DNA of 64,000 nt from Taeniopygia guttata (Eukaryota > Chordata > Aves > Passeriformes > Estrildidae): contig NC_133028.1 in NCBI RefSeq assembly GCF_048771995.1, positions 5,639,501 through 5,703,500 on the forward strand, written 5' to 3'. This document shows positions 1-64,000 of this stretch, piece by piece. The position numbers and the translations under genes are program-made. Below the pieces are notes generated by a model that saw only the letters and a list, made by a program, of their open reading frames with translations, did not search any database and was not told where the DNA came from. Each line of letters opens with the position of its first letter. Within the stretch, counting starts at the first letter, position 1.

Positions 1-860
1 TGTAATAACAAAGAAGGGTTTAATATTTGAAGCTGTCCTTAGAATATATTCCTGTGCAATTCATCAGCTACTGTAAAATACTGAGGACAAGGACACAGCA
101 GGGTTCAGGATTTCTCCAGGAGGCACAATAGATGTTACTTGGCCAAACAGACTGTTATTCCCTATAATCCAATCTTTTCGTACAGTGGTCAGCAAAAAGG
201 TGAATTAAACCTCACTTTAGATTTTACATTATAAAGTTTTGGGGCTTTTTTGTAGTGTGCACTTGGTTGGGTTATGTCTGCCAAGAAGGCCGTGCAGTTC
301 ACTGCTAATCCAAGGAAAATATACAGAAAGTACTGTCCTTCATTCATATAAAGAAGTCTGTCTTTGAAACAAATACATGTTTTCTAGTGAGAAGTTATGC
401 AAATTGAAATAGAGTGGATACTGCCCATGCTAGTAACATTTCACAGACTTGTGCCTTGCTGCAATTGGCCTTTTTTTAGCTGGGTGGGAGGTTTTTAATA
501 GAGAATATTGTTCTATCTTTCTCTAGGTAGCTATTTTTACAGTTCAGCACACTTGAGCAAATTGCAATTTTCCTCTGTAAATGCCTTTTCTGCTACAAAC
601 ACTGTCAATTCACGTATTTTGTGTGCAAGAAGGGCTTTCATGTAATGGTCAGAACTTAGTCACTGGATTTTCTTGTGTGAATCAACTCAAGTTATTGTGT
701 CCATCTTTTACTCTGTTGGAGGAAGTAAGCTGCATGAATCAGTAACAACTGTAGAATATTGAACTTTTTTGGATGATTTACACCACAGCATATAGAATCT
801 CTAAAAGATGAGCCATCAGGCCTATTGCATGTCATAAAAATAAAGTTTTTATTGGAAAAT
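1..860 (+). other. Possible 3' UTR end of a gene lying to the left
   Basis: No coding exon is visible. The stretch is AT-rich and repeat-free and contains a canonical AATAAA-type signal (AATAAAG near 838-844) followed by T-rich sequence. It could be the tail of a plus-strand transcript entering from the left. The gene cannot be named from this, and chance occurrence of the signal is quite possible. Confidence 0.2.
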
Positions 861-2193
861 TAATTCTTGCATTGGAAACAAAGGGCACTCCATGCCAATC
901 AGCAGTATTTTGATACCCAGTTTGGCATTCTTTGTTGGGGCTGCACTTTTGGGGTAATATTGTCTCACATATTAAACTGATTTTATTTTAATCAAATCTG
1001 GACTGACTAGATTGGTATCCATTGGTGCGTGCTTTGAGTCGAGTATCTATACTACTGTTTCATTTTTCAGAATGGTTTATTCTCAGCAGCACTTGGCAAC
1101 AGTTTGCTGGAATTATCCTGCATCACTTCAGACATCAGAAATACTCTTTGCCAATGTTTAAGCCGTGGTTACACTGCAACAGGACACCCTACCAGCTCCC
1201 TTCATAAATACTGGTGTAAAATTGAAAAATTCTAGTGTAAAACTGCAGCAGAGGCTGCATTGTTTATAGATGCTGTTTATGTCATGGTGTCAGGACTCTT
1301 GCATGGGATGGGATCATGGTGTGCTTTGAGTTTTGTGCCTCTTTTGCAGTCTCTAACCTAATGTTCCTTTTTTCAGCAATTGGCGTTTGTTGTTACCTGT
1401 GCCCTGTCTGTAATATCACATTTACTTCCATTAAGTAAGTTCATTTACTTCCAGTAAGTCCATTCCATAACTCCATTCTCACATGGAATGAAATAAACAC
1501 TAGATTAGGTAAGTCAGTAAGTCTTCTGTTACTATTCCTCTGTAGTTTGCATTTTCAGACTTTTTGATGAGCCCTGTTGTCTGCTGTAAACTGACTTGAA
1601 TAAGTTTTTGGGGATTTTTTTGTTGCTTTGGTTTTGGATTGTGTTTTTTATCGTTGTTTGGTTTAATGGTTTTAAGAGGCACTGTCTGCTTAAACTGAGA
1701 TGCAGTCCTAGACTTCTCATAGCAGTGACAACCCCAGGGAAGGTCCTTCAACCTTTGCAGTTTTCCCACTTATTTTGCTCTCTGGTGGTAGCAGAACCTA
1801 TTTTGGCACAGCATCTGAAGTGCTCAGTCTAGAAGGAAGTGGTCTGAACTTAAAAATTCACTTTGACAAGGCAAAATTACCTTAATCCTGAAAAGGTCCA
1901 AGTCGGCAGCAATTGTGTTGCTTTCAGGATTCATTTTACATTTGGCATAAGAATTGAATTGAATTGAAATTGAATTGAATTGAATTGAATTGAATTGAAT
2001 TGAATTGAATTGAATTGAATTGAATTGAGTTGAATTGAATCTCTTGTACCTTCCCTTTTACCCAGGAGAGGGCTACCAACTGTTAACTGCAAAATGGATT
2101 TTGTGGTGATTTCAAATGTACTTTTTAGAGAGTGTTGTGCAAAGTGGGCTAAATATCAAAGTTGCTTACATATTAAGCATTTTGATAAAATGT
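861..2193. other. Gene-free stretch with a pentanucleotide microsatellite
   Basis: I find no exon with good splice borders or recognisable protein in either strand. The only structured element is the (TTGAA)n array at 1,951-2,040, listed separately. Confidence 0.5.
1951..2040. repeat. (GAATT)n / (TTGAA)n pentanucleotide microsatellite
   Basis: About 90 bases are made of GAATT units with two small interruptions (one extra A near the start and one GAGTT unit near the end). The near-perfect tract suggests it is still length-variable. Confidence 0.95.
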
Positions 2194-2245
2194 TTTATAG
2201 AATTGTTAAGGTTGGAAAAGTCTTCAAAGATCATTAAGTCTAGCC
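2194..2245 (-). repeat. CR1 LINE tail fragment
   Basis: The text resembles the avian CR1 3' end read on the opposite strand (ATAGAATTGTTAAGGTTGG, then AAAGATCATTAAGTCTAG). It is short and diverged. Confidence 0.5.
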
Positions 2246-2564
2246 ATTAAAAATTTTTAAGTGAAGGCACAATAATAATAAAACCACAAAAGACTGATGT
2301 AGAACTGGTGTGATTTTAAATACTTGTTTAGAACAGAATTACAGTCCCCCAAAACAGGAGTGTAGTAAACTGCTATAAGCCTGTCTACAGTTTAACATCA
2401 TAATTCCAGTTGTTATTTGCTATTAGGGTTTTGGTTTCCTTTGCTTTTTTGGTTATCAGTTTTAAGTGGAAAAGGAGTCCATTAAACATGGAAATGTTGC
2501 TGTAATGTACACATAGTCTGGGAGATTTTCCTCCTATATTCCTGATTTTTAAGGATGTTCTCTT

Positions 2565-3077
2565 CTGGTGAGGCCCCACCTCAAATACTGCACCAGCTCT
2601 GTGGTACCCAACATAAGAAACACATGAATCTGCTGGAGAAAGTCCAGAGGAGGCCACAGAGATGCTCAGAGGACTGGAGCACCTCTGATGTGGGGACAGG
2701 CTGAGAGAGCTGGGGTGTTCAGCCTGGAGAGGAGAAGGCTCCAGGAGACCTTCCAGCACCTTCCAGTACCTAAAGGAGCTACAAGAGAGCTGGAGAGGGA
2801 CTTTGGGTGAGGACTTGGAGTGACAGGACCAGAGGGAATTGCTTCAGACAAGAAGGCCAGTTGAGATTGGATATTAGGAAGAAATTGTTCCCTGTGAGGA
2901 CGGTGAGGTCCTGACACAGGCTGCCCAAAGAAGCCATGGATGCCCCATCCATGGAAGTGCTCGAGGCCAGGTTGGATTTGAGCTTTAAGCAACCTGATCT
3001 AGGGCAGGGGGTTGGATTAGAAGCTCTATAAATGTCCCTTCCAACCCAAACTATTCTGTGATTTTGTAATTCCATAA
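2565..3077 (+). repeat. CR1 LINE 3' end, plus strand
   Basis: About 510 bases match the typical CR1 3' region: a GGCCCCACCTCAAATACTG start, the segment about being deeper in the genome of the element (AGGAGAAGGCTCCAGGAGAC), the GGATATTAGGAAGAAATTG segment, and the TCCAACCCAAACTATTCTGTG end. It is a 5'-truncated copy, as usual for CR1, and shows ordinary age-related change. Confidence 0.9.
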
Positions 3078-3189
3078 TGTGTTCAAGCTCTTGTGCTGCT
3101 CCCAGGACTCATGAGTGAGACCTTGATTAAGCCACAGAGATTGGAAATATCAGCTTTTACAGGGCCTGGGGTAGGTGGGGAAATGTCGC

Positions 3190-3520
3190 TGTTGAGGCAG
3201 GACAGGAATGAGAAGACTGACTCAAAAGGCTGTGAGAGTAAAAACTCCTGTTTATTCAAAATACACTGCTTTTTTATAAGAGCTTTGTGAGGACCAACTC
3301 CATTGGTCCTGAAGTGAAAACAACCCAAAGCATTGGTGCAAAGTGCTTGACACACAGTGATAGAACTTAACTATAAACAATGCAAACAACAAGAGAGATA
3401 AAGAATTATTTACCTTCTTCTCCAGCTCTTCCCCAGGCTTCTGCCTGGCTAGAAACTCTCTGTTTCTCTCTTTGACTGAATCTGAGACCCACAGGGAAAG
3501 GCAGGAGAAAGAGGGGAATT
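3190..3520 (-). repeat. LTR-like fragment, minus strand
   Basis: Read on the minus strand, a TATA-like TTATAAAAAAG (near 3,268-3,280) is followed by AATAAA (near 3,250) and a CTCAACA end at 3,190, the order of a retroviral LTR (U3 promoter, R with poly(A) signal, U5 ending in CA). The U3 start and any target-site duplication were not found, so the outer limit is approximate. No internal retroviral genes lie next to it. Confidence 0.45.
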
Positions 3521-6500
3521 GCACAGTCTGCCTGCAGTGTTCAGAGCAGGGCTCGTGCAGGGCACCTGAAGCCTGTGTGACATTTTACTGAAAGCTGCTG
3601 GACCGAGCAAATACAGTGAAGTTCTGAAAACCTCAGACCATTTAAAAGCAATTTAATGAGAGGCTGTTTAGTGGCTCTCTCGTTGTCTTCAGGTCACAGG
3701 AAAGCTTCTGCAAGCCTTGATGTGGGACCTGAAAGCCATCACACTGTTGGTGTGCCCCACTCCGACTGTGCTTTCCCCAGGGTGGGGCTGTTTGAAGAGC
3801 CACCTGTGCTCAGCTGCTGTGCTCAGTAAATCTGCCCAACTGAAGCTTTCTGTTGTGGGTTATTGTGCTGTGGGATAGAGTACAGACCAGGGCCCTCCAA
3901 ACCTTGAATTCTGTTTGATTTCTCTTAGTTTTAGTTTTGTGAGTATAAGAGGAAGGTCAAAAAGCCCTGAAAAAGAATGTAGTGTGCTTTTTCTTTCTGG
4001 TTTCTTTTTGAATTTGTATTTTGTGGTTGATTGTGATCTTGGCTCTAGATTTTTCATGTTACTGCTAAATTAAATAATCTGGGTAGTCAGAACCTAAGCT
4101 GTCAATAGTTCAGTCCATCCTCTAATAGACAAACTGAGCTAAGCTGAGCTGAGCAGGGCCATGTAGGTGCCAGTAACAATTCATTGCTCTGAAGTCCCAG
4201 GATCCTCTACCCAAGGTCCATGAGGATTCAGTTTTAAGTTCAAAATGTACATGGGGTTCTTGTTTCAGTCCCCTTTCCTAAACTCTTCTAGACTTTATTT
4301 GAGACTGATATGCCTCTGCTTTCCTCAGTGTATCTCTTTTCTCACTCAGATCTAATCTTTCCTCTGAGTTTCTGCCACTCTGTCACAGAGGGCTGTGCAA
4401 ATTTGGCCAGTGTCATTTATTACTAGGGAACCCTTGCTCCATGCAGTCACATAGACCTCCTTTTATTAGGAAGTCAGTCTAAAAAATTTTTAAAAACTTC
4501 CCAGGAGATGGAAAGGCCATGATGTAATACTCCACTTGTACACTGTGAACACACTGACTGAAGGGGAATAAGTGTCTGTTGACTTGCTTTTGAAAAAAGA
4601 GTTTCACTTTTGGAAGTCAGGAGGAGGGGATAAACATCTCTGAAAGTATGGAAAAGGCATGATTTGGCAGAACAAGGAAATGGTTTTGGTTTGTTCAGTG
4701 ATCATTCCCAAATGTGAACTCTGCATGCCCAACCCACTGGCAAGTGGCAGCAGAAACCATGCTCTAAACTAAGGTTCTTGGTGTAAAACATGAAAGATAA
4801 GATCCCAAATGAACTGTTCTTGTCACATTTCCATTTAAAAAATGATGCATCTATGATGTAAATGCTGCAAATGAGACGTAGCAAATTCTCATCTAGCAGA
4901 AGTGACTCACAGCTTTAATTTAGGTAAGCAGTAACCAGTTTTCTAAGGTCATAAATAATAGTTATTGTTGATGTGTTTCCTGATTTCCTTATTGCTGGCC
5001 TTTCACATTTGTGCCAGTACTTCTTTACATTTAAATTACTAAGCACAGAGACTGATGATGCTATTTACTATTTACTTAAATACATCTTTTTTCACTTCTT
5101 AGAGACAAATGTCAGTAATAAAATCTAACTCTGCTCATCTGTTCCTCCCATTTAAGCCACCAAAGCATTACAATTCTGATTTGAGTAAAAAATGGAGCCA
5201 CAGATCTTTGTCACACCTGGGCAGAAAACCTTTCAGATCTTCCTGGAGAGCCCTTGGTGACCACAGTGTCCAGGGCAGGTACAAGAGTTCCTCTCTGGAG
5301 GCCCAGCTGAACTAAATTAGAACTGTCCCTTGCCTGGAAAATGTGTGTGCTGCTTGGCTTTGTGAAAGAACTGCTCTGTACATAAAGGACAAGGCAAAAT
5401 TGAGTACATGTAGAGCACAAAACCAAGGTTAAAGCTGCTGCTTAAAACTGAGCTTGAATGGAAGAGTCCTGCACTTCAGTTTTGGCTCTGTCCCTGGTTC
5501 ACCAGGTCACCTGGCTTAAGTAGCTCTTCCATGGCCTCTTGTTTCAGCTACAAATGGTGCAAAAAGGGATTTTGGCAGATTTCTCCTGGCTGTGCTGCGA
5601 CCCTGAAGAAGATTGCTGCTGCCACTTTCCTTCCTTTCTCCTGAAGGTTGCCATTCCTTGGACATCCCTGTGTCTGCTGCTCTCCCTCACAGGCAAATAG
5701 ATCTGCTGGAACTCTCCAAAAAGGGCAGCCAACACCCAAGGGAGGTAAGATCACCCTTCTGAGGGAGCAGGAATAAAAGGAAATGCCTTCAAGCAGTGAA
5801 ATTGCTTGTTCAGTGAACACAGTGGAGCCCAGATACTCATCCCTGATCACAGCTGTCAAACTCATTGCCCTGTGAAGAGTGCCATGGATGTGCAAAATAC
5901 TGTCACTATTTTATAGCTTGTCTTCCCCTTTATGACTTTTTATACATTGGTTTCATGACTGGCTGCAGAATGTGAATAATTTGTGGCAAGATGCTAGTTC
6001 ACAGTCTGTCTGAAAAAGTCCACAGCTGAAACTGAACATCTCGGAGTGAAGAGAGCAAAAAGTTGTTTCCACAGTGGAAGGTTCTCACCAAAGAAAGGGA
6101 GAACCTCTGAATCACCCTGTGTGCCCTGAACTGGGGCTGTGGTTTCAGAGAGACACACAGGGAGCACCAACACTTGCCAAGTTAGCCCCACTGTTGGCCT
6201 ATGAGCCACATCCTTGTCATATCTAACCTTTTAACTTTTCCAAACATGTTTCCTTAAAGGTTGAGAGGCATTTAACCAAAATTGCTACAAATTACCCAAA
6301 TGAAACACCTTGTGCTGCATTTTAAACGTACCATTTACTTGTGGAACCAGATCACAGAGTAAAACAGTGTTTGAGCAAGACAGAGAACTATTACAGCTTA
6401 ATTAAATGAAGGGCTTTTTTCAGCATGGAGCTCCTGGCCAGCACTGCCATCCCACAGCCCAGAAGGTGACAGTGTGCTTGGTGGCTGTGTTGATCTGCCA

Positions 6501-7875
6501 GAACACCAGGAGGAAAGCAGCAGGGTAAAGGCTGGGACATTTGTGTTCTCGTTGCACGAGCTTCTCCTGTGATTTGCAACTTACCACCAGTGTGGTGCCA
6601 GATGAGCTCTTCCAGCTGCAGCTTTTTAACCATCACAGGTTGTAGCTGCTGGTTCTTCTGGACATCCAGTGGTGGAAATGATCTGAGGGAGGAGGTCAGA
6701 GCCTTGCCAGATCTGCTTGTGTCCCTCCAGATGTACCTGCTTCCCATCCTGCTTCTCTTTTCAGAGCAAGGTGTTGAAGAGCCAAGTGTGGTATCTCTTT
6801 AACCCTGATCAGCTGTAAAAATTCTTGAGTGTGCCCTACAACAGGTGTCACAAAAATAGTCACAAAAACCCCCCAGTGAATAGGAAACTATAAATAAGTG
6901 CAGTGCCATGAATCTGTGGGGCAGCTTTGGAAAAAGAGCACCAAAGAAGAAGATGAAGAGCTTCTTCATCTCCCTTTCAGAGCTCAATTTACAGCTGAAA
7001 GCAATGAAGTGTTATTTCAACAAGGTTGGGGCTTTTTTGGGGTTTTTTTTCCTGGCAAAATGAAAGTTTAGGCATTGATTCCTATTGAATTTAGGAAAAT
7101 CCTGCTTTGATTTCAAAGGGCTGCAGAAAAATGACTGCCCAGATTTGTTCATAGGAGTGTGCTGTCAGTCACTCCTGCTCCAGGGTGGAACACTGAGCGT
7201 GGGCATAAAACTTAAATCAAAGTTTCCACAGGTGACTGACATATCCCCAAGTCCTGAACACCTGTGGGAGCCCACCTTGCACAATGTGCTGGTGCCACTT
7301 GTCACACAGTTGTGCTTCATTGCAGAATTGATACTTAGCACCCGGCAAAACCACAAATCTTCGGGTCACAGGCCTTTTCTTCCTGCATTGATAGGCTCAA
7401 GTCCTTGCTGCTTCTGTACTTGCGATATGAAAGTTTGAAAGAAAACAAGATTCTCAGTGGGGGGATTGTGAAAGAAGTAGTGCATTGTGGTTTTTTTCTC
7501 TGTGAGAGCTGTGGAGAAAACTGAAAATCTGTTCCTGTGGGAGAGGGGAGATTTAAAAGTCACCCTGAAAGTGAAGTAGGATTCCTTAGAATTAAGGATG
7601 AAACAATTTCCAGCAGTGTTTTGAGCACTAACCTAACACATAGTTGAAATGAAATTGTTTTCCCCAAAGCTAAGTGCTAGATGTTTCCATACCATCTGCA
7701 TTATAAATTCAAGCTCCAAAAACTGAACCACAGTTATCAGTAATATTATGATGTGTGAGAAATACATTGGCTGTGATACCTCTTGCATTTAGGTAAGCTT
7801 TTTCCCTCAAAATGTTTCTTTTGGAACTGTATTATGTCAGTCTATGTGTGTAGCTTCTTTAGGTGATGGAAAAGG
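3521..7875. other. Gene-free stretch
   Basis: Over 4 kb with no exon, repeat or RNA gene that I can support. Open frames here are short and lack splice context or a recognisable product. Confidence 0.45.
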
Positions 7876-7876
7876 C

Positions 7877-8012
7877 TAGAAGGTCTCCCTGGAGCCTTCT
7901 CCAAGCTGAACATCCCCAGCTCTCTCATCCTGTCTCCACAGCAGAGATGCTCAAGCCCTCTGAGCATCTTCATGGCCTCCTCTGGACTCACTCCAGCAGA
8001 TCCACATCCTTC
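7877..8012 (-). repeat. CR1 LINE fragment, minus strand
   Basis: Reads as the reverse complement of the CR1 3' region: TCTCCCTGGAGCCTTCTCC, then AAGCTGAACATCCCCAGCTC, then CATGGCCTCCTCTGGACTC. It covers about 135 bases of the same part of CR1 that is present in the copy at 2,565-3,077. Confidence 0.85.
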
Positions 8013-11000
8013 CTATGCTGGGGACATAGCCAGCTGCTGTGCTTAAAAAAAATACAACAAATCACTCAGCTTCACCCCACTAATGCTCCCTCTCTTGCCT
8101 TGCACTCCCCATGCTGCTGCAGCACCAAGAAACTGCATTTCTGCCTGGACAAATGAGTCACTCAGTCTGGGCAAAGTGGTGTCCCACCACTGAAACTGAG
8201 ACTTCCCAGCAGCTTGCAAGATTTGGCTCTTTTGCCCACTTCTTAGAGGCCAATAGAAGTTTTGGTGCTGCAGTTTCATGCAAGTCCAGGTCAGGGCACC
8301 GTGGGCTCAGCTTTTGTGGGTTTATCTCAGGCAGCACCTGGGCTCACCTTCAGGAGCAACATCTGTGAGGTCCCTGGGCCCCATAGCTCATGCCAGTGGT
8401 GCTCGTGATGTAGAGACCTCAGAACCCCTTGGGAAGGCACCTTTTTCACCTGCATTGTGTGTACTGTTCAAATTTGAGTGTGCACCAGCAGTTTCTTCCC
8501 ACCTGAGCTCCATCCCTGCTCCATGGAGAAGGATAACTGGGAAGCTGATGTGAAATCAGCACCCTGCTAATAGAGTTGTATCCTGCAAAACAGCATCAGA
8601 TGCCATCAGATTTAAATAAAGTCTGCATTTTGGGGCCACCTGTGAATGGCCAGCACTGGCATTGCTGGTATTTGAGTCTGTTCAAGCACTTAAATCTCTG
8701 TGATATTTTTTGAAAACTCTTGGGATGCATTTCTCTTCCCTGCTCAGTTATTCCATGTCACTCTCTGAGGGTATCACAACCTAAAGAAGGAGATGGACTC
8801 ATTTCCTTAGGATTGCCCTTAAAATGAGGGGCAGTGGCTCTGCTTTCAGAAAATTCCCTCTCAAATCAGATAGAGAAGGTGATGCCAGCTGTTCACTGCC
8901 TGCCTTCAGGTTTGTTTACAGCTCTTTTTAGTCTCTTGGGTTTTTTTCTGAGCTCAACAAGTGAAGAAATCCGACTGCACCCATTCAGGGATGTGGGCAC
9001 CGACCCCTGCTCTGTGTCTGTGGTGGAGGTGTTGTGTCACCAGCCTGAGCAGAGCCAGCCCTGCCCTGCAAGCAGGGCTGCACACCCGTGCACAGCCTGC
9101 CTTTCATCCCTCCCCTCTGCTCCAAGCAGCCAAAGCAGCAGCTGGTGAAGGAAAGGAGGCTGGTGTCCTTCTCCAAGCTGGTGTCCATCTCCAAGCTGGT
9201 GTCCATCTCTGCCTCACCACGTGGCATTATCTGCTCCCTAAAACTCATCTCACAGCTCCCTCACTTTTTGGTGTGATTTTACTGCTCTGGCAGCTCACTG
9301 GGTTGAGTTTACAGATGAGGTTTCTGATGAAGTGTGAAGGAGGGGAGGACACACATACCACTGCTGTTGTGGTGGTGCTTTCTTGTTCATTGGTGGGCGT
9401 GCTGTTAAAACAAATGAACCTTTGTTTCTTTCTCTTTTCTTAGCAATTTTTAATAGACTTTCTGATGCCATTTGCTTAGGCAAACATCAGCAAGCAGGCA
9501 TCTTTGTAGCCTTACAACAACATTTGCTTATGGAGAGCAAGGATAGCTTCAAGGTTTTTAAGGCAGATATTTTCCCCCCATATCTTCTAGCCTGCACTAT
9601 TTTAAGTAACTTCATGACTTTCTATTCTCTTTCCAGATACCTGTGACTCCTATCCACTGGTGGATGCTGAGAGCAGCTGGAGGAACAAGGACACTTTGAT
9701 TGTCCCATGCTGTAGAAGGCCTAATTCTTAATTACAGTCTTTTGAAAGCCTTGCCAAATTCAACAGTCACATTAGTGACAGGTATCTCTCAAAATTGGAA
9801 TTTGTTTCAGTTGTGTTTTAGTTTTAAGATGAGTGAACCCATAAGAGTTCCCTCTGCAGGATACATCTTCAGTCATTTCACCACTCCTAAGAGTAAACTA
9901 ACTCCCTGCTGAGTTATTCATGACCCTTCTCAGTCAGGCTGCTGTAGATCTGATCATTTCCTGAGGCTGTTGTGAGGAATAAATCAAGCATCTCCCTTTG
10001 TGCTGAGTGCTGGCACATCACAGAATTTCTCTGAGAATCTATGAAAGAGAAAAAAAATCAACACAAACCATAATCTGTCCCACATCCCAGATAAGATACC
10101 CAGCATTTTAGCTCTCAAACCAATTCTCCTTATTGTGCCTCTCAGGCCTGATGCTCTTCCTTATTCCTCTGCCTAAAGCTCATGTCTTCCATCATGCCCA
10201 TATGTAACAAACTGTGATCAGCCAGGTTGTGTCACTGCCCTTTTGTCACTGTCCCCGGGGCTTTCTCACTCCTGAAGGATGATCTGGAGTGACAGTCACA
10301 CTTGAGAAGCAAGAAAAGTGGTGTTAAGGAAGGTGGAAAGCAGCTGGTGCATGAAGGTGAAAGTTGGAGGTGGGGAAGAGGGAAGACACAAAGGAAAGAC
10401 TGGAAAAAGAGCCATAGCCAAGCCTCAAGTCTGAAAAGCAAAGTTAACCAGAGAGTGACTGTGGTTAAAATGCTGATGATGGGCTTGAGAGGCAGTTCTG
10501 ACAGAGAAATCTGCCCAGCTGGCCTTGCCCAAAGAGGTATGAAATGAACCTTGATGGTCTTTAGGGCATTGCAGACCGAACCTCCCAAAAAAGCTCAGAA
10601 CTCTGTTGAACATTTTTCTGAAAATACAATGCTGTAATCTGTTTGGGGATGGGAAATCAAAGTCTGAGCTTTTTCTGAGCAGCATGCTCAGGTGCAAGCC
10701 TAGCCAGGGAAAGGCCCAGGTGCAAATTCCTTCTGCATAGGATGGGAGCCCGTGTGGGTTGTTTGGGTTCAGGGCAGCTGTTAGATCCTCACCCCAGGGC
10801 TGCCTCTGGGATCAGATATCTCCACACAGCCACTCACCTGTGCTCTGGAGGAGATGGAGATGTCCTCCATCTCCTGTGTCTGCCCAAATGGAGTGAGGAC
10901 CTGCTGTGGCACCTCTGTGTGACTGCAGGCCACCTTCCAAAACCACCAGGATCCTCTGCTGCAGCAGGAAATGTCCACCACACCAGGTACACAAGAGGAA

Positions 11001-12849
11001 TAACAGAGCTGTTTCTCTGCAGTCTCATGAGATATATCCAGAGATCAGCATTTACCTTGTCTTAAATTATGTGTTTGGTACATTTCTGTCCCTTATGGGC
11101 ATTTTTTTAAACTCTTAAGAGGAACCCAGCAGGCCTGAGGTTCCACCAAGGCTTCTTTTTACATCACTTTGTTCAGGTTGAGTCAAAACTCTTTCTCAGT
11201 AGCACCTTAACCCCTAATTTTCAGAATTTAATCTGAATTAATGCCATGGGACCATGTCAGTGGAGCTAGTGACCCGCACACAACCTGACACAGAGGCAGC
11301 CAGGCTGGGCTAGAGCTGAAAAGCACCTCTTTGATCTGCCTAGCTGGAGCTGAGGGAAACCAGAGCACAGGGGATGGATGGGGGCTTCCACATGTACTGC
11401 ACAGAGTCCACTCTGCCCCAAAACAGAGAGGATAGGGACGAAAAACCAGAGAATAAATCCAGTTGTGTAATTCATTTGACTCAGAAGAACAGGCAGGTTT
11501 GGGTAGGATCTTTTTCTGGCATCTACTGAAACTGCTGGAAGAGCAGACAAATCCTGAAGCCCTGCCCCTAGGCTGCAACCCCGAGTGTGTCACAGCCACA
11601 GCAGCGGTGCTGCTGCTGTGAAAACCCTCCTTTGGTTTGTGGTGATTAACAAATGGCAGTGAAGGGGGACAAACTTCATCTTTTTCTAAACTTTATCTTT
11701 TTCTAAACTTTCCCAACCCACGTGCACACACGAGCTGGCTGTGCAGCTCGGTGCAGCTGCAGGGGATGCACGTGCAGGGCTCTGTGCTCAGCTCTAACCT
11801 GGGTGTGGGTGTAGGAACCCCTTTCCCTTTGGCCATCCCGTCATCCCAGCAGGTAATCCCTGCTGGGCCACACTCATGGTGCACGTGTGGGATTGGAGGG
11901 TGGATAAAGGGAATTTTCTGTGGTGTAAAGGGTAAAGGCTTTGTGTAAAAGGGCAATTATTCACTGGGAAATTACTTCTCATGAAACATGTGAGGTGTTA
12001 GCAAATAAGAAAGGTGCTTTAACCACAATAACCATGTGTTTTCTGTGAGGCTATGTGATGGGGAAACAGAAGGGAGCAGCAAAGCATAGAGGGGGCCAAG
12101 TAATGGCCCTTTCCCAGCCAGGTGGGAGGGGTGAAAGGAGAGTTCAACCTCCCATCCCAAGGGTGAAAGGGGTGTATTTGTGGTTCTTGGAGGGAAAAAA
12201 ATAGATTTCTGTGGGTTTAGACCATTATTTATTTATTTATATTTTCATGAGCTCAGTTGTAATGTATGGTTTTAAGTGGAAGTGTCCTTATGAAAGTTTT
12301 GTATTTTTTTTAAAACACCTTTACTGCGGCAACGTGGTATTTCTTTGCACTTCTCAGCTTGGCAATTGTGAAAAGCGGGTTTTAAATAATTTTATCAGTT
12401 TTCACTTGATTTCTGCTGGGTTAAAGGACTTCATCTATTTATTTCAACCTAAATTGCAAAGAGTTTTTTGTCTGTGTAACCCCCCACCCCCACCCCATTC
12501 TCAGAGTGCAGAACCTCTGAGATGAAATTGAACATGGCTTGGAAATGAGATGGTTAGTCCAATTCTTGAAATTGCACATGTTTTAAAATTGTTTGAGACC
12601 CCCTATGTGTGTTTTGAGGCTCTTTCTGTATTCAGAGGCAGGGAAGAGAGGCAGGTGGGGAGGGGCAGAGTGAGAGAGGGGAGTGGGTTTGTGTATCAGC
12701 TCAGAGCCCCATCCCACAGCCCGAGGCAGAAATCTTTGTGTTTGAGTGAATATTCTGCAGACAAAAAAGCAAGTGAGAGACCTGGGCTTATAAAAGAGGA
12801 AAACAACCCACATTTTTTTTTCCTTTTAACCAGGATTTCTCTTTCCCAG
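8013..12849. other. Gene-free stretch
   Basis: No exon or RNA gene could be supported. The only ordered sequence noted is a three-copy 18-base tandem repeat at 9,160-9,213 and a C-rich run near 12,481. Confidence 0.4.
9160..9213. repeat. 18-base tandem repeat, three copies
   Basis: Three adjoining units of CTGGTGTCCATCTCCAAG: the first has one change and the last has a changed end. No gene contains it. Confidence 0.85.
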
Positions 12850-13566
12850 TGTAGCGAAGGGTACAAGCCTGGGTAGTGAGTGAGAGGCAGGGATTGAACA
12901 GACAGTCCATTCTCTAACAGACAGATTTATTGAGTAATGAACAACTAAGAAAAGCAAAGCAAAGCAGTGATGTCCAGGCTCCAAAAACAAGATCTCACCA
13001 ATCCGCTGGCCAGACGTGCTGGGAGTCTTGGCAACCTGGAGGTGATGCTGCAAAGGTCCATGTGGATTCAGCTCCTTAAAGTCCATGGTGATTACAAGGT
13101 CTTCTGTTCTGCTCATCTTTTACCATCTCTCCAAATCTTTGAGTCTGTTCACACCCCCGCTGTCTTCAGTGGGTGTTTTCCAAGCACGTTTCCTTCTCTT
13201 TCCCTCCAAAGACAGTGTCCTCGGCTTTCCTTACCCCCATCTCCCTGGTTTAAGGACTCTTAAATCACACAAGAGCAGCTTCTTAACATCAGTATTTGGG
13301 GATGGGAAGTTCAAAAACAAGCTACTTATGCTAACTTTTGCTTCTTTACTATGAGGGTGATCAAACAATGAAACAGGTTTGCCCAGAGAAGTTGTGGAGT
13401 CTCCATCCATGGAGATGGTCAAAGCCCAGCTGAGCACAGTCCTGGGCAATCTGCTCTAGGTGACCCTCCTTGAACAGGTGGGTTCAGACTAAACGAAACC
13501 TCTCAAGAGGTCCCTTCCAACCTCAGCCATTCTGAGACTCATGCCATCTGCAGGCTGCTTGGCCTG
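12850..13566 (-). repeat. 3' LTR of the provirus, interrupted by CR1
   Basis: On the minus strand it ends in CTACA at 12,850, with an AATAAA poly(A) signal at about 12,925-12,935. The stretch 12,985-13,345 aligns with 22,062-22,413 in the 5' LTR (shared AAGATCTCACCAATCC and matching blocks around the TCTTTCCTTA segment). A CR1 copy occupies 13,350-13,551. The U3 start is inferred from the polypurine tract just outside. The flanking CCAG at 12,846-12,849 resembles CCAA beyond the 5' LTR, possibly a decayed 4-base target duplication. Confidence 0.65.
13350..13551 (+). repeat. CR1 LINE 3' end inserted at the 3' LTR
   Basis: Good match to the CR1 tail: GAGGGTGATCAAACAATG, GTTGTGGAGTCTCCATCC, a GTCCTGGGCAATCTGCTC block, and AGGTCCCTTCCAACCTCAGC at the end. 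It is in the opposite orientation to the provirus and must be younger than it. Confidence 0.9.
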
Positions 13567-13580
13567 TCCTCCCCTCCTGG
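13567..13580 (-). other. Candidate polypurine tract of the provirus
   Basis: On the minus strand the sequence reads AGGAGGGGAGGA, lying between the end of env and the 3' LTR, where retroviruses place the plus-strand primer. Confidence 0.45.
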
Positions 13581-13733
13581 ATGCCCTCTGGTGACAGAGA
13601 AGGCCATCCCTCTCATCAAGGTCTGGCATGGCGTGTGTCCCCACCGCTCAACGCCTACTGGGTTGCAGCCAACAGCGGAGCCAAAAGATCTTCTTGGTGG
13701 CAAACACAGAGGCCAACCCAGTCTTGCCCTTGA

Positions 13734-16358
13734 CTATTTCAGGAGGCTCTTGGCCAGCCCTGCTTCTTTCATCTGGTTATCAAAGCAGAGCTTCACCTGC
13801 CTCATCCGGTAACAAGTGGCTACCATGGCAAAGCACACACAGATTTGCATTAGCAGGATAACTACAATGGGGTGCAGCAGCGCGTTGAAAATGCCAGTGG
13901 CTGTGGGGGACCAGCCAAAAAAAGCCTCCCACCAGTGGTGTTCTCCCGCCCTCTTAATTCGTTCCATTACCTGTTTTATAACTTTACCATCATGGTGAAC
14001 CGTTATTAGGATCTTTTTAGCTTCGGCCTTGGCATTTTCTAGCAGCTGCTGCAAATTTGCATGCTCTAACATTTCTTTTACAAGTGATAAATCCATACCG
14101 ATGGGGGTGGGGGTTATACTACGATACAAGGTATAGTTTCTGATTAGCAACTGGCTAGTAAACACAGGTGGTTTATACACAAAATCACAGCCTCTAATAG
14201 TAGCTACATTGCAAGCACACATATTTGAGTCGCTAAACACAGTCTGGTTATAAGCTTCGTTAATCTGCACGTATTTACACGCTGTTCTGAAGCACACGCA
14301 GCCTTTCCCTACGTACACTAACATGGTTTTGTTACTGCTCTGGGGGTTGATCTCAAAGTGGCACACCCCTTCTTTGGTGTCAAAGCACACATCGCTCGCC
14401 TTAAGGGCATCATCCTCACATATGAATCCCAGCCCCCTCTCCAAAATGCAGGCGTCCAAATCTACCGTCTCCCACCTCCCCTCAGACACCCTGGCCCACA
14501 TGCGGTGGTCCAGGGGGTAGACCACAGAGCCATTTGTGTTTACTCCCAGGGCCACGATGGGGTAGACCTTTTCAATGCGAGCCTCCGCCACAGTGAGGAC
14601 GTGGGCAACGACCGCGTTGAGGGCCTGGTCGTGGGTGAAGTTGACCAGCCTCCACCAGGCTTGGAGCTGCCGCTCCTTCTCTGTGGCCGCGTCCCACACG
14701 ATCTTTCGGATCTCAGTGGGCAGGACGCCGTTGTCACCGTCTCTCAGGATACCTGCAACAACACTCTGCACCCACATCTGGGCCTGGATGCAGCTAAGAG
14801 CAAGCGAGACGTTACTTTGCTCCATGCCCAGGGCTCGCAACAGCACCTGATGGTCTTTCTCACTTATTTGTTCCCAGGTGGGCAGCACCTCTGACACAAG
14901 CCACTGCCCCATCCCAAGGCTGGACAGGGATGAATTCAGGGGCTTGAGGAGGTCCTGCACGCCCAAGGTGACAGTCTCCAGCTTGTTTGCCAAGACTTCA
15001 GCATCCATGCTGTTGAGGACTCCCAGGCCAGCAGCTCCTCCTCCCAGCGCTGTGGCCAGCAGGTCCCTCCTGGCCCGGGTGCCCTGGAGGGAGCGGCTGT
15101 GGAGCCATGCCAGCCAGCCAGTGTGCAGAGTAGACAGGAAGGGGGCACAGTGTGGTCTGACAGAGGAAATGTTAACAGTGGAGAGAGACAGCACCACCTT
15201 CTTTAGTGACCGGACAGGCCCTGTCAACAGCTCCTGGATGTGATTTTTCTTCACTACATAAGGACCTATTTTGGAAACAACAGGGGGCAAGACAGCAGTG
15301 ATGGTGAATTCTTTTTTAAATCCTTCAGGGCCTCCTATCCACCACTTTCCTCCAAGTTTGGGAGACATTTCTACGCTCAGGTTTCCTTGACACCACACCT
15401 GGAGGGTTATGATCAGGTGTGGGCAGCGTCCATAATCCTGATTATACCATGAAGTCTCTGCATCTAATTCAGATCTGTCAAGTGTTTTGGTCTCACAGAG
15501 GCAGGTCAGTGGAATGATCCACTTGCGGCTGTTGGGGGCTGTGACAGTCACAGTGGTGCCATTAATCTGCACTGGGTCAGCTACATTTTCTTGGGAGTAT
15601 TTGATTTCCACTTTTACCTGGTTGCCAATTTCAACATAACGGGGTGCATGCCAGGCCAAAAAATGGCACTTTGAGATCTTAATGGCAGCAAAGGAGGGTG
15701 CTGTGGTGCTGATCTTAAATTTAAAAGACAGCCCCACACTGTTTTGTGCCCAGAGGCAAACCACAAAGACTGGCTGGACCAAAGTAAAATTGAACCAGCA
15801 GTCCATGTTCTCCACAGCACAGATTTTGTTCTGATTCTTCTTAGTTTTTATTTCAGTGACAGAGATTTGAGTTACTCGCTGGTGAGTGGATCCGTTAATT
15901 ACCCTGCACCCCACCTTTATTTGCTGTCCCACCTTTCCCAGCAGCTGTGGAAGTCTGTTTGTGCTGTCCCAGCCCCACTCATTTTCCAAGTACACCTCTG
16001 ACCCATGCATAACCACTGTTGACAAATTTAAGCCTTTGTTAGAATTTAATCCCATGATCCCTGTGTGTTTTATGTATGCTTGGGACCAGGGCCAGTCAGT
16101 CCCAATTTTTGTGTGCCTCCTAAGCCTGTGCTGGGCTGTGGCCTGTGTGTCAAGGTGCCTTTTTAAGTGAGAATGAATGACATTTTTACCAAGATGCTGA
16201 TGGGTTGGTTGGACGCACTGGGTGCTCAGCACTATGCACATACCAGAAAGCAAAGTAAATCCTGCAATCACAAATTTGAAAGCATTTTCCCCACAGCACA
16301 AACAGGGCTGGTGATGCCACGAAGATCGCCCTTCCCGCTGGTCACAATCGCCTTCCAT
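13734..16358 (-). CDS. env: Retroviral envelope (env) frame of the provirus, 874 codons
   Basis: An uninterrupted 874-codon frame. Residues about 26-46 are hydrophobic (signal peptide or leader). Many N-x-S/T glycosylation sites follow. A furin-type site, TRARR, sits near residue 430, directly followed by a Gly/Ala-rich fusion-peptide-like stretch (ATALGGGAAGLGVLN). A C-terminal anchor lies near residues 830-850 with a short tail. This gives a surface half of about 430 residues and a transmembrane half of about 440, much longer than the roughly 200 residues of gammaretroviruses and nearer to epsilon- or spuma-type TM proteins. The start codon lies 10 bases after a good splice acceptor. The family is known to make env from a spliced mRNA. 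The frame looks whole. Confidence 0.85.
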   Translation of the reverse strand: MEGDCDQREGRSSWHHQPCLCCGENAFKFVIAGFTLLSGMCIVLSTQCVQPTHQHLGKNVIHSHLKRHLDTQATAQHRLRRHTKIGTDWPWSQAYIKHTGIMGLNSNKGLNLSTVVMHGSEVYLENEWGWDSTNRLPQLLGKVGQQIKVGCRVINGSTHQRVTQISVTEIKTKKNQNKICAVENMDCWFNFTLVQPVFVVCLWAQNSVGLSFKFKISTTAPSFAAIKISKCHFLAWHAPRYVEIGNQVKVEIKYSQENVADPVQINGTTVTVTAPNSRKWIIPLTCLCETKTLDRSELDAETSWYNQDYGRCPHLIITLQVWCQGNLSVEMSPKLGGKWWIGGPEGFKKEFTITAVLPPVVSKIGPYVVKKNHIQELLTGPVRSLKKVVLSLSTVNISSVRPHCAPFLSTLHTGWLAWLHSRSLQGTRARRDLLATALGGGAAGLGVLNSMDAEVLANKLETVTLGVQDLLKPLNSSLSSLGMGQWLVSEVLPTWEQISEKDHQVLLRALGMEQSNVSLALSCIQAQMWVQSVVAGILRDGDNGVLPTEIRKIVWDAATEKERQLQAWWRLVNFTHDQALNAVVAHVLTVAEARIEKVYPIVALGVNTNGSVVYPLDHRMWARVSEGRWETVDLDACILERGLGFICEDDALKASDVCFDTKEGVCHFEINPQSSNKTMLVYVGKGCVCFRTACKYVQINEAYNQTVFSDSNMCACNVATIRGCDFVYKPPVFTSQLLIRNYTLYRSITPTPIGMDLSLVKEMLEHANLQQLLENAKAEAKKILITVHHDGKVIKQVMERIKRAGEHHWWEAFFGWSPTATGIFNALLHPIVVILLMQICVCFAMVATCYRMRQVKLCFDNQMKEAGLAKSLLK

Positions 16359-16367
16359 TTTCCTTTA

Positions 16368-16380
16368 TCTGCAAAACATA
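16368..16380 (-). promoter_or_regulatory. Candidate env splice acceptor
   Basis: On the minus strand TATGTTTTGCAG ends at 16,369, just upstream of the env ATG at 16,358-16,356. Position and pyrimidine-rich context fit the subgenomic env message of retroviruses. Confidence 0.5.
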
Positions 16381-16404
16381 AGCAAGGCGGGCTCTCCAGC
16401 CCCG

Positions 16405-19400
16405 TTAGTTTCCCTTCCATGCTTTTAATTGTGAAGAATGGAACCATTTCTCCTGCCTTTTTGCCCCTTTTCTGATTTCTACCTGGTACACAGAGGGGCT
16501 GGCCTTGTTCACAACCCTAACAGGCCCCATCCACTGGGGTTCCAGCACCTGGTTCTTCTCCCTAACCCCTCGGTATATCACCAGGTCCCCTGTGTTCCAC
16601 TCCATGGGGCGCAGTAGCACTCCCAACTGCTTATCCATCTTAGGGATGCTGGTCTCCTGCACTGAGGCGAGCTGGTGGTAGGTGGCTGACACCGTCCTTA
16701 GCATGTCCTGGACCCACCTGTCCATCAGCACGCGGGGCTGCATTTCATCTGGGGGCTCCCCTCCTTGCCACCAGTGTTCCAGAAACTTCGGGTCCCTTGA
16801 GGGAGGAAATTTTGGGGGAGAAAGTGTTTGAGATGCCAGAGACCCCCTCAATGCCAGCAAGGTCAGTGGGAGCTTATGATCCCAGTCTTTCCTTTGCTGG
16901 TTCACAAGTTTCCTCAGTGCTGTCTTCAGTGGCTGGTTGGGCCCCTCTGCTGAGATTGGCTTCTGGAAATGCCCTGTGATGTGGAGCTTTTGCTTGATTC
17001 CCAGGGCCTGGCACACCCCTTTTGTGACTTCCCCAATGAAGCGTTGGCCGTGCTCTGAGTGAATCTCCTTTGGGATGCCCCACTGTGAGAAGATGTGCTC
17101 TACCAGGATCTTTGCAGTTGCACTGGCTGAGTTGTTTCGAGCTGGGAATGCTTCCACCCATTTGGTGAAGATATCACTGACCACTAGGCAGTACTTATTG
17201 CCTTGGGCTGTTTGGGACAGAGGGCCAATAAACTCCATCTGCAACTTGCTCCATGGCCCAGAAACCCTCTGGTAGCCCAGGATGGCTTTGGCTACTTTGG
17301 CATCAGGATTGTTGGCTGCACATGTCAGGCAGTTGCTGACATACCTCTCCACATCCTCCCTCATTTCGGGCCACCACCCAGCACCCTGCAGCCTCACCAT
17401 GGTCTTGTCTGTCCCCAGATGCCCCTGCTCATGAGCCAGGGCCACCAGCTCTGTCCGGACCAGTTCAGGCACCACCCAGACCGGGAAATCTGCCCCCTCC
17501 CTCCGTGCCAGGATCAGCCCTGAGACATCTTTCCACACCCTGCACCCTTTGTACTCCCTGCCCTGCGCTAACTCCCAGAGCCTGGGGTCCTGTGCCTGCA
17601 AGCCCACCAGATCCACACTCTCCCAGTGCCTGCTGGGAGCCACCAGCACTGGGCCACTCTCTGACATCTTGCTGGCTTTCCACAGCTGCCCTTCCTTAGC
17701 ACCTTGCTTGGCCTTGGCATCTGCCTCCTTGTTCCACTTGGCTTCCTCTGTTCCCTTCTTGTGGGCCTTGACCTTAATGATCTGTGCCGGGCACGCCCTC
17801 TGCTCTGCCAGCCTTGACAGGTACAGCAGCTTTTTGGCATAGGTGACAGGCTTGCCATCAGCAGACTGCATGTCCCTCTCCCTCCAGAGGGGCAGCCACT
17901 CCAGCGCCACACGCACCACCCAACCCGAGTCTGAAAATATGGCCAGTGGCTGGTCTGGCGGCGTGTTTTCCAGGGCAGCCATCACGGCCACCAGCTCGGC
18001 GGCGTGGATGGAGTGCGGCAGGCACTTCCCCTTCACCACCTCCCCCGTGCCCCTGTTGACAGCGGCATAGCCCGTGTAGGGCACCCCTAACTCGTGGTAG
18101 TTGGACCCATCTACGAACCACACAACGTACCCTCGTTCCTTGGCTTCCTCCAGGCTGAGGCTGCTCTCAAAGAGGGGTGCCCGCCGTGGCTTGGGGTCAG
18201 TGAGGGAGACTCCTGGCTCCTCCCCAACCCTCTCTGCACTGATTAGCACCCTGTAGGCACCAGGGGAGAGGTCCCTGGGGGCCTCCTTGTTGGTCAGCGC
18301 CAACGCCCAGTTGGCCATCCTGGGGCAGCACAGAGGACCTTCATCCCCCTTTCCCAACAAGAGGTACCTCACCGGGGTGCAGGAGGTCCTCAGCAACACT
18401 GGGGCCGACCCCACCAGGTACTCCCAGTGCTGCAGGGCCCAGGTTAGGGTTAAAACCTCCCTCTCGTAGTCACTGAACTGTTGCTCGGCTGGCGTCAGGA
18501 GACGCGAGGCGTGGGCAACAGGGAGCAGCTTGGCACTGTGCTGCTGGCCCAGGGTGGCCTGCAGCCCCATCCCCGTGCTGGCCAGCTGCAGAACGTAGGG
18601 TCTGTCCCCTTGAGGATGTGCCAGCATGGGGGCTCGTGCCACACTCTCCTTTAAGGTTTTCACTGCCTCATCCTGCTCTGGCCCCCATTCCCAGGGGGTG
18701 TTCTTTTTCAGGAGGTGGCAAAGTGGGGCTGCTTTCTCTGCATAGCCCTCAATGAACTCACGGTACAACCTCAGGAGGAACAGGAAGGACCTCAGGGTGG
18801 TGGTATCAGATGGTGCTGACATCTTCTGTATTAGCTCAACCCTCTGCTTTTCCAGTGAGCGCCCTTCCTCCCCCAGGGTCACCCCCACAAAGGAGACCTC
18901 CTTCCAGCACAGCTGGGCCTTTGTGGGGCTGATCCTGAAGCCTGTCTTCTGGACAGCCCCCAGCACCTCTGCCAGCACCTCCAGGTTCTTCTCCTTTGTC
19001 TGGGTGTGGATGAGGATGTCACCAGCACAGGACAGCACGCTCTCCCGGTGGCTGACCTGCTCCCACATCCTCACCACGCGGGCATGGCAGATAGCAGGGG
19101 CGCTGTGGAAACCCGGAGGGACTCTGGTGAAAGCAAATTGCCGTCCTCGAATCGTGAAGGCAAACTTGTGCCAGGAGTCAGGGTGCAAAGGGACAGCAAA
19201 TGATGGGCTGGTCAGGCTGAGCACCGAGAACCACTCGGAGCCCCGGGAGATGGCTGCCATGATGTTGGGATACCTGACCACCGTGGGGGTCTGCATTGGG
19301 GTGACTTGGTTCAGGGCACTGAAATCGACTGTCAGCTTCCACATTTTCCCATCAGCTTTCCTCAGGGGCCACACTGGGGCATTGTTGGTGCTCTGCTGCT

Positions 19401-20070
19401 CCACCAGCATGCCCTGGTCCAGCAAGGTTTTGACCGTGTCCCACAAGCTGTCCTCAGCCTCAGCCGGGTACCAGGGCTGAGCCTGAGGAGGCGGATCTGG
19501 CCCTTTGATTGACACAGCAGCATCAATCTGCCCACAGTCCAGCTTGCTCCTTGCCCAGACCTGGGGGAACTGCTCTGTGACCCGTTTCACCCGGGGCTCC
19601 CACTCCGGGTGGACCAGGATCTCAGGGGCTTTCACTGACATCACCCTGTGGCTTGCCGGGATGACGGGCAAATCAATTTGTGGGCAGTGTAGCAATGCTT
19701 GGTTTGCCAGGTCCACCACCACTCCCATCTTTGTCAGTGCAGAGATAGCTAAAACTCCTGGCTTTCCTTTCATTTCTATTTTCCCAAATTTTTCAGACCC
19801 TTTGGCAGCCCCAATTTCAAAGGGTATGGGCCCTGTGAACGGCACTGAGGATTTCTGGCCGTTCGGCCCTGTCAGTTCAATAATTTCAGAGGTTTGGAAG
19901 ATCCCGGCTCTGCCGGGGGCCATATTCAGAATTGAATAAGAGGCACCAGTATCAATTAACATCACTTGTCCAAGCACCCCTCCTCCAATAGTTGTATCAA
20001 CTATCAGGCGCCCCCACAAATCGGTCTTAATCGGTGCCACAAAAAGGGGCGATGCGGGTGCCTGGCAGCC
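16405..20070 (-). CDS. pol: Retroviral pro-pol frame (protease, RT, RNase H, integrase)
   Basis: The frame is open from just after the gag TAG to 16,405; the first Met is at 20,040 (1,211 codons from there). Counting from that Met: a retropepsin with LIDTGAS at about 28-34; an RT region from about 150 to 520; an RNase H domain starting with VWFVDGSN and ending with the KEADAKAK helix; an integrase zinc domain (HEQGHLGTDKT then CLTC) near 860-905; an integrase core after it; and a GPY/F-like module near the end (EPQWMGPVRVV). The domain order and GPY/F module are class I. Several active-site motifs of RT and integrase do not match the family, so these enzymes look inactive, although the long frame is unbroken. 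No repair or product is implied. Confidence 0.85.
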   Translation of the reverse strand, partial: GCQAPASPLFVAPIKTDLWGRLIVDTTIGGGVLGQVMLIDTGASYSILNMAPGRAGIFQTSEIIELTGPNGQKSSVPFTGPIPFEIGAAKGSEKFGKIEMKGKPGVLAISALTKMGVVVDLANQALLHCPQIDLPVIPASHRVMSVKAPEILVHPEWEPRVKRVTEQFPQVWARSKLDCGQIDAAVSIKGPDPPPQAQPWYPAEAEDSLWDTVKTLLDQGMLVEQQSTNNAPVWPLRKADGKMWKLTVDFSALNQVTPMQTPTVVRYPNIMAAISRGSEWFSVLSLTSPSFAVPLHPDSWHKFAFTIRGRQFAFTRVPPGFHSAPAICHARVVRMWEQVSHRESVLSCAGDILIHTQTKEKNLEVLAEVLGAVQKTGFRISPTKAQLCWKEVSFVGVTLGEEGRSLEKQRVELIQKMSAPSDTTTLRSFLFLLRLYREFIEGYAEKAAPLCHLLKKNTPWEWGPEQDEAVKTLKESVARAPMLAHPQGDRPYVLQLASTGMGLQATLGQQHSAKLLPVAHASRLLTPAEQQFSDYEREVLTLTWALQHWEYLVGSAPVLLRTSCTPVRYLLLGKGDEGPLCCPRMANWALALTNKEAPRDLSPGAYRVLISAERVGEEPGVSLTDPKPRRAPLFESSLSLEEAKERGYVVWFVDGSNYHELGVPYTGYAAVNRGTGEVVKGKCLPHSIHAAELVAVMAALENTPPDQPLAIFSDSGWVVRVALEWLPLWRERDMQSADGKPVTYAKKLLYLSRLAEQRACPAQIIKVKAHKKGTEEAKWNKEADAKAKQGAKEGQLWKASKMSESGPVLVAPSRHWESVDLVGLQAQDPRLWELAQGREYKGCRVWKDVSGLILARREGADFPVWVVPELVRTELVALAHEQGHLGTDKTMVRLQGAGWWPEMREDVERYVSNCLTCAANNPDAKVAKAILGYQRVSGPWSKLQMEFIGPLSQTAQGNKYCLVVSDIFTKWVEAFPARNNSASATAKILVEHIFSQWGIPKEIHSEHGQRFIGEVTKGVCQALGIKQKLHITGHFQKPISAEGPNQPLKTALRKLVNQQRKDWDHKLPLTLLALRGSLASQTLSPPKFPPSRDPKFLEHWWQGGEPPDEMQPRVLMDRWVQDMLRTVSATYHQLASVQETSIPKMDKQLGVLLRPMEWNTGDLVIYRGVREKNQVLEPQWMGPVRVVNKASPSVYQVEIRKGAKRQEKWFHSSQLKAWKGN

Positions 20071-20073
20071 CTA
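20071..20073 (-). promoter_or_regulatory. In-frame TAG between gag and pol (read-through type)
   Basis: Gag ends in ...CAG CAA TAG GGC and pol continues in the same frame. Gammaretroviruses and relatives use suppression of such a codon, helped by a downstream RNA structure, to make Gag-Pol. I did not fold the RNA. Confidence 0.6.
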
Positions 20074-21774
20074 TTGCTGAGCCTTAGCCCCCGGGTCAAT
20101 CAGGTGGGAGCTGCTGTTTTTTTTGGCCTCATGCAGGGCCAGTTTTTGGAAGAGCTCCGCATCCGGCAAGCCATCAATGTCCTCCTGTTTCTCATATTTT
20201 ATCAAGCGCTTCCTCAGCTCAGCCCGCCAAGGGTTAGACTTCTGAAACCTCATCCCTTGCTGGTTCTCCTTCCCCAACCCCCCCTTGCTATCAGGATCTT
20301 TTCTGTTGTCTCCTTGCATTTTTCTCATCCCTGCATTTTGGAAAGACATGCCCAAGGCTTTCCCTTTCTTCCCCCCCAGCATGTATCCCGGGAATGCCTG
20401 CTTTTGCAGCTCAAAATTCTGGTTCAGGATCTGCTCCAGCTCTGAGAGAGGCTTTTTGGCTGCATCCCCACCAGCAATCACCCGCAGTGGGGGTGTCAAC
20501 CCCACCACCAGTGGCTCCTTGAATTCAGGCCTGTCAAAATCAGGGGGGGACTCCTTTGAGCCAGGCAGCCCAGCCATCTGGTAGAGCATCCTTTTACGGT
20601 TAACATAGGCATCAGGCCTCTCCTCGGGGTTTTGCTTCTCCTGGTGGAAGAGCACTAAGGGGTTGACCTCTGGGAAGAACACCTTCAGCACAGCCAGCTG
20701 GACATCCCCGATATCCTGGACATTGCCCATCTGCACATCCCCTGGCAGTGACGCAAAATCATCTGGTTTCATGCACTTTCTCACAATGTCTATCAGGTCA
20801 CTCACAAAGTTGCCACTCTGGCACTTGGGCAGACGCTGGACCCTGGACAGCCAGTTAATTGCTGTCTCCTTTGTCAGCGGCCCCAGCATCTTCCCCACAG
20901 TCTTAATCTGCTCAGGGGTAAACCAGAGCACAGCCCTGTTGGTGTCTATGGGCTGCAGTGGGGCATGGCTGACTGGCTCTTCGTGGGGAACCTTTTTATC
21001 TTTGGAAGCCTCTACCTCCCCTACTTGCAGCTGGCACACCTCCTCCCGCAGAGGAGCATAGGGGGACGGCCTGGTGGGGCTGTTAGCACCCCACACATCA
21101 TCCTCATAATCGTAGTGGGGTGGGTGCAGGTCCAGGGAGTCCTCCCCCTCCCCATTCCCCATCGGGGTCCTCTTGCCTTTAATGGCAGCCACAATGCCCC
21201 TTGACACCCCCAGCTCTGCCTCCAGCTCCTGGATCTTGGCATGGCACACCTTGTGATCGGGGCCAGTGCCCCGGTCCCGCTGGACGTCCTGCAGGACCGC
21301 CCGCACCGCGCTCTGCGCATCGTGGGTCTCCCCAATCCACTTGCCAACCTCCTTCTTCAGCTCCTCCGTTTTCAGCTTCTCATAGCCCAGCTTGCTTTCC
21401 AGCCGGGTGATCTCCACCGCGCTCCGCAGAGAGTCCCCACACAAGCCCTGCACCTCCGCCCGCAGGTTGTCCACCTGGATTTTGAGCTCCTCCTTGGCCT
21501 GCTCCAAGGTCTGCACATTCTCAAGAGCCTCCTTCAGCAGTTTGGACAACTCCCTGCCTACCATCAGCAAACCCTGCAAAGCCGCTCGCTTCTTACACTT
21601 GTTAGTGGGTTTGGGCTTTTTGTTCTCCTCGGACCAGCTCTCCCACTGCTGGCACAGCTGCTGGTACGCATCCGGGCCCTGGAAAGACCCCGCTGACCAA
21701 ATTGGGGGGAGACACTTCTGGAGCACAAACTGCTCCAGCTTCCAGCTGCTAACGATGTCGCTCATCATAGCCAA
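20071..21774 (-). CDS. gag: Retroviral gag frame of the provirus, 567 codons
   Basis: An uninterrupted 567-codon frame at the 5' end of the element. Residues about 65-170 are Glu/Lys/Leu-rich and look like a long coiled coil. A proline-rich linker follows (near 215-240), then a capsid-like section with a major-homology-like stretch around FDRPEFKEPLVVG, and a basic, Cys-poor C-terminal tail. It lies directly 5' of pol in the same frame. Assignment rests on position and the capsid-like section; Gag sequences drift fast, so the finer domains are inferred. The long N-terminal coiled coil is unusual for a gammaretrovirus. The frame looks whole. Confidence 0.75.
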   Translation of the reverse strand: MAMMSDIVSSWKLEQFVLQKCLPPIWSAGSFQGPDAYQQLCQQWESWSEENKKPKPTNKCKKRAALQGLLMVGRELSKLLKEALENVQTLEQAKEELKIQVDNLRAEVQGLCGDSLRSAVEITRLESKLGYEKLKTEELKKEVGKWIGETHDAQSAVRAVLQDVQRDRGTGPDHKVCHAKIQELEAELGVSRGIVAAIKGKRTPMGNGEGEDSLDLHPPHYDYEDDVWGANSPTRPSPYAPLREEVCQLQVGEVEASKDKKVPHEEPVSHAPLQPIDTNRAVLWFTPEQIKTVGKMLGPLTKETAINWLSRVQRLPKCQSGNFVSDLIDIVRKCMKPDDFASLPGDVQMGNVQDIGDVQLAVLKVFFPEVNPLVLFHQEKQNPEERPDAYVNRKRMLYQMAGLPGSKESPPDFDRPEFKEPLVVGLTPPLRVIAGGDAAKKPLSELEQILNQNFELQKQAFPGYMLGGKKGKALGMSFQNAGMRKMQGDNRKDPDSKGGLGKENQQGMRFQKSNPWRAELRKRLIKYEKQEDIDGLPDAELFQKLALHEAKKNSSSHLIDPGAKAQQ

Positions 21775-22060
21775 GGGGACAAGTATCTGAGACGGCTCCG
21801 TCTCAGGGCGAAACTACCATAACACACCAGCACTGACAGCCCCTTCAACCCCTCCACAGAGCGAGGCTGCAACCCCACAGCCCACCCTTCCGAAAATCCC
21901 CCGGGGGGACACCGAGCCTGGGCACAAGGGAAGGGAAGGTGGGAACAGGAGGCCGCAGCCGAGCCGGCAGCTGCCGCAAGCCACCGGCTCCCGGGAGGGA
22001 ACGGGGAAGGGATGCGGGAGCGGGTGAGGCAAAGGAGAGATGGAGCAGGACCCCAGTAAT
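21775..22060 (-). other. GC-rich leader of the provirus
   Basis: The stretch between the recognisable LTR and gag is much more GC- and CpG-rich than its surroundings. It may contain the R/U5 end, the primer-binding site and the packaging leader, but the inner LTR border and a matching tRNA primer site could not be fixed. A 133-codon open frame covers it and is probably chance. Confidence 0.4.
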
Positions 22061-22061
22061 A

Positions 22062-22415
22062 AGATCTCACCAATCCTCGGCTGAACGTTCCGGCAGTCCC
22101 AGGAGTTTGGAGATGGTCTCTGCAGAGGTCCAGAAGATCCAGCACCTTTAAGGTAAAGGTGGCCACGAAGTCTCTGCCTGGTGATTTTTATAGCCATGGC
22201 AAGTCTTTGTTTGGGGCTGATGACACCTGTGTTTACTTCCCTGGCGGCTTTTCCTCCTCCGTGTGCTGCCTTCCCAAGGACACTTTCCTTGTCTTTCCTT
22301 ATCCTCTTCAACACTGATTAGGGAAGCTGAGATCACACAGTAGCACCTGCACTGCCCCTTATCTGTTTGGGGAGGGCCAGGATTAGGCAAGGCTCACACT
22401 AAACTTCTGCTTGCA
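22062..22415 (-). repeat. 5' LTR (recognisable U3/R part) of the provirus
   Basis: Aligns along its length with the 3' LTR at 12,985-13,345. On the minus strand it starts TGCAAGCAG at 22,415, carries a clear TATA box (TATAAAAAT, 22,194-22,186) and has GGATTGGTGAGATC at about 22,075-22,062, which is also a plausible splice donor (TTG/GTGAGA). The TATA box is better kept here than in the 3' LTR. Confidence 0.65.
22186..22194 (-). promoter_or_regulatory. TATA box of the proviral 5' LTR
   Basis: TATAAAAAT on the minus strand, placed so that a start site would fall near 22,160, ahead of the leader and gag. Retained although the LTR pair is old. Confidence 0.5.
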
Positions 22416-22430
22416 CCAAATGTCCTGAAG

Positions 22431-25400
22431 AGGGAGAGCTGGAGCCTGTCCTCTGACCGTCCATCCTTCCAAATCCCCCCATGGCCCCCTCACTTACTGC
22501 ACACCCCATAGCACCTGGGCTTTGTGAGGAGATCACATGTGAAGCTCACACTTGACACCTGCAACAAGCACAGTCCTGCCAAACCAACCTCCAAGCACAG
22601 ATCTATTTGCCAGGAGGGAGAAAATTACAGGAAAATTCACATCAATCGTCATTTAGATCCATTTTGGCATCTGGTCTTTAAAAGCAGGATTTTTCCGTGC
22701 CACAGCCCAGCTCATCATACACTGACATGGACCTTGGGGTTACCCCATGAGATGTCAGGAGCCTCCACTGTGATATTGCATCAGCTGAACTGCAGCTGTA
22801 AATCTGCACCTGCAAAAGCAGATGGACCCCCAAACCTCACCATACAAACCACATCTTAGCTTGGAGAAGTTTAGAAAATTTGACAGACTTGTTTTGGGTT
22901 TTTTTTTTTTCCCTGCTATTACACTCAGACAAAGGTACCAATTGTCTCGCTCAGTGAAAATGCTATCATTTTCATTACTGCTTTTACCTCTGATTAAATA
23001 CTGCAGAAACTAAAGCCTCCACTAGAATAAAACAATTTTTAAAAATCGTAAAATGGGAAAAAAAATGTTCATGGCTGCTGTAGCCCCAGGGAGTTTCAAT
23101 CCTGCACCCCTTTACCCCCAGAGCAGCCCCTATTTCCACATACTGCAGTACTGGCTTGTTGGACTGACTTGGAGGCTGAGCAACCCTCAAAATCAATCCT
23201 TCTAACCTCAAAAGCACAGAGAGCATGATTTTTTCCTCTATTTTTGTGGTAGCTGTTTTCCCTAGACTGGCATTTACACCCTAGCTGCAATTAACCTCCT
23301 CTGCAGCATGAGAGTTTAACAGAGCCAGGTCCTGCTTCTTGGCTCTAAACACAGTTCTTATACACCAGTGCTTCACTTTAGCCCCCAAAACCAACACTTT
23401 ATTGTAGGAAATTCATAAGAGGGGGAAAAGAAAGAGTAAAAAATGCAGAAAAGATGGTGAAAGCACCAGAAATTAATCTCAACGTGGTGAGGTGGGCAGG
23501 ATGCATGCTAAAAAAAAGAAGATGGGTTTTTTTCTACTAGGATGAGTTCACAGGGAACATAGCTGGGCTGGGGACAGGGATGGTTGTCTTTAATTTCAGA
23601 AAAAGAATAAAATTCCCCTGGAAATTGTGCAGCTACATAGTACAAATACACCAAAATTCAGCTATTCTCCCCCAGTACAGCCCAGCCATGAGCCAAACAC
23701 TGGTGATTAGGAGCTGCTGTTCCTCAGCAAGGTCACCAACAAATCCTGGTTGTGTGAACAGATAAGATCAACTTACACCCTTCTTTCCTCCCATTTTCTT
23801 CCCAGGACAGCAGCCCCAAACAACGTGGGGATGTTACAAACAGCAGCTGTCTCCTGCACATTCACACAGTACTTTGATTTTTGTCAGAGCTTTGCTGCCA
23901 GACAAAAGTATCCCTCCTCCAAAATGTTTTCTTGTAGGAGCAACAGCCAGTCCTGAGAACAGCTTGGCCACTGGTAAACAGCTCCACTGCATATAAACAG
24001 CAATTTAAAAAAAAATTATATTTAATCCATTTTCAGTATATAATACTTTTACATTTCATGTATTTCTTCTGCTTTCTCTAAAGTTGTTATAATGTCCTGG
24101 GGAGTCATCCCAATGTCACACCCCCATCTCCGAGGTTGTAATGATGGCAAAAGCCACCTCTGGGAAAAATTCTTGTCCTGGCCAGGAAGGCAGAAGTAGC
24201 TCCAGGTGACAGCAGCAGTGGGAAAAGAGGGATGCAGCCATTGCAGCAGCTGGGGATTTTGGGCTCACCTCACCGACTTCACCACAGGGGTGAATGGAAA
24301 ATTCACTTGCAGTGGTATTTCTCATAAGAGGCACTCTCTGCCCCCCTACCTCAAAAAAGAAGAAGTGTTTCACCTTATTCTAGGGAGGGCCCCAATCTCG
24401 AGGTGATGTGAAATAAAAGGGGGCAGATGAGCAGAAGGTGAGGACAGCAGAGGCAAGTGTTGCTGCAACCCTCATCAAGGGCTCAGCTCTGAAAATAAGA
24501 GCTTTAAAGCACTGAAATGGTTTTGAAAACACTAAAATTTCCTTCTCCTGCCAGGAAAGAGTTAAGGAGAAATTCAGCCCACCCTAAAGTTTAGCAGATG
24601 AGCCTTTTGTGGCAAGGGTTTTGCAGCTAGCAACCCACTTCGAGCAGGAAATTAATTTAAACAGAAATGGGGAGAGGATGTGTTACAGCAGCACGGAAAA
24701 ATCTGGTATAAAACAGACCAAAAGCTCACACTGTACAAGATGCAATATTGTTTTTCCTATTCATCTGCCAGCTGAACCCTGGGGGAAGTTTCTCAGTGCC
24801 CCTATGTGGGATTCCCTTTTCTGGGGAAATGCTGGAGCATGGTAAGGACGACAGGTATCTGGATGAGAGAGACATAAAAGAAAATTTAATCTCACTTGGC
24901 AGCCAAGAGGGCAGCAATAAATAAAAATAATTAATAATTTCTATTTTTTTTCCAAACATGAAAATATTGAAAGCTGCTGACACCAGCTCATCTCCTTAAT
25001 TTCACCTCATGTACTTGTATTTGAATCCTAAACCCCAAGTGCTTCAAACCTCTTCCTCACAGACATTTCAAAGTCATTCTGATATTTTATCATTTAAATA
25101 TTTCTCTCTATGAGCTGCATGCTGTCACAGCTACCAAAGCAGCACATGCTCTGAGGTGAAAAGCCCCAGCAGAATTTCCTCATTTTTGTGGTTTTTCAGC
25201 CACAAATTTGTTTGAGGTTTCTTGCTCTTGATTTCAAAGCTTTCTGTGATGCTTCACATCTCTGCTTTATGTTGGGTTGGTCTGGTGTTCAGCACTTTTC
25301 AGAGAAAAACACCTGCTATAAATTTTTTCTGAAGAAAACAACTCCACAGATCAAACTGCATCTTTTCCTTGTTTTAAATGCTTTTTTTTTTTTTAATTAT

Positions 25401-25851
25401 TTCAGCAGGGAGAAAACCAGACAAAATTCATGCTTTCCTGCTTTTATCTCTAAGACCATGGTCTTACATTTGTAATTTTTTGGATAGGATAGAAGTAGAT
25501 TAAAAGAAGGACGAATAACTGGGTGGTGAAATATGAAGAAATTAAAAATCAGTGAGTTTTTTTGGTTTTATTTTTCCAAAGGGGATTTAAGGGTACCCTG
25601 TGAAGTGCTGGAGAAGGGCACAGGGCTGCTGCCCTGATGCACTCCTGGGTTTGGGGCTCGGCGCAGAAGAAGCTGCCAGGCTGAGGCTCCAGGTGCTGCT
25701 GTGGCAGAGGCTGTTTGGCAGCTGCTGGTGAGAGATCTGCACAGAGAGGGGCAAGGACTTCCTGAGGTGAAGCCAGCCCTGCCACCAAGAGGTGACAGCA
25801 AGTGGAAAGGGGGAGCTGGCACAAAACCCCTCCGTCACCGAGGCCGCCACC
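22431..25851. other. Intergenic stretch upstream of CD8B
   Basis: No exon, repeat or RNA gene that I can support. The 5' part of the CD8B promoter must lie at its right end, but no convincing TATA box was found next to the start codon. Confidence 0.4.
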
Positions 25852-25897
25852 ATGGCCCGGCCATGGCTCCATCTCTGCATCTGCCTCCAGATCCCAG
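25852..25897 (+). CDS. CD8B: CD8B exon 1, signal peptide
   Basis: Encodes MARPWLHLCICLQIP plus the first base of the next codon; donor CAG/GTAAGA. The ATG lies in a near-ideal Kozak site. A short leader exon ending in phase 1 is standard for CD8 and other Ig-family genes. Confidence 0.88.
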
Positions 25898-28800
25898 GTA
25901 AGAGGGACACATCTCTTAAGGGCTGAGGGCACCTAAAATCCTGCTGGAGCATCTTCTCCACCACACTCCAGCAGCTGGATGATGGAAGATTAAATATGCC
26001 ATCACAGTAGAGATCTACAGGATATTATTATCTATTTCCGATGATTTTGGATCACGCTGTTAATGACATGGTTTAGGTTTTGTTCAGCCCTGAACTGGTC
26101 AGAAAGTGGGACCAGTTGATTGCTGTGGGTCCCTTCCAACTGAAATAGTCTATTCTGTTCTATTCTGTTCTGTTCTATTCTATTCTATTCTATTCTATTC
26201 TATTCTATTCTATTCTATTCTACTCTATTCTATATTCTATTAATATTTCAATACACAGTGCTAGAGACACCACAGAGTTTTTACTCCTCAGTGCAGATGG
26301 GCTGTAGGAAGCTGCTAAAGGAGAGGTTAAAACAGCTCCTCTCTCCACTGCCTGTGTAACACAAATATGACAAACATCCCAAATTTCCTAAATCATCCAA
26401 AGACTGAGTACTTCCCAAAGGCCACAGCTGGAATTGGTGTGTTTTAAAACCATTCTGCCTTAGAGGTTCTGATATCCTATAGATCTGTGAGGTGGGGAGC
26501 CCACTGAGAAAACCTCAATAAATGTGAGTTTGCTTTGCCCATGCAAAAAGAAAAGGAATAATTTTTAAGTTTCTGCAGGCTGGTCTGGTCAAGCACCATG
26601 ATGCCCCATGGTGCCCCTGAATATACACCAGGAAAGGGAACAGACAGGTTTGGGGGTTGAAAGTATGACTGAGGAGGAGTTTTCTTCTCTGTCTCCATCC
26701 CAGCTCACTCCTGGCTTGACCACTGGCACTGAGCTGGGGTCTTCCAGAATCTCTTCTTATCTTTTCTGAATTACATTACAGGGTCTCCAACAGGTCAAGG
26801 ATAAATTTTTCATGGAGAGTTGTGTTTCCCATACCAGCAGAGCCACACCTCAGGACACTCAAGGAGACCCTGAAGCCCCCATGTGCCATGGCCACACACA
26901 TTTCATCCCCTAAAAAACCACACAGGTGTTTGCCAGGACAAAATCTAAGAGAACTATGCTCTAAAACGTTAAAATTATGTATTTTAATAATAAGGAGACA
27001 GTAATGTTGTCACAGAGCCAGAGGATGTGGGGAAATGCTGCAGATTCTGTGCAACACCAAAATGTTGGCATTGCAGTGTTGGTAACAGGGTTGCATGAGG
27101 CTGAAAAAGCTGCTGTGAGCAACTCCAGGATTTAAAGGAAAAAGGAACATTTTAAAGTAAAAAAAGACAAGAAATATGTATTATTGAGCTTTTTGCACAG
27201 CTTTAAAACACGCCTGGGAAAGAGATGGGGGAAGCAGGAGTATCCTTATCTCCAGAGGGCTGTTTTTCCTCTCGGGCTCAGAGTATCTGCAGCTTTGCAG
27301 GACTGTTTGCTGAGCAGCAAGGATCACAAGTTACCTGTTATCCTTTCCACAAGGACACATCCTCGCTCTCACAGACACTCCTCACATCTGCCTGGGCCAA
27401 ACAAGACTTAGATAATTTCCACAAAAGCTGCAAAGCCCAAACAGGGCGATGCGATGCCAAACCAAAGCTTTGAACCCCACCGCTGCCCCTCACTCCCTCT
27501 CCTTCCCCATGTCTCAAAATTCCTTTGAAAAATAGTATTGTCTGAAAACCACTATCAAATTGGCTCATTTTGAAATATTTTGCACATTTTTTTGGTCTCC
27601 TTTTCTGCCCCTGAAATGTCTATAAATGTTGTATCAGTTGGAAGAAAAAGTTGGCAAATCGGTTAAGAGGTATAAAAAATTTGTTGAAAAAGGGGTAAAA
27701 TATCTGAAAAATGAGAAAGGTAAGGAGGGCAGGAGAGGGGCATTCACAGGAGCAGGCAGGGATGCTCTTCCCTGTACGTACAGCCCCAAGAACACCCTCA
27801 AAACCATCCCTCCATCTCTCTTCCTGCCAGTAGCCTCCTTCTTAGATGAGTGTTTACAGAGAAAAGGCTGCCTGTATAATTTGGTTTGGTCAAAACAATA
27901 GCTGGGGAACCCAAAGAGACCTCTGAGGGAATTTGGGAGCATCCTGATAAAAATGCTCCTGTTTCTCACATGTGACCCCTCTGGTCTGTGTGTCTATGTG
28001 GTTTTATTAAGCCCATAAAGAAAATCTGTACTTTGCACGAAAGAAAAAAAAGTTGAATTAAAATAATAACTGTATATTTCTCTATTTCCTTAGGCTTTTA
28101 TACAACTCTACTTTTAACCCAAATTCCAAGGCATATTCTAACCCAAACTAACAATAAAACTGAAATCCTCTGTGAGCTGAAGAAGGAGCACACCGGGGTG
28201 TACTGGTACCGCTGGAGCCAGGAGAGGCAACATTTCGAGTTCTTGTTATTTTCCAACACACTGGGCAAAGCCACATACGGCCCAAATGTGAAGCAGGACA
28301 AGTTTAGTGTCCATGAGGCGAGGTCCCACAGCTCCTACAGCCTGCACATCAGCCACCTGCATCCCTCAGACAGCGGCACCTACTACTGCTCCATCTCCCA
28401 GTCCTCCCAGCTCCTCCTGGGCAGCGGGACACAGCTCACAGTGGGTAAGCAGCACCCTCGGGCTTCCAAAATGGGCCACCAGCACCTTGTGAGCAGGTCC
28501 CCTGGGAAATGGGGTGATTAGTTTTGGTAGATTCTTCCCAGTTTTGAGTTGCAAGGTTGGGGGTCTGGGTTTTTTTTCTATGAGACAGAAGGAATCTGTA
28601 ATATATATATGCAGGAAATACAGAAAGTAGCTAAAATTTAAATCAGCTTCTGTGGTAGTCCTTTTGCCATCAGCAGGTGCTCTGCTGTGGGCATGCCTTG
28701 GGCACAGCATTGCTCCTCGTGCTCTGGGATTTCCATGTGAAGAGCTGGTATTGCCATGCCCTGTGTTTTTCTCATTCCCTGCTGTGCTTTGGATGAGAGG

Positions 28801-31800
28801 CTGGATGTGTGCCCTGCTCAGCTCACAGGTCCTTCCATGCCTTGGTTCTTCCTGACCCTCACTCCAAGTGACAAGAGCAGCATCGAGGCCAGAGAACATC
28901 ACCCCTCTCATCTCTGGGGTGGGTCTGATGGCAGCTTTCAAGACCACCTTTCCAAAAAAAAAAAAACTGAAGTGGGATTTATTCCTCAAAGCTCACAACC
29001 CACTATCCCTGATAGTAAATAGCAGTTTTCTGCAGGTGCCATGGGAGGAGAGAGGCTTTACAGACATCTGGGTCATACAGAAGCTCTTTTCAGACCATTT
29101 TCCTTTTGACCACAGAGCAGTAGTTGATGCAGAAAAACTAATGTGTTTGAAGTGGGATTTGGCCTCTATTTTTGCAGACTTTTAGGGAGACAAATAACTT
29201 ATTTAACTAAGATACAAATAACTTATTTAACCAAAATGCCACTTCTGACTCTAAAGCAGACCCTGTGTCCCAGTTTTTCTGGGGGTTTTTTGCAAATATA
29301 CTCTGTACCTTGAACTGGATGAGAAATCCCTTTTGGATTCTTGCAGGCTCGGAGAAAAGCTGGTTTAAGATAAAGGAGAATTATTTTTTTAACAGCTCTG
29401 CACATATCTCTGTGCAAAGCATGAAAAGCAGGCTTGAAATGCAGCTTGATCAAGGACACCAATTAAAAAGTAAACAGCAGCAGGTGTTCTGGGAAGACTC
29501 AGGCTTTGCTAGATATTTTCTTTTTTTTCCTTTTAGTTCTCATGATAAAACAAATTGTCTTTAAGTTTCTCCTCCCTAAGTCTATTATAATTTAAGGGAG
29601 AAGTTATCCAGATAAATCCCAGAGCCCTGATGTCTCATCTTTTCATGTAAAAGAATGGTTGTTTCTGTAGGAATTTACATCCTGGATAGAAACAGGGGGA
29701 AAAAAAATAGTTTTTGATCCTAAAATTTTTTGATGCCTAAAATTTTGAATAAAATATATTTTGAGCAGTCAGACATGCAACTATTTAATGACATTACTGG
29801 CATATTTTCCTGGCCAACTTTATTCAGAAATTAATGTGTTCCATTTTAATTCAGATACACCATAATAAATCCTACCCTCATTTTATCAGAAAAGAAAAAA
29901 ATCAAATGTTGGGCAAATTTTAGAGCAATGAGAATAAGGAAAAGATCCAGAAATCCCTTAAAACATTCCAGTGTTGCTGAAATCTCCTGCTACCTGATTT
30001 TGTGCAATTCTAGTGAGATGATGCTTGGCAGCAAATGCCGCTCCAGCAAGTTTGGGGGTTTTCCCTGCATTAGCCTCCTTTACCTGTACATTGCTTTATT
30101 GATGCTTTTAAAAGCTCTTGGTAACTTCTGTCAGCCCCAAGAGGCTGAGGTCAAGCTCACCCTTCTGAGTGACACAGCCCTTTGCAGGTTTGGGTTTGTT
30201 CAAGGGCCAAACCTTCCCCTCTTGCCTGCTGTTGGAGACCTCCCTGCACCCAGTGCCACCCTCACCAAACTCTTTTTCTCCTTATCCCCCAGTGGATGCT
30301 TTGCCTCCAAAGACCACCCAGACACCGGTGTCCAAAAAGCCAGTGCCACGGATAACCAAAGGCAGAGCTGCCAGCAGGGAAGGTATGGCACTGGCTCAGC
30401 TCAGGCTGCCTGGAAAAAGGGGTTTGCTGAGCTCTTGGGGTCCTGGGGTGGGGTTTGTCCTGGGGTGGGGGCCACCAGTGTCACCCTGCAGGAGTGGGTG
30501 CCTGGGTCCAGATGGACCCACTGCTCTGGGTAGAGCTGACTTCTGCCTGTAGGAGAGATTCCCTGGGCTATCCACAGGTTTAGGGGGCAGGATGTATTTA
30601 TTTTAGGTTCTCATGGCCTCAGAGCCAGGTTCCCTGCAATGTGTTCCTTACTGTGAGAGGGACTGAGTACCAGAACTGGTTGCCCAGAGAGGTTGTGGAG
30701 TCTCCCTTATGAAAAATATGCAAAAGCCACGTGGACACAACCCTGTGCCCTGTGCTCTGGGATGACCCTGCTTGAGCGGGAAGGTTGGACCAGGTGACCC
30801 ACTGTGTTCTCTTCCAACTTCACCCATTCTGTGGTTCTGTGGTTCTGTGGTGCATCCTTCAAAGGACACCCCAGGGTGATGGTCACACCCTCCACCGCTC
30901 CTCTGAGGGCCTGCCTTGCTTTTCTCCCTTCCCCACCCCTCACTCCATCCCCAAAGCTGTCGGAATCTGTGGGTATTGGTGATTCCGAGATTGTAGAAAG
31001 TCTCTGTCTTTCTGCCCCGTTGCCAAAGAAGAAGCCATAATTGGTCTGTGCTGGTTTCAAGGCTGTTTATTCTGTTTATCTCTAACCTGTTCTGCTGCCC
31101 TGCCGCAGCTCTGTCCTGCAGGGCAGCGTGTGGGGCTCTGCCCTCAGTGGGATGTTACAAACATTATATACCAGAAACTACCTGTGCTGGATTTACAATA
31201 ACGTGCCAATATCTGTCACCTACGTTGAACAGTGTGTCCCCAGCCTGAACCAACAGAAAAATGCCAACACCGCAGTGAAACATGGAGGGCATGAAGAAGG
31301 AGAAAAAGGACAGGACACACCCAATTTCCTCCATCTTGTCCCCTCTGAACCCCTAATCTAGAAACCTAAAATTTTACTTTTGCACCCGTGCCACACTTAA
31401 TTATTACTTATATCAAACACTCAAAGCTTGTAATTCATCCTGTAAGACTGAAAACTCCTCTCCATGGACAAAGATCAGAGACAGTGTCTCTGGGGGCTCT
31501 GTCCAGGGGGGTTCCTGACCCCTGCCAGGGTCCCAGACCTGCCAGGGCAGCCAGAGGGAAGCCCTGGATTCCCACACAAAGCTGCTGGGGCAGGGTGGTG
31601 CCAGCTGCTGAGTCCTCTCCTGTCCCCAGGTCCCTGCAGCCCCCTGGTCTGGATCCCACTGGCCGCTGCTGTCCTGCTGCTCCTGCTGAGCCTGGTCCTC
31701 ACCACCCACCGCCTGTACCGTGAGTGCCCTGCCAGCATCCCAGGGGTGCCAGGCCCTGGCACAGCCCAGGAGGGCATGGAGAGCCAGGAGGGGCTCCTGG

Positions 31801-31874
31801 CACTGATGGACACTTTCTCTTGTCTCTTCCCAGGTCTGCGGCGGAGGCTGTGGCTTCGCATCCACGGGCAGTAA
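25852..31874 (+). CDS. CD8B: CD8B, T-cell surface glycoprotein CD8 beta chain (five coding exons)
   Basis: Exons 25,852-25,897, 28,094-28,444, 30,293-30,382, 31,630-31,719 and 31,834-31,874 join in constant phase 1 to 205 codons plus stop, close to the 210 residues of the human protein. Order: signal peptide, one Ig V domain (Cys42 and Cys114, ending in a J-like GSGTQLTV), Pro/Thr-rich stalk, a CSPLVWIPL membrane entry and hydrophobic segment, and a 13-residue Arg-rich tail. The stalk start VDALPPKTTQ resembles human VDFLPTTAQ. CD8 beta pairs with CD8 alpha on cytotoxic T cells and sharpens recognition of peptide-MHC class I. The start codon sits in a strong Kozak context (GCCGCCACCATGG). Introns hold CR1 pieces and a solo LTR. 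Placement upstream of CD8A in the same orientation is as in other vertebrates. Confidence 0.93.
26060..26255 (+). repeat. CR1 tail with (TATTC)n microsatellite, CD8B intron 1
   Basis: The CR1-like end GGGTCCCTTCCAACTGAAAT runs into about 90 bases of TATTC/TGTTC units (26,145-26,240), the way many avian CR1 tails seed microsatellites. Confidence 0.8.
28094..28444 (+). CDS. CD8B: CD8B exon 2, Ig V domain
   Basis: Acceptor TTCCTTAG, donor GTG G/GTAAGC. It encodes LLLTQIP at the start of the mature chain, the first Ig Cys in EILCELKK, the WYRW core tryptophan region, DSGTYYC with the second Cys, and a J-like GSGTQLTV. All the V-set landmarks are present and the frame is open. Confidence 0.93.
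28445..30292. other. CD8B intron 2
   Basis: No repeat, RNA gene or extra exon could be supported in this 1.8 kb intron; it contains only short A- and T-runs. Confidence 0.5.
30293..30382 (+). CDS. CD8B: CD8B exon 3, stalk
   Basis: Acceptor CCCCCAG, donor GAA G/GTATGG. It encodes VDALPPKTTQTPVSKKPVPR and then ITKGRAASRE, a Pro/Thr/Lys hinge of the CD8 beta type. No Cys lies in the exon itself; the Cys available for pairing is at the start of the next exon. Confidence 0.88.
30660..30852 (+). repeat. CR1 LINE 3' end in CD8B intron 3
   Basis: Match to the CR1 tail: GGTTGCCCAGAGAGGTTGTG, GACCCTGCTTGAGCGGG, and a repeated TCTGTGGT end. Confidence 0.85.
30952..31582 (-). mobile_element. Solo LTR (class II/ERVK-like), antisense in CD8B intron 3
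   Basis: The LTR itself is 30,958-31,576 (619 bases), reading TGTGGGAATCC...ATTCCGACA on the minus strand, with AATAAA in the R region. It is bounded by a perfect 6-base target-site duplication CAAAGC (30,952-30,957 and 31,577-31,582). A 6-base duplication and TG...CA ends fit class II (ERVK-like) integration. A second copy at 37,565-38,183 has the same length and about 96% identity by eye. No internal viral genes remain. Its edge lies only 47 bases from CD8B exon 4. Confidence 0.9.
31630..31719 (+). CDS. CD8B: CD8B exon 4, transmembrane segment
   Basis: Acceptor TCCCCAG, donor TAC C/GTGAGT. It encodes GPCSPLVWIPLAAAVLLLLL and SLVLTTHRLY. The PCSP matches human PLCSP at the membrane entry and carries the only stalk-proximal Cys. 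The hydrophobic run is long enough for one membrane pass. Confidence 0.92.
31834..31874 (+). CDS. CD8B: CD8B exon 5, cytoplasmic tail and stop
   Basis: Acceptor CTTCCCAG. It encodes the tail RLRRRLWLRIHGQ then TAA at 31,872-31,874. The Arg-rich short tail is typical of CD8 beta. The last codon and the stop lie inside the first unit of a tandem repeat. Confidence 0.88.
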
Positions 31875-31918
31875 ATCCCAGTAAATCCCAGTAAATCCCA
31901 GTAAATCCCAGTAAATCC
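31871..31918. repeat. 10-base tandem repeat over the CD8B stop codon
   Basis: GTAAATCCCA is repeated four times and followed by a partial fifth unit. The first unit contains the TAA that ends CD8B. Confidence 0.95.
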
Positions 31919-32725
31919 TGCTACCCCCCTGCCTCAGACAGGCAGGGAGAAGCCACAGACTTCTCTGCACAAAGCGGAGCACTGCCTGGACATGACCCAG
32001 GAAGGACCTGGCAGGGGACAGATGTGGGTTTGTTACCACAAAAGTGACATTTCTTTCATGCATGACTTCAACATTCTCCTGGACACAGCAGCTGGCAAAA
32101 GGACCAAGCTGGATTCTGCAGCATCCTGAGCACTCCCCAAAGGACACTGAGCAGGGCAAATGCCACAGCTGGCTCTGCACAGGGGGAAAGGGGCAGGTAC
32201 CAAAGGGATTCAGACGGGCTGGAAAGCTGTGAGCTCCTTGGCTCTCCTCTGTGTTCATCTGTAGGACAGCACAGAGGTGTTTTTTTGCTCCTGTTAATAC
32301 TGATTGATAAAAATTTGGTAATCAACACCTTGAGAGCAACCAGCAGGAACGGGGCAGAGGCAACTTGTAAAGACCCTGTGCAGGTTTATTCATTTCCAAA
32401 AGTGAATATATCACTCCGTTATTTTGTTCTGCAGGCTGCTGTCTTTTGGTCCACACAGTTGTGTGGCAAGCAAGGAACCAGAGCATCCAACCAAGAAAGA
32501 GTTAAAGCAGAAGCTCCAGGGGTGAGCAGATCTGGGAGGGTTTCTTCTGCCATGGGAGTCTGCAAACAGCCAGGAGTGGGAGAGGAAAACCAGACAAAGC
32601 CATGCTCACAAGGCCAAACACTTGGCACAGCCTGAAGGTCAGCACCACCTCTGAGAGCAAACAGAGGGCCCCAGGGGCTGGCCCTGAGCCCAGCAGCACA
32701 GCATGGCCAGTGGGAAGTGCCCTGA

Positions 32726-32864
32726 GTGATGCCTGGCTGTGCTGAGCCCCGGGTGACACCCCTGTGTGCTGGCCCCAAGGGACACCTGTGCCCTGAGCCC
32801 TGTGTGACACCCCTGCATGATGAGCCCGGGCGATGCCCTCGTGTGCTGAGCTTTGAGTGATGCC
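32726..32864. repeat. Degenerate minisatellite of about 27 bases, five copies
   Basis: Units of the form GTGACACCCCTGTGTGCTGAGCCC... recur about every 24-27 bases with many changes (GTGATGCC, GTGACACC, GGACACC, GTGACACC, CGATGCC as unit starts). It lies just 3' of CD8B. Confidence 0.7.
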
Positions 32865-35800
32865 AGAAGCAGGGAAGGTGTCCCCAGGGATGCCAGCAAG
32901 GCTCAGCTGCTGCCCAGGGTGCCAAGGCAGAGCTGGGGCTGGAAATTTGGCATCCTGCTGAGCACAGGCAGCGAGCACTCGCTCTCAGGTGCACCCCCAG
33001 CCCCACATCTGCTCACACACAAGCACCAGCACTGAGCCAGCTACAGTGAGGGCAAGGGGAAGGTGGTCCAGAGTCCCCAGGGTTGGGGCTAATACAATCT
33101 TGGGATGAGCTTGTGGGTGAAAGCATCACAGTGGCAGAGCAGCATCACTCCGGCCCTCCCCGCCCTCCCCTCCCCGCCAAAGGGTGCTGCTGCTTTCCAC
33201 TTTACACTGAATTTTCTGTAGAGCTGGGTCTCAAGTCCAGCTGTTGGTGCTTCCCCTAAATGATGCAGTGGATAAATAAGGCTGGCAGTGGATCCTGCTG
33301 AGGCAGCTTTCCCAGGCTGTGACACTCACCGAAGCTCTCAGGCCACCCAGCTGGTGGCTGTGGGGACACCAGCATGAGACCCCTCCCCAGGTGCAGCAGG
33401 GAGGGGACTCTGAGCATCTCTGCCTCCCATACATCACAATTGATCCTCTCTGAGAGCTCAGATTAACTAAACCCATCATTTTCCTGTCCTGCAAGTAGTG
33501 AGCAGAGCTTTGCCCCAGAAGCAGGTGGTTTTTATGGTATGTACATTTTTCATGACAGCTGTAAGAAAACCCCTCTGAAACATCCCATGTGCAAAGGTTT
33601 ATTCTTTAAAAAACAGCAGCTTTCCCTCTGCCTGCAGCTGCTTTTGCAATCCCAGCTCCCTTTCTCACACTTCAGGAGTCCTGATCTTCATGTCTACCCT
33701 TTGTCCAGCTCTCCCAGCAGCACAGGAGAGGACCTCCCATGGCCAAGCAGCAAATACAGGCTGCAGAGCCCAATCCTCATCTCCTACAGGCAGGTGAGCA
33801 GCCTCAGGGATAAACCTGCCCAGTCCACTCCTGCTCCTTCTTCTCCACACTCAGGACATCCTCAGAGTGTCTGACCTTGGCTGAAACCCCTCTCCAGGAC
33901 AGCACCATCTTGTCTTGATAGGCTTCAGTCACTTATCCCAGCTCCAATAACACAAGGACAAAGGAGAGGGATTTACTCCTTGGCTCCCTGCTCACCCACA
34001 GCAAAGAATTTGGTCAATGTCTGAATTCCTCAATTAGTCTTCACTTTTCCTTTGTATTAAAAAAAAAAGCAAAACCAAAACAAAACCCACCCAGACATTA
34101 CATCACCTGTGTGCAGTGAAAACAGGAGAGGACAGCAACAGCCAAAGACATTGTCTGGTCTATTGAAACACAGGTTTGGGCAGTTCACCAGTAGAAATTA
34201 TGAAAAAATAATAGCAATTTCTATAATCATCAATAGAGTGATTTAGACAGTAAAACTGGGAGAGATTTTAGCAGCAAGTTTCACAACTGTGGGAGTTGAT
34301 AGATTAAAAAAAGATTCCCATTTCAAAGACATTTTTTTTTCCCCAGAGCATAAATAAGCACGAAACTGAAACACCAATGAAAAGATGCTGAGAAAATGAT
34401 CCCAGTTCCCTGACATCTGCAGCTTCTTTGCTGAGAGTGATGATGCCAGCCAAGGGTCAGGGATGCCATGTTCTGTTGTGGCACAGTGTTCCCAACTTGA
34501 AAAATAATGGAAAAGTGTTTCTGTAAAAAAGTGCATCTCTGTAATAGCATGGATCCACAGAGAGAGGAAGGTACAGGTGACAGCATTGTCCATCACAGTG
34601 TCACTTCTGCCACCATGTCCTGGCACATGAGGGTCCCTAATTTATTCCTTGATTCCTTCCAATGATGGATCAGCTTTCTCCTGTCTCCCTCTGTCACCAT
34701 CCTTCCTGCAGCAAGGAACAGCCATACCTAGAAGGAAAAATAACAGGATTTTATATATATAATCCAAATATCTTGCTTCAAACGTAAATAAACTATTTCC
34801 TCTTAAATGACCAAAAGAGACACCACAAAATTTGGACAAAGGCAAAAGGACAAGGAGGGTTTTGCAGATGTATGGGTTCAAGAAAAAAAATTTCACCTAT
34901 GTTGTGCTCATCCCCACAAATTACTGGGCAAGGAATTGTAAAATAGATCAAAAATTACATGTTGCAATAATCTGGTTTTGTATTACTTTATTTATTTTAT
35001 ATTTTATAGTACATATTATATATTTGATATAGCACAGATATTAAATATAGGATCTATAGACTATATACACAGAATATATAGAATACATATTCTATATTAT
35101 AAAAATGTAATCCAATTATTCTCTCAATGAGCAGTGCAGATCTTGAAAGCATTAAAATATTCAAAGGACGTAGATACAGAGCAGAAACAGGGGTACTTCA
35201 GGCATTGCAGTAAATAGTCTTCATGGTTTTGTTACAGTTCTGTAAATGCACTTTTTAAAAAATGTACAGCCTTTACAGAATATCTCAGTTGTTAATCTAA
35301 TATTGGAAGTGCTCAATTTTTCTTTTCTTTTAAACTGCTCAGTCATTTTTATGTGGATGGTCTGTGTTTTTGTGATACAGGAAAGTAAATCTAATCAGGT
35401 GCAGTTGAAAACATTCAACTGAAAGCAAACTATTGACACGAGAGCAAAGTTATCTCTGAGTTTAAAGCTCCTAATATATAAAAAAAAAAAATTCAGTCAT
35501 AAACTGCTGAGTAAGGCACAATAACTGACAAAGGCTGAATAACACCTCTATTAAATTATTCAACTTGAAATTTGTGAAAAAAAAAACCAACAAACAAACA
35601 CACACAAAAAAAAAAGGAGATATATTATCCATGGGTGCTGTTTAAATTCCTTCAGATTTATTCTCACCCAGAACAGCTCCATGCACTGTAGCTGTTTAAT
35701 AAATAAGTTGTCCTGGCAGGAGAAATGGATTCACAGCAGGACTCCTTAGCATTCAGGTCAGACCTGTTAAATGGGAATTTCTAAATGTCTTTTTCTGTCA

Positions 35801-36984
35801 CTGTATAAAATCAGATGTGTCCCAGAAACTGCAAGAGAAACCCAAAAAAGCCCTCTAGGAATAAAAAAACTACCTCCTGGTACCAGTAGTACTTTTTGCC
35901 CCTATTTCTCTGGACTTCAATAAGCCAAAAATAGCAATGTGTTAAATTTCTGGTTTATATAAACAAGAAATTCGGTTTTTAAATATATTATTCTAATTAT
36001 TGTTTAATATAATTTCCAGATATTAAAGTATATATTATTTGCTGAAGTAACAAGTCCTTGTGTATATCAATATACCTATATTGAGTGCACTTGGTGAGAT
36101 CTGCAGTTTCTGTGGGATTATAAACAAATATTTGTTATTCCAGCATTCATTTAAGTGGAACACATATTGGACCAAGTCAAAAATAAATTTCTACAAGGTA
36201 TGTATTTTGCTCCTCTATTACCTTGCTACGAGAGAGGTTAATTTGAGTTCCTACACCAGTGGTTCTTTCACATGAAGCAAAACTCACCCATGCTTTAAAT
36301 GTTTGCAAGATGACAGGAGCCTCAAAATTCCTCCCTCAGGTATTTGTGTTTTTCTACTAAAGTTCAACTTCTCATTTAGCCTTTAAGATACACATGTGCA
36401 TGAAAGGGGGCTGCATCACACTGTGAAGAGAGAGACTATCATTATTGCTATTTACACTTTCTGATCTAGGTAGTAAATGAAAACCAGATATTAAATACTC
36501 AAAAAAAAAAAAAAAACAAAAACCACAAACAGTGATGACATCAGCTCAGATTCTTTTCTCTGCCAGGTACAACATATCTAAGTGCTGTTGCAACAGGGAT
36601 CTCACACAGCAAAATTTTTTAATATAAAACCCCCAAACCCCTAGGATGGGGGTCAGCTGAAGTCAATAAGCAAAGAAAAATCTTTCAGATGGCAAAACCC
36701 TCTCCATCCTCTCCCAAAAGCTCCTTGGATTGGAGGGAGGTCTCAGGCAGCCAGGCTGACACAGACACCTCAGAGTTTGTCTCCTTGGCTTTTTTTTGGC
36801 CCCAGCAATGAGTCAGAGCTAAATTTTGTCTTGCCTTGGACTGAGCCTCTGCATCAGGCAGGAAGACACTTGATCCTGGAGAAATTTGGAGAAGTTTTGC
36901 AACATTGTTTTTTTCCAAGGGCTTGAGCTTTGCTGGAAAACACCAAAAAAATTCTGGAATTCCCTCTGCAGAGCATTGGGATCA
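32865..36984. other. Intergenic stretch between CD8B and the repeat nest
   Basis: No gene or clear repeat. A strongly AT-rich block lies at about 34,980-35,100 with many TATA/ATAT steps. AATAAA signals occur near 34,786, 35,697 and 35,859, but none could be tied to CD8B. Confidence 0.4.
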
Positions 36985-37256
36985 ATGGACACCTCTAAAG
37001 AAAAGTCAGGACAAGGTGAAATGGTCTCAAGTTGTGCAAGAGGAGTTTTAGATCAGGTATTAGGAAAAATCTCTTCACTAAAAGAGGTAAAGAATTGCAG
37101 AAGAAGTGGTGGAGCCACCATCCCTGGAAGGGTTTAGAAGACACGTAGATGTGCCACTTGGGGATGTGCTTTAGTGGTGGCCTTGGCAGCGCTGGGTGAA
37201 GGGTTGGACTTGATGGCTTTAAAGTTTTTCTCCATCCTAAAGAATTCTGAGACTCA
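36985..37256 (+). repeat. CR1 LINE 3' end, plus strand
   Basis: Typical CR1 tail: GTATTAGGAAAAATCTCTTC, CACCATCCCTGGAAGGGTTT, GATGTGCCACTTGGGGATG, TTTAGTGGTGGCCTTGGCAG and GGTTGGACTTGATGGCTTT. Confidence 0.92.
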
Positions 37257-37394
37257 GCTGAGCTCACAAGCTGCGGCAGCGTGAAATGCAGCACAAAACC
37301 TTCCTGCTGGGCAGCTGCCCCTGGGGACAGGCACGGCATTCTCGTGCTGCTCTTCCACATGGCAGCACCACAGCTGAGTGCCACCATGGCACAG

Positions 37395-38310
37395 AGCCAG
37401 AGAATCATTTCGGTTGGAAATCACCTCCGAGATCACCAAGTCCAACCTTTGACCCAATGCCTCAGTGCCAAAGCGCAATGTCTGCTTGTTTTTTGAGCAC
37501 TACCATTGATGGTGGCTCCACCACTGCCCTGGGGTCTGTTCCAATTCTTAGCCACTCCTGCAGTTGTGGGAATCCAGGGCTTCCCTCTGGCTGCCCTGGC
37601 AGGTCTGGGACCCTGGCAGGGGTCAGGAACCCCCCTGGACAGAGCCCCCAAAGACACTGTCTGTGATCTCTGTCCATGGAGAGGAGTTTTCAATCTTACA
37701 GGATGAATTACAAGCTTTGAGTGTTTGATAAGAGTAATAATTAAGTGTGACACGGTTGCAAAAGTAAAATTTTAGGTTTCTAGATTAGGGGTTCAGAGGG
37801 GACAAGATGGAGGAAATTGGGTGTGTCTTGTCCTTTTTCTCCTTCTTCATGCCCTCCATGTTTCACTGTGGTGTTGGCATTTTTCTGTTGGTTTAGGCTG
37901 GGGACACACTGTTCAACGTAGGTGACAGATATTGGCACATTATTGTAAATATAGCACAGGTAGTTTGTGGTATTTAATGTTTGTACCATCCCACTGAGGG
38001 CAGAGCCCCACACGCTGCCCTGCAGGACAGAGCTGCGGCAGGGCAGCAGAACATGTTAGAGATAAACAGAATAAACAACCTTGAAACCAGCACAGACGAA
38101 TTATGGCTTCTGCTTTGGCAACGGGGCAGAAAGACAGAGACTTTCTGCAGTCTCGGGATCACCAATACCCACAGATTCCGACATGCAGTGAAGAAATTTT
38201 TCCTAATATCCAACTGAACCTACCTTGGCTCAACGTGAGGCCAGTTCCCCTTGTCCTGTCAATACCTGACCCCTGTTCAGGCACAGCAGGGATGAGATGC
38301 TGAGCTCTGG
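37395..38310 (-). repeat. CR1 LINE copy, minus strand, split by a solo LTR
   Basis: The left half (37,395-37,564) reads as reverse CR1 (TTCGGTTGGAAATCACCTCC ... CCACCACTGCCCTGGGGTC). The right half (38,184-38,310) continues it (AGAAATTTTTCCTAATATCC, GGCCAGTTCCCCTTGTCCTG). The solo LTR at 37,565-38,183 separates them, so the CR1 was there first. Confidence 0.85.
37559..38189 (+). mobile_element. Solo LTR (class II/ERVK-like) inserted in a CR1 copy
   Basis: The LTR is 37,565-38,183 (619 bases), TGTGGGAATCC...ATTCCGACA on the plus strand, bounded by a perfect 6-base target-site duplication TGCAGT (37,559-37,564 and 38,184-38,189). Same family, same length and about 4% different by eye from the copy in CD8B intron 3, in the opposite orientation. 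No internal viral genes remain. Confidence 0.92.
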
Positions 38311-41300
38311 GGGCTCCTGGCTTACAGACAGGGTCACAGAAGAACTGCTGCCATTCTTCAACAAAGCCCAAGTGCAATCATCCAGCTCAAGCACGAGGTA
38401 AACTCACTGACTGATGTCTTAGGGAGAGGTGCTGGGCTGCACTGATGCCCAACTATGGGGCTTCAAAATTATGCCTTAACATCAACACTGAATGCAAAAT
38501 TTAAGGGTATTTCCTATCTGTCATTAAAAAAAAAAAAAGACACAAAATATTCCTGGGGGCTGGGATTATATATTCCTGTCTTGAGCAATGAGCTGCAAAT
38601 GACATTCCTGTTATTAAAATACGTATCTCAGGTCACCTGGATGCAGGAGGAAATGAGTCAGAGAAGTGGTGGAACAGCCATCACTGAAATAGACACCTTT
38701 CCTCAGGTCCTTTCATTTTAACCTGACACCCATCACTGACATAGCCAGGATAATTTTGTCACAATTAAAAACACGGCTCACATCCCACTGTGCAGAGCCC
38801 AAGGTGACATCCCCAAGGAGATACCAGGGGAAGGAAGCTGCCTCTGTGCAAATTCTCCTGGTCCCCAAACCTGGGTCACTCCTTGCTTTCCTACAGCTGG
38901 AACATGAACTGAGGTAGTTGCCCAGGTTCAAACATCTTTCCTGGCCATCATCCCTTTTCCAAGAGGGATAAATGTTCTCCCGTGAAAAACCACAGGATCT
39001 GTTGTTGGAATAAATGTCCTTGTGCAGGGTGAACAGCTTGGGAAGATTAAAGTGTCCAGCATTAAAGAATGAGATAATTGGAAAATTAATAGCGTTTCAG
39101 AGGAAATGGATGTGGAGTTTTGTAACAAATGGCTTCCTTAAAATGACACACTGTACTGAGAACTCACATCTAAGAATATAAAAATGACTGGTTTGGTTCA
39201 AAGCAAAGGTTCATCCAGACAACCATCCTGTCTCCAACACTGGCTGTGAGCAGATGGCTAAGTAATAATGACAAGAAAATCATATATGACACTATCCCTT
39301 AATATTCAGTCTATTTTTAATTAAATCAATTTCCTGAGCCTGTTGCTGTCTGTTGAGTAACCCAAAATGAGCCTCTGTTCTGAGAATTTGTCCAGGCTCT
39401 GCATCCACATTGTCCTTTGTCAGGGACATCCCAGGGTGCAGGATTTCTTTTGCTTTCAGCCTCACCCACCATCAGCTTCACCTGCTGCCCCTTTTTTTCT
39501 GGATTGGAAAAGGCAGGGAATACCAATCCCTCTCCACTCCTTTCCAGCCACTCCTTACCCTGGAGACCTTTAGTATAAATCTATTTAAATCAGATTTTCA
39601 GGGTGAAGAGTCCTAGCCACACAAAATCCATGCTAGACCTCTGGCCCTACATTTTGTCCTGCTCTGAAACTTTTCTTGCTCCACTACTTCTTATTTGAGT
39701 CCCCTCTGTGAGATGAGGGGTGAGACCAGCACACAGCATTCAGGCCTTGGCTCTGGACCAGACCACTGGATCATACAAATGGCAAAATGTTTTATATCTA
39801 ATTTCCTTCTTACCTGCTGATGTCCAATTTGCTTTTCCTGCTGGGTAAAGAGTTGATATTCCCATGGTAGTACCTGTCTTAACCCAAATTTTATAGTCGA
39901 GTCAGGAGTGGTTTTCCTTTCACACAACACTTCACAGTCACCTACTCCGAATTTCAGTCTCTATAAAATACTTCTGCAGTTCTGTATTTACAGCACATAA
40001 ATGCAAATAAATTAATATTCGTAAAAATAAAGTTTGCAGGATTTGTTTTAGACATGATTTGATAGGAAGTGCAGTGGTGCCTGCAGGAGAACAGGCATGG
40101 GAAGAGTAATCACACACTTCTCTTGCAGTACTGGTGGGGATCAGGCTGTTAAAAGTGAAATAACACCAAATCTAGTTTGTTTTGTTGATAACAGGAGAGC
40201 ATTAAACCAGCTGCTGCTTTTTATGCCACCATTCCTCCCACCCTGCCCCTTTTGAACAGGGTGTTGTGGCTTAGGGTTGCATCTTACAGGTTTAATTCAA
40301 CAGAGGGGGTTGGGGTTTTGACAAATAAATGCAAAATTGAGAAGAAATAAGCTGTATAAGCCAGCAATCACTATTAATAGGACCACAGAATGGATGAAGC
40401 AAGTTGTCTCCAGCAAGCCATGGGTTTCCATCCTGCCAGCTCTGCCAGCAGGAGAGGTGGAGAACAGAAATGGGAGCCCTCCCTCCATTCCATCAGCTGT
40501 GACCTGCTGTGGAAATGAGTTCCCTCTCAAAGATTTTAACAGTAAAGATTCACAGCGATACCCTGCTCTGGAAAAACCCTCCTGCACCACACAGATGGAC
40601 CCAGAAACTCCCTGAGGGGTCTCCACCAGGATTTCCTGCCCAGGATCTCTAGGGAAGAAGGTCAGTGTGCAGCTGTGGGGATTGCACCAAGAGACCCTGG
40701 AAGGGAGCTGAACTCAGAGAAAAAAAATCAAACAGTGCCTTGAACCCAACAGAAACCTGATTGTGAGAATTGGAAATTACATCATGAGACCAGTTCACCT
40801 ACTTGAACAGCTCAGACCAAAAAAAAAAAAAAATAAAAAAAAAAAAATGTTGGAGCCAAGCAGAAAATTTACCTTTCCTTAAGTCTGTATAGAGTTAGAA
40901 GAATATTAGAATTTTTTTTATTCTAGTCTGAATCTGTGTCATTCAGATTAAAGAGGCAGAAAACCAGCCTGTCCACTGTTAAGTGCAGCTGGGGCACTGG
41001 CAGAATACATTGTCAACAGTCCCCAAAAGACACCATCACAAATTGCTGATTTACTGATCAAGAGAGGAAATTTCCCACAAGGAAAACTCACAATGCATCC
41101 AGGCATCGTATCAGACTTTCATCTGAGGTACCAACAAGCCTGGAGATTATGGAGATTTTCCACCCTCTGGTCAGTTAAGGGGCTACAGCAAGGAGAGGTT
41201 TGTGGTTTGCAGTCTGGATTTAAGGTAAGTGACGTGCACACTGAGAGCACCCAGGGAAGTGGGCAGTGTTGGCCACCAAATTGGAAACAGGTGGTTACAG

Positions 41301-44290
41301 TGGAAAAAGTGTGAGTACCTGGTGGGTGACTGCTGCACTTGACATCCTGCAAACCCCTTTGAGTGCTGCAGCTTTGCAAGGAAAGGGGGGCAGCAAGGGG
41401 CTCATAAACCACAGCTTCAACACCGGAAAAGCTGCGTGCTAGAGCCTCAGCATGGTATTTTTCCCTCTGTTTGAAAAACAATGCCTGTAATTTGCAACTA
41501 AATTTTGAAATTTTCGTTAAAACTTTCCATTCCTCTTTAAGAAAATGGGATGGAACATTTTAATGCACTCCTTCAAGGGTTAGGAGCAGGAAGAGTCAGT
41601 GGTGCAGTGGCAAAGACAGCCTGGTGTCACCCCTCAATTGCCATCACTGACCCTCTCAGGGATCCCACAGCTCATCCTCAGGAATGAGGCATCACTGCTT
41701 GGCAATGGGATGTCCTTCTGGAGCACTAGGAGACACCACAGGCAGCAGAACAATGTCATTTTTGAGCTCCTTTTGTGTTCACCAACCATGGCAGTGTGAC
41801 TCCCATGTCCCCAGAGGAACTCCAGCCACTCAACACTGACACATCCAGGCAATGTCTGCTCTGACTGGCACTGAGAAACTCAAGAGCTTCTTACCCCATG
41901 AAAAAGTCCCTGACAGCTTTCCACAAAATGACAGAGAAGTCAAATATATCCAAAACTCAGCACGTTCTGCAGCTCTGGTGCCTCAGCTCCCTCTCGTTTC
42001 CCATTCCTTCTCTGTCAAATGGATGTAAGAAAGCACAAAAATGAATTCTAAATTCACCTCCTGCTAAGCCCCGATCAAAACCAAGTGAATCCTTGTTACT
42101 CTTCTCAGCCCTGCATGATTTTGTCTCTTGTCTCCTTGCTCCTGTCTTCTACCAATTATTTGACATTAATTAAATAGAGATCCAGGCTGGCCCTAGTATA
42201 CAAAGATAAACCTCAGTCATAAGCAACTTAGGTTGGAGTTCAACAGCAATCAGAGTCCTGTAACCTTAGCTGCAAGTAAAATAAAACTTATAGGTTTGGG
42301 AGAAAAAAAGAAATTACTCTACTTTCTAATCAACCTGTCTTGTCTCCTGATTTCTCTTATATGATGCTCTGCAGAAGTAAATGGTTGTCTGAGTATTTTT
42401 CCTTCTTCCTCAGTCATGTCATAACAGTGACACTACAACAGAAATTACTAAATTATTAATAAAAATATGTTATTAATGGTACTATTCATTGATTTGGCTT
42501 AGGTCCTCAGTCAAACAACAGCCTATTCTAAAATACTGTATAGAGGACAAAAAGGCAAAGCAGAACACAGAAAAACCAAGGAGATTCCTTCATTAATCTG
42601 ATTCCCCACCTTCTCCCCCAGTTTTAGAGTTGGTCATCACTATTAGTCTTACATTAACCAATTGAAATTATTTATGCAAGTGTTGATTTTTAATCAGAGC
42701 TTTTTCCTAGAGATCCTGCTTGTGTTCTGGAGCTTTTCCTGATCAAATGATTGTCACTGCAACTTTATTTCTTCTTCTTTGTTGCTATGCAAAATAGAAA
42801 TAGCTTCGTACTACACAACACCTCATCACAGAAGTCAGTAAAAAAGCAATGTGTGACTGTCCTCCTGCAGCCATATCTCCCAATGACAATAAGCTTTTGC
42901 CTTGCCTTTAAATGATAAGCTCATTAGCAGGGAAAAAGGTGGCCTTGCCTGGAAATGAGCTCAACCTGTGAGCAAAGAGGACCGAGACCAAGGACACCTC
43001 CACAGAGAAAAGGAATACCTGGGCACCAGTTTGGTACCTTGGACTGATTAATATAAAATTTACTATTTGCCAAAGAAAAGAAAGAAATTAGATATCCCTA
43101 TTAAGAAAGGCAGTAGCCCTTCCTGGATGAGCCTTTAATTGTAGAGGTTCTCTCAGCACAGCCACCACCCCATCTCTGAGGACGTGCACTGTGTGCTCCC
43201 TCTGCAGCAGAGCGAGAGCCTAGAACTGATGAATTTTCCCTCCCATCCTCACTGGCCATTCCTTTCCATTTTACTTTTATGTGCTTTATTTAAGGTAGAC
43301 ATCACAAGTCTCCCAGAGTAACAAAAGCATGAATTTCATATATCTCAGCAGGCCTAACAGCTTTCTTCACTCACCAACAGGCACTGAAGCCCAGGGAAAT
43401 AAATCCAGTTCCTAAAATGTTTTCAGCGATTCAGCTCTGAGCCCCAATAGAAATGGCATCAAACCCAGCAGCACCTACTTTCTGACAGATCCAGGGAAAA
43501 GGGGCTTTCTTTGCAGAGGGGTGATGGAAAGGAAAAAAAAAAAAAACTAAAAAGGCATATAGAGGGAAAAAAATCAACAGGAAAGCCAGGAAGAAAGACA
43601 CCAGCCAGCCCCTCAGAAGCTGGTGGAACTGTTTTAAATGTGTGTTTTTAAAGCTCAAGGAAACATCACCCATCCCCATGTGCAAGTGGTCACCTCGAGG
43701 CAGCAGCAAGGGCCATTGAGGCACACAAGAGGATTTTTTGGCAGAGAGGAAACACCTGTGGTGAGAGAAGAGAGCCACGAGTTGCTAAAACAAACAAAAA
43801 GCAAAGCACAGGCTGGACATTGGGCACTCAAATGAAGTTTCTGCTCACAGACCACCTGCCCTGCACGAAGAGATTTGCAATTGCAAAGAAGAACTCAACA
43901 AAGAAGAATTGCAAAGAGAACAATCAAGCACCTGAAGAGCCCAGCTGTGTGCTTGGAGATAAATGATCTGTATATCTATGCCATGGAACACCTGTGTCTC
44001 ACTTGCTGGGTAACAACATGGTGTGGGCTCTGCCATCCACATGAGACCCCTGGAGTGGGCTAAGGAGAAGGAGGCAGAATGCCTACCAAGAAAAGCAAAG
44101 TGCAGCCTGCATCAAAAGCATGGGACTCACCCATAACTTCTGCAGAGCTGGAGCTGCTGTGGGTCCCCAGAGTGCTGGGGACAGCAGGCTGTGGTGGCCG
44201 ATCCTACCTCAGCCATGAGCAGCATCACTCTGGATCTCTAGAGAAGGCATCCAGGAAAAAGCCTTGAGGCACCATTTAGAACTGATAAGA
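38311..44290. other. Intergenic stretch between the repeat nest and CD8A
   Basis: No exon or RNA gene could be supported. A poly(A)-type run lies at 40,818-40,848 and a possible very old repeat remnant at about 39,195-39,260 (CATCCTGTCTCCAACACTGG). The CD8A promoter should be at the right end. Confidence 0.4.
40818..40848. repeat. A-rich simple repeat
   Basis: Two runs of A (about 15 and 13) separated by a T. It may be the tail of a decayed retrotransposed piece, but no element is recognised before it. Confidence 0.9.
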
Positions 44291-44291
44291 A

Positions 44292-44300
44292 TATATAAAC
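44292..44300 (+). promoter_or_regulatory. CD8A: Candidate TATA box of CD8A
   Basis: TATATAAAC about 200 bases before the CD8A start codon. It would place the transcript start near 44,325 and give a 5' UTR of about 170 bases. Based on motif and spacing only. Confidence 0.35.
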
Positions 44301-44495
44301 TCTGGACAAGACATTAATTTCTCCAGGAATATTTTTTCCTCGTTACGTCGCAGATGCCGAGCATCACCTCCTTACCCAAGAGGGTCCTGATGACATCACA
44401 TCCTCCCCAGAGAGTGACAGAGCCACCCAAGCCGAGTGACAAAGATCTCCTCAGCTGTGCTGCACCAGCCCCAAGCACAGACAGCCCAGGAGAAG

Positions 44496-44541
44496 ATGGA
44501 CACGGCTCCTGCCCTGCTCCTGCTGCTCACTCTGGGATGCT
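44496..44541 (+). CDS. CD8A: CD8A exon 1, signal peptide
   Basis: Encodes [15 protein letters not shown] and ends in phase 1 at a T/GTGAGT donor. It resembles chicken CD8 alpha (SPALLLLLxLG). This is the only ATG with a suitable leader and donor ahead of the V exon. Confidence 0.9.
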
Positions 44542-47500
44542 GTGAGTACGGACACGGGGGTGTGCAGCCCCTTCACCGGGAGGGGCAAGGAAAACCCTTC
44601 CACTGAATCCAAGGCATTGGGTTCAGTAACAAAGGGAGTAAAAAGCAAACCAAAACTGCTGACTTTGAGGTGGGCTCAGTAATTTTGGGAGGAAGGGTGG
44701 CATCACCTCAGGCAGCAAAGGGCAGACAGAGTTGTGGCTGCAGCACCACCTGCACTGGGAAGGGAGATTGATCCAATGAGTGCTCCTGGAGGGGAGGGAG
44801 AAGGGTGGAAAAAAATGAGGCTTTGCAAGAAGTGCAAGGGGAGTCACTTCAGAGAAGCTGGGAAGGTGTAACGTTCCTGAGAAGGCTCTGGAAGAGCAGC
44901 ACCCCTCTTTCAAGCCCAGGTGGCTGATTGCTGAGCACTCTCCATGAACCATCCCAGCAAGGACCCCAAGAAAACCTTCACATCATCCAGACAGTGAGGG
45001 CTTCCCTTTCCATTTGTATTTCCAGCCCATGGACAGGGAGGGAGGGAGGTTTCCTCAGAGAACCCTCTGACTCTTCCCAAGTGGTTCCAGCAAGGATTTC
45101 TCTCCTGCAGGCTGCCCTGGGATTTATGGCCAGCCACTTCAAATAAAGGTCAGTTCTCCCAAGGACATCACTCAGCTGCGGGTGGGACAGAGGCTGGAGC
45201 TGGAGTGCCAGACTTACAAGAGGTATGGGGCATCCTGGATCCGCCAGGACAAGCATGGGACCCTTCACTTCATTGTCTTCATCAGTTCCGTGTCCCGGGC
45301 CAGCTTTGGGGAGAATCAGGGAACAGCACATCGCTTTGAGACGAGCAAACACAACACGGTCTATCGCTTGGTAGTGAAATCTTTCTCACCGGAGGATGAG
45401 GGGACCTATTTCTGCGTGATGAGTTTGAACCAAATGCTGCACTTCAGCCCTGGACAGCGTGCCTTCCTGCCAGGTCAGCAACACCTTCACCCAGCCTCAC
45501 TCAGCCCTGCCAAAATGCCCAGCACCTCCTGCCCGTGTCCTTTTTAACCAGCCATCCCTCCCACTAATCCCATTTCCCTGCTTGCTTGCCCAAGGCATCC
45601 TGTGAACAACCCACTGGTGCTCCTGCCAGAGCCTCCCTGCTTCCCACCTCTCCTCCTGGCACAGCTCCTGCCCAAAGCAAACATGGTTGGGCAGACCCAG
45701 CATCATCTCCCCATCCCCACTTCCCCACCCCACCCACGCCCCTGAAGGGAGAAGATTAAAGCAAAGTCCACCACCACCCCCTCCTCCCTCAGCACACAAA
45801 GGTCCCAAAAGTACCACCAAGCTCAGGGGGCTCAGGCTTTGTGAGGTTGGTGTCAGAAAGTGAGAAACAAGCAGGCTGCAGCTCCCTCTTGGCTCTTGGG
45901 AGACCCTTCTTTGGGGAGTCCCCATCCAAACTTGGCTCTATGAGCTAAACTCAGGAGCACCTGTGCCCTGGCAGGGCTAAGAGAGCAGAAGGGCAGGAGA
46001 GATCTGTTTTATTGTGTTCCCTGCATGCTGAATTCATCCATTTCACTTGTAGTCACCACCACAGTGGCACCCACCACATGTGGACCCACCTCCAAGCGTG
46101 GCACCACTGAGGAGCCCAACCTCAAGAGTCCAGATCCAGGTAACCTGAATGGAGGGAGGGAGAGGGGAAGGGCTGGACTCTGCCCCATTGATGCCAAGGG
46201 GGAGCCTGCAGGAATTTTGGGATTGGGAGGGAGAGAGAAGATCCACGGAGCTTCTTTATCACAGATGCAAGGATTAAATTCCAATATTTCATTCAATTTA
46301 AGAAAGGCTAAATATGACATAAAAAGCACTAGCATGCCTGGGCACACCAGGAATATGGGGAGGGGGGTAGAGCCATGGGGGCTGGGGCTGCTTTTAGCCT
46401 CAGCAGGAAACAGGAGAAAACTTTTGGCCACATATCCTCCCTCAAGTCGCCAGGAAAATGCTGACACCAGAACTGTCTGTAACATCGGCCATGAGCACTT
46501 GGTGGACATTCCATCTTCTCTCTTCCTGCAGAGGGAAGAATGCAGAAAGATCTGAATTTCCTCTGTCACATCTTCATCTGGGTCCCCTTGGCAGGTGCCT
46601 GCCTCCTGCTCCTCATCGCCCTGGTGATCACCGCCGTGCTGTGCCAACGTAAGGCTCTCCACAACCCTCTCTAGATCCATCTCTGGCCTGAGAGCACAGC
46701 CCTGCCCTCGGGGAGAGGGATGTTCTGGCAGTTTGGGGAGGCTGAAAAATCAGGACACAGCCAGCGCAAGACACTGTTAAAATCAGTGTCTGTGTTTTAA
46801 TCCTCATCGGTAGGATTAGGATGAGAAAGAATTATCAACTTCGAATCGCACAGCAAAATTATTTATGTTGGAAAAAAGTTTCAAGGAAGAAAAATATATT
46901 AGAAAGAGACCGTGCTTAGTCTATAACTATCTTGGCTCATAAATGGGTGTGTCAGAGGTTGAAGCCCCAGAGCCTGAAACATTCTGACCTAGCAGAGTAA
47001 ATATGCTCCAGAAAATCCTGAGGGTCCAGCAGCAGCTCAAGCTGGAAGCAGATGAGAAACTTCATTACCTTACGATCAGGGGAAAGCACTCAGCTGCAGT
47101 TAATTTCTGCAGCAGTTTCCAAGACCTTCAGGATGGATTTTTACCTTAGTAAAACTTTTACCTGGGCATTTTATTTTGCTGAGTCTTCCCCAAAGTACCA
47201 ACACAGAGACTAAAACGGGGAAGAGCAGGGTTACCTTGGGTGCATGCCACTGGCATCACTGCCACTCACCTGCTGCAGAAATCATTGCTGCTGAGGGATT
47301 TTCAGCAACGTGCCAAACTCACTGGGGACAGCAAACAGAAATAATTTACCCTCAGTGTCCCCAGGCTGACCCTGCTGCTGCTACTCACCTTAAAGATTTA
47401 TTCATGAAAATATTTAAGTGGATGACTGGGGTAACATGAGCTGCAGCACCACTCCCTGGCATGGATTTCCTCAAACCCAGGCTGGGTTTATCCATTATTA

Positions 47501-49941
47501 AAGATATCAGCTGCAGGGGAGCACCAGCCCCAACTCAATGGAGTGTTTCTTTCCTGAGCTGTCACTTGGCACCTTTGAACTGAAACGTTTTCTCTCTTTT
47601 CTTAGAAACCAGAAGACGAAGATGCAGGTGTAAGAGGTGAGTGACGGGCACTGGCATTTTTCTCTTCAGCTTGGCAACATCTCACCCTCAAGAGATAAAG
47701 GAGGCAGGTGCCAAAAAGCAACCTAAAAATTCTTCATCTGATAGAAGATGGCTGGCAGGAGCCTGAGCAATGACTTAAGGGCAAAAACAGAACAGAAGGT
47801 TCTCCTGTTCTCTATTTTTGGTTTTGCTTGGGGTTTTTTGTCTGTTTGGGCTTTTTGTTTGGTTTTTCAACTATTAAGTCATTCAAATTGCTGCGCTCTG
47901 ACCCAGCAGCACATACAAAACAGAAAGACAGGAGGTGTTTGTGGCAGCCCAAAAACTTTGTGCATCACCCAGTGCTCGTAAGTAATCACATTTCTGTTCT
48001 TCCAGTGCACCATTCCCAACTTGAGCCTGGGGGAGAGCATATTTCATCCCTTCCCCTCCCCAGATCATTCATTTGATTTCATTACTGCATATTCAGATGT
48101 CCCCATGGTTTACATGTTAGTTCCTGCACCCCAAATCCGCTCTGTTGTTTTGGGGCCAACAGCACCGGGCTTCCTGCCTGTGTTTCCCCAACAGGCACGA
48201 AGGAGCAGCAGCAGGAGGCTGCTGCAGCCCCACAGGACTCTCCCCAGAAACACCAGGAATAGATTGAGGGGTAACCCAGTTTCCAGGGCACACAGGAACC
48301 TTTTCTTGATGCTTTCCCTCCTGCCTCCCCAGCCCACCCCTCACCCTGGGTCACCAGGAAAACACGATCAGAATGAGAATTGCAGTCTCCTGGTCTGGAA
48401 GAGGAAATGCTTTTTGCCCACACACATTCTGCTTCTGAACATCGACCCCCCTGCAGCTGGTTTAGTCATTTCTCCTGCTCTGAAGGAAACCTCTTCTGCA
48501 CTTCTGCAAGCCTTGTGCACCCTGGGGCTTGTGGCAAGAGGGACACCAAGAAGTCCCCACTACTGCAGCCAGGGCTGGGCTAGTGCTTGGAACAGCTGGG
48601 TTGCCAAGAAACTTTGGAACAGCATGTTCACACCTCTGGAGCCTCATTCTTTGCCAGTCAAAGCATTTTTTAAATCAGATAAATTCCTGTTCCCAGTTAT
48701 ATATCCATGTTTTTTTTAGTACAAGAGGTAATTGCCATTTAGTTCTCCAAATTAATACAGTCCCTCCCCAACATTAGTAGGAAAAGGATCCCTACAAATT
48801 TATTTTTCCTTTCAAGGCAGGTTGCATTTTTTGAACTGTCTGTGAAAGGGAACAGACTGTCATTTTCACAGGGGATATTTATCACACCCAGCACTTTCCT
48901 GGTCCTTGTCTGCCTTTCCAGGGGAGAAATGATAAGGAAGAGCTCTTCATGCAGCCTTGTTTAGGAGAATGTTTGCGTTTTTCACTTATCTCAACCCCTT
49001 TTGCCAGCTCTGTGCAAGGATGTTCTGTCTCTGTGGGGAGAAAAATGCCCAGCAGAGCTCTCCCACTTTGCCCTGAGGCAGTGGATGTAATACAGGGGCC
49101 TCAGGAAATGCCCTCCCCAAGGATGACTCTCCTTCAGCAGCCCTAAACTTGACAGAGCTCTGGTTTTAGCTATTGTACCATGTTTCACTTTTGATTTAGA
49201 GAGGAAATTCCTGCTGCTCTGAGCAGCTCCTGCTTAGTGAAAGGAAGCTCTTAGGAAGTTAACACTGCAATTCACCCCCTTACAAAGCAGCCCAGCATCT
49301 GGCCTGCCATCCTTGCTGGCAGCAGCAGGATTCGTTTTCCATCACCAATTAATCTTCCCTGAAAAGGGGTGCCAAATCCCCAACTCATTAGATCAGCATA
49401 AAATGCTCAGTTGATGGAGAGCAGTCATTGGTATAATTTTGGGTGCACATTGGCTATCTGGAGAGCCTCCTTTCAAAGTTCTCTGCAGGCAACATGTTCC
49501 AACAAGAAAAAAATCTCTGAAATTACAACACCCTGTCTAACTCAAAAAAAAAAACCACCCACAAACCCTTAGCTCTTCCTTCTTCATTCTTTTCTGAATG
49601 TAGAGAAAGGCTTAATGAGAAGGCAGGAGTGTGCAGAAGTCAGAGATAAATTTTAAAAGCCCACTATATTTTTTAATTAATGTAAGAAATGACCATCAGT
49701 GTATCTTGAGAATATCCTTCTGTTATCTGTCACTGCTTGAAATGGAGGCAGACCTTTCACTTGCACAAAGAGGATTTAGGAACACTTTGCAGCCTCCTCT
49801 TGGAGGTCTCTGGCTTCAGCCCAAGGCTGAAGGAGCCTTAATTGCCTTCTTGCTCCTCTCCCACCCGAGTAAACCAAACCCTCTTCTCTCTCCAGACCTG
49901 CAAACAGGAATCCCCCCACGAAACCCAGGACACCAAACTAA
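44496..49941 (+). CDS. CD8A: CD8A, T-cell surface glycoprotein CD8 alpha chain (six coding exons)
   Basis: Exons 44,496-44,541, 45,111-45,473, 46,053-46,139, 46,532-46,648, 47,606-47,636 and 49,896-49,941 join without phase conflict to 229 codons plus stop. Order: signal peptide (to about 22), V-set Ig domain (Cys48, Trp58, Cys117), Thr/Pro stalk with Cys146, membrane-proximal Cys177, one transmembrane helix (about 180-203), and a basic tail with Cys211-x-Cys213, the zinc-clasp motif that binds LCK. The text closely follows remembered chicken CD8 alpha: [53 protein letters not shown]8 alpha forms homodimers or pairs with CD8 beta and contacts the MHC class I alpha-3 domain. A partial copy of exons 3-4 lies downstream at 51.7-52.6 kb. 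Confidence 0.95.
45111..45473 (+). CDS. CD8A: CD8A exon 2, Ig V domain
   Basis: Acceptor CTCCTGCAG, donor CCA G/GTCAGC. Contains [23 protein letters not shown], a DEGTYFC second cysteine and the [10 protein letters not shown] strand that replaces a J segment in CD8 alpha. Open throughout. Confidence 0.95.
46053..46139 (+). CDS. CD8A: CD8A exon 3, stalk
   Basis: Acceptor CACTTGTAG, donor CCA G/GTAACC. Encodes [17 protein letters not shown] then [12 protein letters not shown], a Thr/Pro-rich, likely O-glycosylated hinge with one Cys (146) that could form an interchain bridge. Confidence 0.92.
46532..46648 (+). CDS. CD8A: CD8A exon 4, transmembrane segment
   Basis: Acceptor CTTCCTGCAG, donor CAA C/GTAAGG. 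Encodes [20 protein letters not shown] and [16 protein letters not shown]: a membrane-proximal Cys, the WVPLAG signature shared with other CD8 alpha chains, and one helix. Confidence 0.94.
47606..47636 (+). CDS. CD8A: CD8A exon 5, LCK-binding part of the tail
   Basis: A 31-base exon (acceptor TTTCTTAG, donor AAG AG/GTGAGT) encoding [10 protein letters not shown]. The Cys-Arg-Cys is the metal-clasp motif for LCK; the Arg run is the stop-transfer signal. Confidence 0.9.
49896..49941 (+). CDS. CD8A: CD8A exon 6, end of the tail and stop
   Basis: Acceptor CTCTCTCCAG in correct phase; encodes [15 protein letters not shown] and TAA (49,939-49,941). RPAN matches the remembered chicken tail (KRPANGKP), which decided this exon over other candidates in the 2.3-kb intron. 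Confidence 0.8.
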
Positions 49942-50764
49942 CATAGAGCAGCATCTGCTCCTCCTGGCTGCTGGATCTTCTCCTGGGAGCTGCCAGCACA
50001 GAAATCCATCTCTTGTGTTATCCACGAGGCCACTGCACCTCAGCCACCCTGTCCGGGCAGGTTGGACACCTGGGAGGGAGCAAAGCCACACGGATGAGGA
50101 GCAGCAGCTCCCTGTGAGCTGCAGCTGAAGCACAGCTCCTTGCACAGCCCGAGCTCCTTTGGCAATGCCAAAGGCCACCTCTGCTCCAGGGACAAGAGCC
50201 AGGCCAGTCCTGATGCTGACACAGCTCAGTGAGAAGCTGCTGAGAAATAAGGACACGAGCTGGACCTTTGCTCAAGGCTGTGTGCAATTTCCTCCCAAAA
50301 TGCAGCCAGAGGTGGAGTTTGCTACACAAAGCCTTAAAAATAATTATCCTCACTCAACACATCTTCTTCTTGTGGTGCCTCTCTCCTAGGGCTTTTATTG
50401 TTTCATGTAATGGAATCCAAGACTGCATTGAGAAGCTAAATATGGATTAATTGCCTGACTTTTGAGGGTTTTACAGTCCTGGGGGCTAAGGTTCACTGCT
50501 CCCCTCACACTGTCCTTGTTCTGCTGCTACCCCTGATCCACCTATTTCTGCAGGAGTTTGGCCTGAGTAAAGAAAGCGGGATTTGCTTTCTTTCTGAGGG
50601 AAATGCCAGAGTGATTTTTAAAAAATTGGTTTGGTTTAGCAGGATGTTTAACATGATGATATTTTGGGGACATGCTATGGACTACTGTAAGTTCTGTTTC
50701 TTCAGATCTGTATTTCATGTAATTATTTCCTTAGTATACTTGCAATTTAAGAACTGAGACATAA

Positions 50765-50770
50765 AATAAA
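50765..50770 (+). terminator. CD8A: Candidate CD8A poly(A) signal
   Basis: First canonical AATAAA after the CD8A stop, about 825 bases downstream. No transcript evidence. Confidence 0.35.
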
Positions 50771-51683
50771 ATTATTCTAGTCAGATTCATGACCATTATT
50801 TCTTTCTTTCTTCAGTTCCTAGTCTTAGAAAAGCTAAAATTCTTCAGGAAGATAATAAACAAGGGGTTGAAAAAGTCTTGGCTAAGAGAAAAGCCAGTGA
50901 TTAATACACTATTCTGAGTGTTAGGGTGCAGACTTCAGCTAAAATCATCTAAAGCTAACTTCCCAGGGATTTGCTGATGGGCCCAGTAACACTCCCACAT
51001 CCCAGGAAACTGCCAAGGAGGTGTCTGAGATAGTCTGTGGGTACTCTGGAATTCCTGTCATGGGGCTGATAAAAACCTGGCCAAAAAAAGAGTGGAAGAA
51101 ACACTTTGATAGTCTCCTCCTCTGTAAACAAGATGGGAAGGAGAGAAAATAAAAGAAAAGCAAAGTTCTCCCAAACATACTTGTTTGTAAAAATTAAAAT
51201 TAAAAAAAATACAAAAAAATTCAGGAGTAGATAAGTGTATCTAAACAACAGCAGGCAAATACTGAATGGCAATTCCACAGAACTACACACACTATGAAGA
51301 TAAAAATAACAGAAAAGCCCCAACATTGAGGCTATGAGATCAATTTAATTATTGAATTAGTCTCTTATTGAATTAGTGTGAGATAAAAATTTTCACTTAA
51401 AAAGCTATAACTCAAAGTGTTTCTGCAAAAAGCTATAGGTCTTTCCTCATATTCTCATATCCACTTTTTCACATTACACATCACACCACGTTCCTGTAGC
51501 CCAGGCAGAAGGGCAGTGTGCTCCTGCTCTGCTACTGACCCTCACACCCAAATCCTCTTCCAACAGATGAAGAACCAGAAGCAGGATCTGCTTGCTCTGG
51601 GAATTTTTATTTATTTCAGAGTGGTTGTTCGCTATTTCAGAACACACCTGATCACTTCTAAGCTGAGTGCCAAACCCGGGAGG
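50771..51683. other. Stretch between CD8A and its partial duplicate
   Basis: I searched both strands for a V-domain exon and a leader exon that would make the duplicate a separate gene and found none. Confidence 0.5.
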
Positions 51684-51733
51684 TTTGTTTTATTGTGTTC
51701 CCTGCATGCTGAATTCATCCCTTTCACTTGTAG

Positions 51734-51820
51734 TCACCACCACAGTGGCACCCACCACATGTGGACCCACCTCCAAGCGTGGCACCACTGAGGAGCCCAA
51801 CCTCAAGAGTCCGGATCCAG
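51734..51820 (+). pseudogene. Duplicate CD8A stalk exon
   Basis: 87 bases with one silent difference from CD8A exon 3; acceptor TTCACTTGTAG intact, donor CCAG/GCAACC. GC donors are used in a small share of vertebrate introns, so the exon is not clearly dead. Confidence 0.8.
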
Positions 51821-52283
51821 GCAACCTGAATGGAGGGAGGGAGAGGGGAAGGGCTGGACTCTGCCCCATTGATGCCAAGGGGGATCCTGCAGGAATTTTG
51901 GGGCAGGGAGAGAGTGAAAATCCATACAGCTTCAGCCGAGTTGGAAGGATTAACTTCCACCATTTCACCCCCATAGGAAAGGTAAGGATGTAAAAAGCAT
52001 CAGCATATCCCATGGCAGGGACAGGGGGAGGGAAGGTAGAGCCTCGGGGCCCAGGCCTGCTTTTAGCCTCTTCAAAGGACACAGGAAAACTTCTGGCCAT
52101 GTGTCCCCCCTCCAGTTCCCAGGAAAATGCTGACAGCAGTAGAACACCAGTGCAGGCCCAGGGGAAGCTCTGTGCCTCAGGCACACCAGGCAGGCCCCTG
52201 GGCAGCTCCCTGGCTCCACCAGAACTGGCTGTAACACCAGCTGTGAGCACCTGGTGGACCTTCCCTCTTCTCTACTCCTGCAG

Positions 52284-52417
52284 CCTGCAGAATGCAGAAA
52301 GACCTGAATTCCTTCTGTCTCATCTTCCTCTGGCTCCCCTTGGCAGGCCTCTGTCTCCTTCTCCTCCAGCTCCTGGCCACCACCATCGTGCTGCGGCAAC
52401 TTAAGGCTCATCACTAA
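52284..52417 (+). pseudogene. Duplicate CD8A transmembrane exon with early stop
   Basis: Open in the phase that would follow the stalk exon. About 18% of bases differ from CD8A exon 4, but the frame, the membrane-proximal Cys, the LPLAG signature and the hydrophobic helix are kept. It ends after a short LKAHH tail. Confidence 0.75.
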
Positions 52418-52552
52418 TTCCTCTAGATGCACCTCGGCCCGAAACCACAGCCCTGTCCCTCAGAACATTCTGGCTGCTTTGGGAGGCATGGGATAACCAG
52501 GAGACTCTGCAAGAGAAGGATCCTGGTTATAGTCACTGCCTGGACATCTTCC

Positions 52553-52558
52553 AATAAA
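52553..52558 (+). terminator. Poly(A) signal after the CD8A duplicate
   Basis: Canonical AATAAA 136 bases after the duplicate's stop codon, not present at the matching place in CD8A intron 4. Confidence 0.45.
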
Positions 52559-55500
52559 TCATCTTCACTCTTCCTGAGTGACCTTCCCCCCCCACTCCAG
52601 CTCTTTCCAATGATTTTGTACGAAGGAGGTGCAATGATCTGACTAAGGCCATGTGTTTTGCATTGGAAGCATTGCCTTGAAAATGGATTTTCCCTATTCA
52701 GTGTCGTTGAATGTGACATGTGAGACACACCAAAATTAAATGTATGAACACTGAACAGAAAGCTGTTCAGAAAACTGAGCAAAAACATTCTTGTGTATTG
52801 CAATCCCTGTAAGCTTTGTTATTCTTCCAAATTAAATTACTACCTCCTGACCCAGAGACTGATTATTTATTGCTTGTTTTGCTGCTTGGGAGCCTACAGA
52901 GGACAATTCTGTGGGGAGAAACAGGACATGGGTATTTAAATTCAAAGAAATATTTCAATAAAATGAACACATGTACAACAAAGTCCTTTCTACTGCATGG
53001 AATGCTAACATAGGATAAACAGAAAAAAATAAAACCCCAAGCAATAAAAAATATATACTTGGGCATTATTACCTGACATTACTAATAGTGATGCTCCACT
53101 GTGTAGTGTTGCACTAAGACACCAGTCCTGAAGCAATATTGACCCAGGCAAAATTGATGCAGTGAAGAACTGGGATTAGGGAATCTTTGGGTTTGGGTTT
53201 TTTGCTTGTTGGTGCTTTTTCTGCAGTCTTTCATTTGCACAGGAAATCAACCTCTAAGGAAGAATTACAACACTGACAGTGGTAATTACCACCCTGAACA
53301 GCTCCAAATCCACTGCACAGTGAAATCTTCCCATTTTTGACCTCTAGTAGCACTGTAACAGATACCATGAGTTAGCACAAGCCTATAGGGGAAGGGAGTT
53401 GAAAAGCAAATCCAGCTGTGGATTTTCAGTGAGATCCGGCATGTTCATGGACTGCTTTCCATCCCAAGATACCTGAGGGGTAAAACTTGTCCTGTCTCTT
53501 CTTACACAAGGTTTTTTATCACCGAGCTCCTTAAATTTTAGTATGTTCTACAAACACAGCCAATACACTGCATTGAACTGCTCTGGTTCCACCTTGGCTG
53601 CAAAAGCAGCACAATCCTTTCTGCAGCAGGCAAGAAGGCTGAGGGGAGCAGAACAGCTTGGGGTGAGCACCAAAACAAACCCTTTTGTAGTCACTGCCCC
53701 AGTTTCTCACTCATACCCCAAAAATGACCAACTTCACCACAGAAGCCTCCAGCACAAGCAGTGACCAGCACAGCTCTCCAAAGCAACACTGACTTTCTTT
53801 TGCCAGCTCTTCCTTCCACACAGTCCCTCGATCAGCTTGTGTTCCAGCCCAGCTCAGCTGCAGCCAGCACCTAAACCTGAAACCTTGCATTTGCACTAAA
53901 ATGTTGAGAAGCAATTGCAGGTATCAGTGCAGTAGTGAGAAGGGAAAGTGCCAAGAGCAACTCCAGCCCTGCATGCATACACCTCTGGGAATAATGCAAG
54001 TTCAGGGCAAACTGGCTGGGTTTGTGGCTGAGTGGCAATGTCTGGGCAAGGAGCCTGGACTGCTGCTTGCACCAACAAAAAGAGGAGGACTGGCTGAGCT
54101 GGAGTGCAGAGAAGCAGCTCAAGGGTGCTTGTTTGTGCATGCAGGAAGCTGTTGTTGGACAGGCCCTACAGATCTGACAGCTTCTGGTTACAGCACATGG
54201 AAGGGGTTCCAGCTGACTGAGCAGGGTGCAGAGGCTGGAAGCTGTCACAGGGCAAACTGGAGGCTGGCATGGAGAATGACACTCAAAGAGGAGCACAAGG
54301 AATGCATTTGTTCAGAGGCTGATGGTTACCTAATTGCATGCTTGCTCCAAACTAGAAAGGGAGTAGCTCATAACTCAGGAGCTGATGGGCTAAAGACAAA
54401 TAATCCAGGAGTTAACAATTAATGGTGAGGAGAGCAAGAGCTGCTGCACAATTTAAGCATAACCTTGACTAATAAAGGAAAAAAAGAGTACAAAATAGTA
54501 GCTGAAAAAGCCTATGAAGGTGAGGAAGGCATCAGATGCCCCCAAAACACAGAGCATCCAGAATTTGTTGACAGAACCCTGCTTTTACACTGTACAGAGC
54601 TTCACTTATTCAGAGAACTTTTCTGAGTGAGAAAGGATTTTGATAAATAAACTCCAGATACATAATCCAGTCAAGATTACCCCATCAGAGCCAGTAAGTG
54701 GACTGGTCAGTTAAAGTTACTTTGTCTGTCCAAGCCTGTATTTGATGATGACCTGTCACAGGGAAGTAACCTAAGCTCCTCCCAGACTCCTCAGACTAAT
54801 TTTGTGGTGCATTTTGTGCAAGTGCTTGGAAGCCACCCCCAAAACCATGCCCTTGCTGCTGCTTCTGCAGCATTCAATACAGAAAAGCAAATTAAGGCAG
54901 GGGGAAAAGTACAGAAACCTCTGGAAGAACAGTAAATAGGCAGTGAAACACAACCTTCCTATAAGTGGGTTTCTTCCTTCTGATTCATCTGACATCAAAA
55001 TATGCAGGCTCAGCACAACCTATCCATCACCAGATTCCCATCCTGAGCTGTGCTGAATAAAGTGAATACGTGTAAATTTTTGTCATGAGAGATCAACTAC
55101 ATCTGTTTGTGCTTCACATTCCTAAAAACCTCCCATGTAACTGAGAAACCTTGGAAAATACTGCATTTGTTCTCAGTTCTGAGGGGAAAGAATTGTCAGC
55201 CAAAACAGCTACCTTCATATATTTATTTCCTCTTCCCACAGGCAAATGTGTCATGGATGATGCTCAAGACTTGCACTGAAAAATTATGTGCACCTTCCCC
55301 ATCCCTTTTCTCTAGCCAAAGGAAAAGTCCTAGCCATAACCTGACACTTAGTAAGAAGAAAGAAACCAAAAGCAGTGTCACCAGGTCTGAAAATAAACAC
55401 CAGGCAGAGGAAATGCAGGAGAGAAAAGGGGATCTCCTTTCAAAGGCCAAACTCAGGGAAGGTTTGCTCACTGCAGCCCAGGTCACAATACCCACCAGTC

Positions 55501-57149
55501 TTTGTTCCAGTCTGCATTGCTGTTTTAAAACACCCCTTAGAAAGTGAAAAGTTCTGAAGTAGGAACTAGACAACACTTCCAGGCTTTTGCATTTGAAAAC
55601 ACAGATAAAGCTGTCCTGTAAAAATTAGTACAGGTTAGTGTGATCTGAAACCCCAGCTCCTACAAGCAGACCCAGCAGGAATCTGTAAGAGCTTATAGGA
55701 GGCTGTGAACAGCTCCAGGATTTCTCTACAGGACTGCTAACTTAAAGCAAACTTGAAGTCATGAAGAAAGATCAGGTCACTCTCATCTCACATATGCACA
55801 TTTTTGTAAACCACTATTTCTTTTTACATATTAAGACTTCAATTAAATTCAGAGTAGTGATGTAACACTGCAGTACAGCTTTACTCACTACAAATCATTG
55901 CTGCCAGACTCTTTTTTTTTTAAATTCATTTTGAAAGCTTATTTTCCTACACTTCAGTCTCCTATTCACAAAGGAAAGGAGAAAGGGTTGAGATGGCTTA
56001 AGGACTATGTTATCCCTCCCTGCCCAAGAGACACATCAACCTCTGAAGTGATAAGCACAGAAAAAAAACCTTGCAGTGGGCAAACAAACCTTGCAAGGAA
56101 ATCTAACCCAAACTTACTGCCTTTACCTTGACAAGTTGGCTCTGAGTGATAAGTAACTTCAACCTTGAATTTTAGCAGCAGCCATCCTGTAAAGTGTCAA
56201 GAAGAAAGATTCAAAGCAATAGGATGGAGACAGGTCTAAGCTAACAGAGATCAGAAGCTGTAACTCATTACTGGGAACACACAGCATCCACTTCAGCTTC
56301 CCCACAGGAGGAGACTGAAATCAATGTTTCCATAGAGGAACACTGCTTTTAGGAGGGAAGATTGTTAGTCCATCCATGCCTAGCAATGTGCAGTGCTGAG
56401 GTCACAGCAGTAAAAGACTTAATTAAAAAAATATTTCAGAGAGCAGAAGAACATCCAGAGTACTAACAGGAGGTGAGAACATGAACTTTGTGTAAATGAC
56501 AACCAAAAATGAACAATACCTGTGAAGTTTCAAAAGGCTATGTGCTACTTTCCTTTCCTACTCTTTTGAAGTTTTGATGTTTTATAACACAAGTCAGATG
56601 TGAAACACCACAAGAACACATTGTAATACATTTCCTATTTCAGGCATTTACAAAAATTAAAATCCAATTCTATTAATAGACATTGAACTGACACTACGAA
56701 CAAGCTGCTGCTATGAAAATCAAATTTATAAACATCCATTACTTTCAAAGCATCCATAAGTTAAACTTTATATAAGCATGGTAAAAAAATTCTTGACTTT
56801 ATGCCCATCCACATCTGGGTGCACTTGCTCGGAGCTGCTGTTCTGACAGCTTGCAGAGGAGAGGAGCACCAGCTGCAAGCCCAGCACAGCCCAGTGGGTG
56901 CCAGGGTGATCTGGACACAGATACCAACGTGCTGAGTGTCTTTACTCCCATCCTGCAGCACTAAAAGGCACTTGGGACACCACAGGGCTACTTCAGGGAC
57001 TAGTCCAAGGCTTCACAATCTGGTCCAAAAATGTAAAGGACACATATCACAGATACCATTGCAGCTTCAAAATCAAATACTTTTTTACTGTGGAGATTCC
57101 CACCCCACTAGGGACAATGCACACACATACCAGATGCCAACTATACTTT
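52559..57149. other. Intergenic stretch between the converging genes
   Basis: About 4.6 kb with no exon, no recognisable CR1 or LTR and no RNA gene that I can support. Its right end may belong to a longer RMND5A 3' UTR. Confidence 0.4.
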
Positions 57150-59449
57150 AAGTATGGAAACCACTGAGTTTTATTCACTTTTCCCCTGCAAGCATGCTCT
57201 CCAGTTACCAGAAGTATAGCAGGCAGTAGCAGGAGAGAACTCACATCACTTCACAGGGCAAACTGGATTATTTGTGCCAACCAAACTGCAGAGCTGCTTC
57301 CCAAATGCCCAGCACAGCCTCCTGTTAGGGTCAGCACGCACACTCTCAGTACTGAACCGTGAGCATCATCTGTTGGTGGAGCTGCACAACTGCAGGCAAA
57401 GATTTTTAAGTCAGATAGGGTAAGAATAGCAACGATCTGGTGGAAACAGTTTTTGAATTAGCTATGGATCCATAGCATGCACTAGTTAAGGTGGTATTTA
57501 ATAACCAAGGTGAATTTGTACCCGATTTCCATTTAATAGCTGTTCCATCCTTGGGCTCTAAGCTATCAACATTTGCTGTTCACACCAGTGCTAAAATACC
57601 ATCAGTGTAACAGAGAAAGATGCAGCACTCATATTTCAGGCTGCTTGTGTGGGGGTTTGTTATTCTTGGGTTTGCTGGGTTTTTAATTACTTTTTATGCC
57701 ATTTCATACAGATCCAAAGCATTAAGCAATTCCAGTTAAAAGAAAATATTAAAAGCAATTTCAGCAAGACTAGGAAACCTACATGGAAAATAATATCCTC
57801 ACCCATTTATTGTTGATTTTACCACTTGGTAACGCGGTTGTTTGGAACTCAGTGTGAATACAATGTAAGTTTTGCAGAAAATCACACACCTGTATTTTTT
57901 TTACATGTATCAAACACATCTGAAGTTTAAAATTTGTGTGCCTTGACTCGCTCCTCACTTTATAATGTCTCTGTAGGTTTGTCCATTGTCACTGATCCCA
58001 TAAGAGTCCAACTCAGTCTCTCCAGTCAGGTGACAGACATATTCAAAAGGTGTAGATTTCCCAAAGACGGTCTTCTCTGTAGTGCATTGTGCTAGTGCAT
58101 TCAACCAGTGTGTCAGTGTTCAACCAGACAAGCTTGGGGTTGGTTGGTTGCTGTTTGTTAACTACACAATACAGAAATATAATTTTACATGTAGCTTTGC
58201 ATGCCTTATGGCTGCTTGCCCTACTATAGGACAGTGCAATAAATACAAATATATGCACACTAAAAAAGATTTAACTGCCGTGATCTACGTCTCCTTTATG
58301 AGTACAAATTTACCTAGTCAACAATATGACAAATTTAGCAGAGAAAGTGGCAATGGCAGTAATATTCTACTACAAAAACAAGGCTAGAAGCAAAGTGTTC
58401 TCAAGCTACAGAAAACTTGCTACCTCCTAATATATGATGTAGGGCCCAGTTCTGCCAACTGCAGAGTCGTGATCAGTAGATTGCATCAGAACATGCTTTT
58501 CCCCCCATTTAACAATGAATACTTCTACAAGTTATTTGGTTTTGATAACTGTTTATAAATAGCACACTATAATGACTATTAAACTATACAGCAACATGAC
58601 ATTTATAGCCTAATCTTGAATACAAAGTTCAAAGAACATGACTACAAAGGCCAGAGAGCAAATGTCATCAACTAAAAGCATTTCCACTTCAGAATTTATT
58701 GAATGTTCTCTTACACAAACGCTTCTCGATGGTGAAACCAGAGGAACAGGATTTCCTATTCCCTCTCTGCCCCAGTAGTAGTTTAGCCACACATCACCCT
58801 TATAAATTAGTGATGGATTTCAACAGGTAGCCCATTGGGGCTATATATTTTATATACTTTATATATATGCACATTTACTTTGAATTTTATGTAAAAGTTG
58901 AAAAAATGCTTGAAAGAAAAACTCAGAATATATCACAGCATTTTTAGCGAAAAAAATACAAATTAGTTTTATAACGACTATTCAATTTATCAAATTTTTT
59001 TTGAAGTATTTACCTTTAATTATGTACACATTACAGGAAATAAAACTTTGTCCACAAATATTCTCTAAGATGACAGTTATCAATAAAATGATAGAATAAT
59101 AGCAGGAAGAATATTAAACAAATGGGGGTGATCGATTTCTGCTTTTAAAAAGTAAAAAGTCACCATATAATTAAGTACAAAAACCTGCATTGAATGACAA
59201 CTGCTGGTGTAGTAACTTGATCAGGTATGGAGACCAAGAGTATAGTAGAGCCCTATGGTAATAATATTTCTGTAGCATTTCCACTTGGTATGTATATACT
59301 AAATGTTGGCAAAGTTTCTGTAGCATTAGCTTATACAAACATAGGAGTCCTCAGTCTGCTGCATAAAAGGGAACAAGAGTGTTTTACTTCTCCTGAAATG
59401 CACCTGAAATCCAGAGTGTCACTTACAAACTGCATAATGTAACTTTTCT
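57150..59449 (-). other. RMND5A: Probable RMND5A 3' UTR
   Basis: AT-rich, repeat-free sequence directly after the RMND5A stop on the minus strand. AATAAA lies at 57,175-57,170 (minus) with a GT-rich stretch (GGTATGTGTGTGC) about 40-55 bases further on, a good poly(A) site. Another AATAAA lies at 57,811-57,806. The end point is inferred. Confidence 0.45.
57170..57175 (-). terminator. RMND5A: Candidate RMND5A poly(A) signal
   Basis: AATAAA on the minus strand followed by a GT-rich downstream element at about 57,115-57,132. Confidence 0.4.
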
Positions 59450-59513
59450 TCAGAAAAATATCTGTTTGGCATCTCCAGGGCTCTGTTCCATTGGACAATA
59501 GGGGCATTTTAAT
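59450..59513 (-). CDS. RMND5A: RMND5A last coding exon
   Basis: Acceptor CCCCAG at 59,516-59,514; completes a Lys codon and encodes [20 protein letters not shown], then TGA at 59,452-59,450. Carries the last Cys-x-x-Cys pair of the RING. Confidence 0.95.
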
Positions 59514-62500
59514 CTGGGGACAAAGACAATGGGTTAGAATTGGGGCAATGTGTGACAACAGAGCATTAAAGGTATTGAGTTTTCCCCCTGTAGCAGGAAA
59601 ACAACTGCATTCTTAAGCCACAACACTTTACTTGGCTCCATTAAAAGTCACCTTTAGCTGAGAGAGAACTTACCATGCTTCTCCTTGTAGTTATAGTCTC
59701 TCACCTTTCACCCACAAGCCCCTGAATTATGAGATTATCATAAAGAGCAATTTCTCTGTAGTTATTATTTCTACTTCTTGTTTTGCTTGTTGTATTTTGG
59801 AATCATAGAATGGTTTGGGTTGGAAGGGACCTTAAGGACCATCCCATTCCAACTATGCTGCCATGGACAGGGACACCTTCCACTAGACCAGGTTGCCTAG
59901 AACCCCATCCAGCCTGGCCTTGCAGTAATTTTAAATCAGCTGGAAGCTTTCACTGTGGTTTCCTCAATATCCAGTTCATTTTAGTGTCTGATTCCCAAAA
60001 TGCTGTGATTTTCTAACCCACTTTGATCAGCTCCTGCAGGCTATGACTGAAGGGTCACCCTGGTCTCCCTGTTGAGGTCTCTCATACAATCCCACCTACT
60101 TAAAATATTTTTTCTTTTTGAAGAAATTGATTCTATTTTGAAGCATTGATCCATTTTGCCCCCCATCTCCTACATTTGGGCATTTTACCTTCTCCCCCCA
60201 TGTACCTCTCCAGAGTTAATATTGTCAGAGCTGTGCTGTCAGTGAAAGTGATCAATAAAAGCACCAGGAATGAGTGATCAGGGACAGGAATGATGCAGCA
60301 GCAAGTTTACAGCTTAAAATGGCTAAAGTCACCCAAAGTCACCCACAAAGGTATCCCTTAAGGCTTTTCTAACAGGGCACAGAATGCAAACATCACTTGA
60401 CATTTTCATTCACAGCCTCACTTATTTTCACACTGGATTTCCCAGAATGACTTAGAGCTCTAAATTAAGCTGACAGCCTGCACAGAAGCTGTATATATTC
60501 AATCCAAATAACCACTGTTCTTCCTCAAGAAAATCTGCAGAGATTTCTCTCTCCCATTTCCTGCTCCCTCAAAAGCCTGAAGCACCCCACAGATATCTAA
60601 GGAGGACTATTTCCACAGTTATAATTCCCCTCTTTGCTCAATTACTAAGCCATATTTCCCCCAGAGGTTTAATTTTATTTTTCAAGAGATTTTTCATGCA
60701 TTACTAACCTTGCTCCCAAGGAAAAATTGTGTGTGTAAAGCCTTCCAGTTTGAATTTAAGACAACACAATGGTGGCAACAACGTGAAAAATTACTCTGCT
60801 TGCTGCATTCCTTCACGCAAGCTCACTTTGAACAATATCAAGAGGGTTTACTATGCTTTTCTCCAATGCATCAACCCAGATTATGCAGCTTTCAAACCAT
60901 TCTCCAAGATTAACAAGCTTCCACCAATCACATAATTATGGACTCAGTTTACCCAAAACACAGTATTCTAGTCTTAAGATGAGTCCTTGTCTATGTGTTG
61001 TTTGAAATAAAAGGATGGTACTTACTTGCTGCCATTAAACATTTTATTCAAAGCATCTCTGGATATAATATGACCACAGACTAATTTCATAGGTGGATTA
61101 TTATCTGTTGTTTGCTGACGAAGAATGGGACAGGCAAATATTGAATGATACCAGCACTTTTTACCGAGGTCCACTTCAATCTGTGAAAGAAATTAACATA
61201 AGAAGTTATCTTGGGAAATTACATTTCCAGATAATACCCCTTTAGGTCATGGCAGTCACTTAACAGATTTCACAATTCAGCTGTGAAAGCAACAAAATCC
61301 ATTGTGTGGATGTCTGACAATTTCCCAGCCAAAAAATACTTAATTGTGATCTCAAAATGGTGATTTATGTTGGGGATACAGAGTAACAGCAAAACAGAAT
61401 ATTCTGCCAAGGGACAAGTGCAAATTCTATTGCAGATCCACACCCTGGTAGGAAAACTGAGCTGGCTTCCATCAAGACTTTCTGGAAATCACTGGCTAGG
61501 AAATAAAAACTAGTTTACAGATTTCATTTTAGGGGAAAATTTAAAAAGAGAAAAACCCTTGCATTGACTATATTCATGTTCTACAGTTTCCTGAAAGATT
61601 CTGCCAATACCTTCATGTCTTCTGAATAATGAAGTATATCACAATCGCTAATTTTCAGTACCAACACAAAAGATACTTGTGAAGCACAACTCCTGCCATG
61701 AATACAAAATTATTTCAAAAAGGAACATAAAACAGAGAACAGGTCTGTGACTTCAGTAATTGAGAACTGCAAAAATCACACCAGATCTCACCCAGCTCTG
61801 AGCAGTCTGCTGTTCAAAGGTTTAACTTTCAACAAAACCTGAAAATCTGACCTTTACATGCTACTTAATGTGTCTTTGCACAATGAAAATAAGGTTTCCC
61901 ACGCTCATACTGCCTTAGCAGAACACACTAGAGACCCTACAGTTTAGAAAATAGAAGGAGACACACGTGTACTATTAACTGATTTGCATCAGACAGCAAT
62001 CTTTTCCCAAATGCTCCCCTAGCTATTCATTCCTGGCTGGACAGCAAGGCAGGAATCTCTCAAACTCAGAGGTTACACTCTCAGCATTAAAAACCCAGCT
62101 GGGAGAAAACTCAGCACTTATCCTTACTCTATAAATGAACCTCTTCCAGCTGCAGTCGAAGAGGCTAACTCAGTTCATGCCCAGTTTGCACTAAATAAGT
62201 TTCCTTTCCAAATCAGGAGCAGGTCACTGGAGAGCTGCACATGCTCAGCAAGAGCTATAAAGGGAAACTGGGGTTTCATAACAACTGAATTCATCTCAAC
62301 TGATATAAATGAGATGTGCTGGAAGCATAATGCACTGAATCCCAACTCCTGTGTCCCCAGATGCTGCACTAATTCTTTCATCTCCTGTCTGCCTGATAAA
62401 GAGCCGGTGCAAAGCAAGCCCTGGACTGAGCTCAAGCCTAGCTAGGAGAAGTGAATGTGTCTCTGTGGGATTCATTTTCTTTCCAGTTATACAGAAACAT

Positions 62501-63259
62501 CTCTGGGTAAATGGAAGGTGAGAGCATCAGTTTCTTTAAGGTCACTTATCAAAGACCTTTCCAATGTGAAAGGGGATAACAAGTGAAAAGAGGAGCAACA
62601 AACAAAACTGAGAGGTACAAACCTGACGGACAAAAATAATGGAGATAATAATAGGAAACAACCTTGACAGGTCATCAAGAAACTGCAACCAAACCTGGAC
62701 TTTGCAACAGACACAAATCTAAACCTGAGGGTCTCTGAGGAGAGGGGGTCAGCAGAACTATATAAACTAGAGGAGGAAAGTGCAGGGGAAGAAGACTGAG
62801 GAGAACAGCTGGAAGAGGGTATCAAAGGGGTAAGGAGGGCCATGCTGCAACTGAGGATCCATGAACACGTGGAGTTTGTGCTTTCACTGGTGAATGTCAA
62901 TCATTTCCAGCCAAGGAGAAGGAAGGGATCTTGGCTGTGATCTTATGTTTCAGGGAGCTGCTGAGGGCAGTGCTGTGTCTGGAGCAGCCTGTGTGCTGGC
63001 TGGGTCCGTGTCTGGGGGTGTCTGTGAGCCCCAGGCCCCAGAGCTGCTGGAGGTGGTGGTCATGTAAAACATCCTGTTCCATGCAGCACAAAACAAACCT
63101 GAAAACAGCATTTGCCCTTAGAAATGTGCCCCAGGGGTAGCTCAGCCCCCACTCACCGGGAGTTCATCCTTCTGGTTCCAAACCCCTGTGCACTGCCTTT
63201 GCTCAATTACTGCCTTGATGTTGATTAGAGCTGGTAGTGCTACACAACCTGCTGAAAAA
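59450..63259 (-). CDS. RMND5A: RMND5A, E3 ubiquitin ligase subunit of the CTLH/GID complex (last three coding exons, partial)
   Basis: Three minus-strand exons (63,259-63,157, 61,180-61,026 and 59,513-59,450) join in frame to the C-terminal 107 residues or so. The text matches remembered vertebrate RMND5A almost residue for residue: [90 protein letters not shown]. This is the degenerate RING module (Cys...Cys, Cys-Gly-His, Cys-Pro-Tyr-Cys) by which RMND5A with MAEA gives the CTLH ligase its activity. The 5' exons lie beyond the right edge. Orientation toward CD8A is the conserved vertebrate arrangement. Confidence 0.96.
59795..59925 (-). repeat. CR1 LINE fragment in the last RMND5A intron
   Basis: Reverse CR1 tail: ATCATAGAATGGTTTGGGTT, GGAAGGGACCTTAAGGACC, CATGGACAGGGACACCTTCC, CTAGACCAGGTTGC. 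It is on the sense strand of RMND5A. Confidence 0.92.
59926..61025. other. Rest of the last RMND5A intron
   Basis: No further repeat, exon or RNA gene seen. Confidence 0.5.
61026..61180 (-). CDS. RMND5A: RMND5A penultimate exon, RING core
   Basis: Acceptor TTTCACAG, donor AGC AA/GTAAG. Encodes [20 protein letters not shown] to NKMFNGS and the first two bases of a Lys codon; contains the first RING Cys residues and the Cys-Gly-His. Confidence 0.96.
61181..63156. other. RMND5A intron
   Basis: No exon, RNA gene or recognisable repeat in this 2-kb intron. Confidence 0.5.
63157..63259 (-). CDS. RMND5A: RMND5A exon upstream of the RING exon
   Basis: Acceptor CTTTTTCTGCAG, donor CCCG/GTGAGT. One base completes the previous codon; then [20 protein letters not shown] and [14 protein letters not shown]. 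In phase with the next exon. Confidence 0.94.
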
Positions 63260-64000
63260 CTGCAGAAAAAGGACATGTTAACATAAGGTGCATGTTAGGA
63301 AACCAACATTTTTCACATTTCTATTCTAAAGGTTAACTAGGACACGAGGTTTTTGTATTTTTTTTTCATTTACATCTTGTTATGCTTGGAGGGAGCTTAG
63401 AAGAACAGACAAGTGTTTTGGGGCAGGTTATCAATTATCCATGTATTTTAGGCTGGGCCCCTCAGGTACTATATTCTGGACAGAAAACAAGAGTTAATTC
63501 CTCCTCTGAGATTCATAGTGAATTGATTTCTTCTACCACCTACTTTGATTTTGAGCTGTACAGGAGGAAGACATCACATTAGTTTATTCCAGAGGTTGCT
63601 CTCAGCTGTGGTGGAATATGTGCAGCCTAAGAATTTCCATGTAACCCACAACCCATAATCCTTTAATTATATATAATTATCATGTAAAGAAATGTGTCTT
63701 TCCACCTTCACCTTAAACCAATAAAAGAAATGTAGAAAAAGCAGGTAGGTAAGGGAAGGGAGGAAACCAGGGCCCATGACAAGAACAGCAATATAAAACT
63801 GCCCAAAGTCTGTGTCCCAACAAACAGTTCAGCCTCCTGTGGGATTTATCCATTACCAGCACTTAGCACATTATTTGGTATATGTTTATTTCAGTATTTT
63901 ACAAAAGAAACTATGACAGAGTTTTCCACAAATTAACAGATGAGTTGACAGATTAAAATCTAATGACAGTACTGGAAATCACCAGCAACAGAAACAGGGT
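63260..64000. other. RMND5A intron running off the right edge
   Basis: No exon with correct phase or recognisable RMND5A sequence was found up to the window end. Confidence 0.5.

Follow-up and report, generated by a model that had tools for sequence, protein, structure and literature searches.

The question raised by this locus is how a provirus whose LTRs look old can still carry all of its reading frames open. In the window, by which we mean the whole analysed stretch of 64,000 nucleotides of the zebra finch (Taeniopygia guttata) genome, the ORF listing shows on the minus strand, at about 12.9-22.4 kb, a provirus with three uninterrupted frames, gag, pol and env/ORF3. In the initial annotation it was taken for a retained domesticated provirus, perhaps a relative of chicken Ovex1. 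Based on the analysis below, the provirus is, with high confidence, the songbird orthologue of Ovex1 itself (chicken LOC422925/LOC422926), kept by purifying selection on its proteins, the confidence applying to the identity and the domestication together. It is noted that the Ovex1 locus, its open frames, its dead RT and integrase, its dN/dS and its co-option were already published (2009, 2016), and the provirus is not a new candidate. The additions made here are incremental: the kiwi ORF3, the ostrich pol, a survey of residues, LTR remnants traced further than before and, in ORF3, an insert and a leader that carries a second furin-type site.

All features of the provirus lie on the minus strand. 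The gag ORF (20071-21774) has 567 aa counted from a TTG and 565 from the ATG at 21768, and gag taken from its ATGATG start (20071..21768, 565 codons) has the amber TAG at its end (20071-20073). Behind the amber codon and in the same frame as gag stands pro-pol (16405..20070), which comprises protease, RT, RNase H and integrase and in which the pol ORF (16405-20040, 1211 aa) is open; env/ORF3 (13734..16358, 874 codons) is open as well. The initial annotation had described just this, uninterrupted gag, pol of more than 1,200 codons and env of 874 codons. Pfam recognizes RT, RNase H-type, RNase H, integrase zinc-binding and integrase core domains on pol, gives only sub-threshold matches on gag and gives zero matches on ORF3. 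Around the frames lie a 5' LTR remnant (22029..22412) with a TATA box TATAAA (22187..22192; the 3' copy reads TGGTAAAA at 13118-13125) and a 3' LTR remnant (12959..13343) with the polyadenylation signal AATAAA just past it (12926..12931). Within the LTR repeat lies the block GGTGAGA (22065..22071, with a second copy at 12993-12999 in the 3' LTR), which is a predicted splice donor, the chicken donor likewise lying inside the repeat. An upstream ATG in the leader (21818..21820) and an acceptor AG (16369..16370), 10 nt ahead of the ORF3 ATG, complete the layout. Note also that three polyA-type hexamers occur on the coding strand near the ORF3 start (16045-16050, 15916-15921 and 15847-15852), and that chicken Ovex1 has four internal ones in a similar part (PMC2717909).

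The identity with Ovex1 is seen most directly in ORF3, which in a protein search is 82% identical to Gallus LOC422926 over 100% of its length, LOC422926 and LOC422925 being the chicken Ovex1 locus, located between CD8 and SMYD1 (PMC2717909). The same work gives 565 residues for chicken Gag, 873 residues for chicken ORF3 and 874 for that of the zebra finch, and reports for chicken Ovex1 an upstream AUG, a double AUG, a donor inside the repeat and an ORF3 beginning 11 bp past the acceptor. In the window the promoter, donor, acceptor, upstream AUG, double ATG and polyA signal are all at places matching those published for chicken. Moreover, the window gag carries the NLS KKPKPTNKCKKR, identical to the chicken's, and its major homology region matches with one K-to-R change; no CxxC of a zinc finger was found in it. 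The window is thus like the chicken and zebra finch Ovex1 of PMC2717909 in the CD8 side, the three-frame layout, the frame lengths, the motifs, the enzyme losses, the splice and polyA positions and the degenerate repeats.

The neighbourhood agrees on one side. A V-set exon in the host flank (28057..28518, plus strand; Pfam V-set 4e-19) is CD8-like, with three CD8 beta chains among the 60 best of its 5465 PDB matches, the top matches being antibodies. A second V-set exon (45071..45544, plus strand; Pfam V-set 1.1e-8) is a candidate second CD8 chain, and a RING exon (61025..61153, minus strand) matches RMND5A in the PDB at 3e-26. Judged from the V-set domains, the weak CD8 beta matches and the position, Ovex1 adjoins CD8 here. 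The placement in the initial annotation, between the CD8/RMND5A cluster and a left neighbour, therefore stands on the CD8/RMND5A side and finds no counterpart on the left, where neither SMYD1 nor any other gene gave a PDB match in six frames of positions 1-12850, i.e. in the 12.8 kb left of the provirus; SMYD1 may lie past the window. The host flank also contains open stretches of 245-302 codons at 31416-32321 (minus), 46012-46749 (minus) and 47982-48716 (plus), with no Pfam match at E up to 0.01.

We now consider the age of the insertion and the survival of its frames. The initial annotation had judged the LTRs by eye to be about two-thirds alike, and hence old. Aligning 22412-22029 with 13343-12959 gives 258 identities, 108 mismatches and 37 gap letters, corresponding to 70.5% identity, for remnants of about 385 bp each with a spacing of about 9070 bp; by contrast, for chicken Ovex1 a repeat of 120-122 bp was described, without a U3 or U5 repeat (PMC2717909). 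In a control, 2 of 273 random pairs of window segments, presumably dispersed repeats, outscored the LTR pair under each of two scorings, so that the alignment score alone is no proof of an LTR pair. The LTR reading is supported by the colinearity of the two copies around the ORFs, by the donor block in both, by the TATA box of the 5' copy and by the polyA signal past the 3' copy. With the caveat of the two better-scoring random pairs, the flanks behave as the true LTR pair that the initial annotation had presupposed.

Setting the neutral divergence to half the LTR distance, or 0.18-0.19 substitutions per site, with the LTRs assumed neutral and indels left out, we expect 58-63 (about 61) nonsense changes over the 2652 codons, while none is observed (Poisson P 6e-26 to 3e-28). 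The earlier argument that neutral decay should have broken the frames is thus confirmed in numbers. This bears on the proposal that the provirus is a neutral survivor, being either a recent insertion with LTRs that merely look old or one that stayed open by luck. Recombination or alignment error can indeed inflate an LTR distance, and the random pairs scoring above the LTR pair speak for the same proposal. However, the missing stops are evidently inconsistent with it, and long relatives exist in chicken, kiwi and ostrich, the ostrich with the same enzyme changes. Neutral survival is close to refuted and scarcely credible to us.

For the retained provirus kept by purifying selection, which we prefer, the dN/dS should be far from the value near 1 that the initial annotation had set against its own proposal. 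The published chicken-finch values are 0.08 for gag, 0.18 for pol and 0.16 for ORF3 (PMC2717909), and 207 sites of the ORF3 alignment were reported to be under purifying selection (PMC5006616). We also compared amino-acid change with neutral change as calibrated by the LTRs, setting the bird-bird neutral divergence equal to the LTR distance; the crude ratio is 0.06-0.27 in seven comparisons. It is rough and not a dN/dS, and the recent split from the blue tit makes the value for that bird too low. In gag, where all seven matches were used, 393 of 564 scored columns are invariant across the 8 sequences.

Pol is not evenly constrained. In the window, the catalytic triads that an active endogenous retrovirus has in RT and integrase are not intact: the first catalytic Asp of RT is Ser, YxDD has become CxGD, and the integrase has E-x59-E-x35-E instead of D-D-E. 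The drift of these active sites, claimed in the initial annotation, is therefore real, and it agrees with PMC2717909, where the Ovex1 RT lacks two of the three Asp and the zebra finch integrase is E-x59-E-x35-E, with Asp at the second integrase residue in chicken and Glu in finch and window. What that annotation did not mention is that the residues of RNase H, of protease and of the integrase zinc finger have not drifted, so that in pro-pol a changed RT and a changed integrase core stand beside a kept RNase H and a kept integrase zinc finger.

To place these changes we used 19 of the 89 pol matches (P0008-P0026), counting 16 close relatives (P0008-P0023), six from named birds and ten with no species name; a chimeric pigeon model (P0024) and two distant rows (P0025-P0026) were shown and not counted. 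Across the window and the 16 relatives, the first RT Asp is Ser in 16 of 17 and Cys in one. In YxDD, Gly replaces the first Asp in 16 rows and Ser does so in the ostrich; one row has Glu for the second Asp, which the other 16 keep. In the integrase, all 17 have Glu for the first Asp; at the second position 15 have Asp and two have Glu, and at the third 16 have Glu and one has Asp. The integrase zinc ligands, by contrast, are retained in 17 of 17, as are the first D, the E and the fourth D of RNase H, whose third acidic residue is present in all but one of the 17 rows. All 14 rows that extend to the protease Asp retain it, one of them having DIGA instead of DTGA. RT sites are more variable than those of RNase H (P 0.009), of the integrase core (P 0.017) and of the integrase zinc domain (P 0.003), though not clearly more than protease sites (P 0.08), in five uncorrected tests that treat sites as independent and ignore relatedness. 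Variability is higher still than in RT at the C-terminus of the integrase and in the segment linking RT to RNase H. The Pfam scores follow the same pattern, RVT_1 reaching 46 bits in the window against 114 in P0025 and RNase H 60 against 59. P0025, which is 31% identical over 99% of pol and has the same domain order, retains the RT Asp, YVDD and the integrase D-D-E, unlike Ovex1. These residues argue against the view of an apparently intact RT that may still mobilize other repeats (PMC5006616) and agree with PMC2717909; with RT and integrase short of their usual catalytic residues, Ovex1 should not copy itself. We also observe that at pol residue 996, the second integrase Asp, Glu occurs in the window, as reported for the zebra finch (PMC2717909), and in the antbird Willisornis, while P0008, the closest pol relative (92%), has Asp, possibly a repeated change at one site.

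The common enzyme changes also bear on whether birds inherited one insertion or a single virus lineage entered different bird genomes independently. In favour of separate integrations, the flanks are known here from the window's bird only and the palaeognath matches come without locus context. Against it, all 16 close pol relatives share the RT and integrase changes of the window, and it would thus be required that a dead virus reinserted; moreover, the chicken and finch copies are syntenic (PMC2717909). We regard separate integrations as very improbable.

A single inherited insertion should be present in related birds, and the initial annotation had made its case dependent on this. Matching by protein rather than by locus, with at least one of the three proteins per bird and mostly one, we find long open relatives in songbirds, suboscines, woodpecker, hummingbird, cranes, stork, hornbill, chicken, kiwi and ostrich. 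The closest are songbirds (Cyanistes caeruleus gag 95%, Molothrus aeneus ORF3 96%, Haemorhous mexicanus ORF3 95%), and the long relatives span 78-96% identity, including the kiwi Apteryx mantelli, with an ORF3 of 874 residues 82% identical over its full length, and the ostrich Struthio camelus, with pol 81% identical. The insertion is most likely older than the deepest split of living birds. In 2009 the palaeognaths were still to be checked (PMC2717909), and in the accessible parts of the literature naming Ovex1 we found no earlier report from them. ORF3 homologues were reported in turkey, duck, 18 Neoaves and four reptiles (PMC5006616); among our 47 ORF3 matches none bears a reptile name. CrocERV37-39, which cluster with Ovex1 and resemble the tuatara SpeV (PMC4299795), are reptile ERV groups.

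Some gene models need comment. Those of the pigeon Patagioenas fasciata (P0024) and the wood stork Mycteria americana (P0121) are chimeric or shortened, through model artefact or real decay, and since they are broken or mis-modelled, the Ovex1 frames may be dispensable in some birds. The antbird model P0013 continues from pol into ORF3. In five birds Ovex1 pol is automatically named "NYNRIN-like" (P0010, P0017, P0021-P0023), and the orthologue is therefore hidden from searches by name. NYNRIN proper is mammalian, and Ovex1, in contrast to it, retains a whole provirus layout.

As for copy number, divergent ORF3 protein duplicates were reported in three birds, two of them songbirds (PMC5006616), an Ovex1-labelled LTR at chicken chr3:54,480,182 is reported to be present in junglefowl and missing from green junglefowl (PMC10164170), and Ovex1 was placed on other chromosomes (PMC4992247), all of which count against a strictly single copy. 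The chr3 LTR is unexpected for an ancient provirus that exists in one copy, on chromosome 4.

ORF3 itself has a hydrophobic stretch at about 25-49, R-L-R-R at 78-81, R-A-R-R at 428-431 and a hydrophobic segment at about 818-852. We aligned 22 of the 47 matches, leaving out 14 near-identical rows of 839 aa (P0106, P0107, P0109-P0120), for which P0105 stands in, as well as P0121, P0126, P0131, P0136-P0142 and P0024. Over residues about 355-832, ORF3 shares 47-54% identity with multicopy bird ERV envelopes (P0124-P0135); where ORF3 has its insert (219-352), these envelopes have a short linker. In the leader (1-87), the hydrophobic stretch with R-x-R-R at 78-81 occurs in all 12 Ovex1-type rows reaching it. 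Of the ten aligned ERV envelopes, four extend to the N-terminus, and the leader of these four is short and lacks R-x-R-R. At the SU/TM-type site (428-431), all 13 Ovex1-type rows have R-x-[RK]-R, as do eight of the ten ERV envelopes; in ORF3, 443 residues follow this site. A gammaretroviral TM subunit is far shorter. Moreover, the gammaretroviral hallmark CX6CC is absent from ORF3, which has only CLCC at residue 19, and no retroviral Env family is among the nine Pfam families matched by any of the 23 members at E up to 1. Judged from these sequence features, ORF3 argues against the gammaretroviral env label of PMC5006616. In a BFVD structure search with the ORF3 model, walleye epsilonretrovirus Envs rank second and third (E 3e-7 and 3e-6) after an unnamed protein, and lispivirus and filovirus glycoproteins rank 5-7, with TM-scores of 0.08-0.15 and a poor model (pLDDT 44.7), so that the epsilonretroviral likeness may serve as a lead. 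An envelope relative, P0131, occurs in a gene model, possibly artefactual, with an RT only 31% identical to that of Ovex1, which fits the proposal of 2009 that pol and ORF3 do not share one history (PMC2717909).

We propose that Ovex1 is expressed as follows. The 5' LTR remnant with its TATA box would act as promoter. The full-length RNA would give Gag and, by amber read-through, Gag-Pro-Pol, and an RNA spliced from 22071 to 16369, placed by its match to the chicken cDNAs, would give ORF3, predicted to be a glycoprotein-like membrane protein with two furin-type sites. RT and integrase, lacking the usual catalytic residues, would provide no self-copying. In the accessible Ovex1 literature neither a demonstrated function nor protein-level evidence for the products was found; PMC2717909 favours an ovarian role and PMC5006616 receptor interference.

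For the function, we favour retained interference or particle proteins, which is unproven. Tentatively, Gag, the protease-containing Gag-Pol and ORF3 may be interference proteins against related retroviruses, acting jointly or apart, foremost in the ovary. In a narrower proposal, which we find still less probable, ORF3/Env alone is used by the host in receptor interference, with gag and pol carried along as passengers in the shared transcript. PMC5006616 argues for it from the selection on ORF3, the wide expression and the duplicates in three birds, and env relatives at several loci in single birds (wood stork, king penguin) imply that viruses existed to interfere with. However, gag is the most constrained frame in print and the passengers should have broken, while pol is open in the window and the 16 close relatives with its domains unequally constrained. 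The published constraint extends to each of the three frames, so that Env alone cannot be the full account.

No more than possible, to the same degree as interference by Gag and/or Env, is that birds retain the proteins for a non-viral task in gonad development, in the granulosa lineage, with Gag acting for instance as a nuclear coiled-coil regulator. This is consistent with the left-biased gonadal expression and with the NLS plus leucine zipper in Gag (PMC2717909), the NLS being identical in the window and six of seven gag relatives, where the seventh gene model has no such stretch. However, such a role leaves the kept protease and RNase H residues and the envelope-type cleavage site unexplained, and RNA across the locus was reported in 20 adult tissues, ten with full transcript models, with ovary highest (PMC5006616).

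Returning to retained viral proteins, the whole virion programme may have been domesticated, which we hold to be unlikely, more so than any of the functions above: non-infectious particles would be made in ovarian somatic cells from Gag, a working protease and RNase H and a processed envelope-type glycoprotein, the loss of polymerase and integrase dating to no later than the common ancestor of living birds. It is noted that these functional readings overlap.

Host genes that descend from a single retroviral protein are familiar. In our judgement, a whole provirus whose three frames have been under selection from before the crown birds diverged would be exceptional. The pattern of residues, with RT and integrase changed and protease and RNase H nearly always kept, raises the questions of whether the protease cuts Gag, whether the RNase H cuts RNA:DNA hybrids and whether particles are made in the ovary.
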